Shown here: positions 1-64,000 of the stretch, piece after piece | Numbering within the stretch: position 1 is the stretch's first letter | How the letters are laid out: each line of letters opens with the position of its first letter | The notes under the pieces: model-generated | Database searches by the model: none | What the model saw: the letters and a program-made list of their open reading frames with translations, nothing else | Told to the model about the DNA's origin: nothing | Position numbers and translations under genes: made by a program | Assembly (NCBI GenBank): GCA_948567375.1 | Contig: OX419760.1 | Span: 58,896,911-58,960,910, forward strand | DNA from: Lunularia cruciata | Taxonomy: Eukaryota; Streptophyta; Marchantiopsida; Lunulariales; Lunulariaceae | Direction of reading: 5' to 3' | DNA length: 64,000 bases

Positions 1-647
1 TCAAACACAGGAAGAACTCCACCATGGGGTTAAACCCCGGTACCACACCACCTCTTGCAGCGGTACTTCCAATAGTAGTAGCACTATCTCCAACTAGTGC
101 ACCTCCACTAGCTCCACCAACACTACTCGAGCTAAAACTCATAGGTACAGCCGATCTACTCATGGCCATTGAGCCTGAAGTGATGGAGACATAGTGTGGA
201 GACCAATATTGTCTCCATAACTCAATCTCCTCCAAATGAGCTCTCCTAAACTCATGGTATTCGTCCATCGGCGGACCCTCTAGATGCTGAAACAACCCCT
301 TCCACGCCATGAAGGGTGTGAACAAAGTCGGGTTCCGGATCTACTGCAGATCACACCAACTGTCAAACTCCTGGATAAAGTCATCCAACTCAATGGTACC
401 CACTGTAACAGGGTAATGCCTAGGGCCTTTGGAGGCCCCATAAATCTCGTCCATGTCCCACAACAACGGTGCGGACATACCAAGTGCACTCTCAACTGAA
501 TCAACTCTTGTGTCGAACTCCAACTCAGATTCAATCTCCTCCCTCACTGGGACCTGAGATACAGGCTGATACCGAGCACCACTCCGAGTAAACCCACTTT
601 GTATTGCATGGCTAACTCTTCTGGAATCTCTAAAGAACTCCGTCATG
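1..647 (-). pseudogene. gag N-terminal part of family MT (copy D0)
   Basis: Reading leftwards from an ATG at 647-645 (MTEFFRDSRR), the protein matches the gag start of the copy at 26636. This copy keeps the ATG, whereas the + copy has ACG there, so it identifies the family's likely start codon. The frame is broken near 341 by a TAG where the sister copy has CAG, then continues to the window edge with matching sequence including a Ser/Gly-rich stretch. It would encode the N-terminal structural protein of the retroelement. No zinc knuckle is reached before the edge. Confidence 0.75.
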
Positions 648-1945
648 ACAAAGTAACCACAACAGCAAACCCGAACCACCAACTGCAACCGCAAGTCACA
701 ACCGCAAGTACCCCACCAAGTGCCAACACCACCAAGCACCACCCACTAATGTAACTCTAATTGAGATAACTACACTAGGGGAAAGGGCAACCTATAACCT
801 GTCATCATAATACGCACTCTCACGGTCTGTAGGTCATCACTTCTTGCCTCACCGGAGAGAAACAAAGGTAGTCTGACAGGTCATCACTCTAGCCTCACCA
901 CCGAGAGCACACCAGAGCACCAACGCTCAAAAGTTAGGGCACCTCACACAAACATGGTGTACAAACAGGAAGTAGAGAATGGAGGGGGTCCAATCACAAG
1001 AAATCTAAACAAAAACCTCCATCTCATAACACAACACGAGACTGACTCTGCCACCATTTGGCATTTGACATAAAAGGAGTTCGTATCTAAGTCCTAAGCT
1101 ACCAAGATCACCAAGAATGGGATCAAACTGCCTCTCCTAGCCAAAGCTACATGTGTATAGATAACAGTGGCACAGTCACTATGACAACAAGTGAGGGTGG
1201 ACCAGTTGGCTAGGGCACTAGTCTAGGAACAAGAGATCTAGGGGTCAAACCCAGTTGCACACAATCTAGCAGGAAAGGCAAATTTTGCCAACCAATGACC
1301 AAGATCTACTCTAAACTAGCTAGCCTCACGCCAGCAAGCTGGCTTGCTTGCTCTTCGTAGCCTCTCATAGCCCACAGCCAAATGCCTAAATTCAGCCAAA
1401 TGAGGCCTTTCTTGTTGTCACTTCGAACCTCCTCCAAAATTGGCAAAACTTCTCCAAATCTGCGAAAGTCCTCCAAACTAGCAAAACTCCTCCAAATCTG
1501 GCCAAACAGCAAAAAATCCTCCAAATCTGGCCAAAATTTGACGTAAACCCTAAAGATGGTTGTCCGCCAAATCCCCCGCTAACTTCCTACTCGAGCCAAA
1601 TTGACAAAACGGGTTTTTCCGAATCACAATTTCATGAGAAAGGCTTCCCAACTCCACCTTCAATTTGACTTTCTGAGCCCAACTCGCAGCAAATTGGTCC
1701 TACCTTCACTTCCTGAGCTCAAAATCACAACCACTGCTCAAAATTTGCTCCTTCTTTGCTCAAAATTTGACCAGCGCTTCCGCACACCGTCCGCCTAACT
1801 GCCAAATCTGCATCAATCGATTGAGCTTCTACACACTAGGGAAACACTGAACTTGAATTGAGCTACCAACGATCCACCAAGCTTGGAGATACCACCAACA
1901 CTCATAGTTCCTGCACCCGATTTCCCCCTAACTTCACTTCTTTGA
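648..1945 (-). other. Untranslated leader of family MT copy D0
   Basis: About 1.3 kb between A1 and gag, collinear with 25491-26635 of the complete copy. Short internal repeats around 1385-1540 on the minus strand (CCAAATCTGGCCAAA-type units) expand it relative to the sister. No conserved reading frame is seen, so I treat it as 5' untranslated sequence. Confidence 0.65.
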
Positions 1946-2400
1946 TGTAATCAGATTGCTTACCACTCTCAACTCAACTCAACGCAACTCAGATCAATAC
2001 TTGATTTGTCACTCTATAAACTGCCAACAACTGGGCACTAATTGCAATCAAGCCACACCCACTCAAGCATAGAGAATCCAGGTGATGCTCGCCGGCATCT
2101 ATCCACCATAGCTAGGAACTCGAAGTCTCAACATCAGAGAAGTGAGCTCTCTGGAGCTCACTTCAAAACTATACCCCCGGAACTCGAGCTAGCACTGAAA
2201 CCCTAACGGTCCCGCTGATGGCACACTCGACGGTGCGAACGGTGCAAAGTGACAGTGGGCCCCACCGTGAAGTCAGTAGCCCAAACACAAAATCTGACCA
2301 TCGTAAAGTAGTCCCTGAGAAATTGCTGAAATAACTCTAACTACTATCATTGGAACTCCAGTGTCCGAGCAGCTAGATGCGGAACTACAAATGGCATGAG
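1946..2400 (-). repeat. Terminal repeat A1 of family MT copy D0
   Basis: Reverse complement matches 25040-25490 and 34208-34657 along its whole length. It begins near CATGCCATTTGTAG at 2399 and ends at GATTACA (1946). It includes the TTTATAGAGTGAC stretch that could act as a TATA region. A primer-site-like ATCA(A/G)AGAAG follows directly at the inner edge. Confidence 0.8.
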
Positions 2401-4080
2401 AGAGTACTTTTGAGGAAAACAACATTGTATTGTAGAGAAGGTACCAATATCTAGTAGAGACTTTACCGATTAGTCATGGAGATTATCTTCAAAATGATTG
2501 AGAATAAGAATATGATTATAATATTGATAGTTATGTTGGGAGAAGCAACCATGTTGGTCATATTTGCCTCATCCCTTCCTTTGATGGATTATTCTAAATA
2601 GGAACTAAATCTCTTAGTCCTATATTGAGAGATTTTGTCTTTGTTGTTTAAGATTTTACAGAATTTATCTTTCAATGGAATAAGCTTGGATTCTAGTAGA
2701 AGTAGCTTTTAGGACTATATTATTCTCTTTGTAAGTAGTACCTTGAGAGAGAGTAGATATTTTCATTTTGGATTGAAAGCTTTGAATTGAGAGGAGATAA
2801 GTCAAGCAAGGAAAATATTAAGAGAAGAAGAACCTTCAAGGGAGTTGTAATAAGAAAGACAAGAAAAGGAGAAAAACTTTTAGTTTCTATGGCAAAGAAA
2901 GTGAGGATGTGGAGACATTGTGAATATTTCAAGGGATATTATATTGAAATAATGAGAAGAGAAAGAAGAAAATTGTGTTTTTCTTGGTTCATTTCTTGGA
3001 AGATCTAATCTTGACATGGTTATGAGAATAAGTAAGGATGTAGGATCCACTAATCTAAACACCTAAGCAATATTTTTCATATATTGGATTAAAGTGAGAT
3101 CTGAAAGGTTATCTTCCTCATGATATACTAATATTACTAATGATTCATGCTCCACTTGGTGTCATTAATATTTGAATTATTCTTAAATAAGAAGCTACAT
3201 TAGTTTCAAGTCAAAACATATTTGAATTAAGTTTACAAATTATCTCAATGTAAGATAAACTTCAACATTAACTTACCAAAATATAATTTAAAGCTCTTTA
3301 TCTCCTTTATTGAACTACACTATTACAAATAATCTCAATGTAAGATAAATTTCAACATTAAATTACCAAAATATAATTTAAAGCTCTTTATCTCCTTTAT
3401 TGAACTACACAAAATTTGAAAGATAGCAATGGTCCAAGTATCCAACAAGTTCACTTGCTTGTAATTAGATAAGGTTGACTTAACATGTAATTAACATGTA
3501 ATTAGATAAGATTGACCTTTTTAAAATTTTTATTGAGGAAGGCTTGGAAGAAGATGATTTAGATTTGTTGCTCCTCTAAACATGAAAAGTTGCTTCATAG
3601 TTCTTGGACCCAGCAAGTATTTCTAACAAGTGATGCAAGAGTGAGAGAGATCATAAAGCAAATGGTAAACATGAAGACCAATATCGTGTTGTAGGAGAAG
3701 AGAAACTAATATGGTAGAGGAGGTCCAAGGGATATGGTAATTAAAAACTAAGGAATAATAGACTCTAAGAGAAGCCTATAACAAACATACTTACTTCAAG
3801 TATAGAATCAATGCTTAATTTGTAACATTTTGCCCAATAGCTCCAAATGATGATAAAGGAGAGAATGAGCCTCATAAAGGAACACCACCATCTCAAAATA
3901 AGTATAAGAGAGTAGTTGGTTGATATGAAGAGAACTTTGGAGAAAGTAGAGTGCTCATCAAGATTTATAGATGATTTAGACTTGAGTAGGATACTAGATA
4001 AAGTGGGATTTCAAATGATAATAAGAGCAAGATCCCAAGGAAGAATCTAGAATAGATGACTTATCTATTTAAGCTATTAA
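2401..4080. other. AT-rich unassigned DNA, probably decayed transposon
   Basis: About 1.7 kb with no convincing reading frame. It is AT-rich and holds the direct repeat at 3235-3410 described separately. The stretch from about 3540 has gag-like short hydrophilic pieces broken by many stops, in the same orientation as the protease relic that follows. I see no gene here. Confidence 0.5.
3235..3410. repeat. Two-copy direct repeat, 86 bp unit
   Basis: Units at 3235-3320 and 3325-3410 are nearly identical (a handful of substitutions) and are separated by 4 bp. Both start ACAAAT(T/A)ATCTCAATG and end TTATTGAACTACAC. It is a simple tandem duplication inside AT-rich DNA; no function is suggested. 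Confidence 0.9.
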
Positions 4081-5316
4081 CCCTTAACATGATTGATGGT
4101 GGGAGTTCAGGTACCAATATCAAAATAGTACAATTTATGGTCTTTAACCTATCATTGAAAAGGGAGGAGTACTATGCTCAAAAAGGAGCAAGAAGAAGAG
4201 AGTGAAGATATTTACGTAGGTAGGGAGATGGTGTATACTATAGCACAAGACTTGCAGCAAAGTATACAAGAGGAGATGAGTTTCTTTATTTATTACATCT
4301 TACTAATGTGCTAATAGATGATGGTTTAGTAGTAAATGTAATTTTTGAATTTTGCATGAAGAGGTTAGCATTAAAGGTCTCTAGACAAAAGATTTTACCA
4401 TAAATGTGGCTAACAAGCAAAAGATTCTACCTACAGAGATAACAATCAAGTTGATGCTCTCAAGTGAGGATCATCTTTTGAGAGTTATCATTTTTACTCT
4501 CAATCTCTAAGTAATTTAGATTATCTAATTAATAACCATAGTCACTATATATTTTTTGTGAGCTTACACCAATATAACACTTGTACATGCCCAAGTTAAA
4601 TTCTGATCACAAACATAATTGAAAATTATTTGAAATGTGACATGCTCATAATGACCATCTTCTTCATTTTGACATTTAACTATATGCTTGGTAATGGTTT
4701 AACAAACTTCATACTTCTCATTATCCTCAACAATAATTGCAAGTAAAGAAGTTTGATTTAGATTTTGGTTTAAGCTTGAAAATATGGAACTTTGAAAATA
4801 GAGGGACGACCTTTCTAATTAGAAGAAATTTTACAAACTTGAGTATCAAGGAGCAAAGGAAGGTTATACTTTGTCAATAATTACAAAAGATAACATAATG
4901 ATTTTTATTAGCATGTTATTTTTGGGCAAAAGAAGATGAACTTTGACATCTTGTAAGGAGGAAAATATGGTGGAAAAATTGATAGAAGTAATAAATATTA
5001 TAGGTATGATAATGAACAAAATCTGAAGAATTAAGACATTTTGACCAAAAGTAAGAAAGTAAGGAGAGAATCTGGTAGTTGCATACTTAGAATTTTTGTA
5101 GGTGAATCTATTGTTGAAGACGAATATCTGAATTATTATGGTGCATGTTCTGACCTATACAAAGCTCTCCTATAAGGTATGGTTGTTTCATATGATCATT
5201 AATGGGGTGGTAATTAGTGGATATAATAATTTGGTGCCCAAAATGTTGACAATTATTTTCCAAAACTTATTGTGGAAGTATGGATAATGATAAAATATGA
5301 GGACCCTTGGGATACC
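4081..5316 (+). pseudogene. Decayed Gypsy gag-protease relic, C-like
   Basis: Around 4300-4500, in shifting frames, a VLIDDG stretch is followed by ANKQKILP and EITIKL pieces. This parallels the protease of element C at 56180-56340, where VDGG is followed by an ANKQQV stretch. That suggests an old Athila/Tat-like protease on the plus strand. Stops and frameshifts are dense and nothing downstream is readable before element A inserted at 5321/5322. The family call is inference from short matches. Confidence 0.4.
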
Positions 5317-5321
5317 ATGAT

Positions 5322-5747
5322 TGTAACAATATGGAGTTAAGCGACAAAGTTAGTAGGGCTAACAAAGTAACAAATAAGACAAATTAGCCTAGAATATTCA
5401 AGAAGTACCAAGGAAGCTTCTTGTGGAACTTCTCAACTAGCTTAGCTTGCACCTCAGGTAAGTAGTTTCTAGATGGAAGCTTCTAGAAGCTTTCAACTAG
5501 CTTAACTTGCATGCCAAGTAGGTGGCTTCTAGAAGAAAGCTTCTTGAGAAGCTTCTTGGTTAACTTGGCTTGCACTCCAAGAAAACGGTTCGAGGAAACT
5601 TCTTGAGAAGTTTCTCAAGGGCCTTGTATGCTACCTATAACTACCAAAGCCAAAGTTCATGTTAGGCATTCAGAGTTTTCCTTCATTCAAGTGTCCCAAT
5701 GTGAGCTTTCATTCTCTTATTTCTCTCTTTGGTCTTGGTCTTTTACA
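5322..5747 (+). repeat. 5' LTR of element A
   Basis: 426 bp, TGTAAC...TTTTACA, matching 10550-10969. It is rich in AAGCTTC/TTCTAGAAGC modules, including the GAA-GC-TTC-TA-GAA array near 5477-5489. A TATA-like region (CCTATAACTACC) lies near 5633, where the 3' copy has TATAAATA. Confidence 0.93.
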
Positions 5748-5766
5748 TTTGTATTAGAGCAAGAAC
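5748..5766 (+). promoter_or_regulatory. Primer binding site of element A
   Basis: TTGTATTAGAGCAAG immediately follows the 5' LTR. It resembles TGGTATCAGAGC, the common plant initiator-Met tRNA primer site, with substitutions. Confidence 0.65.
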
Positions 5767-6019
5767 GGGATGGATGGAATTTATGGACCACCTAATCCAC
5801 TTTTGCCAAACCATTGGGGTTTTCATGTCCAGATATTATCCAAGCATTGTTTCACACAATTCATCACCTCACGCTTTGGGCAAGATTTTTTGCATATGGT
5901 CATTTTGTTTGAGGAACACTTGATAATTTTGATTATAACTTATGGAGAACAGTGGACGTGTTGCATCTATGTGTTAATCAACTAGATAAATTTGGAGTAG
6001 TGGGATAAAGTAGTAGTTA

Positions 6020-6930
6020 TGGTGGCAATACCAAACTTTATCCTTGCAATGCAACAACAAATTGAGCACCTTATTCAATTGTTGGATGAACAAGACCAAA
6101 AACGACAAGAACATATAAAGAGAGCGCCAATTTGAGATGGAGGAGATTGCATTTGATTTCCAAACCCAAGGTGTTTGAAAGCAAGAATCTTCCGAGCACA
6201 GTGGAGAATTTTGTGTATGATTGCAAATGTTACTTTGAAGCCACCAATCTTCAAGATGAATAGAAACAGATTCTCTTGGCTTCAAGCCAATTGGATGGTG
6301 TGGCAAAACTTTGGTGACAATTCCAAGTAGAGTGAAATGAACGATAGATTGTTGTTCCAATTTTGACATGGGCAGAATTCAAGGATGCAATACTTGGTCA
6401 ATTTCAAACTATAAATGCCACTCAAGCCGCACGAGATAAATTGGCAAAGTTGAAGCAGATTGGCTCAATAAGAAACTACATCACACAATTTTAGAACATC
6501 ATCATGCAAATTCTAGATATACAAGAAGGTGAAGTTCTGGATCGATTTGTGTGGGGATTGAAGTCACGAACCAAATTGGAGGTGACCATGCGGGAACCAA
6601 AAAACATAGAAAAAGCCATGCAATTTGCTGAGCGCTTTGATTCCTTGGTTGTGACAACTTGGTCTCAACCTCAACCTACACAAAGCTTACCAATACACTA
6701 CGCACAAGTACAAGAACCGGCACCAATGGAGATTGATGCTATCTAACAGAGACTACTTGGTATAGCGGATAAAGAAAGATTGCACCAAAATGGAGGTTGT
6801 TTTTATTGTTGCCAAGTTGGACATCACATTGCTTAATGTCCACTTAGGAATGGGTGACTTCAACAAGTCACCTAGATGGAGTTTGTGGAACAAAATGATC
6901 AAGGAAACAAGGAATCCCAGTAGGAGATTT
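6020..6930 (+). pseudogene. gag of element A
   Basis: Fragments of a retroelement capsid in several frames: an N-terminal region from about 6020, a core at 6504-6746 (LDRFVWGLKSRTKLEV, with a MEIDAI end) and a single CCHC knuckle around 6795-6840 whose last spacer residue is now a stop. The same core motifs recur in element B (37340-37790). Frameshifts and stops are spread throughout, so no full product is possible. Confidence 0.75.
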
Positions 6931-6949
6931 TGAGCCGCCTATTGGGAGC

Positions 6950-7270
6950 TTGATTAGTTCCAATGGGATTGAAGGTTCAACCTATGCAAGTTTGCTTCAC
7001 TTGCAAGGTATGATATCTAATCGGGGTTGTAAGAATTTGGTTGATTCTGGAAGTTCAGAGAATTGCATGTCTATGCAAGTAGCAAAGGAATTGGGTATTC
7101 TTTTCAAGCCAATGATTGGAAGTAGATTGATGATGGCAGATGGTAGAAAGGGTTCTACATTTCGTGCCTCACATCCTATTACTTTTAAGATTGGGAAAGA
7201 GTATTTGGAGTGTATGAGGTTTGTAGTGACACCTCTACACTATGATGTCATTCTAGGACTACCTTAGCTT
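6950..7270 (+). pseudogene. Aspartic protease region of element A
   Basis: A roughly 100-residue open stretch with LVDSGSSENC (the catalytic DSG) and a C-terminal YDVILGLP motif (the ILG pair of retropepsins). A TAG stands where element B has TGG for Trp just after GLP. It would process the polyprotein. This is the best-preserved part of element A. Confidence 0.8.
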
Positions 7271-7589
7271 GAACATCATAAGGTTCAATTTGATTGGACC
7301 CAATGACAAATTCAAGCACAACACCAAGGTAAGAATTTTTGATTAGGTTGTTTGGCACCTCTGAGTAAGACACCTAAGAATAGTCAGTCCCAAGATGGGA
7401 AGTTTGTTGAGAAGGTAGCCATAGAGCATGCCTTGAAGAGAGAGGGGCCCCAAGATGGGAAGATTGCTAGGAAGGCAACCATGGAGCAAGCTTTGAAGAG
7501 AGATTAGTCCCTAGATGGGAACTTTGTTAGTGAAGCAGCCATAGAGCAAGCTTTGGAGAAAGATAAGTCTATTTTTGTGGTGTGAATCA

Positions 7590-8900
7590 AGTTGATTGCA
7601 CAAGGACAATCTGAGGAGAGCCAAGAGTCTCATCAAGCAATGGTTGATCAGATAGTTCAAGAATTTGTGGATGTGTTTCCGGATGATCTGCCAAAGGGAT
7701 TACTCTCCGATTGTGGTATGTCCTTCAAGATTGAGTTATTGCCAAAGAGTACTCCAATGAGTAGACCAATCTATCGGCTCTCACCAAAGGAGTTGGAGGA
7801 GTTGCAAAAAACACTAATGGAGTTGTTGGAGAAGGACTTCATATGACATAGTACCTCTCCTTGGGGAGCACGGGTACTATTTGTTCTAAAGAAGGATGGA
7901 GGACTTCATTTTTGTATTGATTATCATGGGCTCAATAAGCAAACAATGAAGAATGCATATCCCTTGCCCCGGATTGATGACTTGCTTGATCAATTGAGTG
8001 GAGCACAATACTTTTCCAAGTTGGATCTTTGTAGCGGCTTTTGGCAAATCCCCATTGATAGGGAGGATGTGCAAAAGATGACCTTTTGCACAAGGTATGG
8101 GCATTTTGAGTAAAGAGTTCTACCTTTTGGGCTCACTAATGCTCTAGCAATCTTCATGGATCAAATGCATCAGGTGTTGGATGGACTATTGGATCAGTGC
8201 TGGTGGTGTTCTTGGATGATATCTTAATCTATAGCAAGATAGAGGTAGAAAACATGAATCACATGCAAGAAGTCCTAAGACGACTATGACAATAGAAATT
8301 TTACTACAAGAAGTCAAAGTGTGCCTTTTGGCAAAAGGAAGTTACCTTCTTGGGTCACAAGATCTCATTGGAAGGGATCAAGATGGAAGAGGAGAAAATC
8401 AAGGCCATTATTGATTGACCTACTCCAAAGGATGCTAGAGAAGGTCGGGCATTTAATGGATTGGCCAGTTTTTACCGACGGTTCATCCATTATTATGCTC
8501 ATGTGGCTGCACCATTGACTTACTTCTTGGGCAAGAACTTGAGCTTCCAATGGACCACCAAGCACGAGGAAGCATCCCAAAAGTTGAAACATATGGTGTC
8601 TTCAAGGCCCATTCTTCAACATATGATCCTCAACTACCCTATGTGGTTGATTTTGCTACTTCTAACTTTACAATTGGAGCCGTGTTACAATAAGAATTCC
8701 CTGATAGACTACATCCCATTGCCTTTGTGTCACACCAACTCAATATGGCTGAAAGAAACTACTCTACTAGAGATCAAGAATAACTTGCAATGGTATATGC
8801 CACCAAGGTATGGAGGCATTACCTCTTGGAGAAACAAGTGATCATACAAACTGATCACAAACCATTGTTGCAGACCTTACACTTGGAACACATACAGAGT
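7590..8900 (+). pseudogene. Reverse transcriptase and RNase H of element A
   Basis: RT blocks are visible in order: [48 protein letters not shown] and VFLDDILIYS (the FLDD variant of the catalytic YxDD box, about 8207-8236). The thumb and RNase H regions follow at 8461-8900 in other frames. Numerous stops and frameshifts (for example a TGA at about 7843) break it. In life it would copy the element RNA into DNA. Confidence 0.85.
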
Positions 8901-9111
8901 CAACATCATTGATGGGAGGAACAACTCCAACTTTTTGATATCAAACTTGAGTACAAACCAGGTTGGTTCTATGTCATCATTGATGCTTTATCATGATGAC
9001 CTGATTTGAAGTCTCTTCCTCTCATCACAATGGTAATTACGATGGTGTCAATTGACTCTTAGGTCCAAAACAAGTTTCAGTCAACTCTAACAACAAGATA
9101 TCTTCTTCAAG

Positions 9112-9900
9112 ATGGTACATGGTCGCCTTACAACATGCAACAAGGAGTACAACACCTTCTCCATCAAGGAGGGCCTTCTATTCCATGAGAACTGGATTTA
9201 TGTTATAGCCAAAGGTGATCTTGGACTTGTGTGCCTTCAAGAAGCCCATGATTTACACATAGCTGGTCACATGGGTGTGGCCAAGACCTTGGGTACCCTC
9301 CAACGCCAATGGTGGTGGCCCAACATGATGCAAGATATTTGAGAATTTGTCCTATCGTGCAAGAGCTACCAACATAAAAAGGCCAGCAACCAGAAGCCAA
9401 GTGGACTCCTTCAACCACTTGCCATTCTATCCGCTTGATGGGAGCATGTGAGCTTGGACCTCATCACATCCTTGCCCAAGACAAAGCAAGGACACACAAC
9501 AATCATGGTGTTTGTAGATAAGCTTAGTAAGCAAATCCACTTGGCACCCACCTGTGATACCATGGATGCTCCAACCTTAGCGCAAATCTACTTTGACAAT
9601 GTCTTCAAGCATCATGGGATGCCACATGTACTCATCTCCAACCGCAATCCTTGATTTACCAAGAAGTTTTGACAAGCATACTTCCAAATACTTGGTACCA
9701 AGCTTGCTTTGTCCACGGCCTATCATCCTCAAACTGATCGACAAACCAAACATGCAAATCATGCATTGGAGGATGTGTTGCATGCCTTCATCAATGTCCA
9801 CCATACCAACGGGGATGAATGCCTTGCAATTGCAAAAATTTACCTACAACAATTCCAAATAGGCAGGCACAAGATTTTCTCCTTTCTTTCTTAATTTTGG
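9112..9900 (+). pseudogene. Integrase core of element A
   Basis: The zinc-binding HHCC part is visible (HDLHIAGHMGV ... WWWPNM), followed by the core with LDLITSLPKT and a YHPQTDRQT stretch at 9724-9747. The catalytic glutamate expected directly after this is a lysine (AAA, 9748-9750), as in elements B and H. The codon context ACCAAACAT is what CpG decay of ACCGAACGT would give. Stops and frame changes are present too. Confidence 0.85.
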
Positions 9901-9964
9901 CCAAGATTCGCTTGTTCTAGATTCTCTTCTTGCTCCCCTTCCATCTCAGGTTCCTCGTACTTCA

Positions 9965-10500
9965 ATATTCTTGACTACTATATCCCAATCTCTCCAACAA
10001 GCCAAACCTCACCTCCTTATTGCTCAAAATCATCAAAAAAAATATGCGGACTACCATTGTCGTGGTCTCACCTTTGAAGTCGGTGATAAAGTAATGATAT
10101 TCTCTAGTAAAATCCCTCACTCACTTCATACCAAAGTTTATGAACTTGCCCCTAATTGAATAGAACCCTTTGATGTCACCTAAACCGTCTCTCTAGTTGC
10201 TTATCAACTTGCCTTGCCTTGTCATATGTGTATCCATCTTTTCTTTCATGTTTCCAAGTTGAAACCCTTTGTTCCTAACCCCTCTTTCTTTTCCTCTTGA
10301 GTCCAACCTCCCCCTCCTCTTGTCCCTGTCAATGATCATGAGGAGTACAAAGTTGATAGTATCCTTGCACATTGCCATATTCACCGAGGCCGTTGACAAC
10401 ACATGGAGTACAGGGTCCTTTAGACAGAGTATCCCCTTCATGATGCCACATGGAAACCTCTTTTTCACCTCTTGAATGCACAGACGGCCATCTAGGATTT
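9965..10500 (+). pseudogene. Integrase C-terminus and chromodomain of element A
   Basis: The segment from 9971 carries SQSLQQAKPHLL and FEVGDKVMIFSS, typical of the end of Gypsy integrase. A chromodomain-like stretch follows around 10330-10470 in a broken frame; in element B the corresponding residues read YKVLWKGYPLHDATW across 54240-54300. A chromodomain would steer insertion to modified chromatin, and its presence places A, B and H among chromoviruses. Confidence 0.75.
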
Positions 10501-10549
10501 TGAAGCTTCATTGGCGACGAGGACGTCACCAACTAGCAATGGGGGAATG

Positions 10550-10969
10550 TGTAACAATATGGAGTTTAATGACAAAGTTAGTAAGGCTAACAAATAAGAC
10601 AAATTAGCCTAGAATATTCAAGAAGTATCTAGGAAGCTTCTTGGGAAGTTTTCTAGCTAGCTTAGCTTGCACCTCAAGTAAGTAGCTTCTAGAAGGAAGC
10701 TTCTAGAAGCTTCCAACTAGCTTAACTTGCATGCCAAGTAGATAGCTTCTAGAAGGAAGCTTCTTGAGAAGCTTCCTAGTTAACTTGACTTGCACTCTAA
10801 GAGTAGGCGGCTCGAGGAAACTTCTTGAGAAGCTTCTCAAGGGCCTTGTATGCTACCTATAAATACCAAAGCCAAAGCTCATGTTAGACATTCGGAGTTT
10901 TCCCTCATTCAAGTGTCCCAATGTGAACTTCCATTCTACTATTTCTCTCCTTGATCTTGATCTTTTACA
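10550..10969 (+). repeat. 3' LTR of element A
   Basis: 420 bp. It contains a perfect four-module heat-shock-element-like array, GAA-GC-TTC-TA-GAA-GC-TTC, at 10696-10713. A TATAAATA box lies at 10858-10865. Confidence 0.93.
10696..10713 (+). promoter_or_regulatory. Heat-shock-element-like array in LTR of element A
   Basis: Four alternating pentamers GAA/TTC with 2-bp spacing, about 145 bp upstream of the TATA box. This matches the nGAAnnTTCn consensus bound by heat-shock factors. Binding is inference; the pattern itself is directly visible. Confidence 0.6.
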
Positions 10970-10974
10970 ATGAT

Positions 10975-11053
10975 GAAAGAACATTGTATCAAAGTAAAGC
11001 TTGGCCAATTAAGAGATATCCATTATATCAATTATAAGAGCTTAATAAGTTCT
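10975..11053. other. Flanking host of element A, right side
   Basis: Short AT-rich remnant that would join 5316 if element A were removed. GTATCAAAGTAAAGC in it faintly resembles a primer binding site, but no matching LTR can be shown. Confidence 0.4.
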
Positions 11054-11820
11054 TGTAATACCAAGAGCTAGCCATATGATCTAGATGTGAAATTTGGTTT
11101 GGTAACATCTAGAATGATGTTATACATGATGGTCAAAATAGATAAGATAGAAATATCACCAAAAGAGTACTTCTACTTATAGGGCAGAAACCAAAATAGA
11201 CTTAAGAACCTTAGAACCAATAGCTAGACATATGATTTAAAGGTGAGAATTGGTTTGGTAACATCTGGAAGGATGTTACACATGATGGACTAAACAGATC
11301 AGAAAGAGGTATCACCAAAAGGGGACTTCTACTAAAAGAGTAGGAACCGAAATATGCCTGAAATCTTTGAAGGCAATTTTGGAGGCCTAAACGGATGAAT
11401 TAGGCCTCAAAAATGTGCAGATCCCCCCCCCAACAGATGAGTAGCTGGCCTTCCCTCCCCCCTGCTTTGTCTTGTCAAGAGCTTTCCAATGGTACCTTAC
11501 TCACGTGATTCTGAGATTCCTACAGGAAGATTCCCTAAAAGATTCCCTCTTGTTTGACCAACCAGATAGGACCTAGACCAGACATGTCACCCATCCAAGT
11601 AAGTAATCCAGGGTGGAACTTGCTGACATGTCACTTATCTGTGTCCCTAATCCTATGGTGGAGCTTCCTTGGAGGAGATCCCCTTTGTTTATATAATAAA
11701 GAGAAGGTGCTCCCTTGGAGCATCGATTGTTTGAGTGTGCAATCTATGTTTTCTCTCTTCTCTTGTCCTCAAAGTATTATAGTTCCTTACTCACCTTACT
11801 TTCATAACACAACACTTACA
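11054..11820 (+). repeat. LTR-like repeat J1 (solo LTR or fragment)
   Basis: Starts TGTAATACC and matches 17634-18222 (J2), which is a clean solo LTR with a target duplication. It contains a conserved TATATAATAAAG promoter-like box near 11688 and a run of nine C at 11424. It carries an internal tandem duplication of about 156 bp (AGCTAG(C/A)CATATGAT at 11066 and again at 11222) that J2 lacks. The right end is uncertain: ACTTACA at 11820 is the best guess and no target duplication was found. Confidence 0.7.
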
Positions 11821-13198
11821 ATATAGCTTTAGGTTGTAGCTTTGAGTAGTGATGAGTTCCAAGCTTATATACTCCTAACATGAAATGTGAATATATAACC
11901 ATTGCAATGGTTAGAAAATATTAGTTTTATATTTAAAGCCTTAGTCCTTTTTTAAAATTTCAAAATACTGCAATGATATGCAAACATCTCAAGCCACCAT
12001 TATGAGTGTTGAAGGAGATGAATATTTATATATACTCCAACATGATTGAATATATTAAATTGTGTGTTTCTAGTACTCAAGCCAAAAAGAGTACTTTTCC
12101 TTGTGTAATAATCTAGTGTTTATGGAATACAAAGTGTAGCACACTATCTTAAACCAAAATTTGGTCTAAAAGAAAACACCTAACTTATAGCATTTTGGTG
12201 CACATGCACTTGATACTATGGTTGGAAATTTACTAAGATATAAGGAGGAATATCAAAGAAAATAAATAAATCCAATGATCATGAACTTCAATCAATCATC
12301 AATGTCAAGAAACTCAAGGAAGAATAATTGCAAAGTGCATTTCAAATGAAGAGTTAGATTTAGGTAAGCACCTTAATAGACATAGATTTGGATCTTGTAT
12401 TCATACCCCTAGGTGCACCCTAGCATTACAAGAGTAAAAGCATCAATCTTTCATTTTCTTAGATCTTGTGATGATTCTACTTAGCTAATGTTGAGTAGAC
12501 TTAATGACAAGCCTAGGTCAAATCCAATTACAAACCAAAATATGAGCTTTAGGTGACCCATAAAAACATATTAATATCTATGTTAAGCATTTTGAGCAAG
12601 TAAGATCTTGGATAGCATGCTTAGCTTTTATGTTTGGAAAGTTAAGGTAAGCCATAGAGTATGTAAATTTTTCTTAGTATTATTTAAAGAACCTTAAACC
12701 TATCATGTGGATTTTTTATTAAAATAGTTATTAAAATACAACAAGATGTCAAGTGGGTTGCATACAAAGAAGTGCTTCTCTCAATGTGTATGATTGCATT
12801 AGCTTCTCTAAGGAGTATGACTATTATGACCTATATACATCTTACTCTTATCTACAAGAATCTTAGAATGCTCAAGTTAAGTTTAGATCTTGGTTGAGGC
12901 TTATGATTCTTGATGCCAAAAATAGGCCTTGGCATAATTTTTGAAATTATGCCATAGTGTCAATTGCTTGGTTTATAAGGTGCAAAAATGTTATGAGGAC
13001 CAAGAATCAAATTATATATCAAGGTTAACATCATTTATCAAGGAGTTGTTATACCTATCACTAGAATTTCTCAAGCAAAGCTCTTCCAAGATTACTCATA
13101 AGGAAAGGTTTCACTAATATTGATACAAAATATTTAACACTTACATAGAGGCATTTTAGAGTTACAAGTTTCTATGATATTAATAACTATATTGGTGA
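11821..13198. other. AT-rich unassigned DNA
   Basis: About 1.4 kb of AT-rich sequence without an open frame longer than chance and without motifs I recognise. It lies between repeat J1 and the left end of element K, and is probably old transposon DNA. Confidence 0.45.
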
Positions 13199-13788
13199 CT
13201 CTATTATGCAAATATTCTTCTCTATATAACATATCACTATCAATATCATACACTTTAGAAGCACAACTCATATAAGAAGTCACACAAAAAATCCAAAGAG
13301 CCACAATAAATCAGATGATCAAAGTCAGATCTCAAAAGTTCATACTCTCTACCAAGAAGCACTGATTACAACATCCACTCTACCTAAGAGAATTCATGTT
13401 TTACTTGCCAATCTCTATCCACCATAGCCAAGATCTCAAAGTCTCAACATAAAAGAAATGAGCTCTCTAGAGTTGCAATTCAAAGTATACTCCATGGAGT
13501 GGCTTCAAAGCCCAGCCCTAATGGCACATCCAATGGTGCAAATGGTAATTGTAATAAAGAAAACTATGATTTTAATGGCCAAATCGAAAGCCCTAATGTA
13601 GTAGATGACTGCCACCAAGTGGCCCATGAGTAGTTATTGATAAAATTGTGGCTGCCAAGAGCCTTGTTCCATCATCCTAGCAAACTCATTTACGTGCTAC
13701 AAATGTTGTGATAGCTATCATGCACATATACATCACCACATAATATATAACATTATATACCATAGAAACAAAACTCATATCAGAAGTC
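13199..13788 (-). mobile_element. 3' terminal block B2-A2-B1 of family MT element K (left part)
   Basis: Read on the minus strand, this is part of the end of an MT element: part of B1 (13788-13714), A2 (13713-13306) and B2 (13305 to about 13199). Each aligns with 34101-34207, 34208-34657 and 34658-34762 of element D, though strongly diverged. B1 is cut by the insertion of element H (AAGTC duplicated) and resumes at 20248-20276. It independently confirms that the family's 3' end is B-A-B. Confidence 0.8.
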
Positions 13789-14546
13789 TATAACAGACCT
13801 ATGAGAGAAACAAGAGAATGGAAGATCCAAATCAAAATTATATTGGAAATGCTCAAGTGAGAAAAACTCCAAATACCTAGCATGAACTTGGGCTTTAGTA
13901 TTTATTGTAAACAAATATAAGTATCTTGAAAAGCTTCAAAGGAAGCTTCCTTCTAGAAGTATATATAAATATATAATCCATCTATAGATGGATTGTATAT
14001 TTTTGGAGTGCCAATAGGATCCAATCAGTAGTCAACATATGTTATATTCTCTTTTAGTTGACTCATCCATTCCTCAAGCCACTAGAGCACATCTTTGCTC
14101 TTGCTCCAGCAAGGGTGCAAGCTCTTTGAACCTAGCTTCATTGTGCATTAGGGGATTTTGTCTAGCACCAACCACCTCCTCTATAGTGATGAGGTTCCGC
14201 TTAGGTTTTGTCCACCCATCTACATCTTTGTTACTCACTTGTGAGTGTGGTTCTACCCTAGATGCAAGAGTGGTCCATATGACACAACGTCCTTTTTCCT
14301 CAGCTTGTATGCCAAGTTCCTTACTTGGCATACAAGCTGACCTAACTATTAACTTGGTGCAAGTTATCCAATTCTTGGAGTACCTAGAAGCTTCACACCA
14401 AGAGGTTTCCAAGTTACTTTTAGAAAATTCTACCAAGAAGTTTCCTAGATGTATTTCAAATATTTATAGAATTCTTAACTATATTGGGCTTATTTTATTG
14501 ACTCATCAGCCTCTCCTAACTTGTCTACTAACTCTATATTATTATA
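13789..14546 (-). repeat. 3' LTR of element H with a foreign insert
   Basis: The outer parts match the 436-bp 5' LTR (19812-20247), but the segment from about 13975 to 14340 is extra. The insert is bounded on the left by a 20-bp palindrome (13975-13994) and on the right by a perfect hairpin with 17-bp arms (14300-14340). The ends TATAACAGACC and AATATTATTATA are decayed forms of the 5' LTR ends. Confidence 0.8.
13975..14340 (-). other. Palindrome-bounded insert in element H LTR with open frame
   Basis: On the minus strand the insert is open from where the frame enters it (an ORF 14436-14074 runs from LTR into insert). It encodes a hydrophilic, Glu/Arg-rich sequence (EEVVGARQNPLM, FKELAPLLEQEQ). 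I do not recognise the protein. It may be a captured gene or retroelement fragment. Confidence 0.5.
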
Positions 14547-14579
14547 TATTCTCCCACTGCTAGTTGGTGATTTCCTCAT

Positions 14580-16000
14580 TGCCAAGAAATCTTTGAACTC
14601 ATGTATGGCCATTTGTGCATTGTGGAGATGAGAAAGAGACTCCCATATGGCATCATGAAGAGGATATTCTTCCTAGGGGACCTTATATTCAGTGTGTTAG
14701 TGGTGGTTATATTGGGTATCATGATGTGCAAATATACTATCACCTTTGAATTCCTTATGATTGTTGATAGGGATGAGAAGAAGAGGTGGCTAGATACAAA
14801 TGGAAAAGGAAGATGGGTTAGAAAGAAAGTGTTTTAACTTTGAAACATTAAAGATAGGATGGATCTAAATATGACTAGGAAGAGCAAGTTCATAAGCAAC
14901 AAGAAAAATGATTTGAGTAATCTCAAATAGACATATCTAATCTGGAGCAAGTTTATGAACTTGGGTATCAAGCAAGAGAGAAAAGTTGTGGTCAAAAAGC
15001 ATGACCTTATCACCTAGTTGAAAGGTGAGCTCATGATGCTTATCAACACATTGCTTTTTGTTGATTTTAAGCAATAGGAAGATGAGAATTGGCTGGTGGA
15101 AGGATTTAGATAATATGAATAAGAAGGTGGAAGCATGAGGAATGTGAGATGGCGGTTGAGAAAGAAGGGAATCTAGAACAATTGGATCTTGCACAAAATT
15201 AAAGGAAGAAGGGAGAGAACTTGGTGCTTGCTTGCTTGAAATTATTGTAGATAAACTTGGCAGCCACAAGACAAGTATTCAAAGTGGCATGGTGAACTTT
15301 GAAAAATGCATGAATCATATCTTGCAATGTGCAATTTTCACATTTGGTTTGCCCATCAGTTTGAGGATGATAAGCCATAGACAAAGTACACTTGGTGCCA
15401 ATTAGCTTGAATAGCACTTGCAAATTTACCAATGAATCAAGGATCATGGTCAAAGATGAGAAACCCTTGCATTTCATGATGCTTGAAGATCATGGTCAGA
15501 GATGAGACCCCTTGGCATTCTATGATGCTTGAAGATAGTATCAAAGTAAAACTTGGCTAGCATTGGAGCATCCACACTATCCATGGTAGGTGCCAAGTGA
15601 ATTTGTTTGCTGATTTCATCAACAAACACCACACTGGAAGTATGGCCTTGATCTATCTTGGGCAAGGATGTAATGAGGTAAAGACTTACATGTTCTCATT
15701 AGGTAGTTAGAATGGGAAGTGTTTGAAGTAATCCACTTAGTTTTTGGTTGTTGATCTTGTTGCATTGGCAACTTTTACAAGATCAAAAAAATTCTCAAGC
15801 ATCTCAGGCCATGTTTGGCCACCACCATTGACATTAAAAGGTACTCAAATTTTTTTCCACACCCAAGTGTCCAACAATTGGTAAGTCATGGGCCTCTTGA
15901 AGCCGCACAAGTTGGAGATCACCCGTAGTTGAAACATAGATCCAATTCTCACAAAACAAAAGGCTCCCCTTGAATGAAAAAGTGTTGTATTCTTTGTCAT
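14580..16000 (-). pseudogene. Integrase and chromodomain of element H
   Basis: Reading leftwards, integrase zinc-finger remnants lie at about 16000-15750. The core follows: an ORF at 15665-15474 with FVDEISKQIHLAP, then YHPQTDGQT at 15372-15346 followed by Lys (15345-15343) where the catalytic Glu is expected. The C-terminal LTFQLGDKVMLF stretch is near 15020. A chromodomain-like EEYPLHDAIWES lies near 14650. Broken by frameshifts and stops. Confidence 0.75.
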
Positions 16001-16299
16001 GTGCTACAAAATGACTTTCACTAGCTGAAATAATGGATCTTGTTGGAAAGTAGTCTTGGACTTTATGTGTACCTTGAAGTTAGTTGACATCATGACGATT
16101 GTTGCTATCATGGAAGATTCAACAAGAACAAATTAATTTTTTATGATAGTGCATTGGAGATGATATGGAACTTATTGTATTTTTACTCAAGCTTGATGTC
16201 AAACAACTATAGTTCTTCCTCCCATTGATGATGTCAAATCTTCATGTGCTCCAAATGTAAGGTTTGTGATCGCTTTGCATGGTCAATTGCTCTCTAGAA

Positions 16300-17633
16300 G
16301 ATAACATCTCCAGACCATTGTGATCTATACCATTGCCAATTGTTCTTGATCTTGAGTAGCATAATTTCTTTCTATTGTGTTAAGTTGGTGAGACACAAAG
16401 GCAATGAGATGCAATTCATCTAGAAATTCATATTGCAATATATCTCCAATGGTAAAGTTAGAAGCATCAAAATCAACCACATAAGGTAGTTGAAGATCAA
16501 TACGCTTCATTTTCTTGAATGCTTCTTCATGCTTGGTGGTTCATGCAAAGCTTAAAATCTTCCTCAAGAGATCAATCAATGGTGTGGCCATATGAGGGTA
16601 ATAGAGGATGAACCATCAACAAAAACTTGCTAATCCATTGAATACCTAAAGGTCCATGGGATCCTTAGGAATAGGCAAATCAATGATAGCCTAGATTTTA
16701 TCCTCTACCATCTTGATTCTCTTGGATGAGACTTTATGATCCAAGAAGATAACGTCCTTTTGCCAAAAGGAACATCTTGACTACTTGTAGTAGAAATTCC
16801 ATTTGCATAGTCATCTTAAGACTTACCATTCATGATTAATGTTCTACCTTCATCTTATTATTGATTAAAATATCATAAAAGAACACAATTACACATCAGT
16901 CCAATAGCACTTTCAATACCCAATGCATTTGATATATGAAAACTATCAAAGCATTAATGAGCCCAAAAAGGTAAAACTCTCCATTCAAAATACCTATACC
17001 TTGTGCAAAAGCTAGACTTTTGCACATACTTCCTATCAATGGGAATTTATCAATAGTTGTTTTTTGAAGTTACAACTTTGAGAAATATTGTGCTCCACTT
17101 AATTGATCCAACAAGTCATCCATTCAAGGCAAGAGATATGTATTCTTTCATGGCTTTTTATTATATCTATGGTGGTCAATACAAAATTGAGATCCTCCAT
17201 CTTTCTTTTGTAGGAAAGAGTATTAGCACTCCCCAAGGAGATGTCTTATGTTGTTTGAAATCCTTCTCCAACAACATTGTTTGAAGTTCTCTAATTTCTT
17301 TGGTGAGAGCTGATGGATTGGTCTACTCATTGGAGTACTATCTAGGAATAGCTTGATCTTGAAAATTATACTATAATTAAAGGCTAATCCCTTTGGAAGA
17401 TCATCCAAAAACATATATGCAAACTCATGAACTATTTGATCAACCATTGGCTTCTAATCCTCATCAAAGTCCTCTTACACAATAGGTTTGATTTGCATCA
17501 CAAAATCAAGAATATCTTCCTCCAAAGCTTGCTCTATAGCTACTATATTGACAAACTTCTCATCTTGGAATTGACTATTCTTAAGTGTCTTACTTAGAGG
17601 TTCCAAATAATCTAATCAATAATTCTTACCTTG
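16300..17633 (-). pseudogene. RT and RNase H of element H
   Basis: Minus-strand fragments match element A: SRPIHQLSPKKLENF near 17300, later RT blocks between 17250 and 16650, and an RNase H piece at 16510-16325 (PYVVDFDASNFTIGDILQ, containing the first catalytic Asp). Many stops. The gag-side portion is separated from this by the solo LTR J2. Confidence 0.75.
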
Positions 17634-18222
17634 TGTAATACCAATAGCTAAACATATTATCTAAAGGTGAATTGGCTTGGTAACATTTAGAAATGCTATT
17701 ATGTATGATGCACTAAGTAGATCAAGTATAGATATCACCAAAAGAGGACATCTACTAATGAGTTGGAGCTGAAAAGAGTCTAAAAACTTCAAAGCCAACT
17801 TTGGAGGCCTAAATTGTTAAATTAGGCCTTGAAAATATGCAAATTTTTCCTTTATGGATGAAAAGGTTGGCCTTTCTTCTCTCTCTTATTTGTCTTGTTG
17901 AGAATTTTCTAATGGTACCTCACCATGTAATCTTGAAATTCCTACAAGAAGATTCTCTAAATATTCCTTCTAGTCAAATATTGTTTGACCAGCCAGATAT
18001 GACCAAAACCAACATGCAACTATTCTAAGGATAGAGCTCACCGACATATCACAAATCCATGTATTTGATCCAAGGGCAGAGCTTCCTTTGAGAGAATCCT
18101 CATTGCTCATCCTCATTATATAATAAAGACAAGGTGCTCCTTTGGGGCATCATAGTATTGAGTGTAAAATTTTTAGTTTCTTCTCTTGTGTTTGTAAGGT
18201 CTACTATCCTCGGAAGATTACA
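17634..18222 (+). mobile_element. Solo LTR J2 inserted in element H
   Basis: 589 bp, TGTAATACC...AAGATTACA, flanked by target duplication CCTTG (17629-17633 and 18223-18227). The host sequence on both sides joins exactly as in element A (7300-7330). It carries the box TATATAATAAAG near 18117. It is related to repeat J1. No internal region remains, so it arose by LTR-LTR recombination. The superfamily is not determinable from the LTR alone. Confidence 0.9.
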
Positions 18223-18227
18223 CCTTG

Positions 18228-19780
18228 GTGTTGTACTTGAATTTATCATTGGACCCAATGAAATTGAATCTTATAACATTCAAGCCAAGGAAGACCTAGA
18301 ATGTTATCTTAGTGTAATCTATACATCTATACATCTTAGTGTAATCTACACATCTCAAAATACTCCTTCACAATCTTAAATGCAATAAGTTGTGAGGTTT
18401 GGAATGAAATATTGTTTTCTACCATCTACCATCATCAATTTGCTTGTTAGTATTAGTTTTATAAGAATACTTAAATATTTTACTAATTACATAGACATGC
18501 AATTCTCATTTCTTTCAAAACCAACCAAAATTCCAAACCACAATAAAATATCATACCTTGCAAGTAAAGCAAACTTGCTAGGTCTAGTCTTTGATCCTAT
18601 TGGAACTATTCAAGCTCTAAATAAGTTGCTTTATATCTCATATTGTGATGTTTTTTTCCCTCAATCATCATGCTCCACAAACTCCATTTGAGCAATTGGT
18701 TGGGGTTGTCCATCTTGGAATGGTCATTCAACAATACAATGTCTAATTTGGCAACAATAAAAACAACTACCATTTTGTCAAAATTGCTCTTGATATAGCA
18801 TACTAAGTGGTCTTTTTGGATGGCATCAATCTCCATTAGTGCTGGCTCATCCATCCATCCATCTATGGTGTGTTTGTAACTTTTGTGAAGGTCTTTCTCA
18901 AGACCAAGTTGTGGCAACAAAGAAATGAAAGCACTCAACCAATTGCATGGCTTCTTCCAAATGTTTGGGCTCCCACATAGTTACTTCTAATTAATTCTAT
19001 GCTTTCAAGCTCCTCACAAATTGATCTTGAGCTTTACCTTCTAGCATCTTTAGAATTTGCATTATGGTGTTTTGGAATTGAGTGATATGACTCCTCAAAA
19101 AACCAATCTGCTTCATTTCTACCAAAACTATCTGATATAGCTTGTGCAACATTCACTACTTGACATCTCTCAATCATTGCTCTATTGAATTCCTCTTGTG
19201 TCAAGATTGGAACCACAAACTACCTTGAGCTTGCTCTACCCAAAATCTCAACCATAGTTTTATTACTCCATCTAATTGACTTCAAGTTAAGAGAATCCTA
19301 TCTCTATTCATCTTGAAGATTTGTAGCTTCAAGCTACTATTTATGACAAAACACAAAATTCTCTATTACACTTGGTAGATTCCTACCTTCAAATACCTTT
19401 GGCTTTAGAAATTAAATTTTCTATTTTTTCTTCTCCTTTTCAAAACACTACTCTCTCTATGTGTATTGATGATCTCTCTTTTCCAACAATCAAGTAAGGT
19501 CTTCAATTTGTTGTCGCAGAGCAATGATAAGTTTAGGCATTGTTGCCATGACTATTGCTCTACCAAAATACCTACTTGCAATTATCTAAGTTAATACATA
19601 GATGCAAAATGTCCACCATTTTGCTAAGTTATAATTTCAAAGATCAAGGTTCATTGGACATGGTGATCATGTCAAAAAAATTCTACATAAAGCATGATAT
19701 GATGAATTATGAAATGATGCTTTGGCATGGACACAAAAATCCTATTAGTTTGGGGGAAATAGATTTTGTGGTCCATGGAT
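18228..19780 (-). pseudogene. gag and protease remnants of element H
   Basis: Minus-strand pieces resembling element A gag: an ORF at 19216-19034, and an ORF at 18938-18606 with PALMEIDAI and a decayed zinc-knuckle region. Protease-linker sequence follows down to the J2 insertion. The frame is lost repeatedly. Confidence 0.65.
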
Positions 19781-19811
19781 TCAGTCCATTACTTTCTTGC
19801 TTTGATACCAA

Positions 19812-20247
19812 TGTAAAAGACCAAAGAGAGAAATAGGAGAATGGAAGATTAGAATGGAAATCATATTGGAAATGCTCAAGTGAGGTAAACTCCAAATGCC
19901 TAGCATGAGCTTGGGCTTTGGTATTTACAGTGAAGTAATACAAGGCTATTGAGAAGTTTCCTTCTCAAAGCAACCTTTTTAAAGTGCAAGGTAGCTACTC
20001 AAGAAATTCCCAAAGAAGCTTCCTTCTAGAAATTATCTACTTTGCATACAAGCTAAGTTAGCTATTAACTTGGTGTGCAAGTTACCTAACCATTGGAAGG
20101 TATCTAGAAGCTCTCACCAAGAAGCTTCCTATGTGCTTCTAGAACATTCTATAGAGAAGTTTTCTAAATGCATATAGAACATTCTTAGAATTTATAATTA
20201 TATTTGGCTTATTTTACTAACTTTTTTGGTAACTCCACATTATTACA
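19812..20247 (-). repeat. 5' LTR of element H
   Basis: 436 bp; on the minus strand it starts TGTAATAATGTGGAG and ends GGTCTTTTACA. TTCTAGAA and GAAGCTTCCTTCTAGAA modules near 20010-20030 repeat the heat-shock-like pattern of the family. The primer site adjoins at 19811-19796. Confidence 0.9.
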
Positions 20248-20300
20248 AAGTCACGTCTAAACTCCAAAATACCATAATTATCTCCCTAGCTGGCGTTTAG
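20248..20300 (-). repeat. Rest of B1 and purine tract of family MT element K
   Basis: Reads on the minus strand as GCTAGGGAGATAATTATGGTATTTTGG, the counterpart of GCTAGGGGGGCAATTGTGGCACTTTAC at 34087-34113. It is followed by the duplicated GACTT where element H inserted. It connects K's coding end to its terminal repeats. Confidence 0.75.
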
Positions 20301-20952
20301 AGCATTCTAACTCTAAATAACCATCTACTCCAAGTATGTGATATACCCTATGGTGGGAAAAGATCAAGAGGCCAAGTGCTATCAAGCCCCATTGTTAGTC
20401 ATATATCTACAATCTATACCTTATAAGAAGTGAAATCACTAAGGTTTCAAGTACATCAAGGACACAGCCAATGCTTTTGAGGAATCATTATGAGAAGAGA
20501 AGTCAAACATATCACATGGCATTCTCTCAAATAGCTATCACACACCAAGATAATTGTAGCTCCACAAGTAGAGCCACATAACATACATTGAAAGCCAACA
20601 CATACAACTGCCATGCTTGGGTCCATTGTACCATCAATGTTTAGGAGGTGGCATGGCATAAAATTGTACACCTAATCCTCCCAAATAATATCATCACTTA
20701 TTTCCAACATAAGGAATTAAGAAGATAGTGTGGCTCTCAAGATGGTGTGGCTTGTAGTCACATCAAGAATCATTAGTACAATTCACTATATATACACATA
20801 ATCATTCAAATGAAACCAATAGATCAAGGGTTTGTAACCTCCACCTCAAATAATGTAAGGTATTTGTATGCTAAGCAATTGGTAAGTTCTCAAAGGCCAT
20901 GGGCATCATTTTATGAATGATCTTTACCAATTGAGAACATGTGCTCATCTAT
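20301..20952 (-). pseudogene. Integrase C-terminus and PHD-like finger of family MT element K
   Basis: Aligns on the minus strand with 33411-34080 of element D. It keeps CMLCG, a VCDSY segment and a WLCP end around 20671-20456. As in D, the fourth zinc ligand of a PHD finger is Tyr (TAT). Unlike D, there is no stop before the WLCP pair, showing that the finger is part of the family's polyprotein. The reading frame is interrupted upstream, and the sequence stops at the insertion of element G. Confidence 0.75.
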
Positions 20953-22050
20953 TATAATAATATGGATTTAGCAAATTAGTTAGTAGTCTAAGTTAAATAT
21001 AGCAAAAGGAAGTAGAACTAGCCTAAGAATGTGCTAGAAGCATCAAGAAAGCTTGTGGATAGAACATTTTAGAAGTACCCAAGAAGCTTCTAGGAATTTT
21101 CCAAGGGTAGAGTAACTTGTATGCCAAGCTGATAGCCAACTTAACTTGTATGCTAAGTAAACAACAAGCTTGGCTTGCACTCCAAGTAAGGTGGCTCCTA
21201 GAAGGAACCTTCCTTGGGAACTCCTTGGCAATCTTATACCAAGTTTATCTATTAATACCCAAGCCAAGCTCAAGCTAAGCATTTGGAGTTTTCTTCACTT
21301 GAGAGTACCAATATGATACTCTACTTTGGTCATCCATTCTCCTATTTCTCTCTTTGATTTTTTATATTGGTATTAGAGCAAGAATAATATGGACTACCAA
21401 ATCCATTCCTTCAAACCATTGGGATTTTAGTGTCTATGTACTATCAAAGCATCATTTCATGCAATTCATCATTTTATGTTCTGGGCAAATTTTTTCAAAC
21501 ATAATCACTTTATCCAATGAACAATTGTTACTTCAAATTAAAACTTACAAGGAATGGTGGATGTGTTGCATCTACATGTTAACTTAAATAATTACAAGTA
21601 GAAAGTTTGATAGAGTAGTAAATCATGGCAGCAATGCTTGAAGTTGTGATTGCTCTATAGTAGCAAATTTAGCACCTAACTTAATTCTTGGAAGAGAGAG
21701 ATCATCAACAACAAGGGCATGTAGAGAGAGAGAAGTATTTCAAGAAGAGAAAGCCAATTTGATTTTTGAAGCCAAAGGTATTTGAAGGTAAGAATCTCAC
21801 AGGTAGGTACAATACAATTTGAAGGTAAGGGTTAATATTGGAGAATTTTGTGTTTAATTGCAAATATTATTTTGAAGCTACAAATCTTCATGATGAACAT
21901 GAATAGATTCTCTTGGTGTCTTCTAGGAAAAATAGGTACTAAGAGCATTGGGAAAATTAGTGCTACAAGATATGTATTATGGTAATAGGTTATAGGTAAA
22001 TTATTGGAGGACTTCAATTGTAGGATTCTCTCTACAAAAAAAATGGAGAA
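20953..22050 (+). mobile_element. 5' fragment of chromovirus-type element G
   Basis: LTR at about 20953-21366, primer site TTGGTATTAGAGCAAG at 21367, then about 0.7 kb of decayed leader and gag matching element A (for example ENFVFNCKYYFEATNLH around 21840-21895). The 5' LTR joins element K sequence cleanly at 20952. The rest of G is missing: the LTR of element C begins at 22051, and past C's far end lies K, not G. Confidence 0.75.
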
Positions 22051-22747
22051 TGTGCTATGGGCCGGCCTATCTCTCACTCAAGATGAACCTCTGATGGCTA
22101 TTATGGTAGCACATCATGAACAAAGGAGGCAAGGAACTCCAACTCCATCATACTCCTCCAAGGCTAACACTCCAAGACTTAAGACATTGCTCACTAAAGA
22201 ACTCAATAAGTGAGAGATAGTTGCAAATGAAAGGATGATGAGTACCTCATCACCCCTAGTTTATATGCTTGTGAAATAGTTACGCACTAACGTTACTATT
22301 TACTAAAGTTACTCAAGTTACAAGGCTAAAAGTCAAGTAAAGTCAAAAAGTATAAAGGAATATCCATCCATATGGGCATATTCCACTAAGCATATGATTT
22401 TATCTTGACCCAACCACTAAGTCAAAGATTCCTTCACATGGTCTATCCTCTAACTATAGAAGAATCCAAAACAAAAAGATTTGCGGGCCCAAGAGTTCTC
22501 AACTCTTTTCTCAAAGATAAACACCTAGGAATAATACCAAGTCAACATAATAGAATCCAAAATAATGGTGCTCATCTTTTCCACTTCCTCTAAAATAATG
22601 TCCCCTCTATCTTAATTATGACTAACTTTAGCTAATCATGACTAATAAAGAACCATCCTTTATCTTTATATAAATAATATCTCTCAAGTACTTATTATAC
22701 CAAGCTAAATATCATAATACCACACACATGCACAAATGGGTGTTACA
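22051..22747 (-). repeat. 3' LTR of element C
   Basis: 697 bp, matching 59372-60065 along its length. On the plus strand it runs from TGTGCTATGGGCCGGCC to GGGTGTTACA. The inner edge is followed by the purine tract, which fixes its identity as the 3' LTR. Confidence 0.88.
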
Positions 22748-22894
22748 TTTACCCCCGGACTAAGTTTTCACTTTGTTCTCAAAGTGAAGGTCTCTCTACC
22801 TTCTATGATACATCTTCAACTTATCATGGTTAGTCTTATCAAAGTGTCTTCCTCCCAACTCCTTGAGATCATAGGTGTTATTGCCCCACACCTT
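22748..22894 (-). pseudogene. Integrase C-terminal end of element C
   Basis: On the minus strand it encodes VWGNNTYDLKELGGRHFDK...KLKMYHRR and a stop, the usual tail of Athila/Tat integrases, ending shortly before the purine tract. It was joined to 25035-24784 before the solo LTR inserted; the two halves share the duplicated AAGGTG/CACCTT. Confidence 0.75.
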
Positions 22895-24783
22895 TTGTGA
22901 CAACCTGGCAAATATCACTTTTGCGGTAATCGGGTAAGTAAAGTTCATTCCCGTAGAGATACGAGTTAGAATTGGTCAAATACAAAGTCAAAGTAACATG
23001 TAGTTCTTCTTGGTTGCGTCTTTAATCTCTCAGGTAGAAACCACACCCAGAAGAGAGTAACAAGCATTGACTTGTAGTCTTGTCACGAATTTCACACTCC
23101 TTAATCACAACTCCTTCAATTCTTTCCAAACAATCTTGATTGTGATGATTCAGGCTCTCCCAAAAATGGCACTTCATTGCAAAACGACTTCACCTCAGAA
23201 TTTTGTTCCACCCCTCCACTGAAGGCACAACTTCCTTGATCTAAATTGCTTCACATCAACCTCGTAATGCACTCACAATGCAGAATACTACCAACACTAC
23301 AATTCCTCTCAAATTTGTCAAGGCATTGCTCCAATTGCATTTCACTCAGGATCAAACACATAGAATGAAGATCAAGGCTTTGGAATCCAACATCCAACAA
23401 GCACCCTGACTTGCATTTTGAATTTCTCCCCACACTCACAAACAAAAATGCAAAGCTGATACTCGGAATCAAGCTCAAGGGACGAGCACTGCTTCACATC
23501 ACTTCACTTTATCTATTCTCAGAAATTATGAGCACTGAGCAACAATTCTCTGCAAATGCCACTCTTAAGTAGTGAAAAAATTGACAGTTCTAACAACTAT
23601 ACCGTTCTACAACAACTCTTCTAACTTGCAGATCCAAAATGACAATGCACCTCTTCATATCTGCCTCTTCATATCTCAAAATTGTTACTAATCCAATCCG
23701 ATGTCTACTTCGTCATCGGCTTTCAAACTCGAACCCAAAGTAACTTTACTTCCTACTACTCTATCTTCGGGTTTCACAACTTCTAATTCTTCTACGAGAT
23801 CCAACAATTCTCTTTCCTGATCTGAAATTACACTAGTGGGTAATCTATCTAACTCCTTATCTCCCGACCTACTATTCTCTAAGGTGTCAAATGTCAAATC
23901 CAAAGACACCTACACTCCTATCTCTCTTACTTTGGGTCTAAATACTATCAATTCCTTTACTAATTCTACTGTGTCATCATCAAGAATTGTAATTGAAAGT
24001 ATGAATATACTATCTACACCTTCAATTTGTAACCCACTTTCCCCTAATCACTTATGTAACTGACCCAAAGGCATTTATTGTTTAATACTGCACTTTGGGT
24101 TTATTCACTACTTCTCCTTCAATTCATGTTCTATCTTCAATCAGAACTGAAATTGAAGTCATGGGTATCCTAACTATCTTCTTTCTCTACTCTAACTTCC
24201 TTTGATGCTTCCCGCAAGATTCCCGAAGTCACCTTCACTGCACTCCGAGGTCTAACTTCCTCGGATTTAGTCGGTTATCTTAGTCTTGAGGTGAAGTCTT
24301 TAGACCCAAAGTCATGTAAACCCGAAGTCCGAAGTACGAAGTCACATTGACCCAAAGACACTAAACTACTCTTCACATCTACTACCAAAACTTCAAATGC
24401 TTGTAACTTCTTCTACAAACCTCCAAACTTTGAGATTTTGATGGCAACGGAAAGCACTGAACAAGACGCTTCCAACGAGATATAGCACGCTTGATTTGAA
24501 CTTGTGTGCATTGAGATATAGCTCTCGCAAGAATCCTGACCTGCAACTTCTATTTCTCCTTCGGGTTTGCCCTCCTTCAACGTCTGATCCGAGTTTTTTT
24601 TCCTCCTCTAACACGAAGTAAACTTCTTTGGGTTTGATCCAGTCCAAGTCCTTCTTCCTTTAATACAAAGTTGACTCCCTTGAGCTTGATCAAAACACAC
24701 GTTTCCACTCATTTCTTCTCCATTTGGTTTCAGCAAGGCACTTTTTCTTCAAAATTCGTCCAAAATGAAAAATGTGTGTACCA
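22895..24783 (-). mobile_element. Solo LTR of an element-E relative
   Basis: About 1.89 kb. On the minus strand it starts TGGTACACACATTTTT, like the E LTR at 40751 (TGGTGCCCACATTTTT), and ends GGTTGTCACA, like 53828. It is flanked by CACCTT at 22889-22894 and 24784-24789. The part nearest the LTR end (22895-23910) matches E's LTR closely; the middle is shorter and different. It still encodes the last 70-odd residues of the LTR reading frame. Confidence 0.85.
23688..23909 (-). pseudogene. C-terminal piece of the LTR-borne reading frame in the solo LTR
   Basis: 73 codons ending KADDEVDIGLD plus stop. They match the C-terminus of the reading frame in both LTRs of element E (43730 and about 53036), including the conserved ISDQERELLDLVEE segment. 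Acidic and helical in character. That the same end is kept in a solo LTR of a divergent relative argues that the frame belongs to the LTR family rather than to one copy. Confidence 0.7.
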
Positions 24784-25035
24784 CACCTTCTCCACTATGA
24801 AAGATCCAAAGTACTTAGGCAAAAACTTCTTTTGTATTCTCTTGCATCAAATGGAATCAAATAACATTACCCAATCACATTCCGTGAAAGGCTCCACCTT
24901 CTTCTTGCCTTGCTCTTCTCATAGCTTTTTTTTTCCATTGGGCTTGCTCCACTCGAACCATGGCAACTGCTCTTGCCTCTTCCAACTCCATGAGTTGATC
25001 TTTCCTTGACTTCTCTACATCACCTGCTTGTGCTT
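24784..25035 (-). pseudogene. Integrase C-terminal segment of element C
   Basis: Minus-strand sequence encoding EKSRKDQLMELEEARAVA, then a stretch recognisable after one or two stops as a (V)MLFDS...NTKK..PKYFG-type Gypsy integrase C-terminal region. It lies between solo LTR and element D and continues across both. Confidence 0.65.
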
Positions 25036-25039
25036 TCTT

Positions 25040-25490
25040 TGTCACGCCATTTGTAGTTCCGCATCTAGATGCTCGGACACTGGAGTTCCAGTGATGGTAG
25101 TTAGAGTTATTCTAGCTGTTTCTCAGGGACTACTTTCCGATGGTTAGATTTCGTGTTCGGGGTATTGACTTCACGGTAGGGCCCACCGTCACTTTGCACC
25201 GTTTGCACCATCAAGTGTGCCGTCAGCGGGACCGTTAGGGTTTCAGGGCTAGCTCGAGTCTAGGGGGTATAGTTTCGAAGTGAGCTCTAGAGAGCTCACT
25301 TCTCTGATGTTGAGCCTTCGAGTTCCTGGCTATGGTGGACAGAGGCCGGCGAGCGTCACCTGGATTCTCTATGCTTGAGTGGGTGTGGCTTGACTGTAAT
25401 CAGTGCCTAGTTGTTGGCAGTTTATAGAGTGACAGATCAAGTATTGATCTGAGTTGAGTTGAGTTGAAAGTGTTAAGCAATCTGATTACA
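25040..25490 (+). repeat. Terminal repeat A1 of element D
   Basis: 451 bp, matching A2 (34208-34657) with few differences, which suggests a fairly recent insertion. It contains a TTTATAGAG box near 25419. It starts at the insertion junction and lacks the B sequence that precedes A2. ATCAGAGAAG just beyond its end (25490) resembles the core of a Met-tRNA primer site. Confidence 0.9.
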
Positions 25491-26635
25491 TCAGAGAAGT
25501 GAAGTCAGGGGGAAATTGGGTGCAAGAACGTTGAGTGTTGGTGGTATCTCCAAGCTCGGTGGATTGTGGTAGCTCGATTCAGGTTCTATGTTTCCCTAGT
25601 GTGCAGAAGCTCGTGTAGTTGATGCAAATTTGGCAGTTAGGCGGACGGTGTGCGGAAGCGCTGGCCAAATTTCGAGCAAAGAAGGAGCAATTTTTGAGCA
25701 GTGTTGTGATTTTGAGCTCAGGAGGTGAAGGCAGGACCAATTTGCTGCAAGTTGGGCTCAGAAAGTGAAATTGAAGGTGGAGTTGGAAAGCTCTTCTCAT
25801 GAAATTGTGATTTGGAAAAACCCGTTTTGTCAATTTGGCTCGAGTGGAAAGTTAGCGGGGGATTCGGAGGCTTCGAGGCATAGGGCTGTGGGCTATGAGA
25901 GGCTACGAAGGCTACGAAGGGCCAGAAGGGCCAGCAAGCCAGCTTGCTGGCGTGAGGCTAGCTAGTTTAGTGTAGATCTTGGTCATTGGTTGGCAAAATC
26001 TGCCTTTCTTGCTAGATTGTGCGCAACAAGGTTTGACTCCTAGATCTCTTGTTCCTAGACTGGTGCCCTAGCCAACTGGTCCACCTTCACTTGTTGTCAT
26101 AGTGACTGTGCCACTGTTATCTATACACATGTAGCTTTGGCTAGGAGAGGCAGTTTGATCCCATTCTTGGTGATCTTGGTAGCTTAGGACTTAGATACGA
26201 ACTACTCTTATGTCAAATGCCAAATGGCGGCAGAGTCAGTCCCGTGTTGTGTTATGAGATGGAGGGTTTTTGTTTAGATTTCTTGTGATTGGATCCCCTC
26301 CATTCTCTGCTTCCTGTTTGTGCACCACGTTTGTATGAGGTGCCTTGACTTTTGAGCGTTGGTGCTCTGGTGTGCTCTCGGTGGTGAGGCTGGAGTGATG
26401 ACCAGTCAGACTACCTTTGTTTCTCTCCGGTGAGGCAGGAAGTGATGACCTGCAGACCGTGAGAGTGCGTGTTATGATGGCAGGTTACAGGTTGCCCTTC
26501 CCCTAGTGTAGTTATCTTGGTTAGAGTTACATTAGTGGGTGGTGTCTAGTTGGTGTTGGCACTTGGTGGGGCACTTGCAGTTGCGACTTGCGGTTGCAGT
26601 TGGTGGTTCGGGTTTGCTGTTGGAGTTACGTGGTC
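25491..26635 (+). other. Leader of element D
   Basis: 1.15 kb without a conserved reading frame, collinear with the leader of copy D0. It holds short GGCTACGAA and GGCCAGAAG repeats around 25898-25950, and an AGCAAGCCAGCTTGCTGGC palindrome-like stretch near 25931-25950. Confidence 0.65.
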
Positions 26636-28650
26636 ACGACGGAGTTCTTTGAAGATTCCAGAGGAGTTAGCCATGCAGTACGCAATGGGTTTACTCGGAG
26701 TGGTACTCGGTATCAGCCTGTATCTCAAGTCCCAGTGAGGGAGGAGATTGACTCTGAGTTGGAGTTCGACACAGGAGCTGATTCAGTTGAGAGTGCACTT
26801 GGTGTGTCCGCACCGTTGTTGTGGGACATGGACGAGATTTATGGGGCCTCCAAAGGCCCTAGGCGTTACTCTGGTATAGTGGGTACCATTGAGTTGGATG
26901 ACTTCATCCAGGAGTTTGATAGTTGGTGTGATCTGCAGCAGATGCGGAACTTGACTTTGTTCACACCTTTCATGGCATGGAAGGGGTTGTTTCAGCACTT
27001 GGAGGGTCCACCGATGGACGACTACCATGAGTTCAGGAGAGCTCATTTGGAGGAGATTGAGTTATGGAGACAGTATTGGTCTCCTCACTATGTCTCTATC
27101 ACTTCAGGCTCGGTGGCCAGGAGTAGATCGGCTGTACCTATGAGTTCTAGCTCGAGTAGTGTGGGTGGAGCTAGTGGAGGTGCACTAGCTGGAGATAGTG
27201 CTACTACAAGTGGAGGTACCGCTGCAGGAGGTGGTGTGGTACCGGGGTTTAACCCCATGGTTGAGTTCTTCCTATGTTTGAGGCAGAACTACCAAGGAGT
27301 GCGGACTGACAAGCTGAGGAGCTTGTAGGAGTTCCAGCGGAAGGCTGGAGAGAGCCTACGCGAGGCATACACTCGCATGAGGCGGCTGATCAGTTTCACT
27401 CAAGGAGTTACTGAGGCCCAGGTAGTCCAGTTTTGGTATGGGATACTGGACAGGGAGTTGCGACGTAGAGTTCGTGATGCTATGTTGTTGCAGGCTACTT
27501 CGCCCACTTTGGCAGTAGTCTTTGGTTTGGCTGAGCGTATTGAGCTCAACATGGTGGAGGAGAGAGTGGTGACATCTGGATTTGGTAGGGAGACCTCATC
27601 CACGATTGTGACTTCTTCTAGAGTGCAGCAGAGTGCACCACGCCCAGTTGGTTTTCGAGGACAGGGTGGACAGCCCAGATCCTATGGAGCGAGTGGAGGG
27701 CCTAGTGGAGTTAGACCCTTACCCTCATTTTCGGGTCAGCAGCAGCCAGTGAGTGGTGGTGTTGCTTGTTGGACTTGTGGTGGACCTCACCATAGGAGAG
27801 AGTGTACTCAGGGCAGCGGACCTGATACCTCTGGTGCATCACAGCCAGCACAGAGGCAATGTGAGCACTGCCATAGATTTGGTCATACTAGTGACCGGTG
27901 TTTTGACCTACACCCGGAGTTACGGAGTGGTAGGGCTGCTATGACAGGTAGTAGAGGAGCTCCATTTCATGGAGGACGAGGTGGTAGAGGTGGTGGTAGA
28001 GGATCTACACCTAGTAGGGGTGCAGTACTTGCCCTTACTTCTGACACAACTATGGCTACTCGGATTGAGCAGTTGGAGCAGAGATTGGCTAGTATGGCTA
28101 TTGCTCATAGGAGATCAGATTCAGGTGCTGAGGCTTCCACCTCATATGCTGGTGATAGAGATGCTTTGGACTTCATGTGCGGAGCAGCACAGGTGGATGC
28201 ATCTGCAACAGTGACTAGGAGTGCAATACGTGCTCCAGAGCCTAGAGGAGCATCAGTGGAATTGGACCCACAGAGAGGAGAGGTTGGGAGACAGGTCAGA
28301 CTTCTCCAGTCTTTCACGCTATCTGAGGCATTGCAGACGACATCCATGGTTCCTAGACGTCCCAGTGCAGGTGTGGTAGGTGGTGATGGAGTACATGATG
28401 GACTACCTGCTAGTCAGCCACCTACTACTACACAGACTGAGTCTAGCATGATGTTGGGGGCGGCTCAGCTGATTATGCGGCATCCTTTATTTTCAGCCAG
28501 TGACATGTTTACATTGGGAGTTGACCCAGCCCCAGTGTTTCGGTTGGCTGCCACGTTGTGTGAGAGTAGGGATGGTGCAATTCCTACTACTAGAGCAGAG
28601 GTGGTTGGTAGTGGAGCTGACTTGGTTGAGGAGCATGGGATCCGTTCAGC
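26636..28650 (+). pseudogene. gag of element D
   Basis: N-terminal structural part of the polyprotein. The family ATG (seen in copy D0) is ACG here at 26636-26638. Visible features are the conserved block DFIQEFDSWCDL, a Ser/Gly-rich linker, a capsid-like SLREAYTRMRRLISF segment, then two CCHC-type knuckles: CWTCGGPHHRREC (about 27764) and CEHCHRFGHTSDRC (27861). RGG-rich sequence follows the second. A single TAG at 27326-27328 interrupts it; CAG fits the context. It would assemble particles and bind the element RNA. Confidence 0.85.
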
Positions 28651-29150
28651 GACCAGTGGTTTATGGCAGGCAGCAGCGGCTAGACTGGAGGAGTTGCCAG
28701 CTAGACCGGCCTTTGAGAGAGCGCGGTTTACACCTGGTGTTGTCTTATTGGATAACCAGAGGGGGATCTTTTGTTTGGTAGGACCTTCAGGGAAGGTCTA
28801 TACACCACAGAGAGTCTTGTTAGACTCTGGTGCGCAGCCCCTTATGGTGGGGAAGGCTGCAGTTGTTGGTCTGGAGTTACGGAAGACCGATGTGGAGAGG
28901 TGTCCATTTCAGATCCAGACATCTCTTGGTGGTGGTTCGACACAGTACATCACACGTGGGGAGCTTGTTGTCCAGGTTCAGCCTGGTCATCCGACTGATA
29001 GCTCAGTGGTGAGAGCTCAGGCTATTGCGACGATAGCTGAGTCATATGATGTGCTAGTTGGGGGAGCAGTGTTATACCCTATGGGTTTCAGTATTGACTA
29101 TTGGGAGGAGACAGCCTCTTATAGACCTGGTTGGCAGTCTGGTGAGGGAT
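28651..29150 (+). pseudogene. Aspartic protease of element D
   Basis: Continues in the same frame as gag. LLDSGAQPLMVG, with the catalytic DSG at 28823-28831, and a later YDVLVGGAVLYPMG that fills the place of the flap/ILG region, are typical of retropepsins. It would cleave the polyprotein. No stop occurs within this part. Confidence 0.8.
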
Positions 29151-29509
29151 GGGTATGTCGCCTACCAGTACGCTTCAGTAGTGGCAGTCTTGGCTCACTA
29201 CAGTCCGGGACCATGGCAGCATCAGTTTTGGCTTTCAGCGGTGCAGTTACTTGGCCTGGTGACTTGTTAGAGGGGAATGCCCATGCAAAAGATACTCCAG
29301 TACTAGAGGAGATCACTCGGCTATGGAGTACGAGTGGGATTGTTCCATCCACCTTGGATGTTCCATTGTGGAGTTCAGAGGAGGCATTGCAGCAGCATGC
29401 AGATCAGTTGGTGCAGCAGGCTTGGAGTGGAGCCTTCGTACCATCAGGGGATGAGTGTGAGGATGAGCCTCCAGAGGCGATTGCTTTGACACCTCTGGAT
29501 ACCACACTC

Positions 29510-30520
29510 ATTGCTTGGCATTATCCAGTAGAGGGGATATGTCTATTAGAGTTGTTTGGTGGGATCATCACCGGACTAGCTGCGGTGTTACAGGCGGGTA
29601 TCCGAGTACAGAGGTACTTGTATGTAGAGAGAGATGAGACTGCTAGGCGAGTCTCTCTACATCATGTGGCACACTTGGCCTATCGGTATCCGGAGTTATT
29701 ACCGATGTCAGCAGTCAGAGGTTACCAGAAGGCTTACCAGGAGACATTTCCTTACTGGGGGCGCATGACCTAGAGAGACATGGGCCTATTCACTTGGTGA
29801 TTTCTGGATGGCCATGTCAGGGACATACACGTGCGGGCCGCGGTTTGGGTCTTCAGGATCCTCGTTCTGGTGTGTTTTGGGAGATGTTACGGATACTACG
29901 ACATCTCCAGGTTCATCAGTCTTTCTCCAGCTTACCTTTTGGATAACGTTCCATTGATGGGTGATTCTCGCACTAGAGTGGTGGCGAGTACACATCAGGT
30001 CCATTCTTGGATGGGACCTGCTGTATTGTTAGATGCAGCCAGAGTGGGATCACGGGCTCATCGTCTTCATCTTTGGTGGACAAACCTCTTACCCAGAGAG
30101 GTTCTACAGCGTGCTTATGATGGGATTCAGCGACTGGACCACATTCTTGTTGATGATATCTTGGATGTTGGGCGTCAGTCTCAGACAGTGGTAGTGGCTG
30201 ATAGGTCACCCATGGCAGTGGTGAACCTAGTTGGACAACCTAGAGCTGCATTTCCCACACTCATGAGTTTCCCAGGCTCTCATGCTTTTTGAGAGGGAGG
30301 ACCTGGACTTGTTTGGGACTCACAGTTATAGCAGTTGGTGGAGCCCAATGCTGATGAGAGAGAGCGGGTGATGGGTTTTTGCACCGGTATTACCGCTGTT
30401 CCAGCAGTGTCAGAGGCATCCAGGCGTCAGGTGTTAGGTCAGGCTATGGACCTGAACTGTTTGACCTGGATTGTGAGCCTTGGTTTGGCAGAGCAGCGTA
30501 GGATGCGCTTGATAGGCATC
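29510..30520 (+). pseudogene. C5-cytosine DNA methyltransferase domain embedded in the Gypsy polyprotein
   Basis: Lies between protease and RT. In order: motif I LLELFGGIITGLAA (29543), an acidic motif II YLYVERDETARR, motif IV with GWPCQGHTRAG (PCQ at 29812-29820, the catalytic Cys), then DPRSGVFWEMLRIL, motif VI as LLDNVP (29936; most families have ENV), a motif VIII-like RLHLWWTNL, then motif IX/X DERERVMGF and LGQAMDLNCLTW (30350-30475). The order is canonical, not DRM-rearranged. Two compensating frameshifts (about 29755 and 29925), a TGA (30290) and a TAG (30329) inactivate it. It would methylate cytosine in DNA, possibly the element's own cDNA. Confidence 0.85.
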
Positions 30521-30970
30521 ACCACTCGGACACTTGTGAGCCCTGTGCCTATCGAGACGATTCAGGCACATGCTGGGGGCGATGGACCGAGTGGACATGG
30601 TATTCTTGGGACACATCCAGTAGCTACTAGGGAGAGTGGTCTACTTGGAGTCCATCCAGGTGAGCGTGGGCTACTTGGATTACACCCTTGGTCCACATGG
30701 GATGCAGCCAGAGGACGTATGGAGCTTGCAGCCAGAGTGGAGGGAGTTTTTCACACAGAGGTTGGGACCTCTAGTGGTCGGGAGCATGACACCATTGCTC
30801 CCAAGGGCCCAGTATAGCAGCCAGTCAGTACGTCTTCCACTCCTACTACAGTTACAGAGGATACTTGGGAGCCAGATCTTGGACCCAAGCTTACTGGAGA
30901 GGAAAGACGGAGGGTTTGGAGGTTCTTGAGGAGTCACACGAGTTGTTTTGCCTTCAGTATGAAGGATTTG
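30521..30970 (+). pseudogene. Linker of element D with short His-Pro repeats
   Basis: Same frame, between the methyltransferase and RT. It holds three repeats of an (I/L)LG(T/V/L)HP motif at about 30600-30690. A TAG at 30815 is followed by open sequence leading into RT (TGEERRRVWRFLR). Function unknown; the repeats may be a flexible spacer. Confidence 0.6.
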
Positions 30971-32330
30971 GGTGCTCTAAAGGGACCTGGTATACGGATT
31001 GAGCTGACTAGCGACACACCTGTTTTCCGACGTCCTTATCGATATAGTGAGATGGAGAGGACATTGATTCAGAGCCGGAGTAGTGACTTTTTTGAGGCTG
31101 GTTTGGTGGAGATTTCACATGGAGAGTATGCATCAGCGACAGTGATGCCAGCCAAGAAGGATATGCATGGCAACTATACAGATAGGCGGATGTGTGGAGA
31201 CTACCGTCCTATCAACCGACAGACCAGGGCTGATCGGTATGCCATGCCTACACCGGAGGAGATTTTTGATGCGATTGGGCATGCAAAGGTCTTCAATACT
31301 TTGGATCTACGAGCGGGATATCATCAGTTGCCAATCAGGGAGGAGGATAGGTCCAAGATAGCATTTTGGGCTATTGATCCTCACGGCAAGGATGTGTTAT
31401 ATCAATGGAGATTCTTACCATTTGGGTTGAAGAATGCTCCTGCTGAGTTCCAGAGGGTCATGGATAGGATCCTAGCTGGACTAGATTTTGCTCGGTGCTA
31501 TATTGATGACATTTTGGTGTATAGCACTACTGTGGAGGAGCATGAGAGACAGTTGTTGGAGGTGTTTGAGAGGTTGAGATCTCATGGACTCAAATTACAT
31601 CCTGGGAAGTGTAGGTTCTTCCACGAGCAGGTTGAGTATTTGGGTCACACTATCTACCCCGGAGGACTTGGTGTTCAGCAGACCAAGGTAGAGGCTATTG
31701 CACGTATTCCTCGGCCTACAGATGTGAGCACAGTGCGAGCATTCCTTGGGTTGGCGAACTTCTATCGCCGCTATGTTAGAGGATTTAGTGCCATTGCCAA
31801 GGCCTTGACGAAGCTGACCAAGCTTACACAGGAGTGGTGTTGGGGAGATGAGCAGGAGAGAGCTTTTGTAGAGCTCAAGGAGAGGTTGACATCTGCTCCT
31901 ATTTTGAGGAGACCGATCAGGGGACGACCATTTCAGGTTCACACTGATTGGAGTATGTTGGGGCTTGGAGCGGTGCTCACCCAACATGATGATGAGGAGA
32001 AGGAGTTTGTGGTGGCCTATGCTAGTCGCTCCAACAATTCAGCGGAGGCGAAGTATAGTTCATATGAGGGAGAGTGCTTGGCAGAAGTTTGGGCAGTAGC
32101 ACATTTCTGATGTTACCTATTTGGTAACCCCTTCACTCTCATCACTGATCATCAGCCGCTGAAGTGGTTGATGGAGTCCGACAAGCTTTCAGGGAAGCTT
32201 GCACGATGGGCTCTGATTTTACAGGAGTATGATTTCACGGTTGTTCACAGACCTGGAGTGGTGAACCGTGATGCAGATGGGTTGAGTAGAAACCCATGTC
32301 CCAGCCAGCAGGATCAGACCGGAGCACGTT
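30971..32330 (+). pseudogene. Reverse transcriptase and RNase H of element D
   Basis: RT blocks in order: FRRPYRYSEME, CGDYRPINRQT, LDLRAGYHQLPI, LPFGLKNAPAEFQ, YIDDILVYS (catalytic YIDD at 31499-31510), LGHTIYPGG and FLGLANFYRRYV. RNase H follows, with HTDWSMLGLGA, YEGECLA and TDHQPLKWL (the expected D, E, D acids). The frame is open except for a TGA at 32108. The minus-strand copy at 60257-60259 has CGA there, so the stop is a C-to-T change. It would make the cDNA and degrade the RNA template. Confidence 0.92.
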
Positions 32331-32599
32331 GGCATGGTGAGACAGATGAGGAGATGGTGCCAGGTTGGCATGCATCGGCCTTTCTGTGTATATTTGTAGA
32401 GACTTTGGTGATATCTCTCTCAGCGCATACAGGAGGAGTTATTGAGGTCACAGATCCAGAGAGTGAAGATATTGGTACAGTTCAGCGAGACATTCATGAT
32501 GATGTCTTAGTGATGGACTATCTTCGCACTGGTGTTGTGGGTGGCACAGTTGGGGCCAAGGAGAGAGACCGTGTTCTTCAGCGAGCCAGACGGTTCAGA

Positions 32600-33700
32600 T
32601 TGGAGGGTAGACACCTTTTGCGTGTATGGGAGGATAGTAGAGTGCGAGTAGTACCACTTCCATCACAAAGACCACAGTTGGTCCGTCATGCTCATGAGGA
32701 GCTAGGACATTTTGGAGTAAAGCGTACATATAGCTTACTCCAGAGTCATTATTGGTGGCGCGGTATGCAGACCGAGGTACAGCAGTTTGTTGCCAGATGT
32801 GTGGTTTGTGACCGAGTTAGAGCATCATTCAATGCTCATACGCCACAGTTACACCCATTACCTATCATGGGATTGGGTTACCGTTGGAGTTTGGACTTTG
32901 CCGGACCTTTACCGCTGACTGTGAGACATCATCGGTATGTTTTGGTGATGGTGGAGCACTTCTCCAAGTGGATTAAGTTGGTGGCACTTCCTGACAAGTC
33001 TAGTGAAGGGACAGCTTACTCGTTCATGGATCGAGTTCTTAGTCATTTTGGTGCACCAGCTGAGGTTTTGACTGATCAGGGTACAGAGTTCTTGGGAGAG
33101 TTTCAGGTCTTGTGTGACAAGGCTTTGATTGATCATCGTACTACATCCCGAGATCACCCTGAGGCAGATGGCTTAGCAGAGAGAGTGGTTCAGACGGTGA
33201 AGAGAGGATTGCAAAAGTATGGTTTGCAGAGAGGCCACTTGGGAGATTGGGATCTCCAGTTACCTTGGTTGGCCATGGGCTATCGGTTCAGCCGGCAAGC
33301 CTCCTTAGCATCCTTCTCTCCATACTTTTTACTCTATGGACGAGATCCAGATTTACCTGCAGCCATTCGTCTAGATGCTACTGTAGTTTTGGACTTGGAT
33401 GACCCCGATGTATGGATGAGCGCATGTTCTCAACGGGCAGAGATCTTTCGGAGAGTGATGCCGATGGCCTTTGAGAACTTGGCGATTGCTCAGCATAGAG
33501 ATACTTTACGCTATGCTACCATTCGAGGAGGAGGTTATAGACCCTCGATCTGTCGATTTCATCCAGGCGACTATGTATATCTACAGCAGACAGCACCGAC
33601 GACACTTGATGTTTCTACAGGCCGCACTATCTTGAGAGTGCGCGAGGTTTTGCCATCTGGAGTCCTTGTGTTAGAAGGACGTGATGGTGTTGTTTGGAAG
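32600..33700 (+). pseudogene. Integrase of element D
   Basis: HHCC zinc domain (HAHEELGHFGV ... CVVCDRVRA, about 32686-32820) and a DDE core with Asp at 32894 (LDFAGP), Asp at 33074 (TDQGTEF) and Glu at 33179 (GLAERVV). The last two are 35 residues apart, as in retroviral integrases. It is open throughout this part. A C-terminal DNA-binding segment runs to about 33700. This is the enzyme expected to have made the 4-bp target duplication. No tyrosine recombinase is present. Confidence 0.92.
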
Positions 33701-33931
33701 GATCATGTGCGCAATTGTGCGCCATGCCACCTCCCAAACATTGATGGTACTATGGACCCAAGCTTGGCACCTGTACGTGCAGGCTTGAGGTGTATGTTAT
33801 GTGGCTCTTCTGGTGGAGCTGCTACTATGTTAGTGTGTGATAGCTATTCGAGAGGATGGCATATGGCATGTATGACTCCTCCCCTCACGGTGGTTCCTCA
33901 GGGATAGTGGTTATGTCCTAGATGTACTTGA
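33701..33931 (+). pseudogene. PHD-like finger at the integrase C-terminus of element D
   Basis: CMLCG (33791), VCDSYSRGWHMAC, PPLTVVPQG and WLCPRC match the Cys4-His-Cys3 pattern of PHD fingers, including the RGWH and PP..VP signatures. The fourth ligand is Tyr rather than Cys, in this copy and in K. A TAG at 33905 splits off the last Cys pair; K has no stop there. PHD fingers bind histone H3 tails, so the finger may target integration as chromodomains do in chromoviruses. The targeting role is inference. Confidence 0.8.
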
Positions 33932-34100
33932 CCTATAGCTAGTTCATTCTTTATATGGTAAAGATTGCAGACAGGCGACTAACGATGGGGCTCCATAGCA
34001 CCCGGCCTCCTGATCTTTGCCCATTAGAGGGTATACCATATACTTAGAGTAGATGGCTATCTGGAGTTAGAGGGACCTAACCGCCAGCTAGGGGGGCAAT
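33932..34100 (+). other. 3' untranslated segment and purine tract of element D
   Basis: Non-coding stretch between the polyprotein stop and B1, conserved in K (20301-20455). It ends with GCTAGGGGGGCAAT (34087-34100), a purine-rich tract placed exactly where a plus-strand primer would sit upstream of B1. Confidence 0.65.
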
Positions 34101-34207
34101 TGTGGCACTTTACAATCTATGTATGACTTATGTGTGAGTTGTGCTTCTATAGTGTATGATGTTGACAGCGATGTATGTTGTGTAGCGATGTATATACGCA
34201 TGACAGC
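34101..34207 (+). repeat. Terminal repeat B1 of element D
   Basis: 107 bp, TGTGGCACTTTA...CATGACAGC. It is nearly identical to B2 (34658-34762) and lies directly before A2. It does not occur before A1 at the 5' end. Confidence 0.9.
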
Positions 34208-34657
34208 TGTCACGCCATTTGTAGTTCCGCATCTAGATGCTCGGACACTGGAGTTCCAGTGATGGTAGTTAGAGTTATTCTAGCTGTTTCTCAAGGACTA
34301 CTTTCCGATGGTTAGATTTTGTGTTCGGGGTACTGACTTCACGGTGGGGCCCACCGTCACTTTGCACCGTTTGCACCGTCAAGTGTGCCGTCAGTGGGAC
34401 CGTTAGGGTTTCAGGGCTAGCTCGAGTCCAGGGGGTATAGTTTCGAAGTGAGCTCCAGAGAGCTCACTTCTCTGATGTTGAGCCTTCGAGTTCCTGGCTA
34501 TGGTGGACAGAGGCCGGCGAGCATCACCTGGATTCTCTATGCTTGAGTGGGTGTGGCTTGACTGTAATCAGTGCCCAGTTGTTGGCAGTTTATAGAGTGA
34601 CAGATCAAGTATTGATCTGAGTTGAGTTGAGTTGAAAGTGTTAAGCAATCTGATTAT
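34208..34657 (+). repeat. Terminal repeat A2 of element D
   Basis: 450 bp, TGTCACGCC...CTGATTAT. Matches A1 (25040-25490) with few differences and sits between B1 and B2. Confidence 0.92.
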
Positions 34658-34762
34658 TGTGGCACTTTAGAGTCTATGTATGACTTATGTGTGAGTTGTG
34701 CTTCTATAGTGTATGATGTTGACAGCGATGTATGTTGTGTAGCGATGTATATACGCACGACA
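34658..34762 (+). repeat. Terminal repeat B2 of element D
   Basis: 105 bp, TGTGGCACTTTA...CACGACA. It forms the right end of the insertion, directly followed by target duplication TCTT. The matching B2 in K (13199-13305, minus) shows that this is a family property. Confidence 0.9.
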
Positions 34763-34766
34763 TCTT

Positions 34767-36181
34767 CAATATCCTATGAATGCTTTGGAAGGTAGGAAGA
34801 TCAAAGTGAATAGGTAAGGTAGACTCAATACCATATACCAATTGAAATGGAGAATATTTGGTGGAAGTCTTCATGGTTGTCTTATACTCCCACAAAATTG
34901 CATGAATCCTCTTGTCCCAATGATGTTTAGCCCTCTTCATTTTTGCATCTTAGGCCAACATCATGCACAATGTCTGATTGGTTCTCTTTGCTAAGCCATT
35001 GGAATTTGGCTTATAGGATGTAGTTACTCTACGTGTGATAGAGAAATGTCATAACATGGCTATAGTGATGCTTCCTATAAACTCTCCTCCTCTATTAGAA
35101 ACCAACTCCAAAGGGCATCCAAACCTAATGATAATGTGTTCTTAAAGAAATCTACCCATTTCATCTTCATTCTTGTACCTCGATGGTCTAGCCTCAACCC
35201 ACTTGGTAAGGTAATCAATAACTACCACAATGTACCAATTGTTCCCTAGGGTTCTATTGAAAGGACCTACAAAATCAATTCCCTACTTCTCAAAAGGTCC
35301 TAGCAAGGCAATTGATCTAAGTGGTGGAGTGGAAGTAGATTTTCTAGCAAAAGCTTGAAAAACATGACAAGTTTTGCAATAATCAAGATAATCCTTGAAA
35401 ATCCCTCTCTAATGATAACCTGTATCTAGAATCTTGAAAGTAGTCACCTTTCCTACAAAGTGTCCTCCACATACTAAGCCTTAATGAAACTCCTTTATGA
35501 GTAGGATAGACTCTTCCTTACCCACAGCTCTTTGAAGTAGACCATCTGCTCCTTGGTGAAAAAGAGTATCCTCCACCATTATGTAAGGTCTAGATCTTGC
35601 TGCAAGGGCCTTCCTCTTCCTAGCATACATTCCTTTTGGATAATTACCTCTTGTCACAAAATCCACAATCTCCTTGTACTCCATTGGAACCTCTTGAGTG
35701 ATTGAGATTGTCATGAGCTCCTCATCCAAGAAGGAATCATCCACTTGCTCATCTCCATCATGATCATAGGTCCTAGATAACAAATCAGCATTTGCATGTT
35801 TCTTTCTTGGCCTATCCTCAATGGTGTAGTCATACCCAGACAAGAGTATCATTCACCTTGCTAGCATCCCTTCCACATTAGGCTTGTTGAAGATGTACTT
35901 CAAAGCCTTGTGATCCATGACAATTGTGGCTTTCCCCCCAATCAAGTAGTGTCTAAACTTCTTGAGACCAAAGATCACTGCCAATCCTTCTCTCCCCATG
36001 ACAGAGTAGTTCTTTTCTACTAAAACTATCTGCCTACTAGCATAAGCTATTGAATGATCATGCCCATCTTGGTCTAATTGACTAAGAGTGCATCCTATAG
36101 TTATATTAGAAACATCAGTGTAGAGGATGAGTGGCTTACTCCAATCAGGCTTAGCAAGAATTGAAGCTACAACAAGGGATT
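34767..36181 (-). pseudogene. RNase H and integrase of element C
   Basis: Minus strand. Near 35852 is the RNase H/integrase junction (SGYDYTIEDRPRKKHANADLLSR), followed by a low-complexity acidic linker and a zinc-domain region at about 35500-35400. Integrase core fragments follow, then an ORF at 34940-34790 with HHWDKRIHAILWEYKTT and YSPFQLVYG, typical of the post-core region. The RT half lies at 54752-55454, separated by insertion B (duplicated GGATT). Broken by stops and frameshifts. Confidence 0.8.
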
Positions 36182-36593
36182 TGTAACAATATGGAGTTTA
36201 ATGACAAAGTTAGTAGGCCTAACAAAGTAGAAAATTAGACAAATTAGTCTAGAATATTCCAAAAGTATTTAGGAAGCTTCTTGGGAAGCTTCCCGGTTAG
36301 CTTAGCTTGCACCTCAAGTAAGTAGCTTCTAGAAGGAAGCTTCTTGAAGATTCCAACTAGCTTACCTTGCATGCCAAGTAAACAACTTCTAGAAGGAAGC
36401 TTCCCAGTTAACTTGGCTTGCACTCCAAGAAAGCGCTCAGGGAAGCTTCTTGAGAAGCTTCTCAAGAGCCTTGTATGATCCCTATAAATACAAGAGCCAA
36501 AGTTCATGCTAGGCATTTGAAGTTTTCCCTCATTAAGTGTCCAAATGTGAGCTTCCATTTTCCTATTTCTCTCCTTGGTCATGGTCTTTTACA
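36182..36593 (+). repeat. 5' LTR of element B
   Basis: 412 bp, TGTAACAATATGG...CTTTTACA. It holds a perfect four-module GAA/TTC array at 36336-36353 and a TATAAATA box at 36483-36490. Confidence 0.92.
36336..36353 (+). promoter_or_regulatory. Heat-shock-element-like array in LTR of element B
   Basis: GAA-GC-TTC-TT-GAA-GA-TTC, in the same position relative to the TATA box as in element A, although the spacer bases differ. That the pentamer phase is kept while the spacers vary is what selection on heat-shock-factor sites would leave. Confidence 0.6.
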
Positions 36594-36859
36594 TTGGTAT
36601 TAAAGTAGAAATGGGATGGATGGAGTTTATGGACCACCAAATCCACTTTTGCCAAACCATTGGGATTTTCATGTGCAAATATTACCCAAGCATCGTTTCA
36701 CCCAATTCATCACCTCGTGTTTTGGGCAGTATTTTTTGCATATGGTCACCTTGTTTGAGGAACCCTTGATACTTTTGGTTGTAATTTATGGAGACCGGTG
36801 GACATGCTACATCTATGTGTTAATCAATTAGATAAATTGAGAGAAGTGGGATAGAGTAG

Positions 36860-37790
36860 TAGCTATGGTGGGAATATTGGATGTTATCCTTGCAATATAG
36901 CAACAAATCGAGCACCTTACTCGATTGTTGGATGAACGAGAGTAGCAATGACAAGAACATATAGAGAGAGCACCAGTTTGAGATGGAGAAGATCACATCC
37001 AATTTCCAAAACCCAAGGTGTTTGAAGGCAAGAATCTTTTGAGAATAGTGGAGAATTTTTTGTTTGATTGTGAATGTTACTTTGAAACCACCAACCTTCA
37101 AGTTGAACATAAATAGATTCTCTTGGCTTTTAGCCAATTGGATGGTATGGCAAAAATTTGGTGGCAATTTTGAGTAGAGCAAGCTGAACAATAGATTGTT
37201 GAACCAAATTTGACATGGGTAGAATTCAAGGATGCAATTTTTGGTTGATTTGAAACTATAGATGCCACCCAAGCTGCACAAGATAAAATGGCGGAGTTGA
37301 AGCAGATTGGCTCTATAAGAAGGTACATCACACAATTTTAGAACATCATCATGCAAATTCCATATATACAAGAAGGTGAAGTTTTGGATCAATTTGTGTG
37401 GGGATTGAAGTCATGAACCAAATTGGAGGTGACCATGCGGGAACCACAAAACATAGAAGAAGCCATGCAATTGGTTGAGTGCTTTGATTCCTTGGTTGTG
37501 ACAACTTGGTCTCAACCTTGACCTACACAAAGCTTACCAGTACATTACGCACGGGTACAAGAACCGGCACCAATGGAGATTGATACTATCTAACAAAGAC
37601 CACTTGGTACAGTGAATATAGAAAGATTGCAACAAAATGGAGGTTGTTTTTATTGTCACTAAGTTGGACATCATATTGCTGAATGTCCACTTAGGAATGG
37701 GTGACCTTGACAAGTTGCCCAGATGGAGTTTGTGGAACAGAATGACCAGGGAAACAAGGAATCCAAGTAGGAGATTTTGAGCCACCTATT
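36860..37790 (+). pseudogene. gag of element B
   Basis: Broken gag matching element A: QQQIEHLTRLLDE-type N-terminus near 36900, a core around 37100-37500, a MEID end near 37575 and a decayed CCHC knuckle near 37640-37690. Multiple stops. Confidence 0.7.
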
Positions 37791-37799
37791 GGGAGCTTG

Positions 37800-38130
37800 A
37801 TTAGTTCCAATGGGATTGAAGGCTCAACCTATGCAAGTTTGCTTCACTTGCAAGGTATGATATCTAATCAAGGTTGTAGGATTTTGGTTGATTCTAGAAG
37901 TTCAAAGAATTGGGTATTCCTATCAAGCCAATGATAAGAAGTAGATTGATGATGGTGGATGGTAGAAAGGGTTCTACATTCCGTACCTCACATACTATTA
38001 CTTTTAAGATTAGGAAAGAGTATTTGGAGTGTATGAGGTTTGTAGTGGCACCTCTACACTATGATGTCATTCTAGGACTACCTTGGCTTGAACATCATAA
38101 GGTTCAATTTGATTGGACCCAATAACAAAT
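37800..38130 (+). pseudogene. Protease of element B
   Basis: Continues like element A's protease but with DSRSS in place of DSGSS at the active site and a short deletion after it (37890-37915). It ends YDVILGLPWLEHH at about 38065-38100, intact where A has a stop. Confidence 0.7.
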
Positions 38131-38371
38131 TCAAGTACAACACCAAGGTAGGAATTTCCGATTAGGTTGTTTGACACCTCTGAGTAAGATACCTAAGAAT
38201 AGTCAGTCCTAGGATGGGAAGTTGGTTGAGAAGGTAGCCATAGAGCATGCCTTGAAGGGAGAGGACCCCCAAGGTGGGAAGTTTGCTAGGAAGGCAAACA
38301 TGGAGCAAGCTTTGAAGAGAGGTAAGTCCCTAGATGGGAAGTTTGTTAGTGAAGCAACCATATAACAAGCT

Positions 38372-39780
38372 TTGGAGGAAGATAGGTCTATTTTTGCGGT
38401 GTGGATCATGCCAATTGCACAAGGACAATCTAAGGAGACCCAAGAGCCTCATCAAGCAAGGGTTGATAAGATAGTTCAGGAGTTTGTGGATGTGTTTGCG
38501 GATGATCTGCCAAAGGGAGTACCTTGTGATCATGGTATGCACTTCAAGATTGAGTTATTGCCAATGAGTACTCTAGTGAGTAGACCAATCTATAGGCTCT
38601 CACCAAAGAAGTTGGACGAGTTGCAAAAAACACTTATAGAGTTTTTGGAAAAGGACTTCATACAACATAATACCTCTCCTTGGGGAGCACCAGTACTATT
38701 CGTTCCAAAGAAGGATGGAGGACCTCATTTTTGTATTGATTATTGTGGGCTCAATAAGCAAAAAATGAAGAGTGCATATCCCTTGCCTCAGATTGATGAC
38801 TTGGTTGATCAATTGAGTGGAGCACAATACTTTTCCAAACTCAATCTTTGTAGTGGCTATTGGCAAATTCCCATTGATAGGGAGGATGTGCAAAAGACTA
38901 CCTTTTGCACAAGGTATGGGTTCTATCTTTTAGGCTCACTAATGCTCCAATGGTCTTCATAGATCAGATGCATTGGGTGTTGGATGGACTATTGGATTGA
39001 TACATGGTGGTGTTCTTGGATGATATCTTAATCTATAACAAGACAGAGGTAGAACCCGTGAATCACATGCAAGAAGTCCTAAGACAACTATGACAATGGA
39101 AATTTTATTGCAAGAAGTCAAAGTGTGCCTTTTGGCTGAAGGAAGTTACCTTCTTGGGTCACAAGATCTCATCAGAGGAGATCAAGATGGAAGAGGAGAA
39201 AATCAAGGCCATTACTGATTGGCCTACTCTAAAGGATGCTATAGAAGTACAAGCATTTAGTAGATTGGCCAGTTTTTACCAATGGTCATGTGGGTACACC
39301 ATTGACTGATCTCTTGGGCAAGAACTTAAGCTTCCAATGGACCACCAAGCCAAAGAAGAATTCCAGAAGTTGAAACATATGGTGTCTTCAAGACCCATCT
39401 TTCAATTGTATGATCCTTAGCTACCTTGTGGGGTTGATTTTGATGCTTCTAACTTTGCAATTGGAGCCATGTTGCAATAGTAATTCCCAGATGGACTACA
39501 TCCATTGCCTTTGTGTCTTGCTGACTTAATATGGCTGAAAGAAATTACTCTGCTTGAGACTGAGAACAACTTGCAATGGTATATACCACCAAAGTATGGA
39601 GGCATTATCTCTTGGGAAAATAAGTGATCATGCAAACTGATCACAAACCATTGTTGAAGACCTTACACTTGGAACACATGAAGAGTCAACATCATCAATG
39701 GGAGGAATAACTCCAATTGTTTGACATCAAACTTGAGTACAAACCAGGTCGGTTCCATGTCATTCTTGATACTCTATCAC
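38372..39780 (+). pseudogene. RT and RNase H of element B
   Basis: The ORF at 38372-38962 preserves the N-terminal RT with [26 protein letters not shown], and [14 protein letters not shown]. The YxDD region (VVFLDDILIY, about 39006-39035), thumb and RNase H (CGVDFDASNFAIGA near 39427) follow in broken frames. More readable than the same region in A. Confidence 0.85.
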
Positions 39781-39889
39781 AAGGACCTGATTTGAAGTCT
39801 CTTCTTCTCATCACGGTAGCAATTACAACGGTGTCAATTGACTCCTAGGTCCAAAACGAGTTTTGATTAGCTCTACAATAAGATCCCTA

Positions 39890-40749
39890 CTTCCAAATGG
39901 TACATGGTAGTCTTACAACATGCAACAAGGAGTACAACACTTTCTTGTTCAAGGAAGGCCTTCTATTCTACTAGGACCGGATCTATGTTCCAGCCAAAGG
40001 TGGTCTCTAACTTGTACGGCTCAAGAAGCCCATGATTTACCAATAGTTGGGCACATGGGTGTGGACAAAATCTTGGGTACCCTCCAACGCCAATGGTGGT
40101 GGCCCAACATGACACAAGATGTTTGAGAGTTTGTTTGATCGTGTGAGAGCTACCAACGTAACAAGGCTAGCAACCAAAAGCCAAGTGGACTTCTTCAACC
40201 ATTCTCCATTCCATCCACTCGATGGGAACATGTGAGCTTGGATCCCATCCCATCCTTGTCCCAGACAAAGCAAGGACACATAAAAATCATGGTGTTTGTG
40301 GATAAGCCCAATAAGAAAATCCACTTGGCACCAACCTTAGTGCAAATCTACTTCAACAATATCTTCAAGCATCATGGGATGCCAAGTACACTCATCTTCG
40401 ACCGTGATCCTTGATTCACCGAGAAGTTTTGGCAAGCACTCTTCCAAATACTTGGCACCAAGCTTGCTTTGTCCACGGTCTATCATCCTCAAACTAATAA
40501 TCAAACCAAACATGCAAATTGTACCTAGGAGGATATGCTCCATGCCTTTGTCAAGTCCACCATACCAATTGAGATGAATATCTTGTAGTTGCAAAATTTG
40601 CCTACAATAATTTCAAACATGCAAGCACTAGATTTTCCCCCTTCTTTCTCAATTTTGGGCAAGATATGCTTGTTCTAGATTCTCTTCTTACTCTTTCTCC
40701 ATCTCAGGTCCCTCATACTTCAACCTTCTTGACAACCATATCCCAATCT
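39890..40749 (+). pseudogene. Integrase of element B, interrupted by element E
   Basis: Fragments of the zinc domain (VGHMGVDKILGT, WWWPNM) and core. YHPQTNNQT is followed by Lys (40508-40510) where the catalytic Glu is expected, as in A and H. The sequence stops at ATATCCCAATCT, where E inserted, and continues at 53829. Confidence 0.8.
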
Positions 40750-40750
40750 A

Positions 40751-43700
40751 TGGTGCCCACATTTTTTATTTTTTTTTAAAAGAAGAAGAAGAAGTGTATA
40801 GAGAAGTCGGATTGCGCCTATATGGCCGAAGAAGGTGAAGAAAAGAGTCTTCGGGATGAAACCCAAAGTAAAGTGACTTTGGGTCATAAGCAAAGTACTC
40901 GGAAATGCCCTATCAGCATATAACCCAAAGTAAAGTGTCTTTGTATTGGGGGGAGCTCAACTCGAGGCGAAGACAGTCTAACAACCTTTCGTTGCGGCGA
41001 GAAATTCAAGAAGGGACCGTTCAAAAACCGGCGGCCCATACGCACAAAGATTGATTGACAGTGACAGGTGCATGCAAGAGGTGTGATTTCTTGGTAGAAA
41101 CTCAAAGTGAAGAAAGACAAAGAAAGCGCAATTCTATAAAAATCAAACTTGCAACGACAAAATGTCGAGTATTTTTCCTTCGCCGTTGAGAAGTCGTCTT
41201 GCAGGTGGTCGTGGGAAGGGAAATAGAGTTGGAATTGCGTAAGTGCATAAGGGAGAAGTCACGAGAGTGAAATCGAGAGATAGTGCGAAGGCAAAAAGAG
41301 ATGGGAGGAGGAAAGAAGAACTCTGAATTTGCAGTGAGAAATCATACGATTTGGAGGTTAGATGTGATCGCTAGGATCAAAGTCTTGAGCCGACTTTGGA
41401 TCACTTTCTTGGCATGGAACTGGAATGTGAGCTTTCCACGTTTCATGACAGAAATCATTGAGAGCAAGTGTCTTGATGGACCCGAGGAAGAAGGGAAGAG
41501 AGGAAATCCGACTCGTTGGACATAGTCGGATTGGAGACTTGTGCTTGGGAAGGAAGCATGCTCGGAGCAGGGGGCCACGTTTTTGGAGAAGGGAGAGATA
41601 GCTCGAGAGACTCAAGAGGTGAGAGATGCATTCTTGTCAAAGCGGACGAAGAATGGGTACAAAGTTGAGAGCTACAAAGACCCTATGAAGGGAGGAATTG
41701 TGAGTGCGCTGATGGCCATCCTGAAGCCGGAGAGAACCATGTATGTGATGAAACACCAAGCGGTGTTCTTTCACAAGTTATTTGTAGGGGAACTGATCAA
41801 TTGGGCGAGGTGTTTCCATGGGAGAACAAGACAAATAGTGTGGAATCAACGGGATAAATTGCCTCTACACTACATTGTGCCATTTGCAGCACATTTCTAC
41901 CTAGGGCTGAATTTGCTGAACTTGGCGGAGCAAACTCGGATGGTGTCGCACTTCCATCTTGATTTGAGAAAGGAGGTCAATGTCGAGGAGCAGCAATACA
42001 TTTTGCAAATCAGGAGCACCGATGACTACTATATGAAGACAGGGAAGAACATGGAGATCGAGGTGAGTACTCCAAATATGAAGAAGAGAAGTCTGCAGGG
42101 CAAAGCAGAAGACACAAAGAAACCTTGGAAGAACAGGAGAGGAAACCCCAGGCGAGGTATGGTGGTGATCAAGTCGGAGGATGAAGACTCATAAGGTGAT
42201 GTTGAGCTTAAGACTGAAGACTCGGAACACAAGGAGGAGCCCGAGCTTACGCTACAAAGTGGAGATATTAGTAGCGATAGCAATGAAGGAGTAGAAATGA
42301 CATCGGCACCAGCTGCTATAGAAGAAGACAAAGTGCAGGTAGAAATCAAAGCCGAGGACCACACACAGTTGGAAGATGAAGTAACTAAGCCCAAGGAAAA
42401 GAAGATTGCAGTGCAGAGAGGAGTTCGCTCAAGACACAAGGTGAAGTATGAAGCATGTCCGACTATAGTGAAGGAAGAAGCACCTGAAAGCTCGGGAAGT
42501 GAGGCGTCTATTCCGATACAACGACTGCAGAGAAGAAGGCAAGTATCTAGAGAAGAAGAGGTAAAGAAGGAGATCACTCCACAGGTTGAAGTAGTTACCA
42601 ATGATGGAGTGGAGTACCTACGAGAAGTTGTGTGCCCATTGTTAGTAAAGCTAGAGTATAGGAAAAAAGAGATGCAGTGGACTTGTCCAGAGGTGAAGAC
42701 TGTGTTGCAGGTATAAGCAAGACTGGAAGAAGAAAACTCGGAGTTGAAGAAGAGTATAATTCGAGGTGAGGAGGAAAGGGAAGTACTGCGAGCGGAGGTA
42801 GTAGTGAGAAGTCAGGTAATTGAAGACCTGAAGAAAGAAGTGCATTATTGAGAGGATCTTGTGAAGAAGAGTGACATAGCAAGGGAGAGACAAGTAGCTG
42901 AGTACGAGATCTTGAAGCAGCAGTTTGCTGATTCAAGAGTAGAGGTTATCCATGCTATGGCGAGAGTAGCTGCAAAGGATCAAGAGCTTGATAGGGTGAT
43001 GGAGAGTGTCGAGGAGAAGAAGCAACTCTAGCAATGAGAGTTGGCAGCACAATATAGAGAAGAAGAAAGATTACGAGAGTTACTTCGTAATCAAGAGGAG
43101 AGAGTTGTACAGAAGGAGAAGGAGACAGTGAAAGCCGAGTTCAAAGCAGAATTGGCGATGTAAAGGGAGGATTGGCTTGCGGATCAAGAACGAGAGCGGA
43201 AGATGAGATTGGAGCCTTTGAAGGAGATAGTCCTCCGGATGAATGTGATGTTAAGTACAGAGGCCTGCATTTGGATTGAAGAGACGAGGCTGCACGAGTT
43301 GAAGTTGTTGGTGCAAGAGACGAGGCAAAGATAGGCAAAGGATACAGATTTGAATGCCTTGTTAATTAGTCTCAGAACTAGTGTAGACAGAAAGATCTTA
43401 GAGGTAGAGGACAACATTTCGATTAGATTAGACTTAGTGAAAATAGAAATAGAAAAACTTTGGAAAGATGTTAGAGCAAAACCCGAAGTAGATAACATAG
43501 GAGTGCAAATATCTTCGGAGTTACCGATGGAGACATTGGAGAAGAGTGGGTCAAGAGATGAAGAGTTAGATAGATTACACACTAGTGCAATTTCAGATCA
43601 GGAAAGAGAATTGTTGTATCTAGTAGAAGAAGTAGAAGATATGAAACCCGAGGATAGAGTAGTAGGAAGTAAATTTACTTTGGGTTTGGGTTTGAAAGCC

Positions 43701-44070
43701 GATGACGAAGTAGACATCGGATTGGATTAGTAACAGATTTGAGATTTGAAGAGGCAGATATGAAGAGGTGCATTGTCATTTCGGATCTGCAAGTTAGAAA
43801 AGTTGTTGTAGAATGGTATAGTTGCTAGAATTGTCGATTTGTTCACTATTTAAGAGTGGCATTTTCAGTATTATGTTGTTCTGTGCTCATTATTTCTGAG
43901 AATAGATAAAGCAAAATGCTGTGAAGTAGGGCTCGTCGCTTGAGCTTGATTCCGAGTATCAACTTTGCAATTGTGTTTGTGAGTGTTTGAAGAAATTCAA
44001 AGTGCAAGTCAGTGTGCTTGTTGGATGTTGGATTCCATGGCCTTGATCTTCATTGTCTGTGTGTTATGAA
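40751..44070 (+). repeat. 5' LTR of element E (3' end deleted)
   Basis: Starts TGGTGCCCACATTTTT and matches 50122-53360. The match ends near 44070, while the 3' LTR runs on for about 470 bp to 53828. The TATA box (CTATAAAAATC) is at 41134. Most of its length is an open-frame relic described separately. A 36-bp in-frame extra segment lies around 43290-43325. Confidence 0.88.
41162..43730 (+). pseudogene. LTR-borne reading frame of element E, 5' copy (about 850 codons)
   Basis: After a 1-nt deletion near 41250, a single frame runs to the stop at 43730. Copy-specific stops are at 41523, 42192, 42714, about 42849 and about 43160. Stops shared with the 3' copy lie near 43029 (TAG-CAA-TGA) and 43333. 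Regions: basic N-terminus; a globular middle (FHKLFVGELINWARCFHGR, HYIVPFAAHFYLGLN); a Lys/Arg and Glu/Ser-rich linker; a long heptad-like coiled coil from about 42720; and an acidic end. It is not gag, pol or env. I do not recognise the protein; a loose resemblance to plant transposon-associated domains is only an impression. Confidence 0.75.
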
Positions 44071-44456
44071 TGTCTACATCAAGAGAACAATAGGAAGAGA
44101 GAGCTCAAAGACGAGCACTTCAGCGTGAAGAAGACAAACGTCCGAACGTCCCATCCTCTGTTGACCAAACCAAACGAGAGGCATTGGACTTTCAACTCCT
44201 TCACGAAGTGCAAGAAGCCCTGCAAGAACTTGAGCACAAGAAACGCAAATGCGGTTGGCAAGGCTACTTCACATCTCCCTCTTCGTCCAAGAAGAAGAAA
44301 GAATCGAGTGGGCAAACATATGCATTGCGGCCCAGTACATCGACTTCCCTTAGAGCTATAAAGGAAGTTGTGTCCTTGAAGAACTTTATTTGAGACAAGA
44401 CAACACGAACACTTACTGAAGACAAGTGTCAACATCTTTTATGAACGATTCCTTGG
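44071..44456 (+). other. Leader between LTR remnant and gag in element E
   Basis: About 390 bp without a clear gene. Short open stretches are present (for example one starting at 44184 with LQELEHKKRK), but there is nothing in the other copies to compare with. The expected primer binding site is not visible, consistent with a deletion removing the LTR end. Confidence 0.5.
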
Positions 44457-46387
44457 TTGTCCCGAAGGAATTTTGAAGAACCAATCGAAGGTGTTGATCT
44501 TGAATCTTCCACTCGGGTTGAAGTCAACACCCTCATAGCAGAAATTGTCAAAGAAGACCCCACCTTGAATTTGACAAATTGGAACCCCTGGGCTGACAAC
44601 ACGGTGTCAATACCAGCCAATCCTTCAATTCCGTCAAGTTCAGCACTACCTCAGCCGATCCTAGTGCATCAAACAATGACTTTGTTGCCTGTCACCCGAC
44701 ACGCCTATCAAAAGTACAAGGGGATAGAACAAGACAAAGACCTCGATGAATTCATCAAAGAATTTGAAGTCATCTCCTTTGCTAACAAGGAGCATGACTT
44801 GGCAGATCAATTGAGAATTTTCCCAAGTTTGCTCCAAAAGAAAGCTTGGAGCTGGTACACCCATGTGACCCAAAAGAGGTTTGTACCAGCAGATTGGGCA
44901 GACTTGAGAAACAACTTCCAGGAACAATTCCGGGAGGTTGATTATGACACGAGTGTCTTTGCGGCACTCAATGATTTAGACCGAGGCAAGAAGGAGAAGT
45001 TGAGATTCTACTCTGAGCGGTTCATAGCACTATTGAACCAAGTTCCCAAGCAATTGGGGGTGGTGGGTTACTCCGATGCCCAAGCCATTACCTGGTTCCT
45101 CGGGGGACTTTCACCAGAGATACGAATCTTTGCAAGGGAGAGGAATGTAACTTCCCTTGACAAAGTACTCAAACATGTCGCTAGTTATGAGACGACCCAC
45201 TCTCACTCTGCCGGTAACCGGAGAAATTGGGAGAAGAAAGGCAAGAAGCCCAGAAGGAGAGCTTTGTGCAATACATCCCCTTCTTTGGACGAGTCTTCCA
45301 TGTCTTCAAGCTCTTCTTTGGAATCCGAAGAATCAAAGCCAAGACAAGTCAGAAGACGTGGGGGCAAGAAACCAGTGACTCCTCCACCGAAGAGTGTAAA
45401 TAAGGCGGATACCAAGCTGGATGCCCTCATCGAGGAGTTTTTGGATTTCAAGATCCAGATGATTGGAGCCAAAGACAGAAGAAAGGCTCCCGCATTTGGG
45501 AGATCAAATGTATGGTGCACCGCATGTGGCAAATCAGGCCACGCAAACACAGAATGCAATACTCGTAATGCATTCCTGGTGCAACAAATTGATTGGGTTC
45601 CGGGATGGAACCAAGACAAGGACGAAGAGGCTGTGTACCAAACACAAGAAGTACAGCCTCAAGCGAGCACATTGTACCAAGGTTCGAGGTTTGGACCAAG
45701 GGAGTATAACCCCAATGCTCGTCCACAAAGACCACCGATGAGCAACCAGAATCACCCTCAAAATGTTACACCCAAAGCCTGTTATAATTGTGGCTCGATG
45801 GGACATTGGTCTCCAAACTGTCCCGAGCCAGGAAGGCAAATTGGGTACATTCCCCTATGCGGAAATTGTAAAGGATCGGGGCATACGGGCAACCAATGTC
45901 CCCACCCACCAAACTCGAAGCCGCCTGTAAAGTATGTACAAACCCCGTTGAGCATGCAGCAATTCAGCCAAAAGGGGATACTAATGTAAATTGTATCACT
46001 CTTGAGGAAGAAAGACCTCAAGAAGAGAGTCCGGCCTCGGAAGGAGAATGGCCGGACCTTGAAATTTTGAAAGTTGAGACACGCTCCAGCAAGAAGAAGC
46101 GTGATCCCAAAGAACTGAGTACGACCTCGTCGTCTTCAAGAAAGGCAAAGAGACTGCGCCCAAAGGCAATTCTTTCTGCCAAGGAGGAAAAGATCCTCGC
46201 AAAAGCCAAAGCTAAAGCCTTGCAGAAAGAACTAAAGGAGGCACTACTCAAGACTCGGGAATTGAGTTTGGAAGAGGAGACAAAGACAAAGTCTCAAGTT
46301 TTTCCGGCAGACATCCGATCCAAGCCGAGGTGGGCCAACCCGAGGAACCTTGAGTTAAGGTCATTAGCAAGCCCATTACCATTTTGA
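44457..46387 (+). pseudogene. gag of element E
   Basis: Open for 510 codons to 45989, then continuing after a frame change from 45896 to 46387. A capsid-like region (DLDEFIKEFEVISF, LLQKKAWSWY, LRFYSERFIALLNQ) is followed by a basic, Ser-rich linker. Three CCHC knuckles follow: CTACGKSGHANTEC, CYNCGSMGHWSPNC and CGNCKGSGHTGNQC (about 45514-45900). A Lys/Glu-rich C-terminal part is predicted helical. The true start is uncertain: the frame opens at a TTG and the first in-frame ATG is at 44677. The longest intact reading frame of E. Confidence 0.85.
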
Positions 46388-47433
46388 AGCGTCCTAAAGT
46401 CAAGAGGGAACATGGAGAGACTTCGGACCCAAAGCCGAAGGCGAAGACGGTCAAATTAGGAGGAGTTCTCCAATACGATATTGTAGCAGATCTGGCAGCC
46501 ACAAATGCCAGCATTACATTCAAGCAATTGTAGGAAGATAACAAGCTGTACAAGAGGCAGCTGAATTTGGCACTCAAGAAGGTGAGGTCGATGTCAAAGA
46601 AGGACCTGCCTGCTATCTATCATATTGAACAAGAAGATTTGGGATCTCCCGAGGTAGACGCGGAGATTGTAGGATGCATGATCACATCAAGACCCATTGA
46701 TTCTGCATCCAGTGTGAATGTCATGACCAAAGATATTGCAAATCGACTCGAGTATCACATGTTTGAACCAACACCCCGAGTGTTGAAGTTTGCAGACCAA
46801 ACCAAGAGATGGCCTTTGGGCATGTTGTCAAACATCACTACGATCATTGGAGGAGTACCTTTCAAGTTGAACTACATTGTGTTGTGACCAGTGACAAAGG
46901 CTGGTTACCCTTTGTTGATCGAAAGACCCTGGTTGTATAGCGCCCAAGTTGTGGTGGATTGGCATCAATAGAAGTTAAGATTCAAAGACATCTCATCCAA
47001 AGATTAGAAGCTGGTGACTGTGAGTTGGAGAAAAGTTCCCCACCTCAGGGAAACAAGTTTGTCGGAAGAGGAGGACGAATCCGAAGACTCATCGTCTTCA
47101 TCCTCGGATGAATCCAAAGACAAAGTCCAAGTTAATAACTTGGAATGCTATGAGGTGGATGTCAAAGACAAAGACCCATATGACCTCACCTCGGGTGAAC
47201 CTGACTTGGAGGAAGGGGATTTGATGGCAGCTCGCCTTGGGTTAAGCCAAGTAAGCCATGTTGAAGGCGTCATCAACCCCAATGACTGTCAAGATGTTTC
47301 ATTAAGTGAAGGAAAAGTTTTGAAAATCTCAAAGACAGTCACTTTGGAGAAGTTGGCAGGATACACTGCACTGTTTATAGAATTCCAGGATGTATTCGCC
47401 TGGTCTATTGATCAAATTCCGGGTATTCCATGA
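46388..47433 (+). pseudogene. Protease region and linker of element E
   Basis: The ORF at 46567-46887 carries a protease-like PIDSASSVNVMTKDI (D-S-A in the active-site position) and VPFKLNYIVL. A GYPLLIERPWLYSA stretch follows after a TGA. A long acidic linker rich in Ser, Asp and Glu (47041-47230) leads to the N-terminal RT boundary near 47433. A few stops. Confidence 0.75.
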
Positions 47434-48660
47434 GAATTTGGAGAACACCAGATTGATCTGGTTGAAGGTGCAGTTCCGGTTCGGCAGCGGCAATACCGCC
47501 TGAACCCAAAGTACTCGCTGTTGGTGAAAGATGAAATTGATAAGTACTTAGGGGCCGGAATCATCTTCCTTGTCTCAAGTAGTGAATGGGTTTCCCCCAT
47601 TGTCATTGTCCCAAAGAAGAAAATAGGGAAGATCCGAGTGTGCCAGGACTTCCAAAAGTTGAACGCAATCACAAGGAAAGATCATCATCCCTTGCCTTTT
47701 ACCGATACAATTTTAGATCAGGTAGCTGGTCATCCTTGTTATAGTTTTCTTGATGGACTTTTAGGGTACAATCAAGTATCCATTCGAGAAGAGGACAAGG
47801 ATAAAACTACATTCACGACCGATTGGGGCACTTTCACTTACAATCAAATGCCCTTTGGGTTGTGTAATGCTCCCGCTACTTTCCAGCGGATGATGAATTC
47901 AATCTTCAAAGATTTCTTGCGCAAATTTGGGGAAGTTTTCATTGATGACTTTTGTGTGTTTGGGCAAAGAGATGTACATTTAGATTACCTTCGCCAAACT
48001 TTTGAAAAGTGTCGTTTTGCCGGCTTGTCATCACACCCGGAGAAATGCTTCTTCACAATAAAGGAAGGAATTCTTTGGGGGCATTGGGTGTTGAGCCGAG
48101 GTATTGAAGTTGATGTTGAGAAGGTCAAGATAATCACAACTTTGGAATCCCCGAAGAACATCTAGGAGCTGAGTGCCTTCTTGGGACATGTCAGATATTA
48201 CAGACGCTTCGTGTCAAACTATGCAGTGCTTGCTGCACCGCTTACAAAGCTTCTGAAGAAATCCAAAGACTATCTGTGGGAAGCAAATCAAGAAGAAGCT
48301 TTCCAGGTGTTGAAGAAGAAGCTGGTTGAAACACCAGTTATGAGGGCCCCGAATTGGGACGTCCCTTTTCATGTATATGTGGACACTTTGTCCATGGCCA
48401 TTGGAGTCGTCTTAAGTCAGAAGGACAAAAAGAAGAAGGACTACCCGGTGTATTATGCCAGCCGACAACTTTTAGTTTCTGAAAAGAACTATTTGATGAT
48501 TGAAAGAGAAGCACTTGGAATGGTGTATGCCTGCAAGAAATTTTGCCATTATCTATTGGGGTACAAGTTTGTCTTCTATGTTGACCATTACGCATTGCAA
48601 CATTTGGTCTAGAAGGCAGATTTATCCGGGTGAATTGCAGGATGGATCTTGTTGTTACAA
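47434..48660 (+). pseudogene. RT and RNase H of element E
   Basis: Nearly intact: WVSPIVIVPKKK, CQDFQKLNAITRKDHHPLPF, FLDGLLGYNQVSI, MPFGLCNAPATFQRMM and VFIDDFCVFG (FIDD as the catalytic box) at 47521-48165. A single TAG (48163) separates this from GHVRYYRRFVSNYA and RNase H (HVYVDTLSMAIGVVL, ERBEALG-like EREALGMVYA). Sequence type is Athila/Tat. Few lesions, consistent with recent insertion. Confidence 0.9.
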
Positions 48661-48779
48661 GAGTTCACGTATACTGTACAAGTAAGGAAGGGAGCTTCGC
48701 ATTGAATGCGGACTTCCTGTCCAGGTTAGAAACTCAAGACTAGGAGTGGGAAATTGACAATCGGACAAAGAGTTGTATC

Positions 48780-50100
48780 ACTTATCAGCAATGTGAAGTA
48801 TGAGGTATGTAGCTGAATATCATTATCTGCATACTCTCCATTGTCCTGAGGGGATGGACCCGGAACAGCGGGCAGTCTTTCTTAGGAAAATGGGGCCGTA
48901 CCAGCTTAAACACAACATTTTATTTAAGATGGGTGAAGACGAAGTACTTCGGCAATGCTTGGAGTCATACAAAGTAGGAGGAGTGATTGAATCTTTACAC
49001 TCTGAAGCATCGGGAGGACACTATGCTCTGAAGAATACTATAAAGAAAATTCTTTTTGCAGGGTATTGGTGGCCTACAATGTACAAAGACGTGCATGCTC
49101 ATATTCAAAGCAGTGATGCTTGTCAGAGAACGAGGAAGCCGATGGCTACTTCTCAATGGCCTTTGAGACCAATTTTGCCTTTGGCCCCATTTGAGAAATG
49201 GGGGATTGATTTTGTGGGTCCCATTCAACCAGTGACCCGAGTCACAAGAAAGTGATACATTTTGGTTTGTACTGACTATGCTACCAAGATGGTTGAAGCT
49301 GAAGCAACTCGCAGAGATGATGCTGAAATTGTGGCGGAATTCTTCTTTCAAAACATCATCTCCCAATATGGGTCTCCTCTGGAATTGGTCAGTGACCGAG
49401 GAACACATTTTTTTGAACTCTGTAATGGAGGCGTTAACCAAGTACTTTCAGATTAAACATTGGAAGACGACTCTTTATAACCCAAAAGCAAATGGCTTAA
49501 TGGAAAAAGCAAATGGGTTACTTTGCAAAATTTTGAATAAGGTGATTGTCAATTATACCTATGACTGGGATACAAAATTACCAGCCGCAATGTGGGCATA
49601 TCAAACAATAGAAAAGATTACAACCAAACAAACTCCATACTTCTTGACATATGGCTTGCATCCCATACTGCCAGTTAAATTTGAAGTACCAACATATCGG
49701 GTTCTTTGCAAAGAACAAATGTCGGAAGAGGAAAGTCAGGATCTTCGGAGTCATCAACTGATGTGGTAAGAAGAGAAAAGAGACAATGCAATGCAAACCA
49801 CAAAAGAAGTACAGGCACAAAGGAAAGTCAGGCACGATAAGAGAATCAAGCTTGTAAATGTACATGAAGGGGATTTGGTTTTGTTATATGACAATCGCTA
49901 AATATTTTTTCTAGGCAAGTTGCATTTGAGATGGATGGGTCCCTATCAAGTTCTTCATCTTTATGAAAATGGGTCCATGCAGCTTGTAGACTTGGAAGGT
50001 AATCCTTTTGCCACTCGAGTAAACGGTGGAGAGTTCGGAGATATTGGACCATAGACTCGGAAGTTTTTAAGACACCCGAGGTCTATATTTGCGAGGACGC
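48780..50100 (+). pseudogene. Integrase of element E
   Basis: Zinc domain with HSEASGGHYAL and CQRTRKP (ORF 48800-49255), then WGIDFVGPIQP (first Asp), SDRGTHFF (second Asp, about 49400) and YNPKANGLMEKANG with the expected Glu (about 49500). The C-terminal part (VHEGDLVLLYDN-like, RWMGPYQVLHL near 49935) ends before the purine tract. Broken by a TGA at 49253, a frame change near 49425 and further stops. Confidence 0.85.
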
Positions 50101-50108
50101 TCACATTT

Positions 50109-50121
50109 GAGGGAGGGGGTA
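50109..50121 (+). promoter_or_regulatory. Polypurine tract of element E
   Basis: GAGGGAGGGGGTA sits immediately upstream of the 3' LTR start TGTGG at 50122, the standard position for plus-strand priming. Confidence 0.8.
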
Positions 50122-53100
50122 TGTGGAAGAAGAAGTGTATAGAGAAGTCGGATTGCGCTTGTATGGTTGAAGAAGGCAAAGAAAAGAGTCTTTGGGATGA
50201 AACCCAAAGTAAAGTGACTTTGGGTCATAAGGCAAAGTACTCAAAAATGCCTTATCAGCATACAACCTGAAGTAAAGTGTCTATGTATGGAGGGAGCTCA
50301 ACCCGAGGCAAAGACAATCTAACAACCTTTCGTTGGGGCAAGAAATTCAAGAAGGGACCATTGAAAAACCGGCGGCCCATACGCGCAAAGATTGATTGAC
50401 AGTGACAAGTGCATGCAGGAGGTGTGATTTCTCGGTCAAAACTCAAAGTGAAGAAAGACAAAGAAAGCGCAAATCTATAAAAATTGAACTCACAACGATG
50501 AAATGTTGAGTAATTTTCCTTCGCCATTGAGAAGTCATCTTGCAAGTGATCATGGGAAGGGAAATAGAGGTGGAATCGTGTTAGTGCGTAAGGGAGAAGT
50601 TGCGAGAATGAAATCGAGAGATAGTGAGAAGGCAGAAGAGATGGGAGGAGGAAAGAAGAACTCTGAATTTGCAATGAGAAATCATGCAATTCGGAGGTTA
50701 GATGTGATTGCTAGGATCAAAGTCTTGAGCTGACTTCGGATCACTTTCTTGGCATGGAACTGGAATGTGAGCTTTCCAGGTTTAATGATAGAAATCATCG
50801 AGAGCAAGTGTCTCGATGGACCTAAGGAAGAAGGGAAGAGACTAAATCCGGCTTGCTGGACAGAGTCGGATTGGAGACTTGTACTTGGGAAGGAAGCAGG
50901 CTCGGAGCAACGGGCCATGTTTTTGGGGAAGGGAGAGATAGCTCAAGAGACTCAAGAGGTGAGAGATGCATTCTTGTCAAAGCGGACAAAGAATGGGTGC
51001 AAAGTTGAGAGCTACAAAGACCCTGTGAAGACATGAATTGTGAGTGCGTTGATGGCCATCCTGAAGCCGGAGAGAACCACATATGTGATGAAACACCAAG
51101 CGGTGTTCTTTCACAAGTTATTTGTAGGAGAACTGATCAATTGGGCGAGGTGTTTCCATGGGAGAACAAGACAAATGGTGTGGAATTTGCGGGATAAATT
51201 GCCTCCACACTACATTGTGCCGTTTGCAGTGCATTTCTACCTTGGGCTGAATTTGCTGAACTCGGCAGAGCGAACTCGGATGGTGTCGCACTTCCATCCT
51301 GATTTGAGAAAGGAGGTCGATGTCGAGGAGTAGCAATACATTTTGCAAATTAGGAGCACCGATGACTACTATACAAAGACAGGGAAGAACATGGAGATCA
51401 AGGTGAGTACCCCAAATATGAAGAAGAGAAGTCGGCAGAGCAAAGCCAAAGACACAAAGAAACCTCAAAAGACCAAGAGAGGCAACCCGAGGCGAGGTAT
51501 GGTGGTGATAGAGTCGGAGGATGAAGACTCGGAAGGTGATGCCAAGCTTAAGATTGAAGACTCGAAACACAATGAGTAGCCCGAGCTTACGCTACAGAGT
51601 GGAGATATGAGTAGTGATAGCGATGAAGGAGGAGAAATGACATTGGCACTAGTTGCTGCAAAAGAAGACAAAGTGCAGGCAGAAATCAAAGCCGAGGACC
51701 ACACACAGTTGGAAGATGAAGTAACTGAGCCCAAGGAAAAGAAGATCGTAGTGCAGAGAGGAGTTCACTTGAGACGCAAGGCAAAGTACAAAGCAGGTCC
51801 AAGTACGGTGAAGGAAGAAGCACCTGAAAGCTCGGGAAGTGAGGCGTCTATTCCAATACGACGACTGCAGAGAAGAAGGCGAGTATCGGGAGAAGAAGAG
51901 GTAAAGAAGGAGATCACTCCACAGGTTGAAGTAGTTTCCAGTGATGGAGTAGAGTACCTGCGAGAAGTTGTGTGCCCATTGTTAGTAAAGCTAGAGTACG
52001 GGAAAAAAGAGATGCAATGGACTTGTCCAGAGGTGAAGACTGTGTTGCAGGTATTAGCAAGACTGGAAGAAGAAAACTGGGAGTTGAAGAAGAGTATAAC
52101 CTGAGGTGAGGAGGAAAGGGAAGTACTGCGAGCGGAGGCAGTAGTGAGAAGTCAGGTAATTGAAGACCTGAAGAAAGAAGTGCATTTTCGAGAGGATCTT
52201 GTGAAGAAGAGTGACATAGCAAGGGAGAGACAAGTAGCTGAGTACGAGATCTTGAAGCAGAAGTTTGCTGATTCAAGAGTAGAGGTTATCCATGCTATGG
52301 CGAGAGTAGCTGCAAAGGATCAAGAGCTTGATAGGGTGATGGAGAGTGTCAAGGAGAAGAAGCAACTCTAGCAATGAGAGTTGGCAGCACGATATAGAGA
52401 AGAAGAAAGATTACGAGAGTTACTTCGTAATCAAGAGGAGAGAGTTGTACAGAAGGAGAAGGAGACGGTGAAAGCCAAGTTAAAAGCAGAATTGGCGATG
52501 TACAGGGAGGATTGGCTTGCGGATCAAGAACAAGAGCAGAAGATGAGATTGGAGCCTTTGAAGGAGATAGTCCTCCGGATGAATGCGATGTTAAGTACAG
52601 AGGCCAACATTTGGATTGAAGAGACGAGGCAAAGATAGGCAAAGGACACGGATTTGAATGCCTTGTTAATTACTCTTAGAACTTGTGTAGACAGAAAGAT
52701 CTTAGAGGTAGAGGACAACATTTTGATTAGATTAGACTTAGTGAAAATAGAAATAGAAAAACTTCAGAAACATGTTAGAGCAAAACCCGAAGTAAATAAC
52801 ATAGGAGTGCAAATGTCTTTGGAGTTACCGATGGAGACATTGGAGAAGAGTGGGTCGAGAGATGAAGAGTTAGATAGATTACACACTAGTGCAATTTCAG
52901 ATCAGGAAAGAGAATTGCTGGATCTAGTAGAAGAAGTAGAAGATATGAAACCCGAGGATAGAGTAGTAGGAAGTAAATTTACTTCGGGTTCGGTTTGAAA
53001 GCCGATGATGAAGTAGACATCAAATCGGATTAATAACAGATTTGAGATTTGAAGAGGCAGATATGAAGAGGTGCATTGTCATTTTGGATCTACAGGTTAG

Positions 53101-53828
53101 AAAAGTTGTTGTAGAACGGTAAAGTTGTTAGAATTGTTGATTTGTTCACTATTTAAGAGTGGCATTGGCAGTATTATGTTGTTCTATGCTCATTTTTTAT
53201 GAGAATAGATAAAGCAAAGTGCTATGAAGTAGGGCTCGTCGCTTGAGCTTGATTCCAAGTATCAACTTTGCAATTGTGTTTGTGAGTGTTTGAAGAAATT
53301 CAAAGTGCAAGTCAGTGTGCTTGTTGGATGTTGGATTCCATGGCCTTGATCTTCATTTTGTGTGTTTGATCCTTAGTGAAGTGCAATCAAAGCAATGCCT
53401 TGACAGATTTGAGAGGAATTGTAGTGTTGGTAGTATTCTTCATTTGTGAGTGCAGTGCAAAGTTGATGTGAAGCAATTTTGATCGAGGAAGTTGTGCCTT
53501 CAGTGGAAGGGTGGAACACAATTCTAAGGTGAAGTTGTTTTGTAGTGAAGTGCCATTTTTGGGAGAGCCTGAATCATCACAATCAAGATTGTTTGGAAAG
53601 ATTTGATAGAGTTGTGATTAAGGAGTGTGAAATTTGTGACAAGACTGTGAGTCAGTGCTTGTTACTCTCTTCTGGGTGTGGTTTCTACTTGAGAGATTAA
53701 AGACGCAACCAAGAAGAACTACATGTTACTATTTGAATTTGTATTTGGACATTTCTGACTCGTATCTCTGTGGGAACGAACTTTACTTACCCGATTACCG
53801 CAAAAGTGATATTTGCCAAGTTGTCACA
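50122..53828 (+). repeat. 3' LTR of element E (full length, 3.7 kb)
   Basis: Runs from TGTGGAAGAAGAAG to GTTGTCACA. It lacks about 30 bp at its very start relative to the 5' LTR. TATA box CTATAAAAAT at 50475. Most of the transcribed part is the reading-frame relic. The last 0.5 kb, missing from the 5' LTR, is shared with the solo LTR at 22895-23500 (minus). Confidence 0.9.
50503..53036 (+). pseudogene. LTR-borne reading frame of element E, 3' copy
   Basis: ATG at 50503, 27 bp after the TATA box, opens a frame that stays in phase to about 52998, where a short indel ends it 38 bp before the position of the 5' copy's stop. Stops at 50731, 51034, 51331, 51577 and 52102 are private to this copy; the 5' copy is open at each. 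Stops at 52369, 52375 and 52636 are shared by both. Same regions as the 5' copy: basic N-terminus, globular middle, charged linker, coiled coil, acidic end. The ATG is so close to the TATA box that a downstream in-frame ATG (about 50609) may be the real start. Confidence 0.75.
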
Positions 53829-54394
53829 CAATCTCTCCAACAAGCCAAATCTCACCTCCTTGTTGCTCAAAATCATAAAAAACAATATCCAAACCACCAT
53901 CATCGTGATCTCACCTTTGAAGTTGGTGATAAAGTCATGTTATCATCTAGTAACCTACCCCTCCCACTTGATACTCAAGTTTGTAAACTCACCTCTAATT
54001 GGATAGGACCCTTTGAGGTCACCCAAACCATCTCTCTTGTTGCTTATCAACTTGCCTTACCTTGTCATATGCGCATCTACCCTATCTTTCACATTTCCAA
54101 GTTGAAACCCTTTGTTCCTAACCCCCATCTTCTTTTTCCTCTTGTGTTCAACCTTCTCCTCCTCCCATCCCTATCAATGATCATGAGGAGTATGAAGTTG
54201 ACTGTATCCTTTCACGTTGCCACATTCAACAAGGACATCAACAACATGCATAGTACAAGGTCCTTTGGAAAGGGTATCCCCTTCATGATGCCACATGATA
54301 ACCTCTTTCTCACCTTTAGAATTCATGGATAGCCATCCAAGAGTTTGAAGCTTTAATGGCAACAAAGACGTCACCAACTAGTAGTAGGGGAATA
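53829..54394 (+). pseudogene. Integrase C-terminus and chromodomain of element B
   Basis: The continuation of B after the E insertion, starting in the duplicated CAATCT. It holds QSLQQAKSHLLVAQNH, FEVGDKVMLSSS, ISLVAYQLALP and IFHISKLKPFVPN, then a chromodomain-like stretch across 54190-54310 after a frameshift (YKVLWKGYPLHDATW). It confirms B as a chromovirus. Confidence 0.85.
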
Positions 54395-54746
54395 TGTAAC
54401 AATATGGAAATAGAGACAAAGTTAGTAGGCCTAACAAAGAAGCAAATAAGAAAAATTAGTCTAGAATATTCCAAAAGTATCTAGGAAGCTTCTTGGGAAG
54501 CTTCTGGGCTAGCTTAGCTTGCACCTCAAGTAAGTAGCTTCTAGAAGCTTCCAACTAGCTTACCTTGCATGCCAAGTAAACAACTTCTAGAAGGAAGCTT
54601 CTTAAGAAGCTTCTCAAGAGCCTTGTATGATCCCTATAAAAACAAGAGCCAAAGTTCATGCTAGGCATTTGGATTTTTCCCTCATTCAAGTGTCCCAATG
54701 TGAGCTTCCATTTTCCTATTTCTCTCCTTGGTCACAATCTTTTATA
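54395..54746 (+). repeat. 3' LTR of element B
   Basis: 352 bp, about 60 bp shorter than the 5' LTR through internal deletions. It ends CTTTTATA where CTTTTACA is expected. TTC-TA-GAA-GC-TTC modules remain at 54539-54551. Confidence 0.9.
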
Positions 54747-54751
54747 GGATT

Positions 54752-56184
54752 GCTTGAGCTCCTCAAAAGCTTTCAGAGCCTCCTTGATTTCCAAAATCAC
54801 CATATAATCTACACCCTTCTTCACACAGATGGGCAATGCATAAGCCTTGTTGGAAAATGAGAAGATGAACCTCCTATAGTATCCAACCATCCCCAAGAAT
54901 TGGCATAACTTTGTCAAGCTTGAAGGGAATGGAAGGTCTGAGATTCTCCTCACCTTCTCAAGATCAACTGCTATTCCATCCTTGGAGATGATGTGCCCCA
55001 AAAGTAGACCTTCTTCACATCCAAAAATGCACTTCTCTGGGTTGAGTGATGCATTTGCCTCATCCAAGCATTGCAAGACTTTGATTAGGTACTCAAAGTG
55101 CTTCTCCTTGCTCCCATAGACACAAAAGTCATCAATGAAGTCTCTCACAAATTTCCCAATGAAAGGTTCAAATACCTTGTTCATGAACCGATGGAATGTG
55201 GCTAGAGCATTGCAAAGCCCAAAAAGGCATGACCTAGAAAGTGTAAGTTCCCCAAGGTGTGGTGAATGTGGTGAGTTGTTCATGCTCAAGTGCAATCTTG
55301 GTTTGGTTATATCCACTATAACCATCTCCAAAATTGTACCTCTCATGACCTGCAACCTTCTCCAAGATCTCATCAATGAATGGCAATGGGTAGTAGTCCT
55401 TCTTGGTAACAACATTGAGCTTCTTGTAATCCACACATACCCGAAGCTTGCCATTCTTTTTCTTCACGATGACAATTGGAGACACCCATTCTGAATTCTC
55501 TACCTCAAAGATAAATCCAGCCTCCTTGAGCTTATCAATCTCCTCCTTCACAACCAAAGATATTGGTGGGCTAATGCGACATTGCTTTTGGCGGATTGGT
55601 CTTGCATGTGACTCCACCTCTTTCTTGTGCTCCTCCAAGGTGACTTCCTTCAAATCCTTGTAATTAAAAGCAAACACATAGATGAACTTGCAGAAAATCT
55701 CTTCAAATCTCACCTTCTCCTCCTTGGTAACATTTGGGTCATACTTGAGGGTAGCTAACCTTCTCTCTACCTCCTCAAGTGTCAATGGTGATTTGTTTGG
55801 GTCCTTCAAAACCTTTGGCTTAGGTGCAAAATCCATAGCACACAAAGGATACACATCTATATCAGATTCAAATTCATCCTCCTCCGTGGAAGTCTCCTCT
55901 TCCATGCTCTTGTCCACACCTAAAGCTCCTTCTTCAGAATCTGATTCCCAATAATCAAAAGATGATGTATCTGAATGTGAAGTGTTGGTGGTGTTAGTCA
56001 CAAGAATTGTGACTCTATGGTTTGATAGCCCAATCCTCAAGTACCCTTTGTGCCATCGATCAGTTGTGCGTGCTGCTCTCAACCATGGCCTCCCAAGAAG
56101 TAAGTCATAGCTTGAATCCTTCAAGACTTGGAAAGTCATGAGATTTTGAACTCCTATAACTAAAACTACCACTTTATCCATCAC
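54752..56184 (-). pseudogene. Protease end and reverse transcriptase of element C
   Basis: Minus strand. The ORF at 56184-55234 continues the gag frame after a single TGA (56196-56194). It has SSYDLLLGRPWLR (end of protease), an acidic linker, then RT: WVSPIVIVKKKNGK, CVDYKKLNVVTKKDYYPLPF and YSGYNQTKI. A frameshift near 55240 leads to FGLCNALATFHRFM, DFIDDFCVYG (FIDD box) and GMVGYYRRFI. Ends at the insertion of B and resumes at 36181. Typical Athila/Tat RT. Confidence 0.88.
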
Positions 56185-56193
56185 CCCTATTGG

Positions 56194-57810
56194 TCAAACT
56201 TGTTGCTTGTTTGCCATGCTCACCACAAATGTTGAAGGTCTTGAGGGTATCATACCCAACTTCTTCATCAACCTTTCTGAAATGGCAATTATTGCTGATC
56301 CTCCATCAACCAATGCATCCTTGATGTTTTGACCATTCACTCTCACATCAATCTTGGAGGCATATTCACAAGCCTCCCATGGTGCTGGCTTGGCATCCAA
56401 CACCCCCATTGATATTGGAACTTTTGCCTTCTTCTTCCTCTTGCTCCTTGTAGAACTCAAACCACCTCTAAGCTCCTTTCTCAAGGTAGGGTTCAAAGCA
56501 ATCAATTGGCCCACTGTGATGTTAGCCTTGTGACTACCAACATCCTCCAACACATTGTAGTTCCACTGTTGCTTTGAAATCAAGAAAACCTCCATCCCCA
56601 ACTTCTTCCTTGGAGTCTTTGTTGTTGATGGTGTTGAGGTGCGAGTGATCCTAGTATACATAGGAGTATCCTTGCTTGAAGTAAATCCTTGAGAAGAGTG
56701 AACATCCTTTGCAAAACGAGCTCTCTTCTTCTCTTGTGCCAAAAGCTTCAAATTAAGACTCTTGGAGTTTGAGCACTCTCCCTTCTCATACTTGCTCTCC
56801 ATCACATCTATGGATGCTATCTCCTTACCTTTGTTTGGATTAGGAGCCACTTGGGTTTCACTACCTCCCTCTTTCCCTCTATTGGCTCCCTCATAACCCC
56901 TTCCTCCATGGTAAGTGGAATTTGGGCAATTCCTTTGGATATGGCCTCTTCCTCCACAACCAAAACAATTTCTATCATTGAAATTGTTGGCTGGTTGGCC
57001 ACCTCTATATGGATAGTTTCCATAACTCCTAGGCCCTCTCCCTACATTCTGATCCACCTCTCTCTTCTCCCATAATTGCACCACATTGATCTTGAGATCC
57101 GCAAGTTGTTCTGTGATGGTTTGAAGTGGATCTTTTGGTAGAGGTGCAAGAACTAGAGCAACCACTACTTGTGGTGCAACACTTGCCACCAAAGTATCAG
57201 AAGTTCCACCATACTTGTAGCCTTGAGGAGGATGCACAACCTCCTTCACCACCAAATCACTCTCATCCCCTTCCAAACTCTCCTCCATACGAATTGCGAT
57301 CTTGATAGCTTCAACCTTGGAAGAAGGTTTCTCATATTTCACCTTGCTTCTAATTTGTGGTCTCAACCCTCCCACAAAATTCTTGGTGAGCATGGCCCCT
57401 ATGCCAATCATTGTAGTCTCCACATCATCCCCACCCTTCCTCAACACTATGCGAAATCTGGACTCTAACTTTTCCACTCTTTCCACATAGACTCTCACTT
57501 TCTCTCCTTCTCCTTGGTTGAGAAATGTAACCTCACTCACCAATCTCTCATAACTCTCATCAGGAAGAAAGTTCTCAATGAGTGCTGAGGTCAAAGTCTC
57601 CCAAGACTCCTCTTCCCCATCTCTCCTCTCTCTCTTTTGGTATTCTGACTCATACCATGTAAGTACTGCATCCTCAAAGAAATCTGGTAATAATGAGGCC
57701 CACTCATTCTTCCTCCTCTCATTGTTTCCTATTCAAGCTCTCTTGAAGTCTCTCACAAAGGCCTCCACATCTTCTCCATCCTTGCCAAAGAAAACCGGAA
57801 GTTTCCTCAT
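56194..57810 (-). pseudogene. gag and protease active site of element C
   Basis: ATG at 57810 (MRKLPVFFGKDGEDVEAF), one TGA near 57731, then open for 466 codons from 57594. Capsid-like GEKVRVYVERVEKLE, one CCHC knuckle CFGCGGRGHIQRNC (about 56960), a basic linker, and LVDGGSAIIAISERLM with the protease DGG near 56310. Nearly intact despite being the oldest frame of the nest on structural grounds. Confidence 0.85.
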
Positions 57811-59371
57811 CTTAACCTCTCACTATCTTTCTTTTCTCTCAGTTTTTCTTTTTTTTCTCTTTTCTTTTCTCTCACTCTATAACTAATAGAGTATATATAT
57901 GACTAACACCATTTGAGAGTAATGCGCCCAAGGGAACACAAAAGGTTCAGATTGCTCCAAGTTTTCTATAGCAACATCAAATCCTAGAGTGCATATTAAT
58001 CGAACCCTCATGGATAATTTATCCATAAATTGAAAGATTATCTCCATCACTAATCTTGAGAACTAGCTGATGAAGGTGGTAGTATTTCTGTAGCTGTACT
58101 AAGACTCTCTCCAAGATCCTTCACCAAAGTCTCCAAAAGTGCTTTTACTCCACTACACTCATGTCCTTTTGGAAGTCCTTCCACTCCACAAACCTCACAC
58201 AACTCCTTGGTCTTAGATCTTCTCCCTCCCAATCTTGGTGAAGAAGGTCCAACATCCAAACCCAAGTCAAGTAATCATCTCCTTTCCCTCAATCTCTTGC
58301 TCTCAAAGGTCAATGGACATGAACTTGCCTTATGTCCCTTCTCTCCACACAGAAAGCACTTAAACTCACTCTTTCCTCCAAGTGGTGTAGGTTTTTGGAT
58401 CCTCTCAACACTCTCTTCAAATTCTATTGTAAACTCTCTTTTCCTCAAATCCACCCCTAAAATCACCTCAAACCCTTGGGGAACCTTGCATCATCTCAAT
58501 TTCCACTCTTGATGACCCTCCATGTTCCCAAGATGAATCTAAACACTCAAACATGCTTTTTGTTGATCTCAAACTCCTCATGCATAAGATCTCCACTTTG
58601 TAGAATTAACCCTTCCTCACAATGTCACTCAAATCTCCCAACTAATATGTTACAGTGCTTTGAAATTCTTTACACATGATCACAACTCTAGGGCGTCTCC
58701 CTGCAAAATTTCAGATCTTTTCATTGAGCCATTTGGCCTAGACACATTTCTATTCAACACACATATTTCAGATTTGGTCTCAAAACCACTCCCCTCACTT
58801 CAAAAACTCATAACTCCTTGTGCAAGAATGATCTCTCTCTAATTTTTGTGCCAGTAGGTAGGATACAATGCACTGAATTTTCTTGGAAATTTCTAAAACA
58901 ATTTATGGAAAAATGAAGAAATGGCAGACTCTGGACAATTTTCCAAAGAGCATGCAGTTGCGGGAGCACTTTACCCAATCAACTTTCAAAAATTCTAGCC
59001 TAGTGCGCATAATAGCTCTCACAATAATTACAAGTGTGCTAACTGAAAAATAACCCAAAATATCATGTGTAGAAATTTTAAATCCAGATCTCAAACTTGA
59101 GATTTTGCCCAAAATCACCTTAATCTCCAAAATATGCAATCCACCTCACACAAACTCTCCAATTCCTCTCCTATGTACAAGATCACCTCAAAGACAGCAT
59201 AATGAACTACAAGGTATAAAAATTGATCTTGGTTCTCTAACATAAGTTTAGCACTCTCCTCTCCTAATGTTCTCTCCAAGTGAGCTCTCATAGCCTCCTT
59301 CTGCCTAATGTAGAATTGAACACGGAACATTATCTTGCCTTCTAGAGAGGTCCCTGCAATGGAACCAAAAA
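57811..59371 (-). pseudogene. Leader of element C with a separate zinc-knuckle ORF upstream of gag
   Basis: Between 5' LTR and gag on the minus strand lie short frames: 59393-59115 (EAMRAHLERTLGEESAKL) and 58466-58275 (a CCHC knuckle CFLCGEKGHKASSC, then a basic tail). A third, 58265-58050, has CEVCGVEG...C. They read as remnants of an additional gene preceding gag; extra ORFs at this position are known in some Tat/Ogre elements, but I cannot name this one. A purine-rich tract on the minus strand (57890-57830) precedes gag. The frame is interrupted several times. Confidence 0.55.
59350..59371 (-). promoter_or_regulatory. Primer binding site of element C
   Basis: Minus-strand TTTTTGGTTCCATTGCAGGG directly after the LTR end. 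It is close to TGGCGCCGTTGCCGGGG, the Asp-tRNA primer site typical of Athila/Tat elements, with CpG-type losses. Confidence 0.65.
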
Positions 59372-60065
59372 TGTGAGCCGGCCTATCTCTCACTCAGGAT
59401 AAACCTCTGATGGCTATTATGGTAGCGCACCATGGACTAAGAAGGCAAGGAACCCCAACTCCATCATACTCCTCCAAGGCTAACACTCTCAGACTCAAGA
59501 TATTGCTCACTAGAGAACACAATATGAGAGAGAGATAGTTGCAAATGAAAGGATGTTGAGTACCTCCTCACCCCTTGTTTATATAGTGGTGAAATAGTTA
59601 CGTACCAAAGTTACTAATTACCGTAGTAACTCAAGTTACTAGACTCAAAGTTGAGTAAAGTCAAAAAGTAGAAAGGAATATCCATTCACACGGGCATATT
59701 CCCCTAAGCATGTGGTCTGACATTGATCCAACCACTAAGTTAAGGATTCCCTCACATGGGCTATCCTTGGACTAAAGAAGAATCCAAAACAAAAAGGCTT
59801 GCGGGCCCAAGAGTTCTCAACTCTTTCCTCAAAGCCAAACACCTAAGAATAATACCAAGTCAACACACTAAAATACAAAATAGTGGTGCTCATCTTTTCT
59901 ACTTCCTCTAAAGTAAGGTCCCCTCTATCTTAGCTATGACTAACTTTAGCTAACCATGACTAATATAGAACCATCCTTTATCTCTATATATATAATATCT
60001 CTTAAGTACTTGTAATACCAAGCTAAATATCACAATACCACACATATGCTCAAATGGGTGTTACA
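59372..60065 (-). repeat. 5' LTR of element C
   Basis: 694 bp, matching 22051-22747. On the minus strand it runs from TGTAACACCC to GGCTCACA. A promoter-like TATATATAGAG run lies near 59980-59990. Confidence 0.9.
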
Positions 60066-61541
60066 AGACATGGGTTTCTACTCAACCCATCTACATCACT
60101 GTTCACCACTCCAGGTCTATGAACAACCGTGAAATCATACCCTTGTAAAATCAGAGCCCATCATGCAAGCTTCCTTGAAAGCTTGTCGGACTCCATCAAC
60201 CACTTCAGCGGCTGGTGATCAGTGATGAGAGTGAAGGGGTTACCAAATAGGTAACATCGAAAATGTGCTACTGCCCAAAATGCTGCCAAGCACTCTCCCT
60301 CATATGAACTATACTTTGACTCCGCTGAATTGTTGGATCGACTAGCATAGGCCACCACAAACTCCTTCTCCTCATCATCATGCTGGGTGAGCACTGCTCC
60401 AAGCCCCAACATACTCCAATCAGTGTGAACCTGAAATGGTCTTCCCCTTATCGGTCTCCTCAAAATAGGAGCAGATGTCAACCTCTCCTTGAGCTCTACA
60501 AAAGCTCTCTCTTGCTCATCTCTCCAACACCACTCTTGTGTAAGCTTGGTCAGCTTCGTCAAGGCCTTGGCAATGGCACTAAATCCTCTAACATAGTGGC
60601 GATAGAAGTTTGCCAACCCAAGGAATGCTCGCACTCTACTCACATCCGTAGGCCGAGGAATACGTGCAACAGCCTCCACCTTGGTCTGCTGAACACCAAG
60701 TCCTCCGGGGTAGATAGTGTGACCCAAATACTCAACATGCTCATGGAAGAACCTACACTTCCCAGGATGTAATTTGAGTCAATGAGATCTCAACCTCTCA
60801 AACACTTCCAACAATTGTCTCTCATGCTCCTCCATAGTAGTGTTATAGACCAAAACGTCATCAATATAACACCGAGCAAAATCCAATCCAGCTAGGATCC
60901 TATCCATGACCCTCTAGAACTCAGCAAAAGCGTTCTTTAACCCAAATGGTAGGAACCTCCACTGATCTTACACATCCTTGCCGTGAGGATCAATAGCCCA
61001 AAATGTTGTCTTGGACTTATCGTTCTCCCTGATCGGCAACTGATGATATCCTGCTCGAAGATCCAAAGTACTGAAGACCTTTGCATGCCCAATCACATCA
61101 AGAATCTCCTCGGATGTAGGCATGGCATACCAATCAGCCCTAGTCTATCAATTGATAGGACGGTAATCTCCACACATCTACCTATCTATATAGTTGTTAT
61201 GCATATCCTTCTTGGCTGGCATCACTGTCGCTGATGCATACTCTCCATGTGAAATCTCCACCAAACCAGCCTCAAAAAGGTCACTACTTTGGCTTTGAAT
61301 CAATGTCCTCTCCATATCACTATATCAATAAGGACGTCATAAAATTGGTGTGTCGCTAGTCAGCTCAATCCGTATACCAAGTCCCTTTAGAGCACCCAAA
61401 TCCTTCATACTAAAGGCAAAACAACTCGTGTGGCTCCTCAAGAACCTCCAAACCCTCCATCTTTCCTCTCCAATAAGCTTGGGTCCAAGATCTAGCTCTC
61501 AAGTATCCTCTGTAATTGTAGTAGGAGTGGAAGATGTTGTC
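60066..61541 (-). pseudogene. RT and RNase H of a family MT element, probably the other part of K
   Basis: Minus strand, collinear with 30826-32310 of element D. It has RNase H motifs YEGECLA and TDHQPLKWL, and RT thumb GLANFYRHYV in the ORF at 60727-60161. The palm and fingers lie in broken frames up to 61400. It has CGA (Arg) at 60259-60257 where D has a TGA stop. The left edge abuts the 5' LTR of element C and the right edge ends in the region preceding RT, next to purine-rich DNA. Same strand and family as K, so one original element is likely; about 1.1 kb between the two parts is missing. Confidence 0.8.
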
Positions 61542-63335
61542 GGCAAGAAAAAGCATGATGAGAGTGGTAAGGAGTGGTTGCAGGATTTCAAGAAGAGGAG
61601 GGCTGGACAGTAGAGGGTTTTTTTTTCAAAAAAAGTCTTGTAGGAGGGCACATGCTGACAAGGTATGAAAATTCGGGACAGATGAGGGCTAGACAGCAGA
61701 GAGCTTTTGGGAAAATGTCAGATGAGCTTGGTAAGGAGTGGTTGCAGGAATTTTTGAGAAGGGAAGGAAAGGAGAAGATAGAGAAATCTTGAAGGGCTTT
61801 GTTGAATGATAGAGAGGTATCGAGCACTTCTGCAAGGAGAGAGGAATCAAAGAACAAAGCAGCAAGAGGGGACTCCTAAACGTAAAGGGGTTTGAGGAAT
61901 CAAGAATCAAAAAACAAAAGGGAAGAGAGATAGATATGGAAGGAAAATAGGAAGATCGTGGGCAGAGAGGAGAATTGAATACAGAGAAAGATCGATGAAA
62001 AGAGAAAGGGGAAAGGGGAGAGAATGGAAGGCAGAGTTGGGTAGCAGCAACAAAGGAAATTCAAGGAGACAAGGAGGTCGAAGGGTTTTGAAGTGACAAG
62101 AACAGGTTGAAGATTTTTGGAAGGACAGAGGATCAAAAAGGGTTTTATTGGAAAACAAGAAGATATAGATCAGAGGGTTAGAGTTGGAAGGACACAAGAA
62201 TTGGAAGAGGGGTTGGGGTGACAGTAAAAAATCAAAAGGAGTTTAGAGACAAGGGAATTGAAGTATCAAGGGAGAAGGGGTGACAAGAGTTTAAACAACA
62301 ACAAGGGAAAGAAGGCAAAGAGAATCGACGGAAACACAGACAGGAGTTTTGAGATATAGTGAAGAATAGTGGGAAGGAAAAAGGATACTCATCAAAGACA
62401 GGGAACAGTGAAGGGTCGGGAAGGAAAGGAGAAGATAGAGAAATCTTGAAGGGCTTTGTTGAATGATAAAGAGGTATCGAGCACTTCTGCAAGGAGAGAG
62501 GAATCGAAGAACAAAGCAGCAAGAAGAGGGACTTCTAAATGTGAAGGGGTTTGAGAGAAATCTCAAAGGGTTTTTGAGAACATAGAAGTGAAGAGTGAAA
62601 GAGAGAATCTTGAAGGGTTTGGCAAGAAAGAGAGTTTCGAAGGGTTTTGCAGGACAGATAAGTCTTGAAGGGTTTTGCAGGACAGATAAGTCTTGAAGGG
62701 TTTTTGCAGGAATTCAAGAAAAGTATCAAAGGGATAGGCTGGGCCAGGACAGAGAGAGAAATTTTGAAAGTGCTTTCTGCGCAGAAACTTGAGAGAGGCT
62801 TAGGCTTGTATAGGAAAAGAAGGGATGAATTTTGGCAAGGGACCTGAAGGCTTGAGTTTTGGTCAGCTGGAATTTCGAGAAGATCAGGAGGCTGAGTGTG
62901 GATTTTTGAGAATTGGCAGGGTAACTTGGGAAAAATGCTACCATAGACATGGGGTTGGACAGTGAGGAGTTGAAAGGACAAGTAGGGCTGAGAGTTAAGT
63001 AGGGAAATGACAAGGGAGGTTTTCACGAGAAGAGTGGACAGGAGTTCTTGACAAGGAGAATAATTGAAAGTAAGGAAGGGCTAATGGTTTTCAAGAAATG
63101 CCAGAGGATTTCAAGAGAGAAGTTTGCAAAGGATTTTTGAGAGAAGTTGCAAGAATTTTCAGGAGAAGAAAGGAGTAGGGTTTTCGGAAAGGGAGGAAGG
63201 ATTTTTGAGAGATGAAGGGCTGACAGTTTCATGAAATTTTGGAGGATTTTTGAGAGAGACAAGGATTTTTGGGAAATGAGGAGAGGAGTTTTTGAGAGTG
63301 AATTTGACAAGGTTGGACAGGAAGTTTTCGGGAAA
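61542..63335 (+). repeat. Purine-rich region with dispersed duplications
   Basis: Plus strand is strongly G+A-rich. A segment of about 135 bp occurs twice (about 61753-61890 and 62423-62555), and a 28-bp unit is doubled near 62645-62700 (GGTTTTGCAGGACAGATAAG). Reading frames here are Ser/Leu/Phe-rich shadows of the pyrimidine strand, not genes. Origin unknown; 3' untranslated regions of Tat-type elements are a known source of such repeats. Confidence 0.7.
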
Positions 63336-64000
63336 TGACAGAGGATCTCAAGAGAGAAAGTTGCAGAGGATTTCGAGAGAAGACAATAGGGAAGTGATGG
63401 AGAATTATCGAAAGTGAGAAGGGCCGCCAGTTTTGGGAAATGGGGAGAGGAGTTTCAAGAGAGGAAGTTGCAGAGGATTTTAAGAGAAGACAGTAAGGAA
63501 GTGATGGAGAATTATCGAAAGTGAGAAGGGCTGCCAGTTTCGGGAAATGAGGAGAGGAGTTTCAAGAGAGAAAGTTGCAGAGGATTTCGAGAGAAGATAG
63601 TAGGGAAGTGATGGAGAATTATTGAAAGTGAGAAGGGCTGCCAGTTTTGGGAAATGAGGAGAGGAGTTTCAAGAGAGGAAGTTGCAAAGGATTTCAAGAG
63701 AATACAGTAGGGAAGTGATAGAGAATTATCGAAAGTGAGAAGGGCTGCCGGTTTCGGGTAATGAGGAGAGGAGTTTCAAGAGAGGAAGTTGCAGAGGATT
63801 TCAAGAGAAGACAATAGGGAAGTGATGGAGAGTTATTGAAAGTGAGAAGTGCTGCCAGTTTTGGGAAATGAGGAGAGGAGTTTCAAGAGAGAAAGTTGCA
63901 GAAGATTTTGAGAAAGGACAGTAGGGTTTTTGGGAAAGTGCCAGAGGATTTTAGAGAGATGAAGGGCTGACAGTTTTGGGAAATGAGGAGAGGAGTTTCA
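63336..64000 (+). repeat. Minisatellite, about 107-bp unit, continuing past the window edge
   Basis: At least five head-to-tail units, with the anchor GTGAGAAGGGC(T/C)GCCAGTTT at about 63415, 63522, 63630, 63737 and 63843. Units differ by scattered substitutions. The last stretch (63890-64000) is a variant that runs into the edge. Strongly purine-rich on the plus strand. Confidence 0.88.

Follow-up and report, generated by a model that had tools for sequence, protein, structure and literature searches.

Why would a parasite carry the kind of enzyme that is used for silencing parasites? Element-borne cytosine methyltransferases pose this question, which arises here from a decayed Ty3/Gypsy-type element at positions 25040-34762 of a 64,000-nt window (the whole stretch of DNA analysed), in which a C5-cytosine methyltransferase sits between the protease (about 28.8 kb) and the reverse transcriptase (RT, about 31 kb). 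Because the same family occurs in Marchantia, a tractable land plant, the question can be tested there, and the placement of the enzyme before a leaky-type stop yields a testable prediction on dose and packaging.

Architecture of the element

The coding parts, the repeats, the polypurine-tract-like motif and the end of ORF1 all lie on the plus strand. A Gag region with zinc knuckles (26525..28300, right edge approximate) occupies the ORFs 26525-27328 and 27329-29773, with an in-frame stop at 27326-27328; the relatives P0219 and P0223 align to the window from 27242 onward, and by eye the region resembles the Gag of the Marchantia protein P0242. Alignment to P0242 also places the aspartic protease LLDSGAQPLMVG at 28740..29110 (approximate edges). 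The Pfam scan of the window's open pieces matched neither Gag nor protease, and both were assigned from relatives, among which Asp_protease_2 scored above its cut-off in P0219 and below it in P0240. Reverse transcriptase and RNase H follow at 30818..32230 (RVT_1, 5.3e-31; RT_RNaseH_2, 1.5e-27; in-frame stop at 32108-32110), then the zinc-binding and core parts of the integrase at 32660..33160 (Integrase_H2C2, 7e-19; rve, 4.2e-12) and a PHD finger at 33791..33889, truncated by an in-frame stop at 33905-33907, whose Pfam match (7.2e-4, 20 bits) falls below the cut-off of 24 bits. A PHD-like domain was present in 86 of the 120 matches listed from an integrase-PHD search that returned 363 proteins in all. 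The domain order Gag-protease-RT-RNase H-integrase, with an integrase of the DDE type, is that of Ty3/Gypsy elements; a tyrosine recombinase, as expected of DIRS elements, was not detected by Pfam in the main open pieces, the integrase being instead of the rve type.

The repeats are arranged differently from ordinary equal LTRs at both ends, which are ruled out by a single repeat at the left and three at the right. Self-comparison revealed that A1 (25040..25488), which begins TGTCACG, is copied in A2 (34208..34656) with 97.8% identity, and that B1 (34100..34205) is copied with 95.6% identity in B2 (34657..34762), which finishes CACGACA. The resulting order, A-coding-B-A-B, constitutes split direct repeats and is the one given for DIRS elements in the Fig. 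1 legend of PMC5890265. The termini TG...CA, together with a 4-bp duplication (TCTT at 25036..25039 and again at 34763..34766), are as in Ty3/Gypsy LTR retrotransposons, although a target duplication of only 4 bp is modest evidence. The B1/A2 junction is a palindrome, GACAGCTGTC (34202..34211), which occurs once in the window, and a polypurine-tract-like motif, GCTAGGGGGGCA, precedes B1 (34087..34098).

A second DNA copy, the contig L038, contains the same palindrome once, at the corresponding junction, and an equivalent polypurine motif, GCTAGGGGGGGCA, at the same place, while its second A and B copies lie off the contig. This contig measures 9285 bp, and its ends overlap by 127 bases, indicating a circular assembly path. 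It carries a eukaryotic-type retroelement, yet is filed under uncultured cyanobacterium and binned in the metagenome-assembled genome AVDCRST_MAG81. The candidate primer-binding site of the window, a match of only seven bases (ATCAGAG at 25490), was judged not convincing and is missing from the corresponding part of L038; the Rfam and tRNA scans gave no matches.

In both DNA copies, ORF1 codes for Gag, protease and, last, the methyltransferase, and an in-frame UAG ends it. In the window this codon (30815-30817) follows the methyltransferase at a distance of about 100 codons and opens the sequence UAG CAG CCA (30815..30823), a candidate leaky stop in the CAR-YYA context, after which ORF2, from the RT onward, goes on in frame. 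L038 has UAG CAA UCA, with the same in-frame UAG between an open ORF1 of Gag, protease and DNMT and an open ORF2 of RT, RNase H, integrase and PHD finger; its identity to the window is 46-63% across the four pieces of the methyltransferase, and 64-65% for RT and integrase. The available text of PMC2754532 states that CAR YYA is essential for readthrough in the tobamovirus TMV. Among 32 relatives with protease and DNMT only, 17 proteins stop 56-180 residues past the domain, as ORF1 would, and 15 within 25 residues, but these ends are weak evidence because many of the relatives are fragments or gene predictions. In the parts of the literature examined, no description was found of an enzyme of this kind placed last in ORF1, ahead of a leaky-type stop.

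Adjoining the right end of the element, the stretch 34800-36200 on the minus strand holds Pol-like open pieces of another Gypsy element (ORFs 35481-35852 and 35853-36197, judged by eye). Elsewhere in the window, a tandem repeat at 63323-63926 has a 107-bp unit in 5.7 copies with 90% matches, and two repeats at 5410-5554 and 10631-10836 are alike, with a period of 60 and a richness in GAGAAGCTT.

Detection, type and condition of the methyltransferase

The sequence-only reading had proposed a C5-cytosine methyltransferase inside a Gypsy polyprotein and named a methyltransferase-profile search as the check. Pfam DNA_methylase matched the PCQG piece alone (29758-29943; E 5.3e-6, 26.5 bits with a cut-off of 22), the remaining pieces of the window giving no individual Pfam match. 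A family profile, built from eight relatives with the window sequence excluded and applied to each piece in its own frame, revealed four pieces that tile one model in order: motifs I and II at 29537-29770 (model 3-69, 94.3 bits), motif IV with PCQG in another frame at 29713-29931 (model 65-132, 91.5 bits), motifs VI (DNV) and VIII (RLH) with the target-recognition region at 29930-30289 (model 135-254, 166.2 bits), and motifs IX and X at 30332-30544 (model 269-325, 94.2 bits). The proposal was thereby borne out, as was the canonical motif order (I, II, IV, VI, VIII, IX, X) claimed between protease and RT. Shuffled versions, 1000 per piece, reached at best 6.4-9.4 bits versus 91-166 bits for the real pieces, and of the window's 1233 open stretches with at least 30 residues, the four that hold methyltransferase pieces scored E 3.4e-27 or better, with the next at 0.15.

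A protease-methyltransferase search returned 40 proteins, including 21 from Marchantia, 2 from the liverwort Calypogeia fissa and 3 from Sphagnum. The family profile found the methyltransferase behind the protease in 33 of them (including 18 from Marchantia, 2 from Calypogeia and 2 from Sphagnum), the other seven comprising the protease region only. The two controls exclude chance resemblance, and the 33 relatives together with L038 rule out the one-off insertion of a piece of host gene that the earlier reading had named as its own refutation; with the Pfam match added, the likelihood of either explanation is negligible. The same relatives, in liverworts and Sphagnum, support the land-plant affinity suggested for this Gypsy element. 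Two further decayed Gypsy elements in the window, one at 44445-49250 on the plus strand (Gag, RT, RNase H and integrase zinc-binding pieces) and one at 54735-57732 on the minus strand (Gag, protease and RT pieces), yielded no methyltransferase piece with the family profile.

By sequence, the element enzyme is of the DNMT3 type and not DRM-like. The assignment follows from DNMT3A and DNMT3B being the closest solved structures in sequence searches with two relatives. For P0242, DNMT3A (1.7e-8) and DNMT3B ranked best, followed by HaeIII (0.001), 4onj (0.0026) and C5 entries of the tRNA type, that is DNMT2-type (0.018-0.094); for P0219, the order was DNMT3A (5.4e-6), 3B and 3C, then HaeIII and 4onj. 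The entry 4onj is one that we take to be a DRM. A DRM origin is ruled out by these scores and by the canonical motif order, in agreement with the initial view that the enzyme is not rearranged. The ranking also bears on the idea that the enzyme methylates RNA, either genomic RNA or primer, and thereby aids packaging or priming. C5 enzymes of the DNMT2 branch do act on tRNA, but the sequence is closest to DNMT3A/3B and the DNMT2-type entries reach only E 0.018-0.094, so that methylation of RNA instead of DNA appears very unlikely.

Catalytic residues were counted in 123 of 162 domains, those shorter than 250 model positions being excluded. The catalytic Cys was present in 122 with one gap, the Glu of ENV in all 123, and the second Arg of RxR in 121, and this near-invariance speaks for selection on enzyme activity in the relatives. 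Known C5 enzymes almost always have Pro in the PCQ of motif IV. Of 104 full-length domains placed otherwise than in the window's type (enzyme behind protease), 69 have Glu in its stead, and all 104 keep the catalytic Cys; within the window's type the replacement is seen in 2 of 19.

The window copy itself is dead, as evidenced by frame changes, stops and the loss of two near-invariant catalytic residues. The reading frame of motif I, that of 29510, is left for motif IV and resumed for motifs VI-X, so the two frame changes described earlier as compensating frameshifts are there; a pair of in-frame stops separating motif VIII from motif IX, at about 30290 and 30330, had gone unmentioned. Likewise, motifs VI and VIII are present in order as had been read, but both are degenerate: DNV lacks the Glu of ENV, and RLH lacks the second Arg. 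Outside the methyltransferase, Gag, RNase H and the PHD finger each carry the in-frame stop given above. Open-frame relatives nevertheless exist, namely L038 as DNA and P0242, P0240 and P0257 as proteins.

Relatives, placements and known systems

The 120 matches listed from the integrase-PHD search add Riccia, Klebsormidium, Closterium and Volvox to the hosts. Of 278 proteins collected, 162 contain the methyltransferase, in different placements: behind the protease or before the RT in 40 (the window's type), behind RT or RNase H in 76, before the integrase in 43 whose protein lacks RT and RNase H, and without a recognised neighbour domain in 3. Trees were sampled with 52 and 41 rows for the DNMT, 77 of 167 for the integrase and 44 of 62 for the RT, the last comprising 28 of the 46 sequences of the RNase H-DNMT type and all 16 others. 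The motif I-II piece of the window groups with eight DNMT rows, five of them Marchantia or Calypogeia (99/98), and the motif VI-VIII piece groups with the same row set, at 99/99 (9 rows) in the 52-row tree, which leaves out P0217, P0193, P0168, P0184, P0195 and the motif I-II window piece, and at 100/100 (7 rows) in the 41-row tree. The window integrase groups with Calypogeia and two further rows (100/99), and three Klebsormidium integrases fall inside its clade (37 rows, 99/96). Judging by the family and these groupings, the element probably comes from a liverwort or some other bryophyte.

These trees broadly follow the placements. In the DNMT tree the second type, DNMT-integrase proteins included, is monophyletic (33 rows, 96/91), as is the RNase H-DNMT type in the RT tree (100/99, with 28 of its 46 rows sampled). 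Support for a clade of the window's type reaches only 94/77 in the 52-row DNMT tree, and the 41-row tree leaves this type unresolved, so that it may be a grade. Agreement with the integrase tree is rough: one RNase H-DNMT row stands beside the window's side (84/61), and the opposite side holds four RNase H-integrase rows, few such proteins showing what precedes the RT. The presence of one enzyme clade in two placements suggests domain mobility inside a retroelement, of which no earlier description was found in the parts of the literature examined.

In the 41-row tree the 31 sampled element enzymes, among them a piece from the window, group as a single clade (100/99) relative to outgroups that comprise nine virus enzymes, several of unusual composition, and a DNMT3A fragment, with no host plant DNMT3; that fragment grouped with the virus enzymes (94/75). 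The virus enzymes are nine of the methyltransferases from a viral-contig scan with the query A3 (37 loci) and served as outgroups only; neither P0219 nor the window integrase found a match there when used as the query. Separate captures in two element lineages, from related host DNMT3 genes, may have taken place, but are argued against by the single clade that the 31 element enzymes form versus the virus enzymes and the DNMT3A fragment. Tentatively, and at less than even chances, one ancient capture by a green-plant Gypsy lineage may be envisaged, with the DNMT3-type enzyme kept catalytically intact, shifted once within the element between a position at the end of ORF1, ahead of a leaky UAG, and one between RNase H and integrase, and carried into land plants, and with integration of a circle at the palindromic junction. 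If true, this would overturn two published views, namely independent methyltransferase acquisition in the Klebsormidium lineage (PMC5890265, in the text available) and the absence of methylase-encoding transposons from land plants such as tracheophytes (Morozov et al. 2019, PMC6338049, likewise). The bryophyte copies in Marchantia, Calypogeia and Sphagnum already qualify the latter statement. A literature search of titles and abstract beginnings, with subscription papers, preprints and supplements outside its scope, returned no liverwort or moss elements of such kind.

The closest known system is KnitGypsy-Dnmt3 of Klebsormidium nitens (de Mendoza et al. 2018, PMC5890265), which according to the available text likewise combines Gypsy domains with a non-rearranged DNMT3-type enzyme in the polyprotein and, per the Fig. 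4 legend, shares the DIRS-like repeat layout. The architecture that the sequence-only reading called unusual is thus a rare combination, but not a new one. KnitGypsy-Dnmt3 belongs to a charophyte, whereas the window element has its affinity with land plants (liverworts, Sphagnum); in a comparison by text only, its enzyme is placed in the Pol ORF (PMC5890265), whereas that of the window ends ORF1. The catalytic conservation of this kind is seen in the window's relatives but not in the window copy, with its two lost residues. Taken together, the window element extends a known rare kind, familiar from algae, to land plants, since KnitGypsy-Dnmt3 is alike and the window's integrase clade includes the three Klebsormidium integrases, which are not necessarily those of KnitGypsy-Dnmt3.

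Gypsy elements of the green lineage in which the enzyme precedes the integrase (for example Haematococcus P0143, Cymbomonas P0221 and P0229) share the enzyme clade (100/99), RT, integrase and mostly a PHD finger, but differ in having the enzyme after RT or RNase H and in belonging to separate DNMT and RT clades, with an integrase tree that is not clean. REM1 of Chlamydomonas (Perez-Alegre et al. 2005) is reportedly likewise of Gypsy type, with DIRS-like split repeats and an integrase of the DDE type. Captured C5 methyltransferases are also described for the retroelements SymbioDIRS-Dnmt3 and SymbioLINE-Dnmt (PMC5890265, in the text available), which are DIRS and LINE elements of dinoflagellate hosts; DIRS elements have a tyrosine recombinase in place of the DDE-type integrase of the window, and SymbioDIRS comes in two DIRS structures with differing domain orders.

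Proposed working of the element and methylation marks

Self-methylation of the cDNA, which the sequence-only reading had named as a plausible role, is also our best guess at what the enzyme does. The putatively leaky UAG, seen in two copies of which one is dead, would have the enzyme made in Gag amounts and the RT in smaller amounts, and an enzyme encoded before the leaky stop would be packaged into particles along with Gag. Inside these particles it would methylate new cDNA, so that the insertion would arrive pre-marked and be kept silent by the maintenance enzymes of the host. Plus-strand priming at the polypurine tract before B would yield B-A-coding-B-A, the ends of which could join into a circle, and opening of this circle by the integrase at the palindromic B/A junction would restore A-coding-B-A-B. 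The evidence for this circle route comes from the window, a dead copy, and L038; the circular assembly of the latter is no proof of a DNA circle, because collapsed repeats explain it equally well. An objection to such a route is that Gypsy integrases are ordinarily believed to act on linear ends. As a whole, the scheme of a Gag-PR-DNMT3 ORF1, a leaky UAG and an RT-RH-IN-PHD ORF2, with packaging of the enzyme, methylation of cDNA and the circle route, is somewhat more likely than not. As to activity, the available text of PMC5890265 reports de novo CG methylation in yeast for two SymbioDIRS-Dnmt3 enzymes and no methylation for the KnitGypsy enzyme, a result called inconclusive there since human DNMT3B also failed.

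The main target of the enzyme might instead be the DNA or chromatin of the host. In this view the PHD finger would steer integration and the enzyme would mark the landing site, so that new copies reside in tolerated, methylated chromatin. The PHD-like domain ending the integrase polyprotein, weak in the window and recurrent among the matches listed, fits this idea, as does the position of the enzyme next to the integrase in the other lineage. However, the window's type encodes its enzyme in ORF1, apart from the integrase, and the available text of PMC5890265 describes the methylome of Klebsormidium as plant-like even though such elements are present, albeit in fewer copies; an action mainly on the host is therefore considered unlikely. 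Catalytic conservation would fit any gain in fitness, including a shielding of cDNA from host defence or help to the host against DNA viruses, but to our knowledge no defence against unmethylated cDNA is known from bryophytes. Even though the latter idea has already been put forward (Morozov et al. 2019, PMC6338049, in the text available), a protective role of either sort seems quite unlikely.

Self-methylation of cDNA, the preferred reading, has left no visible trace in base composition, as the element is not CpG-poorer than its surroundings (0.475 versus 0.216 and 0.359 in the flanks). CHG methylation is a host mark in plants. In the repeat copies compared (435 bases of A, 108 bases of B), 13 of 14 substitutions are transitions, and 11 of these 13 lie in CG or CHG context, which holds 34% of C sites (p = 0.0003), pointing to host methylation after insertion.
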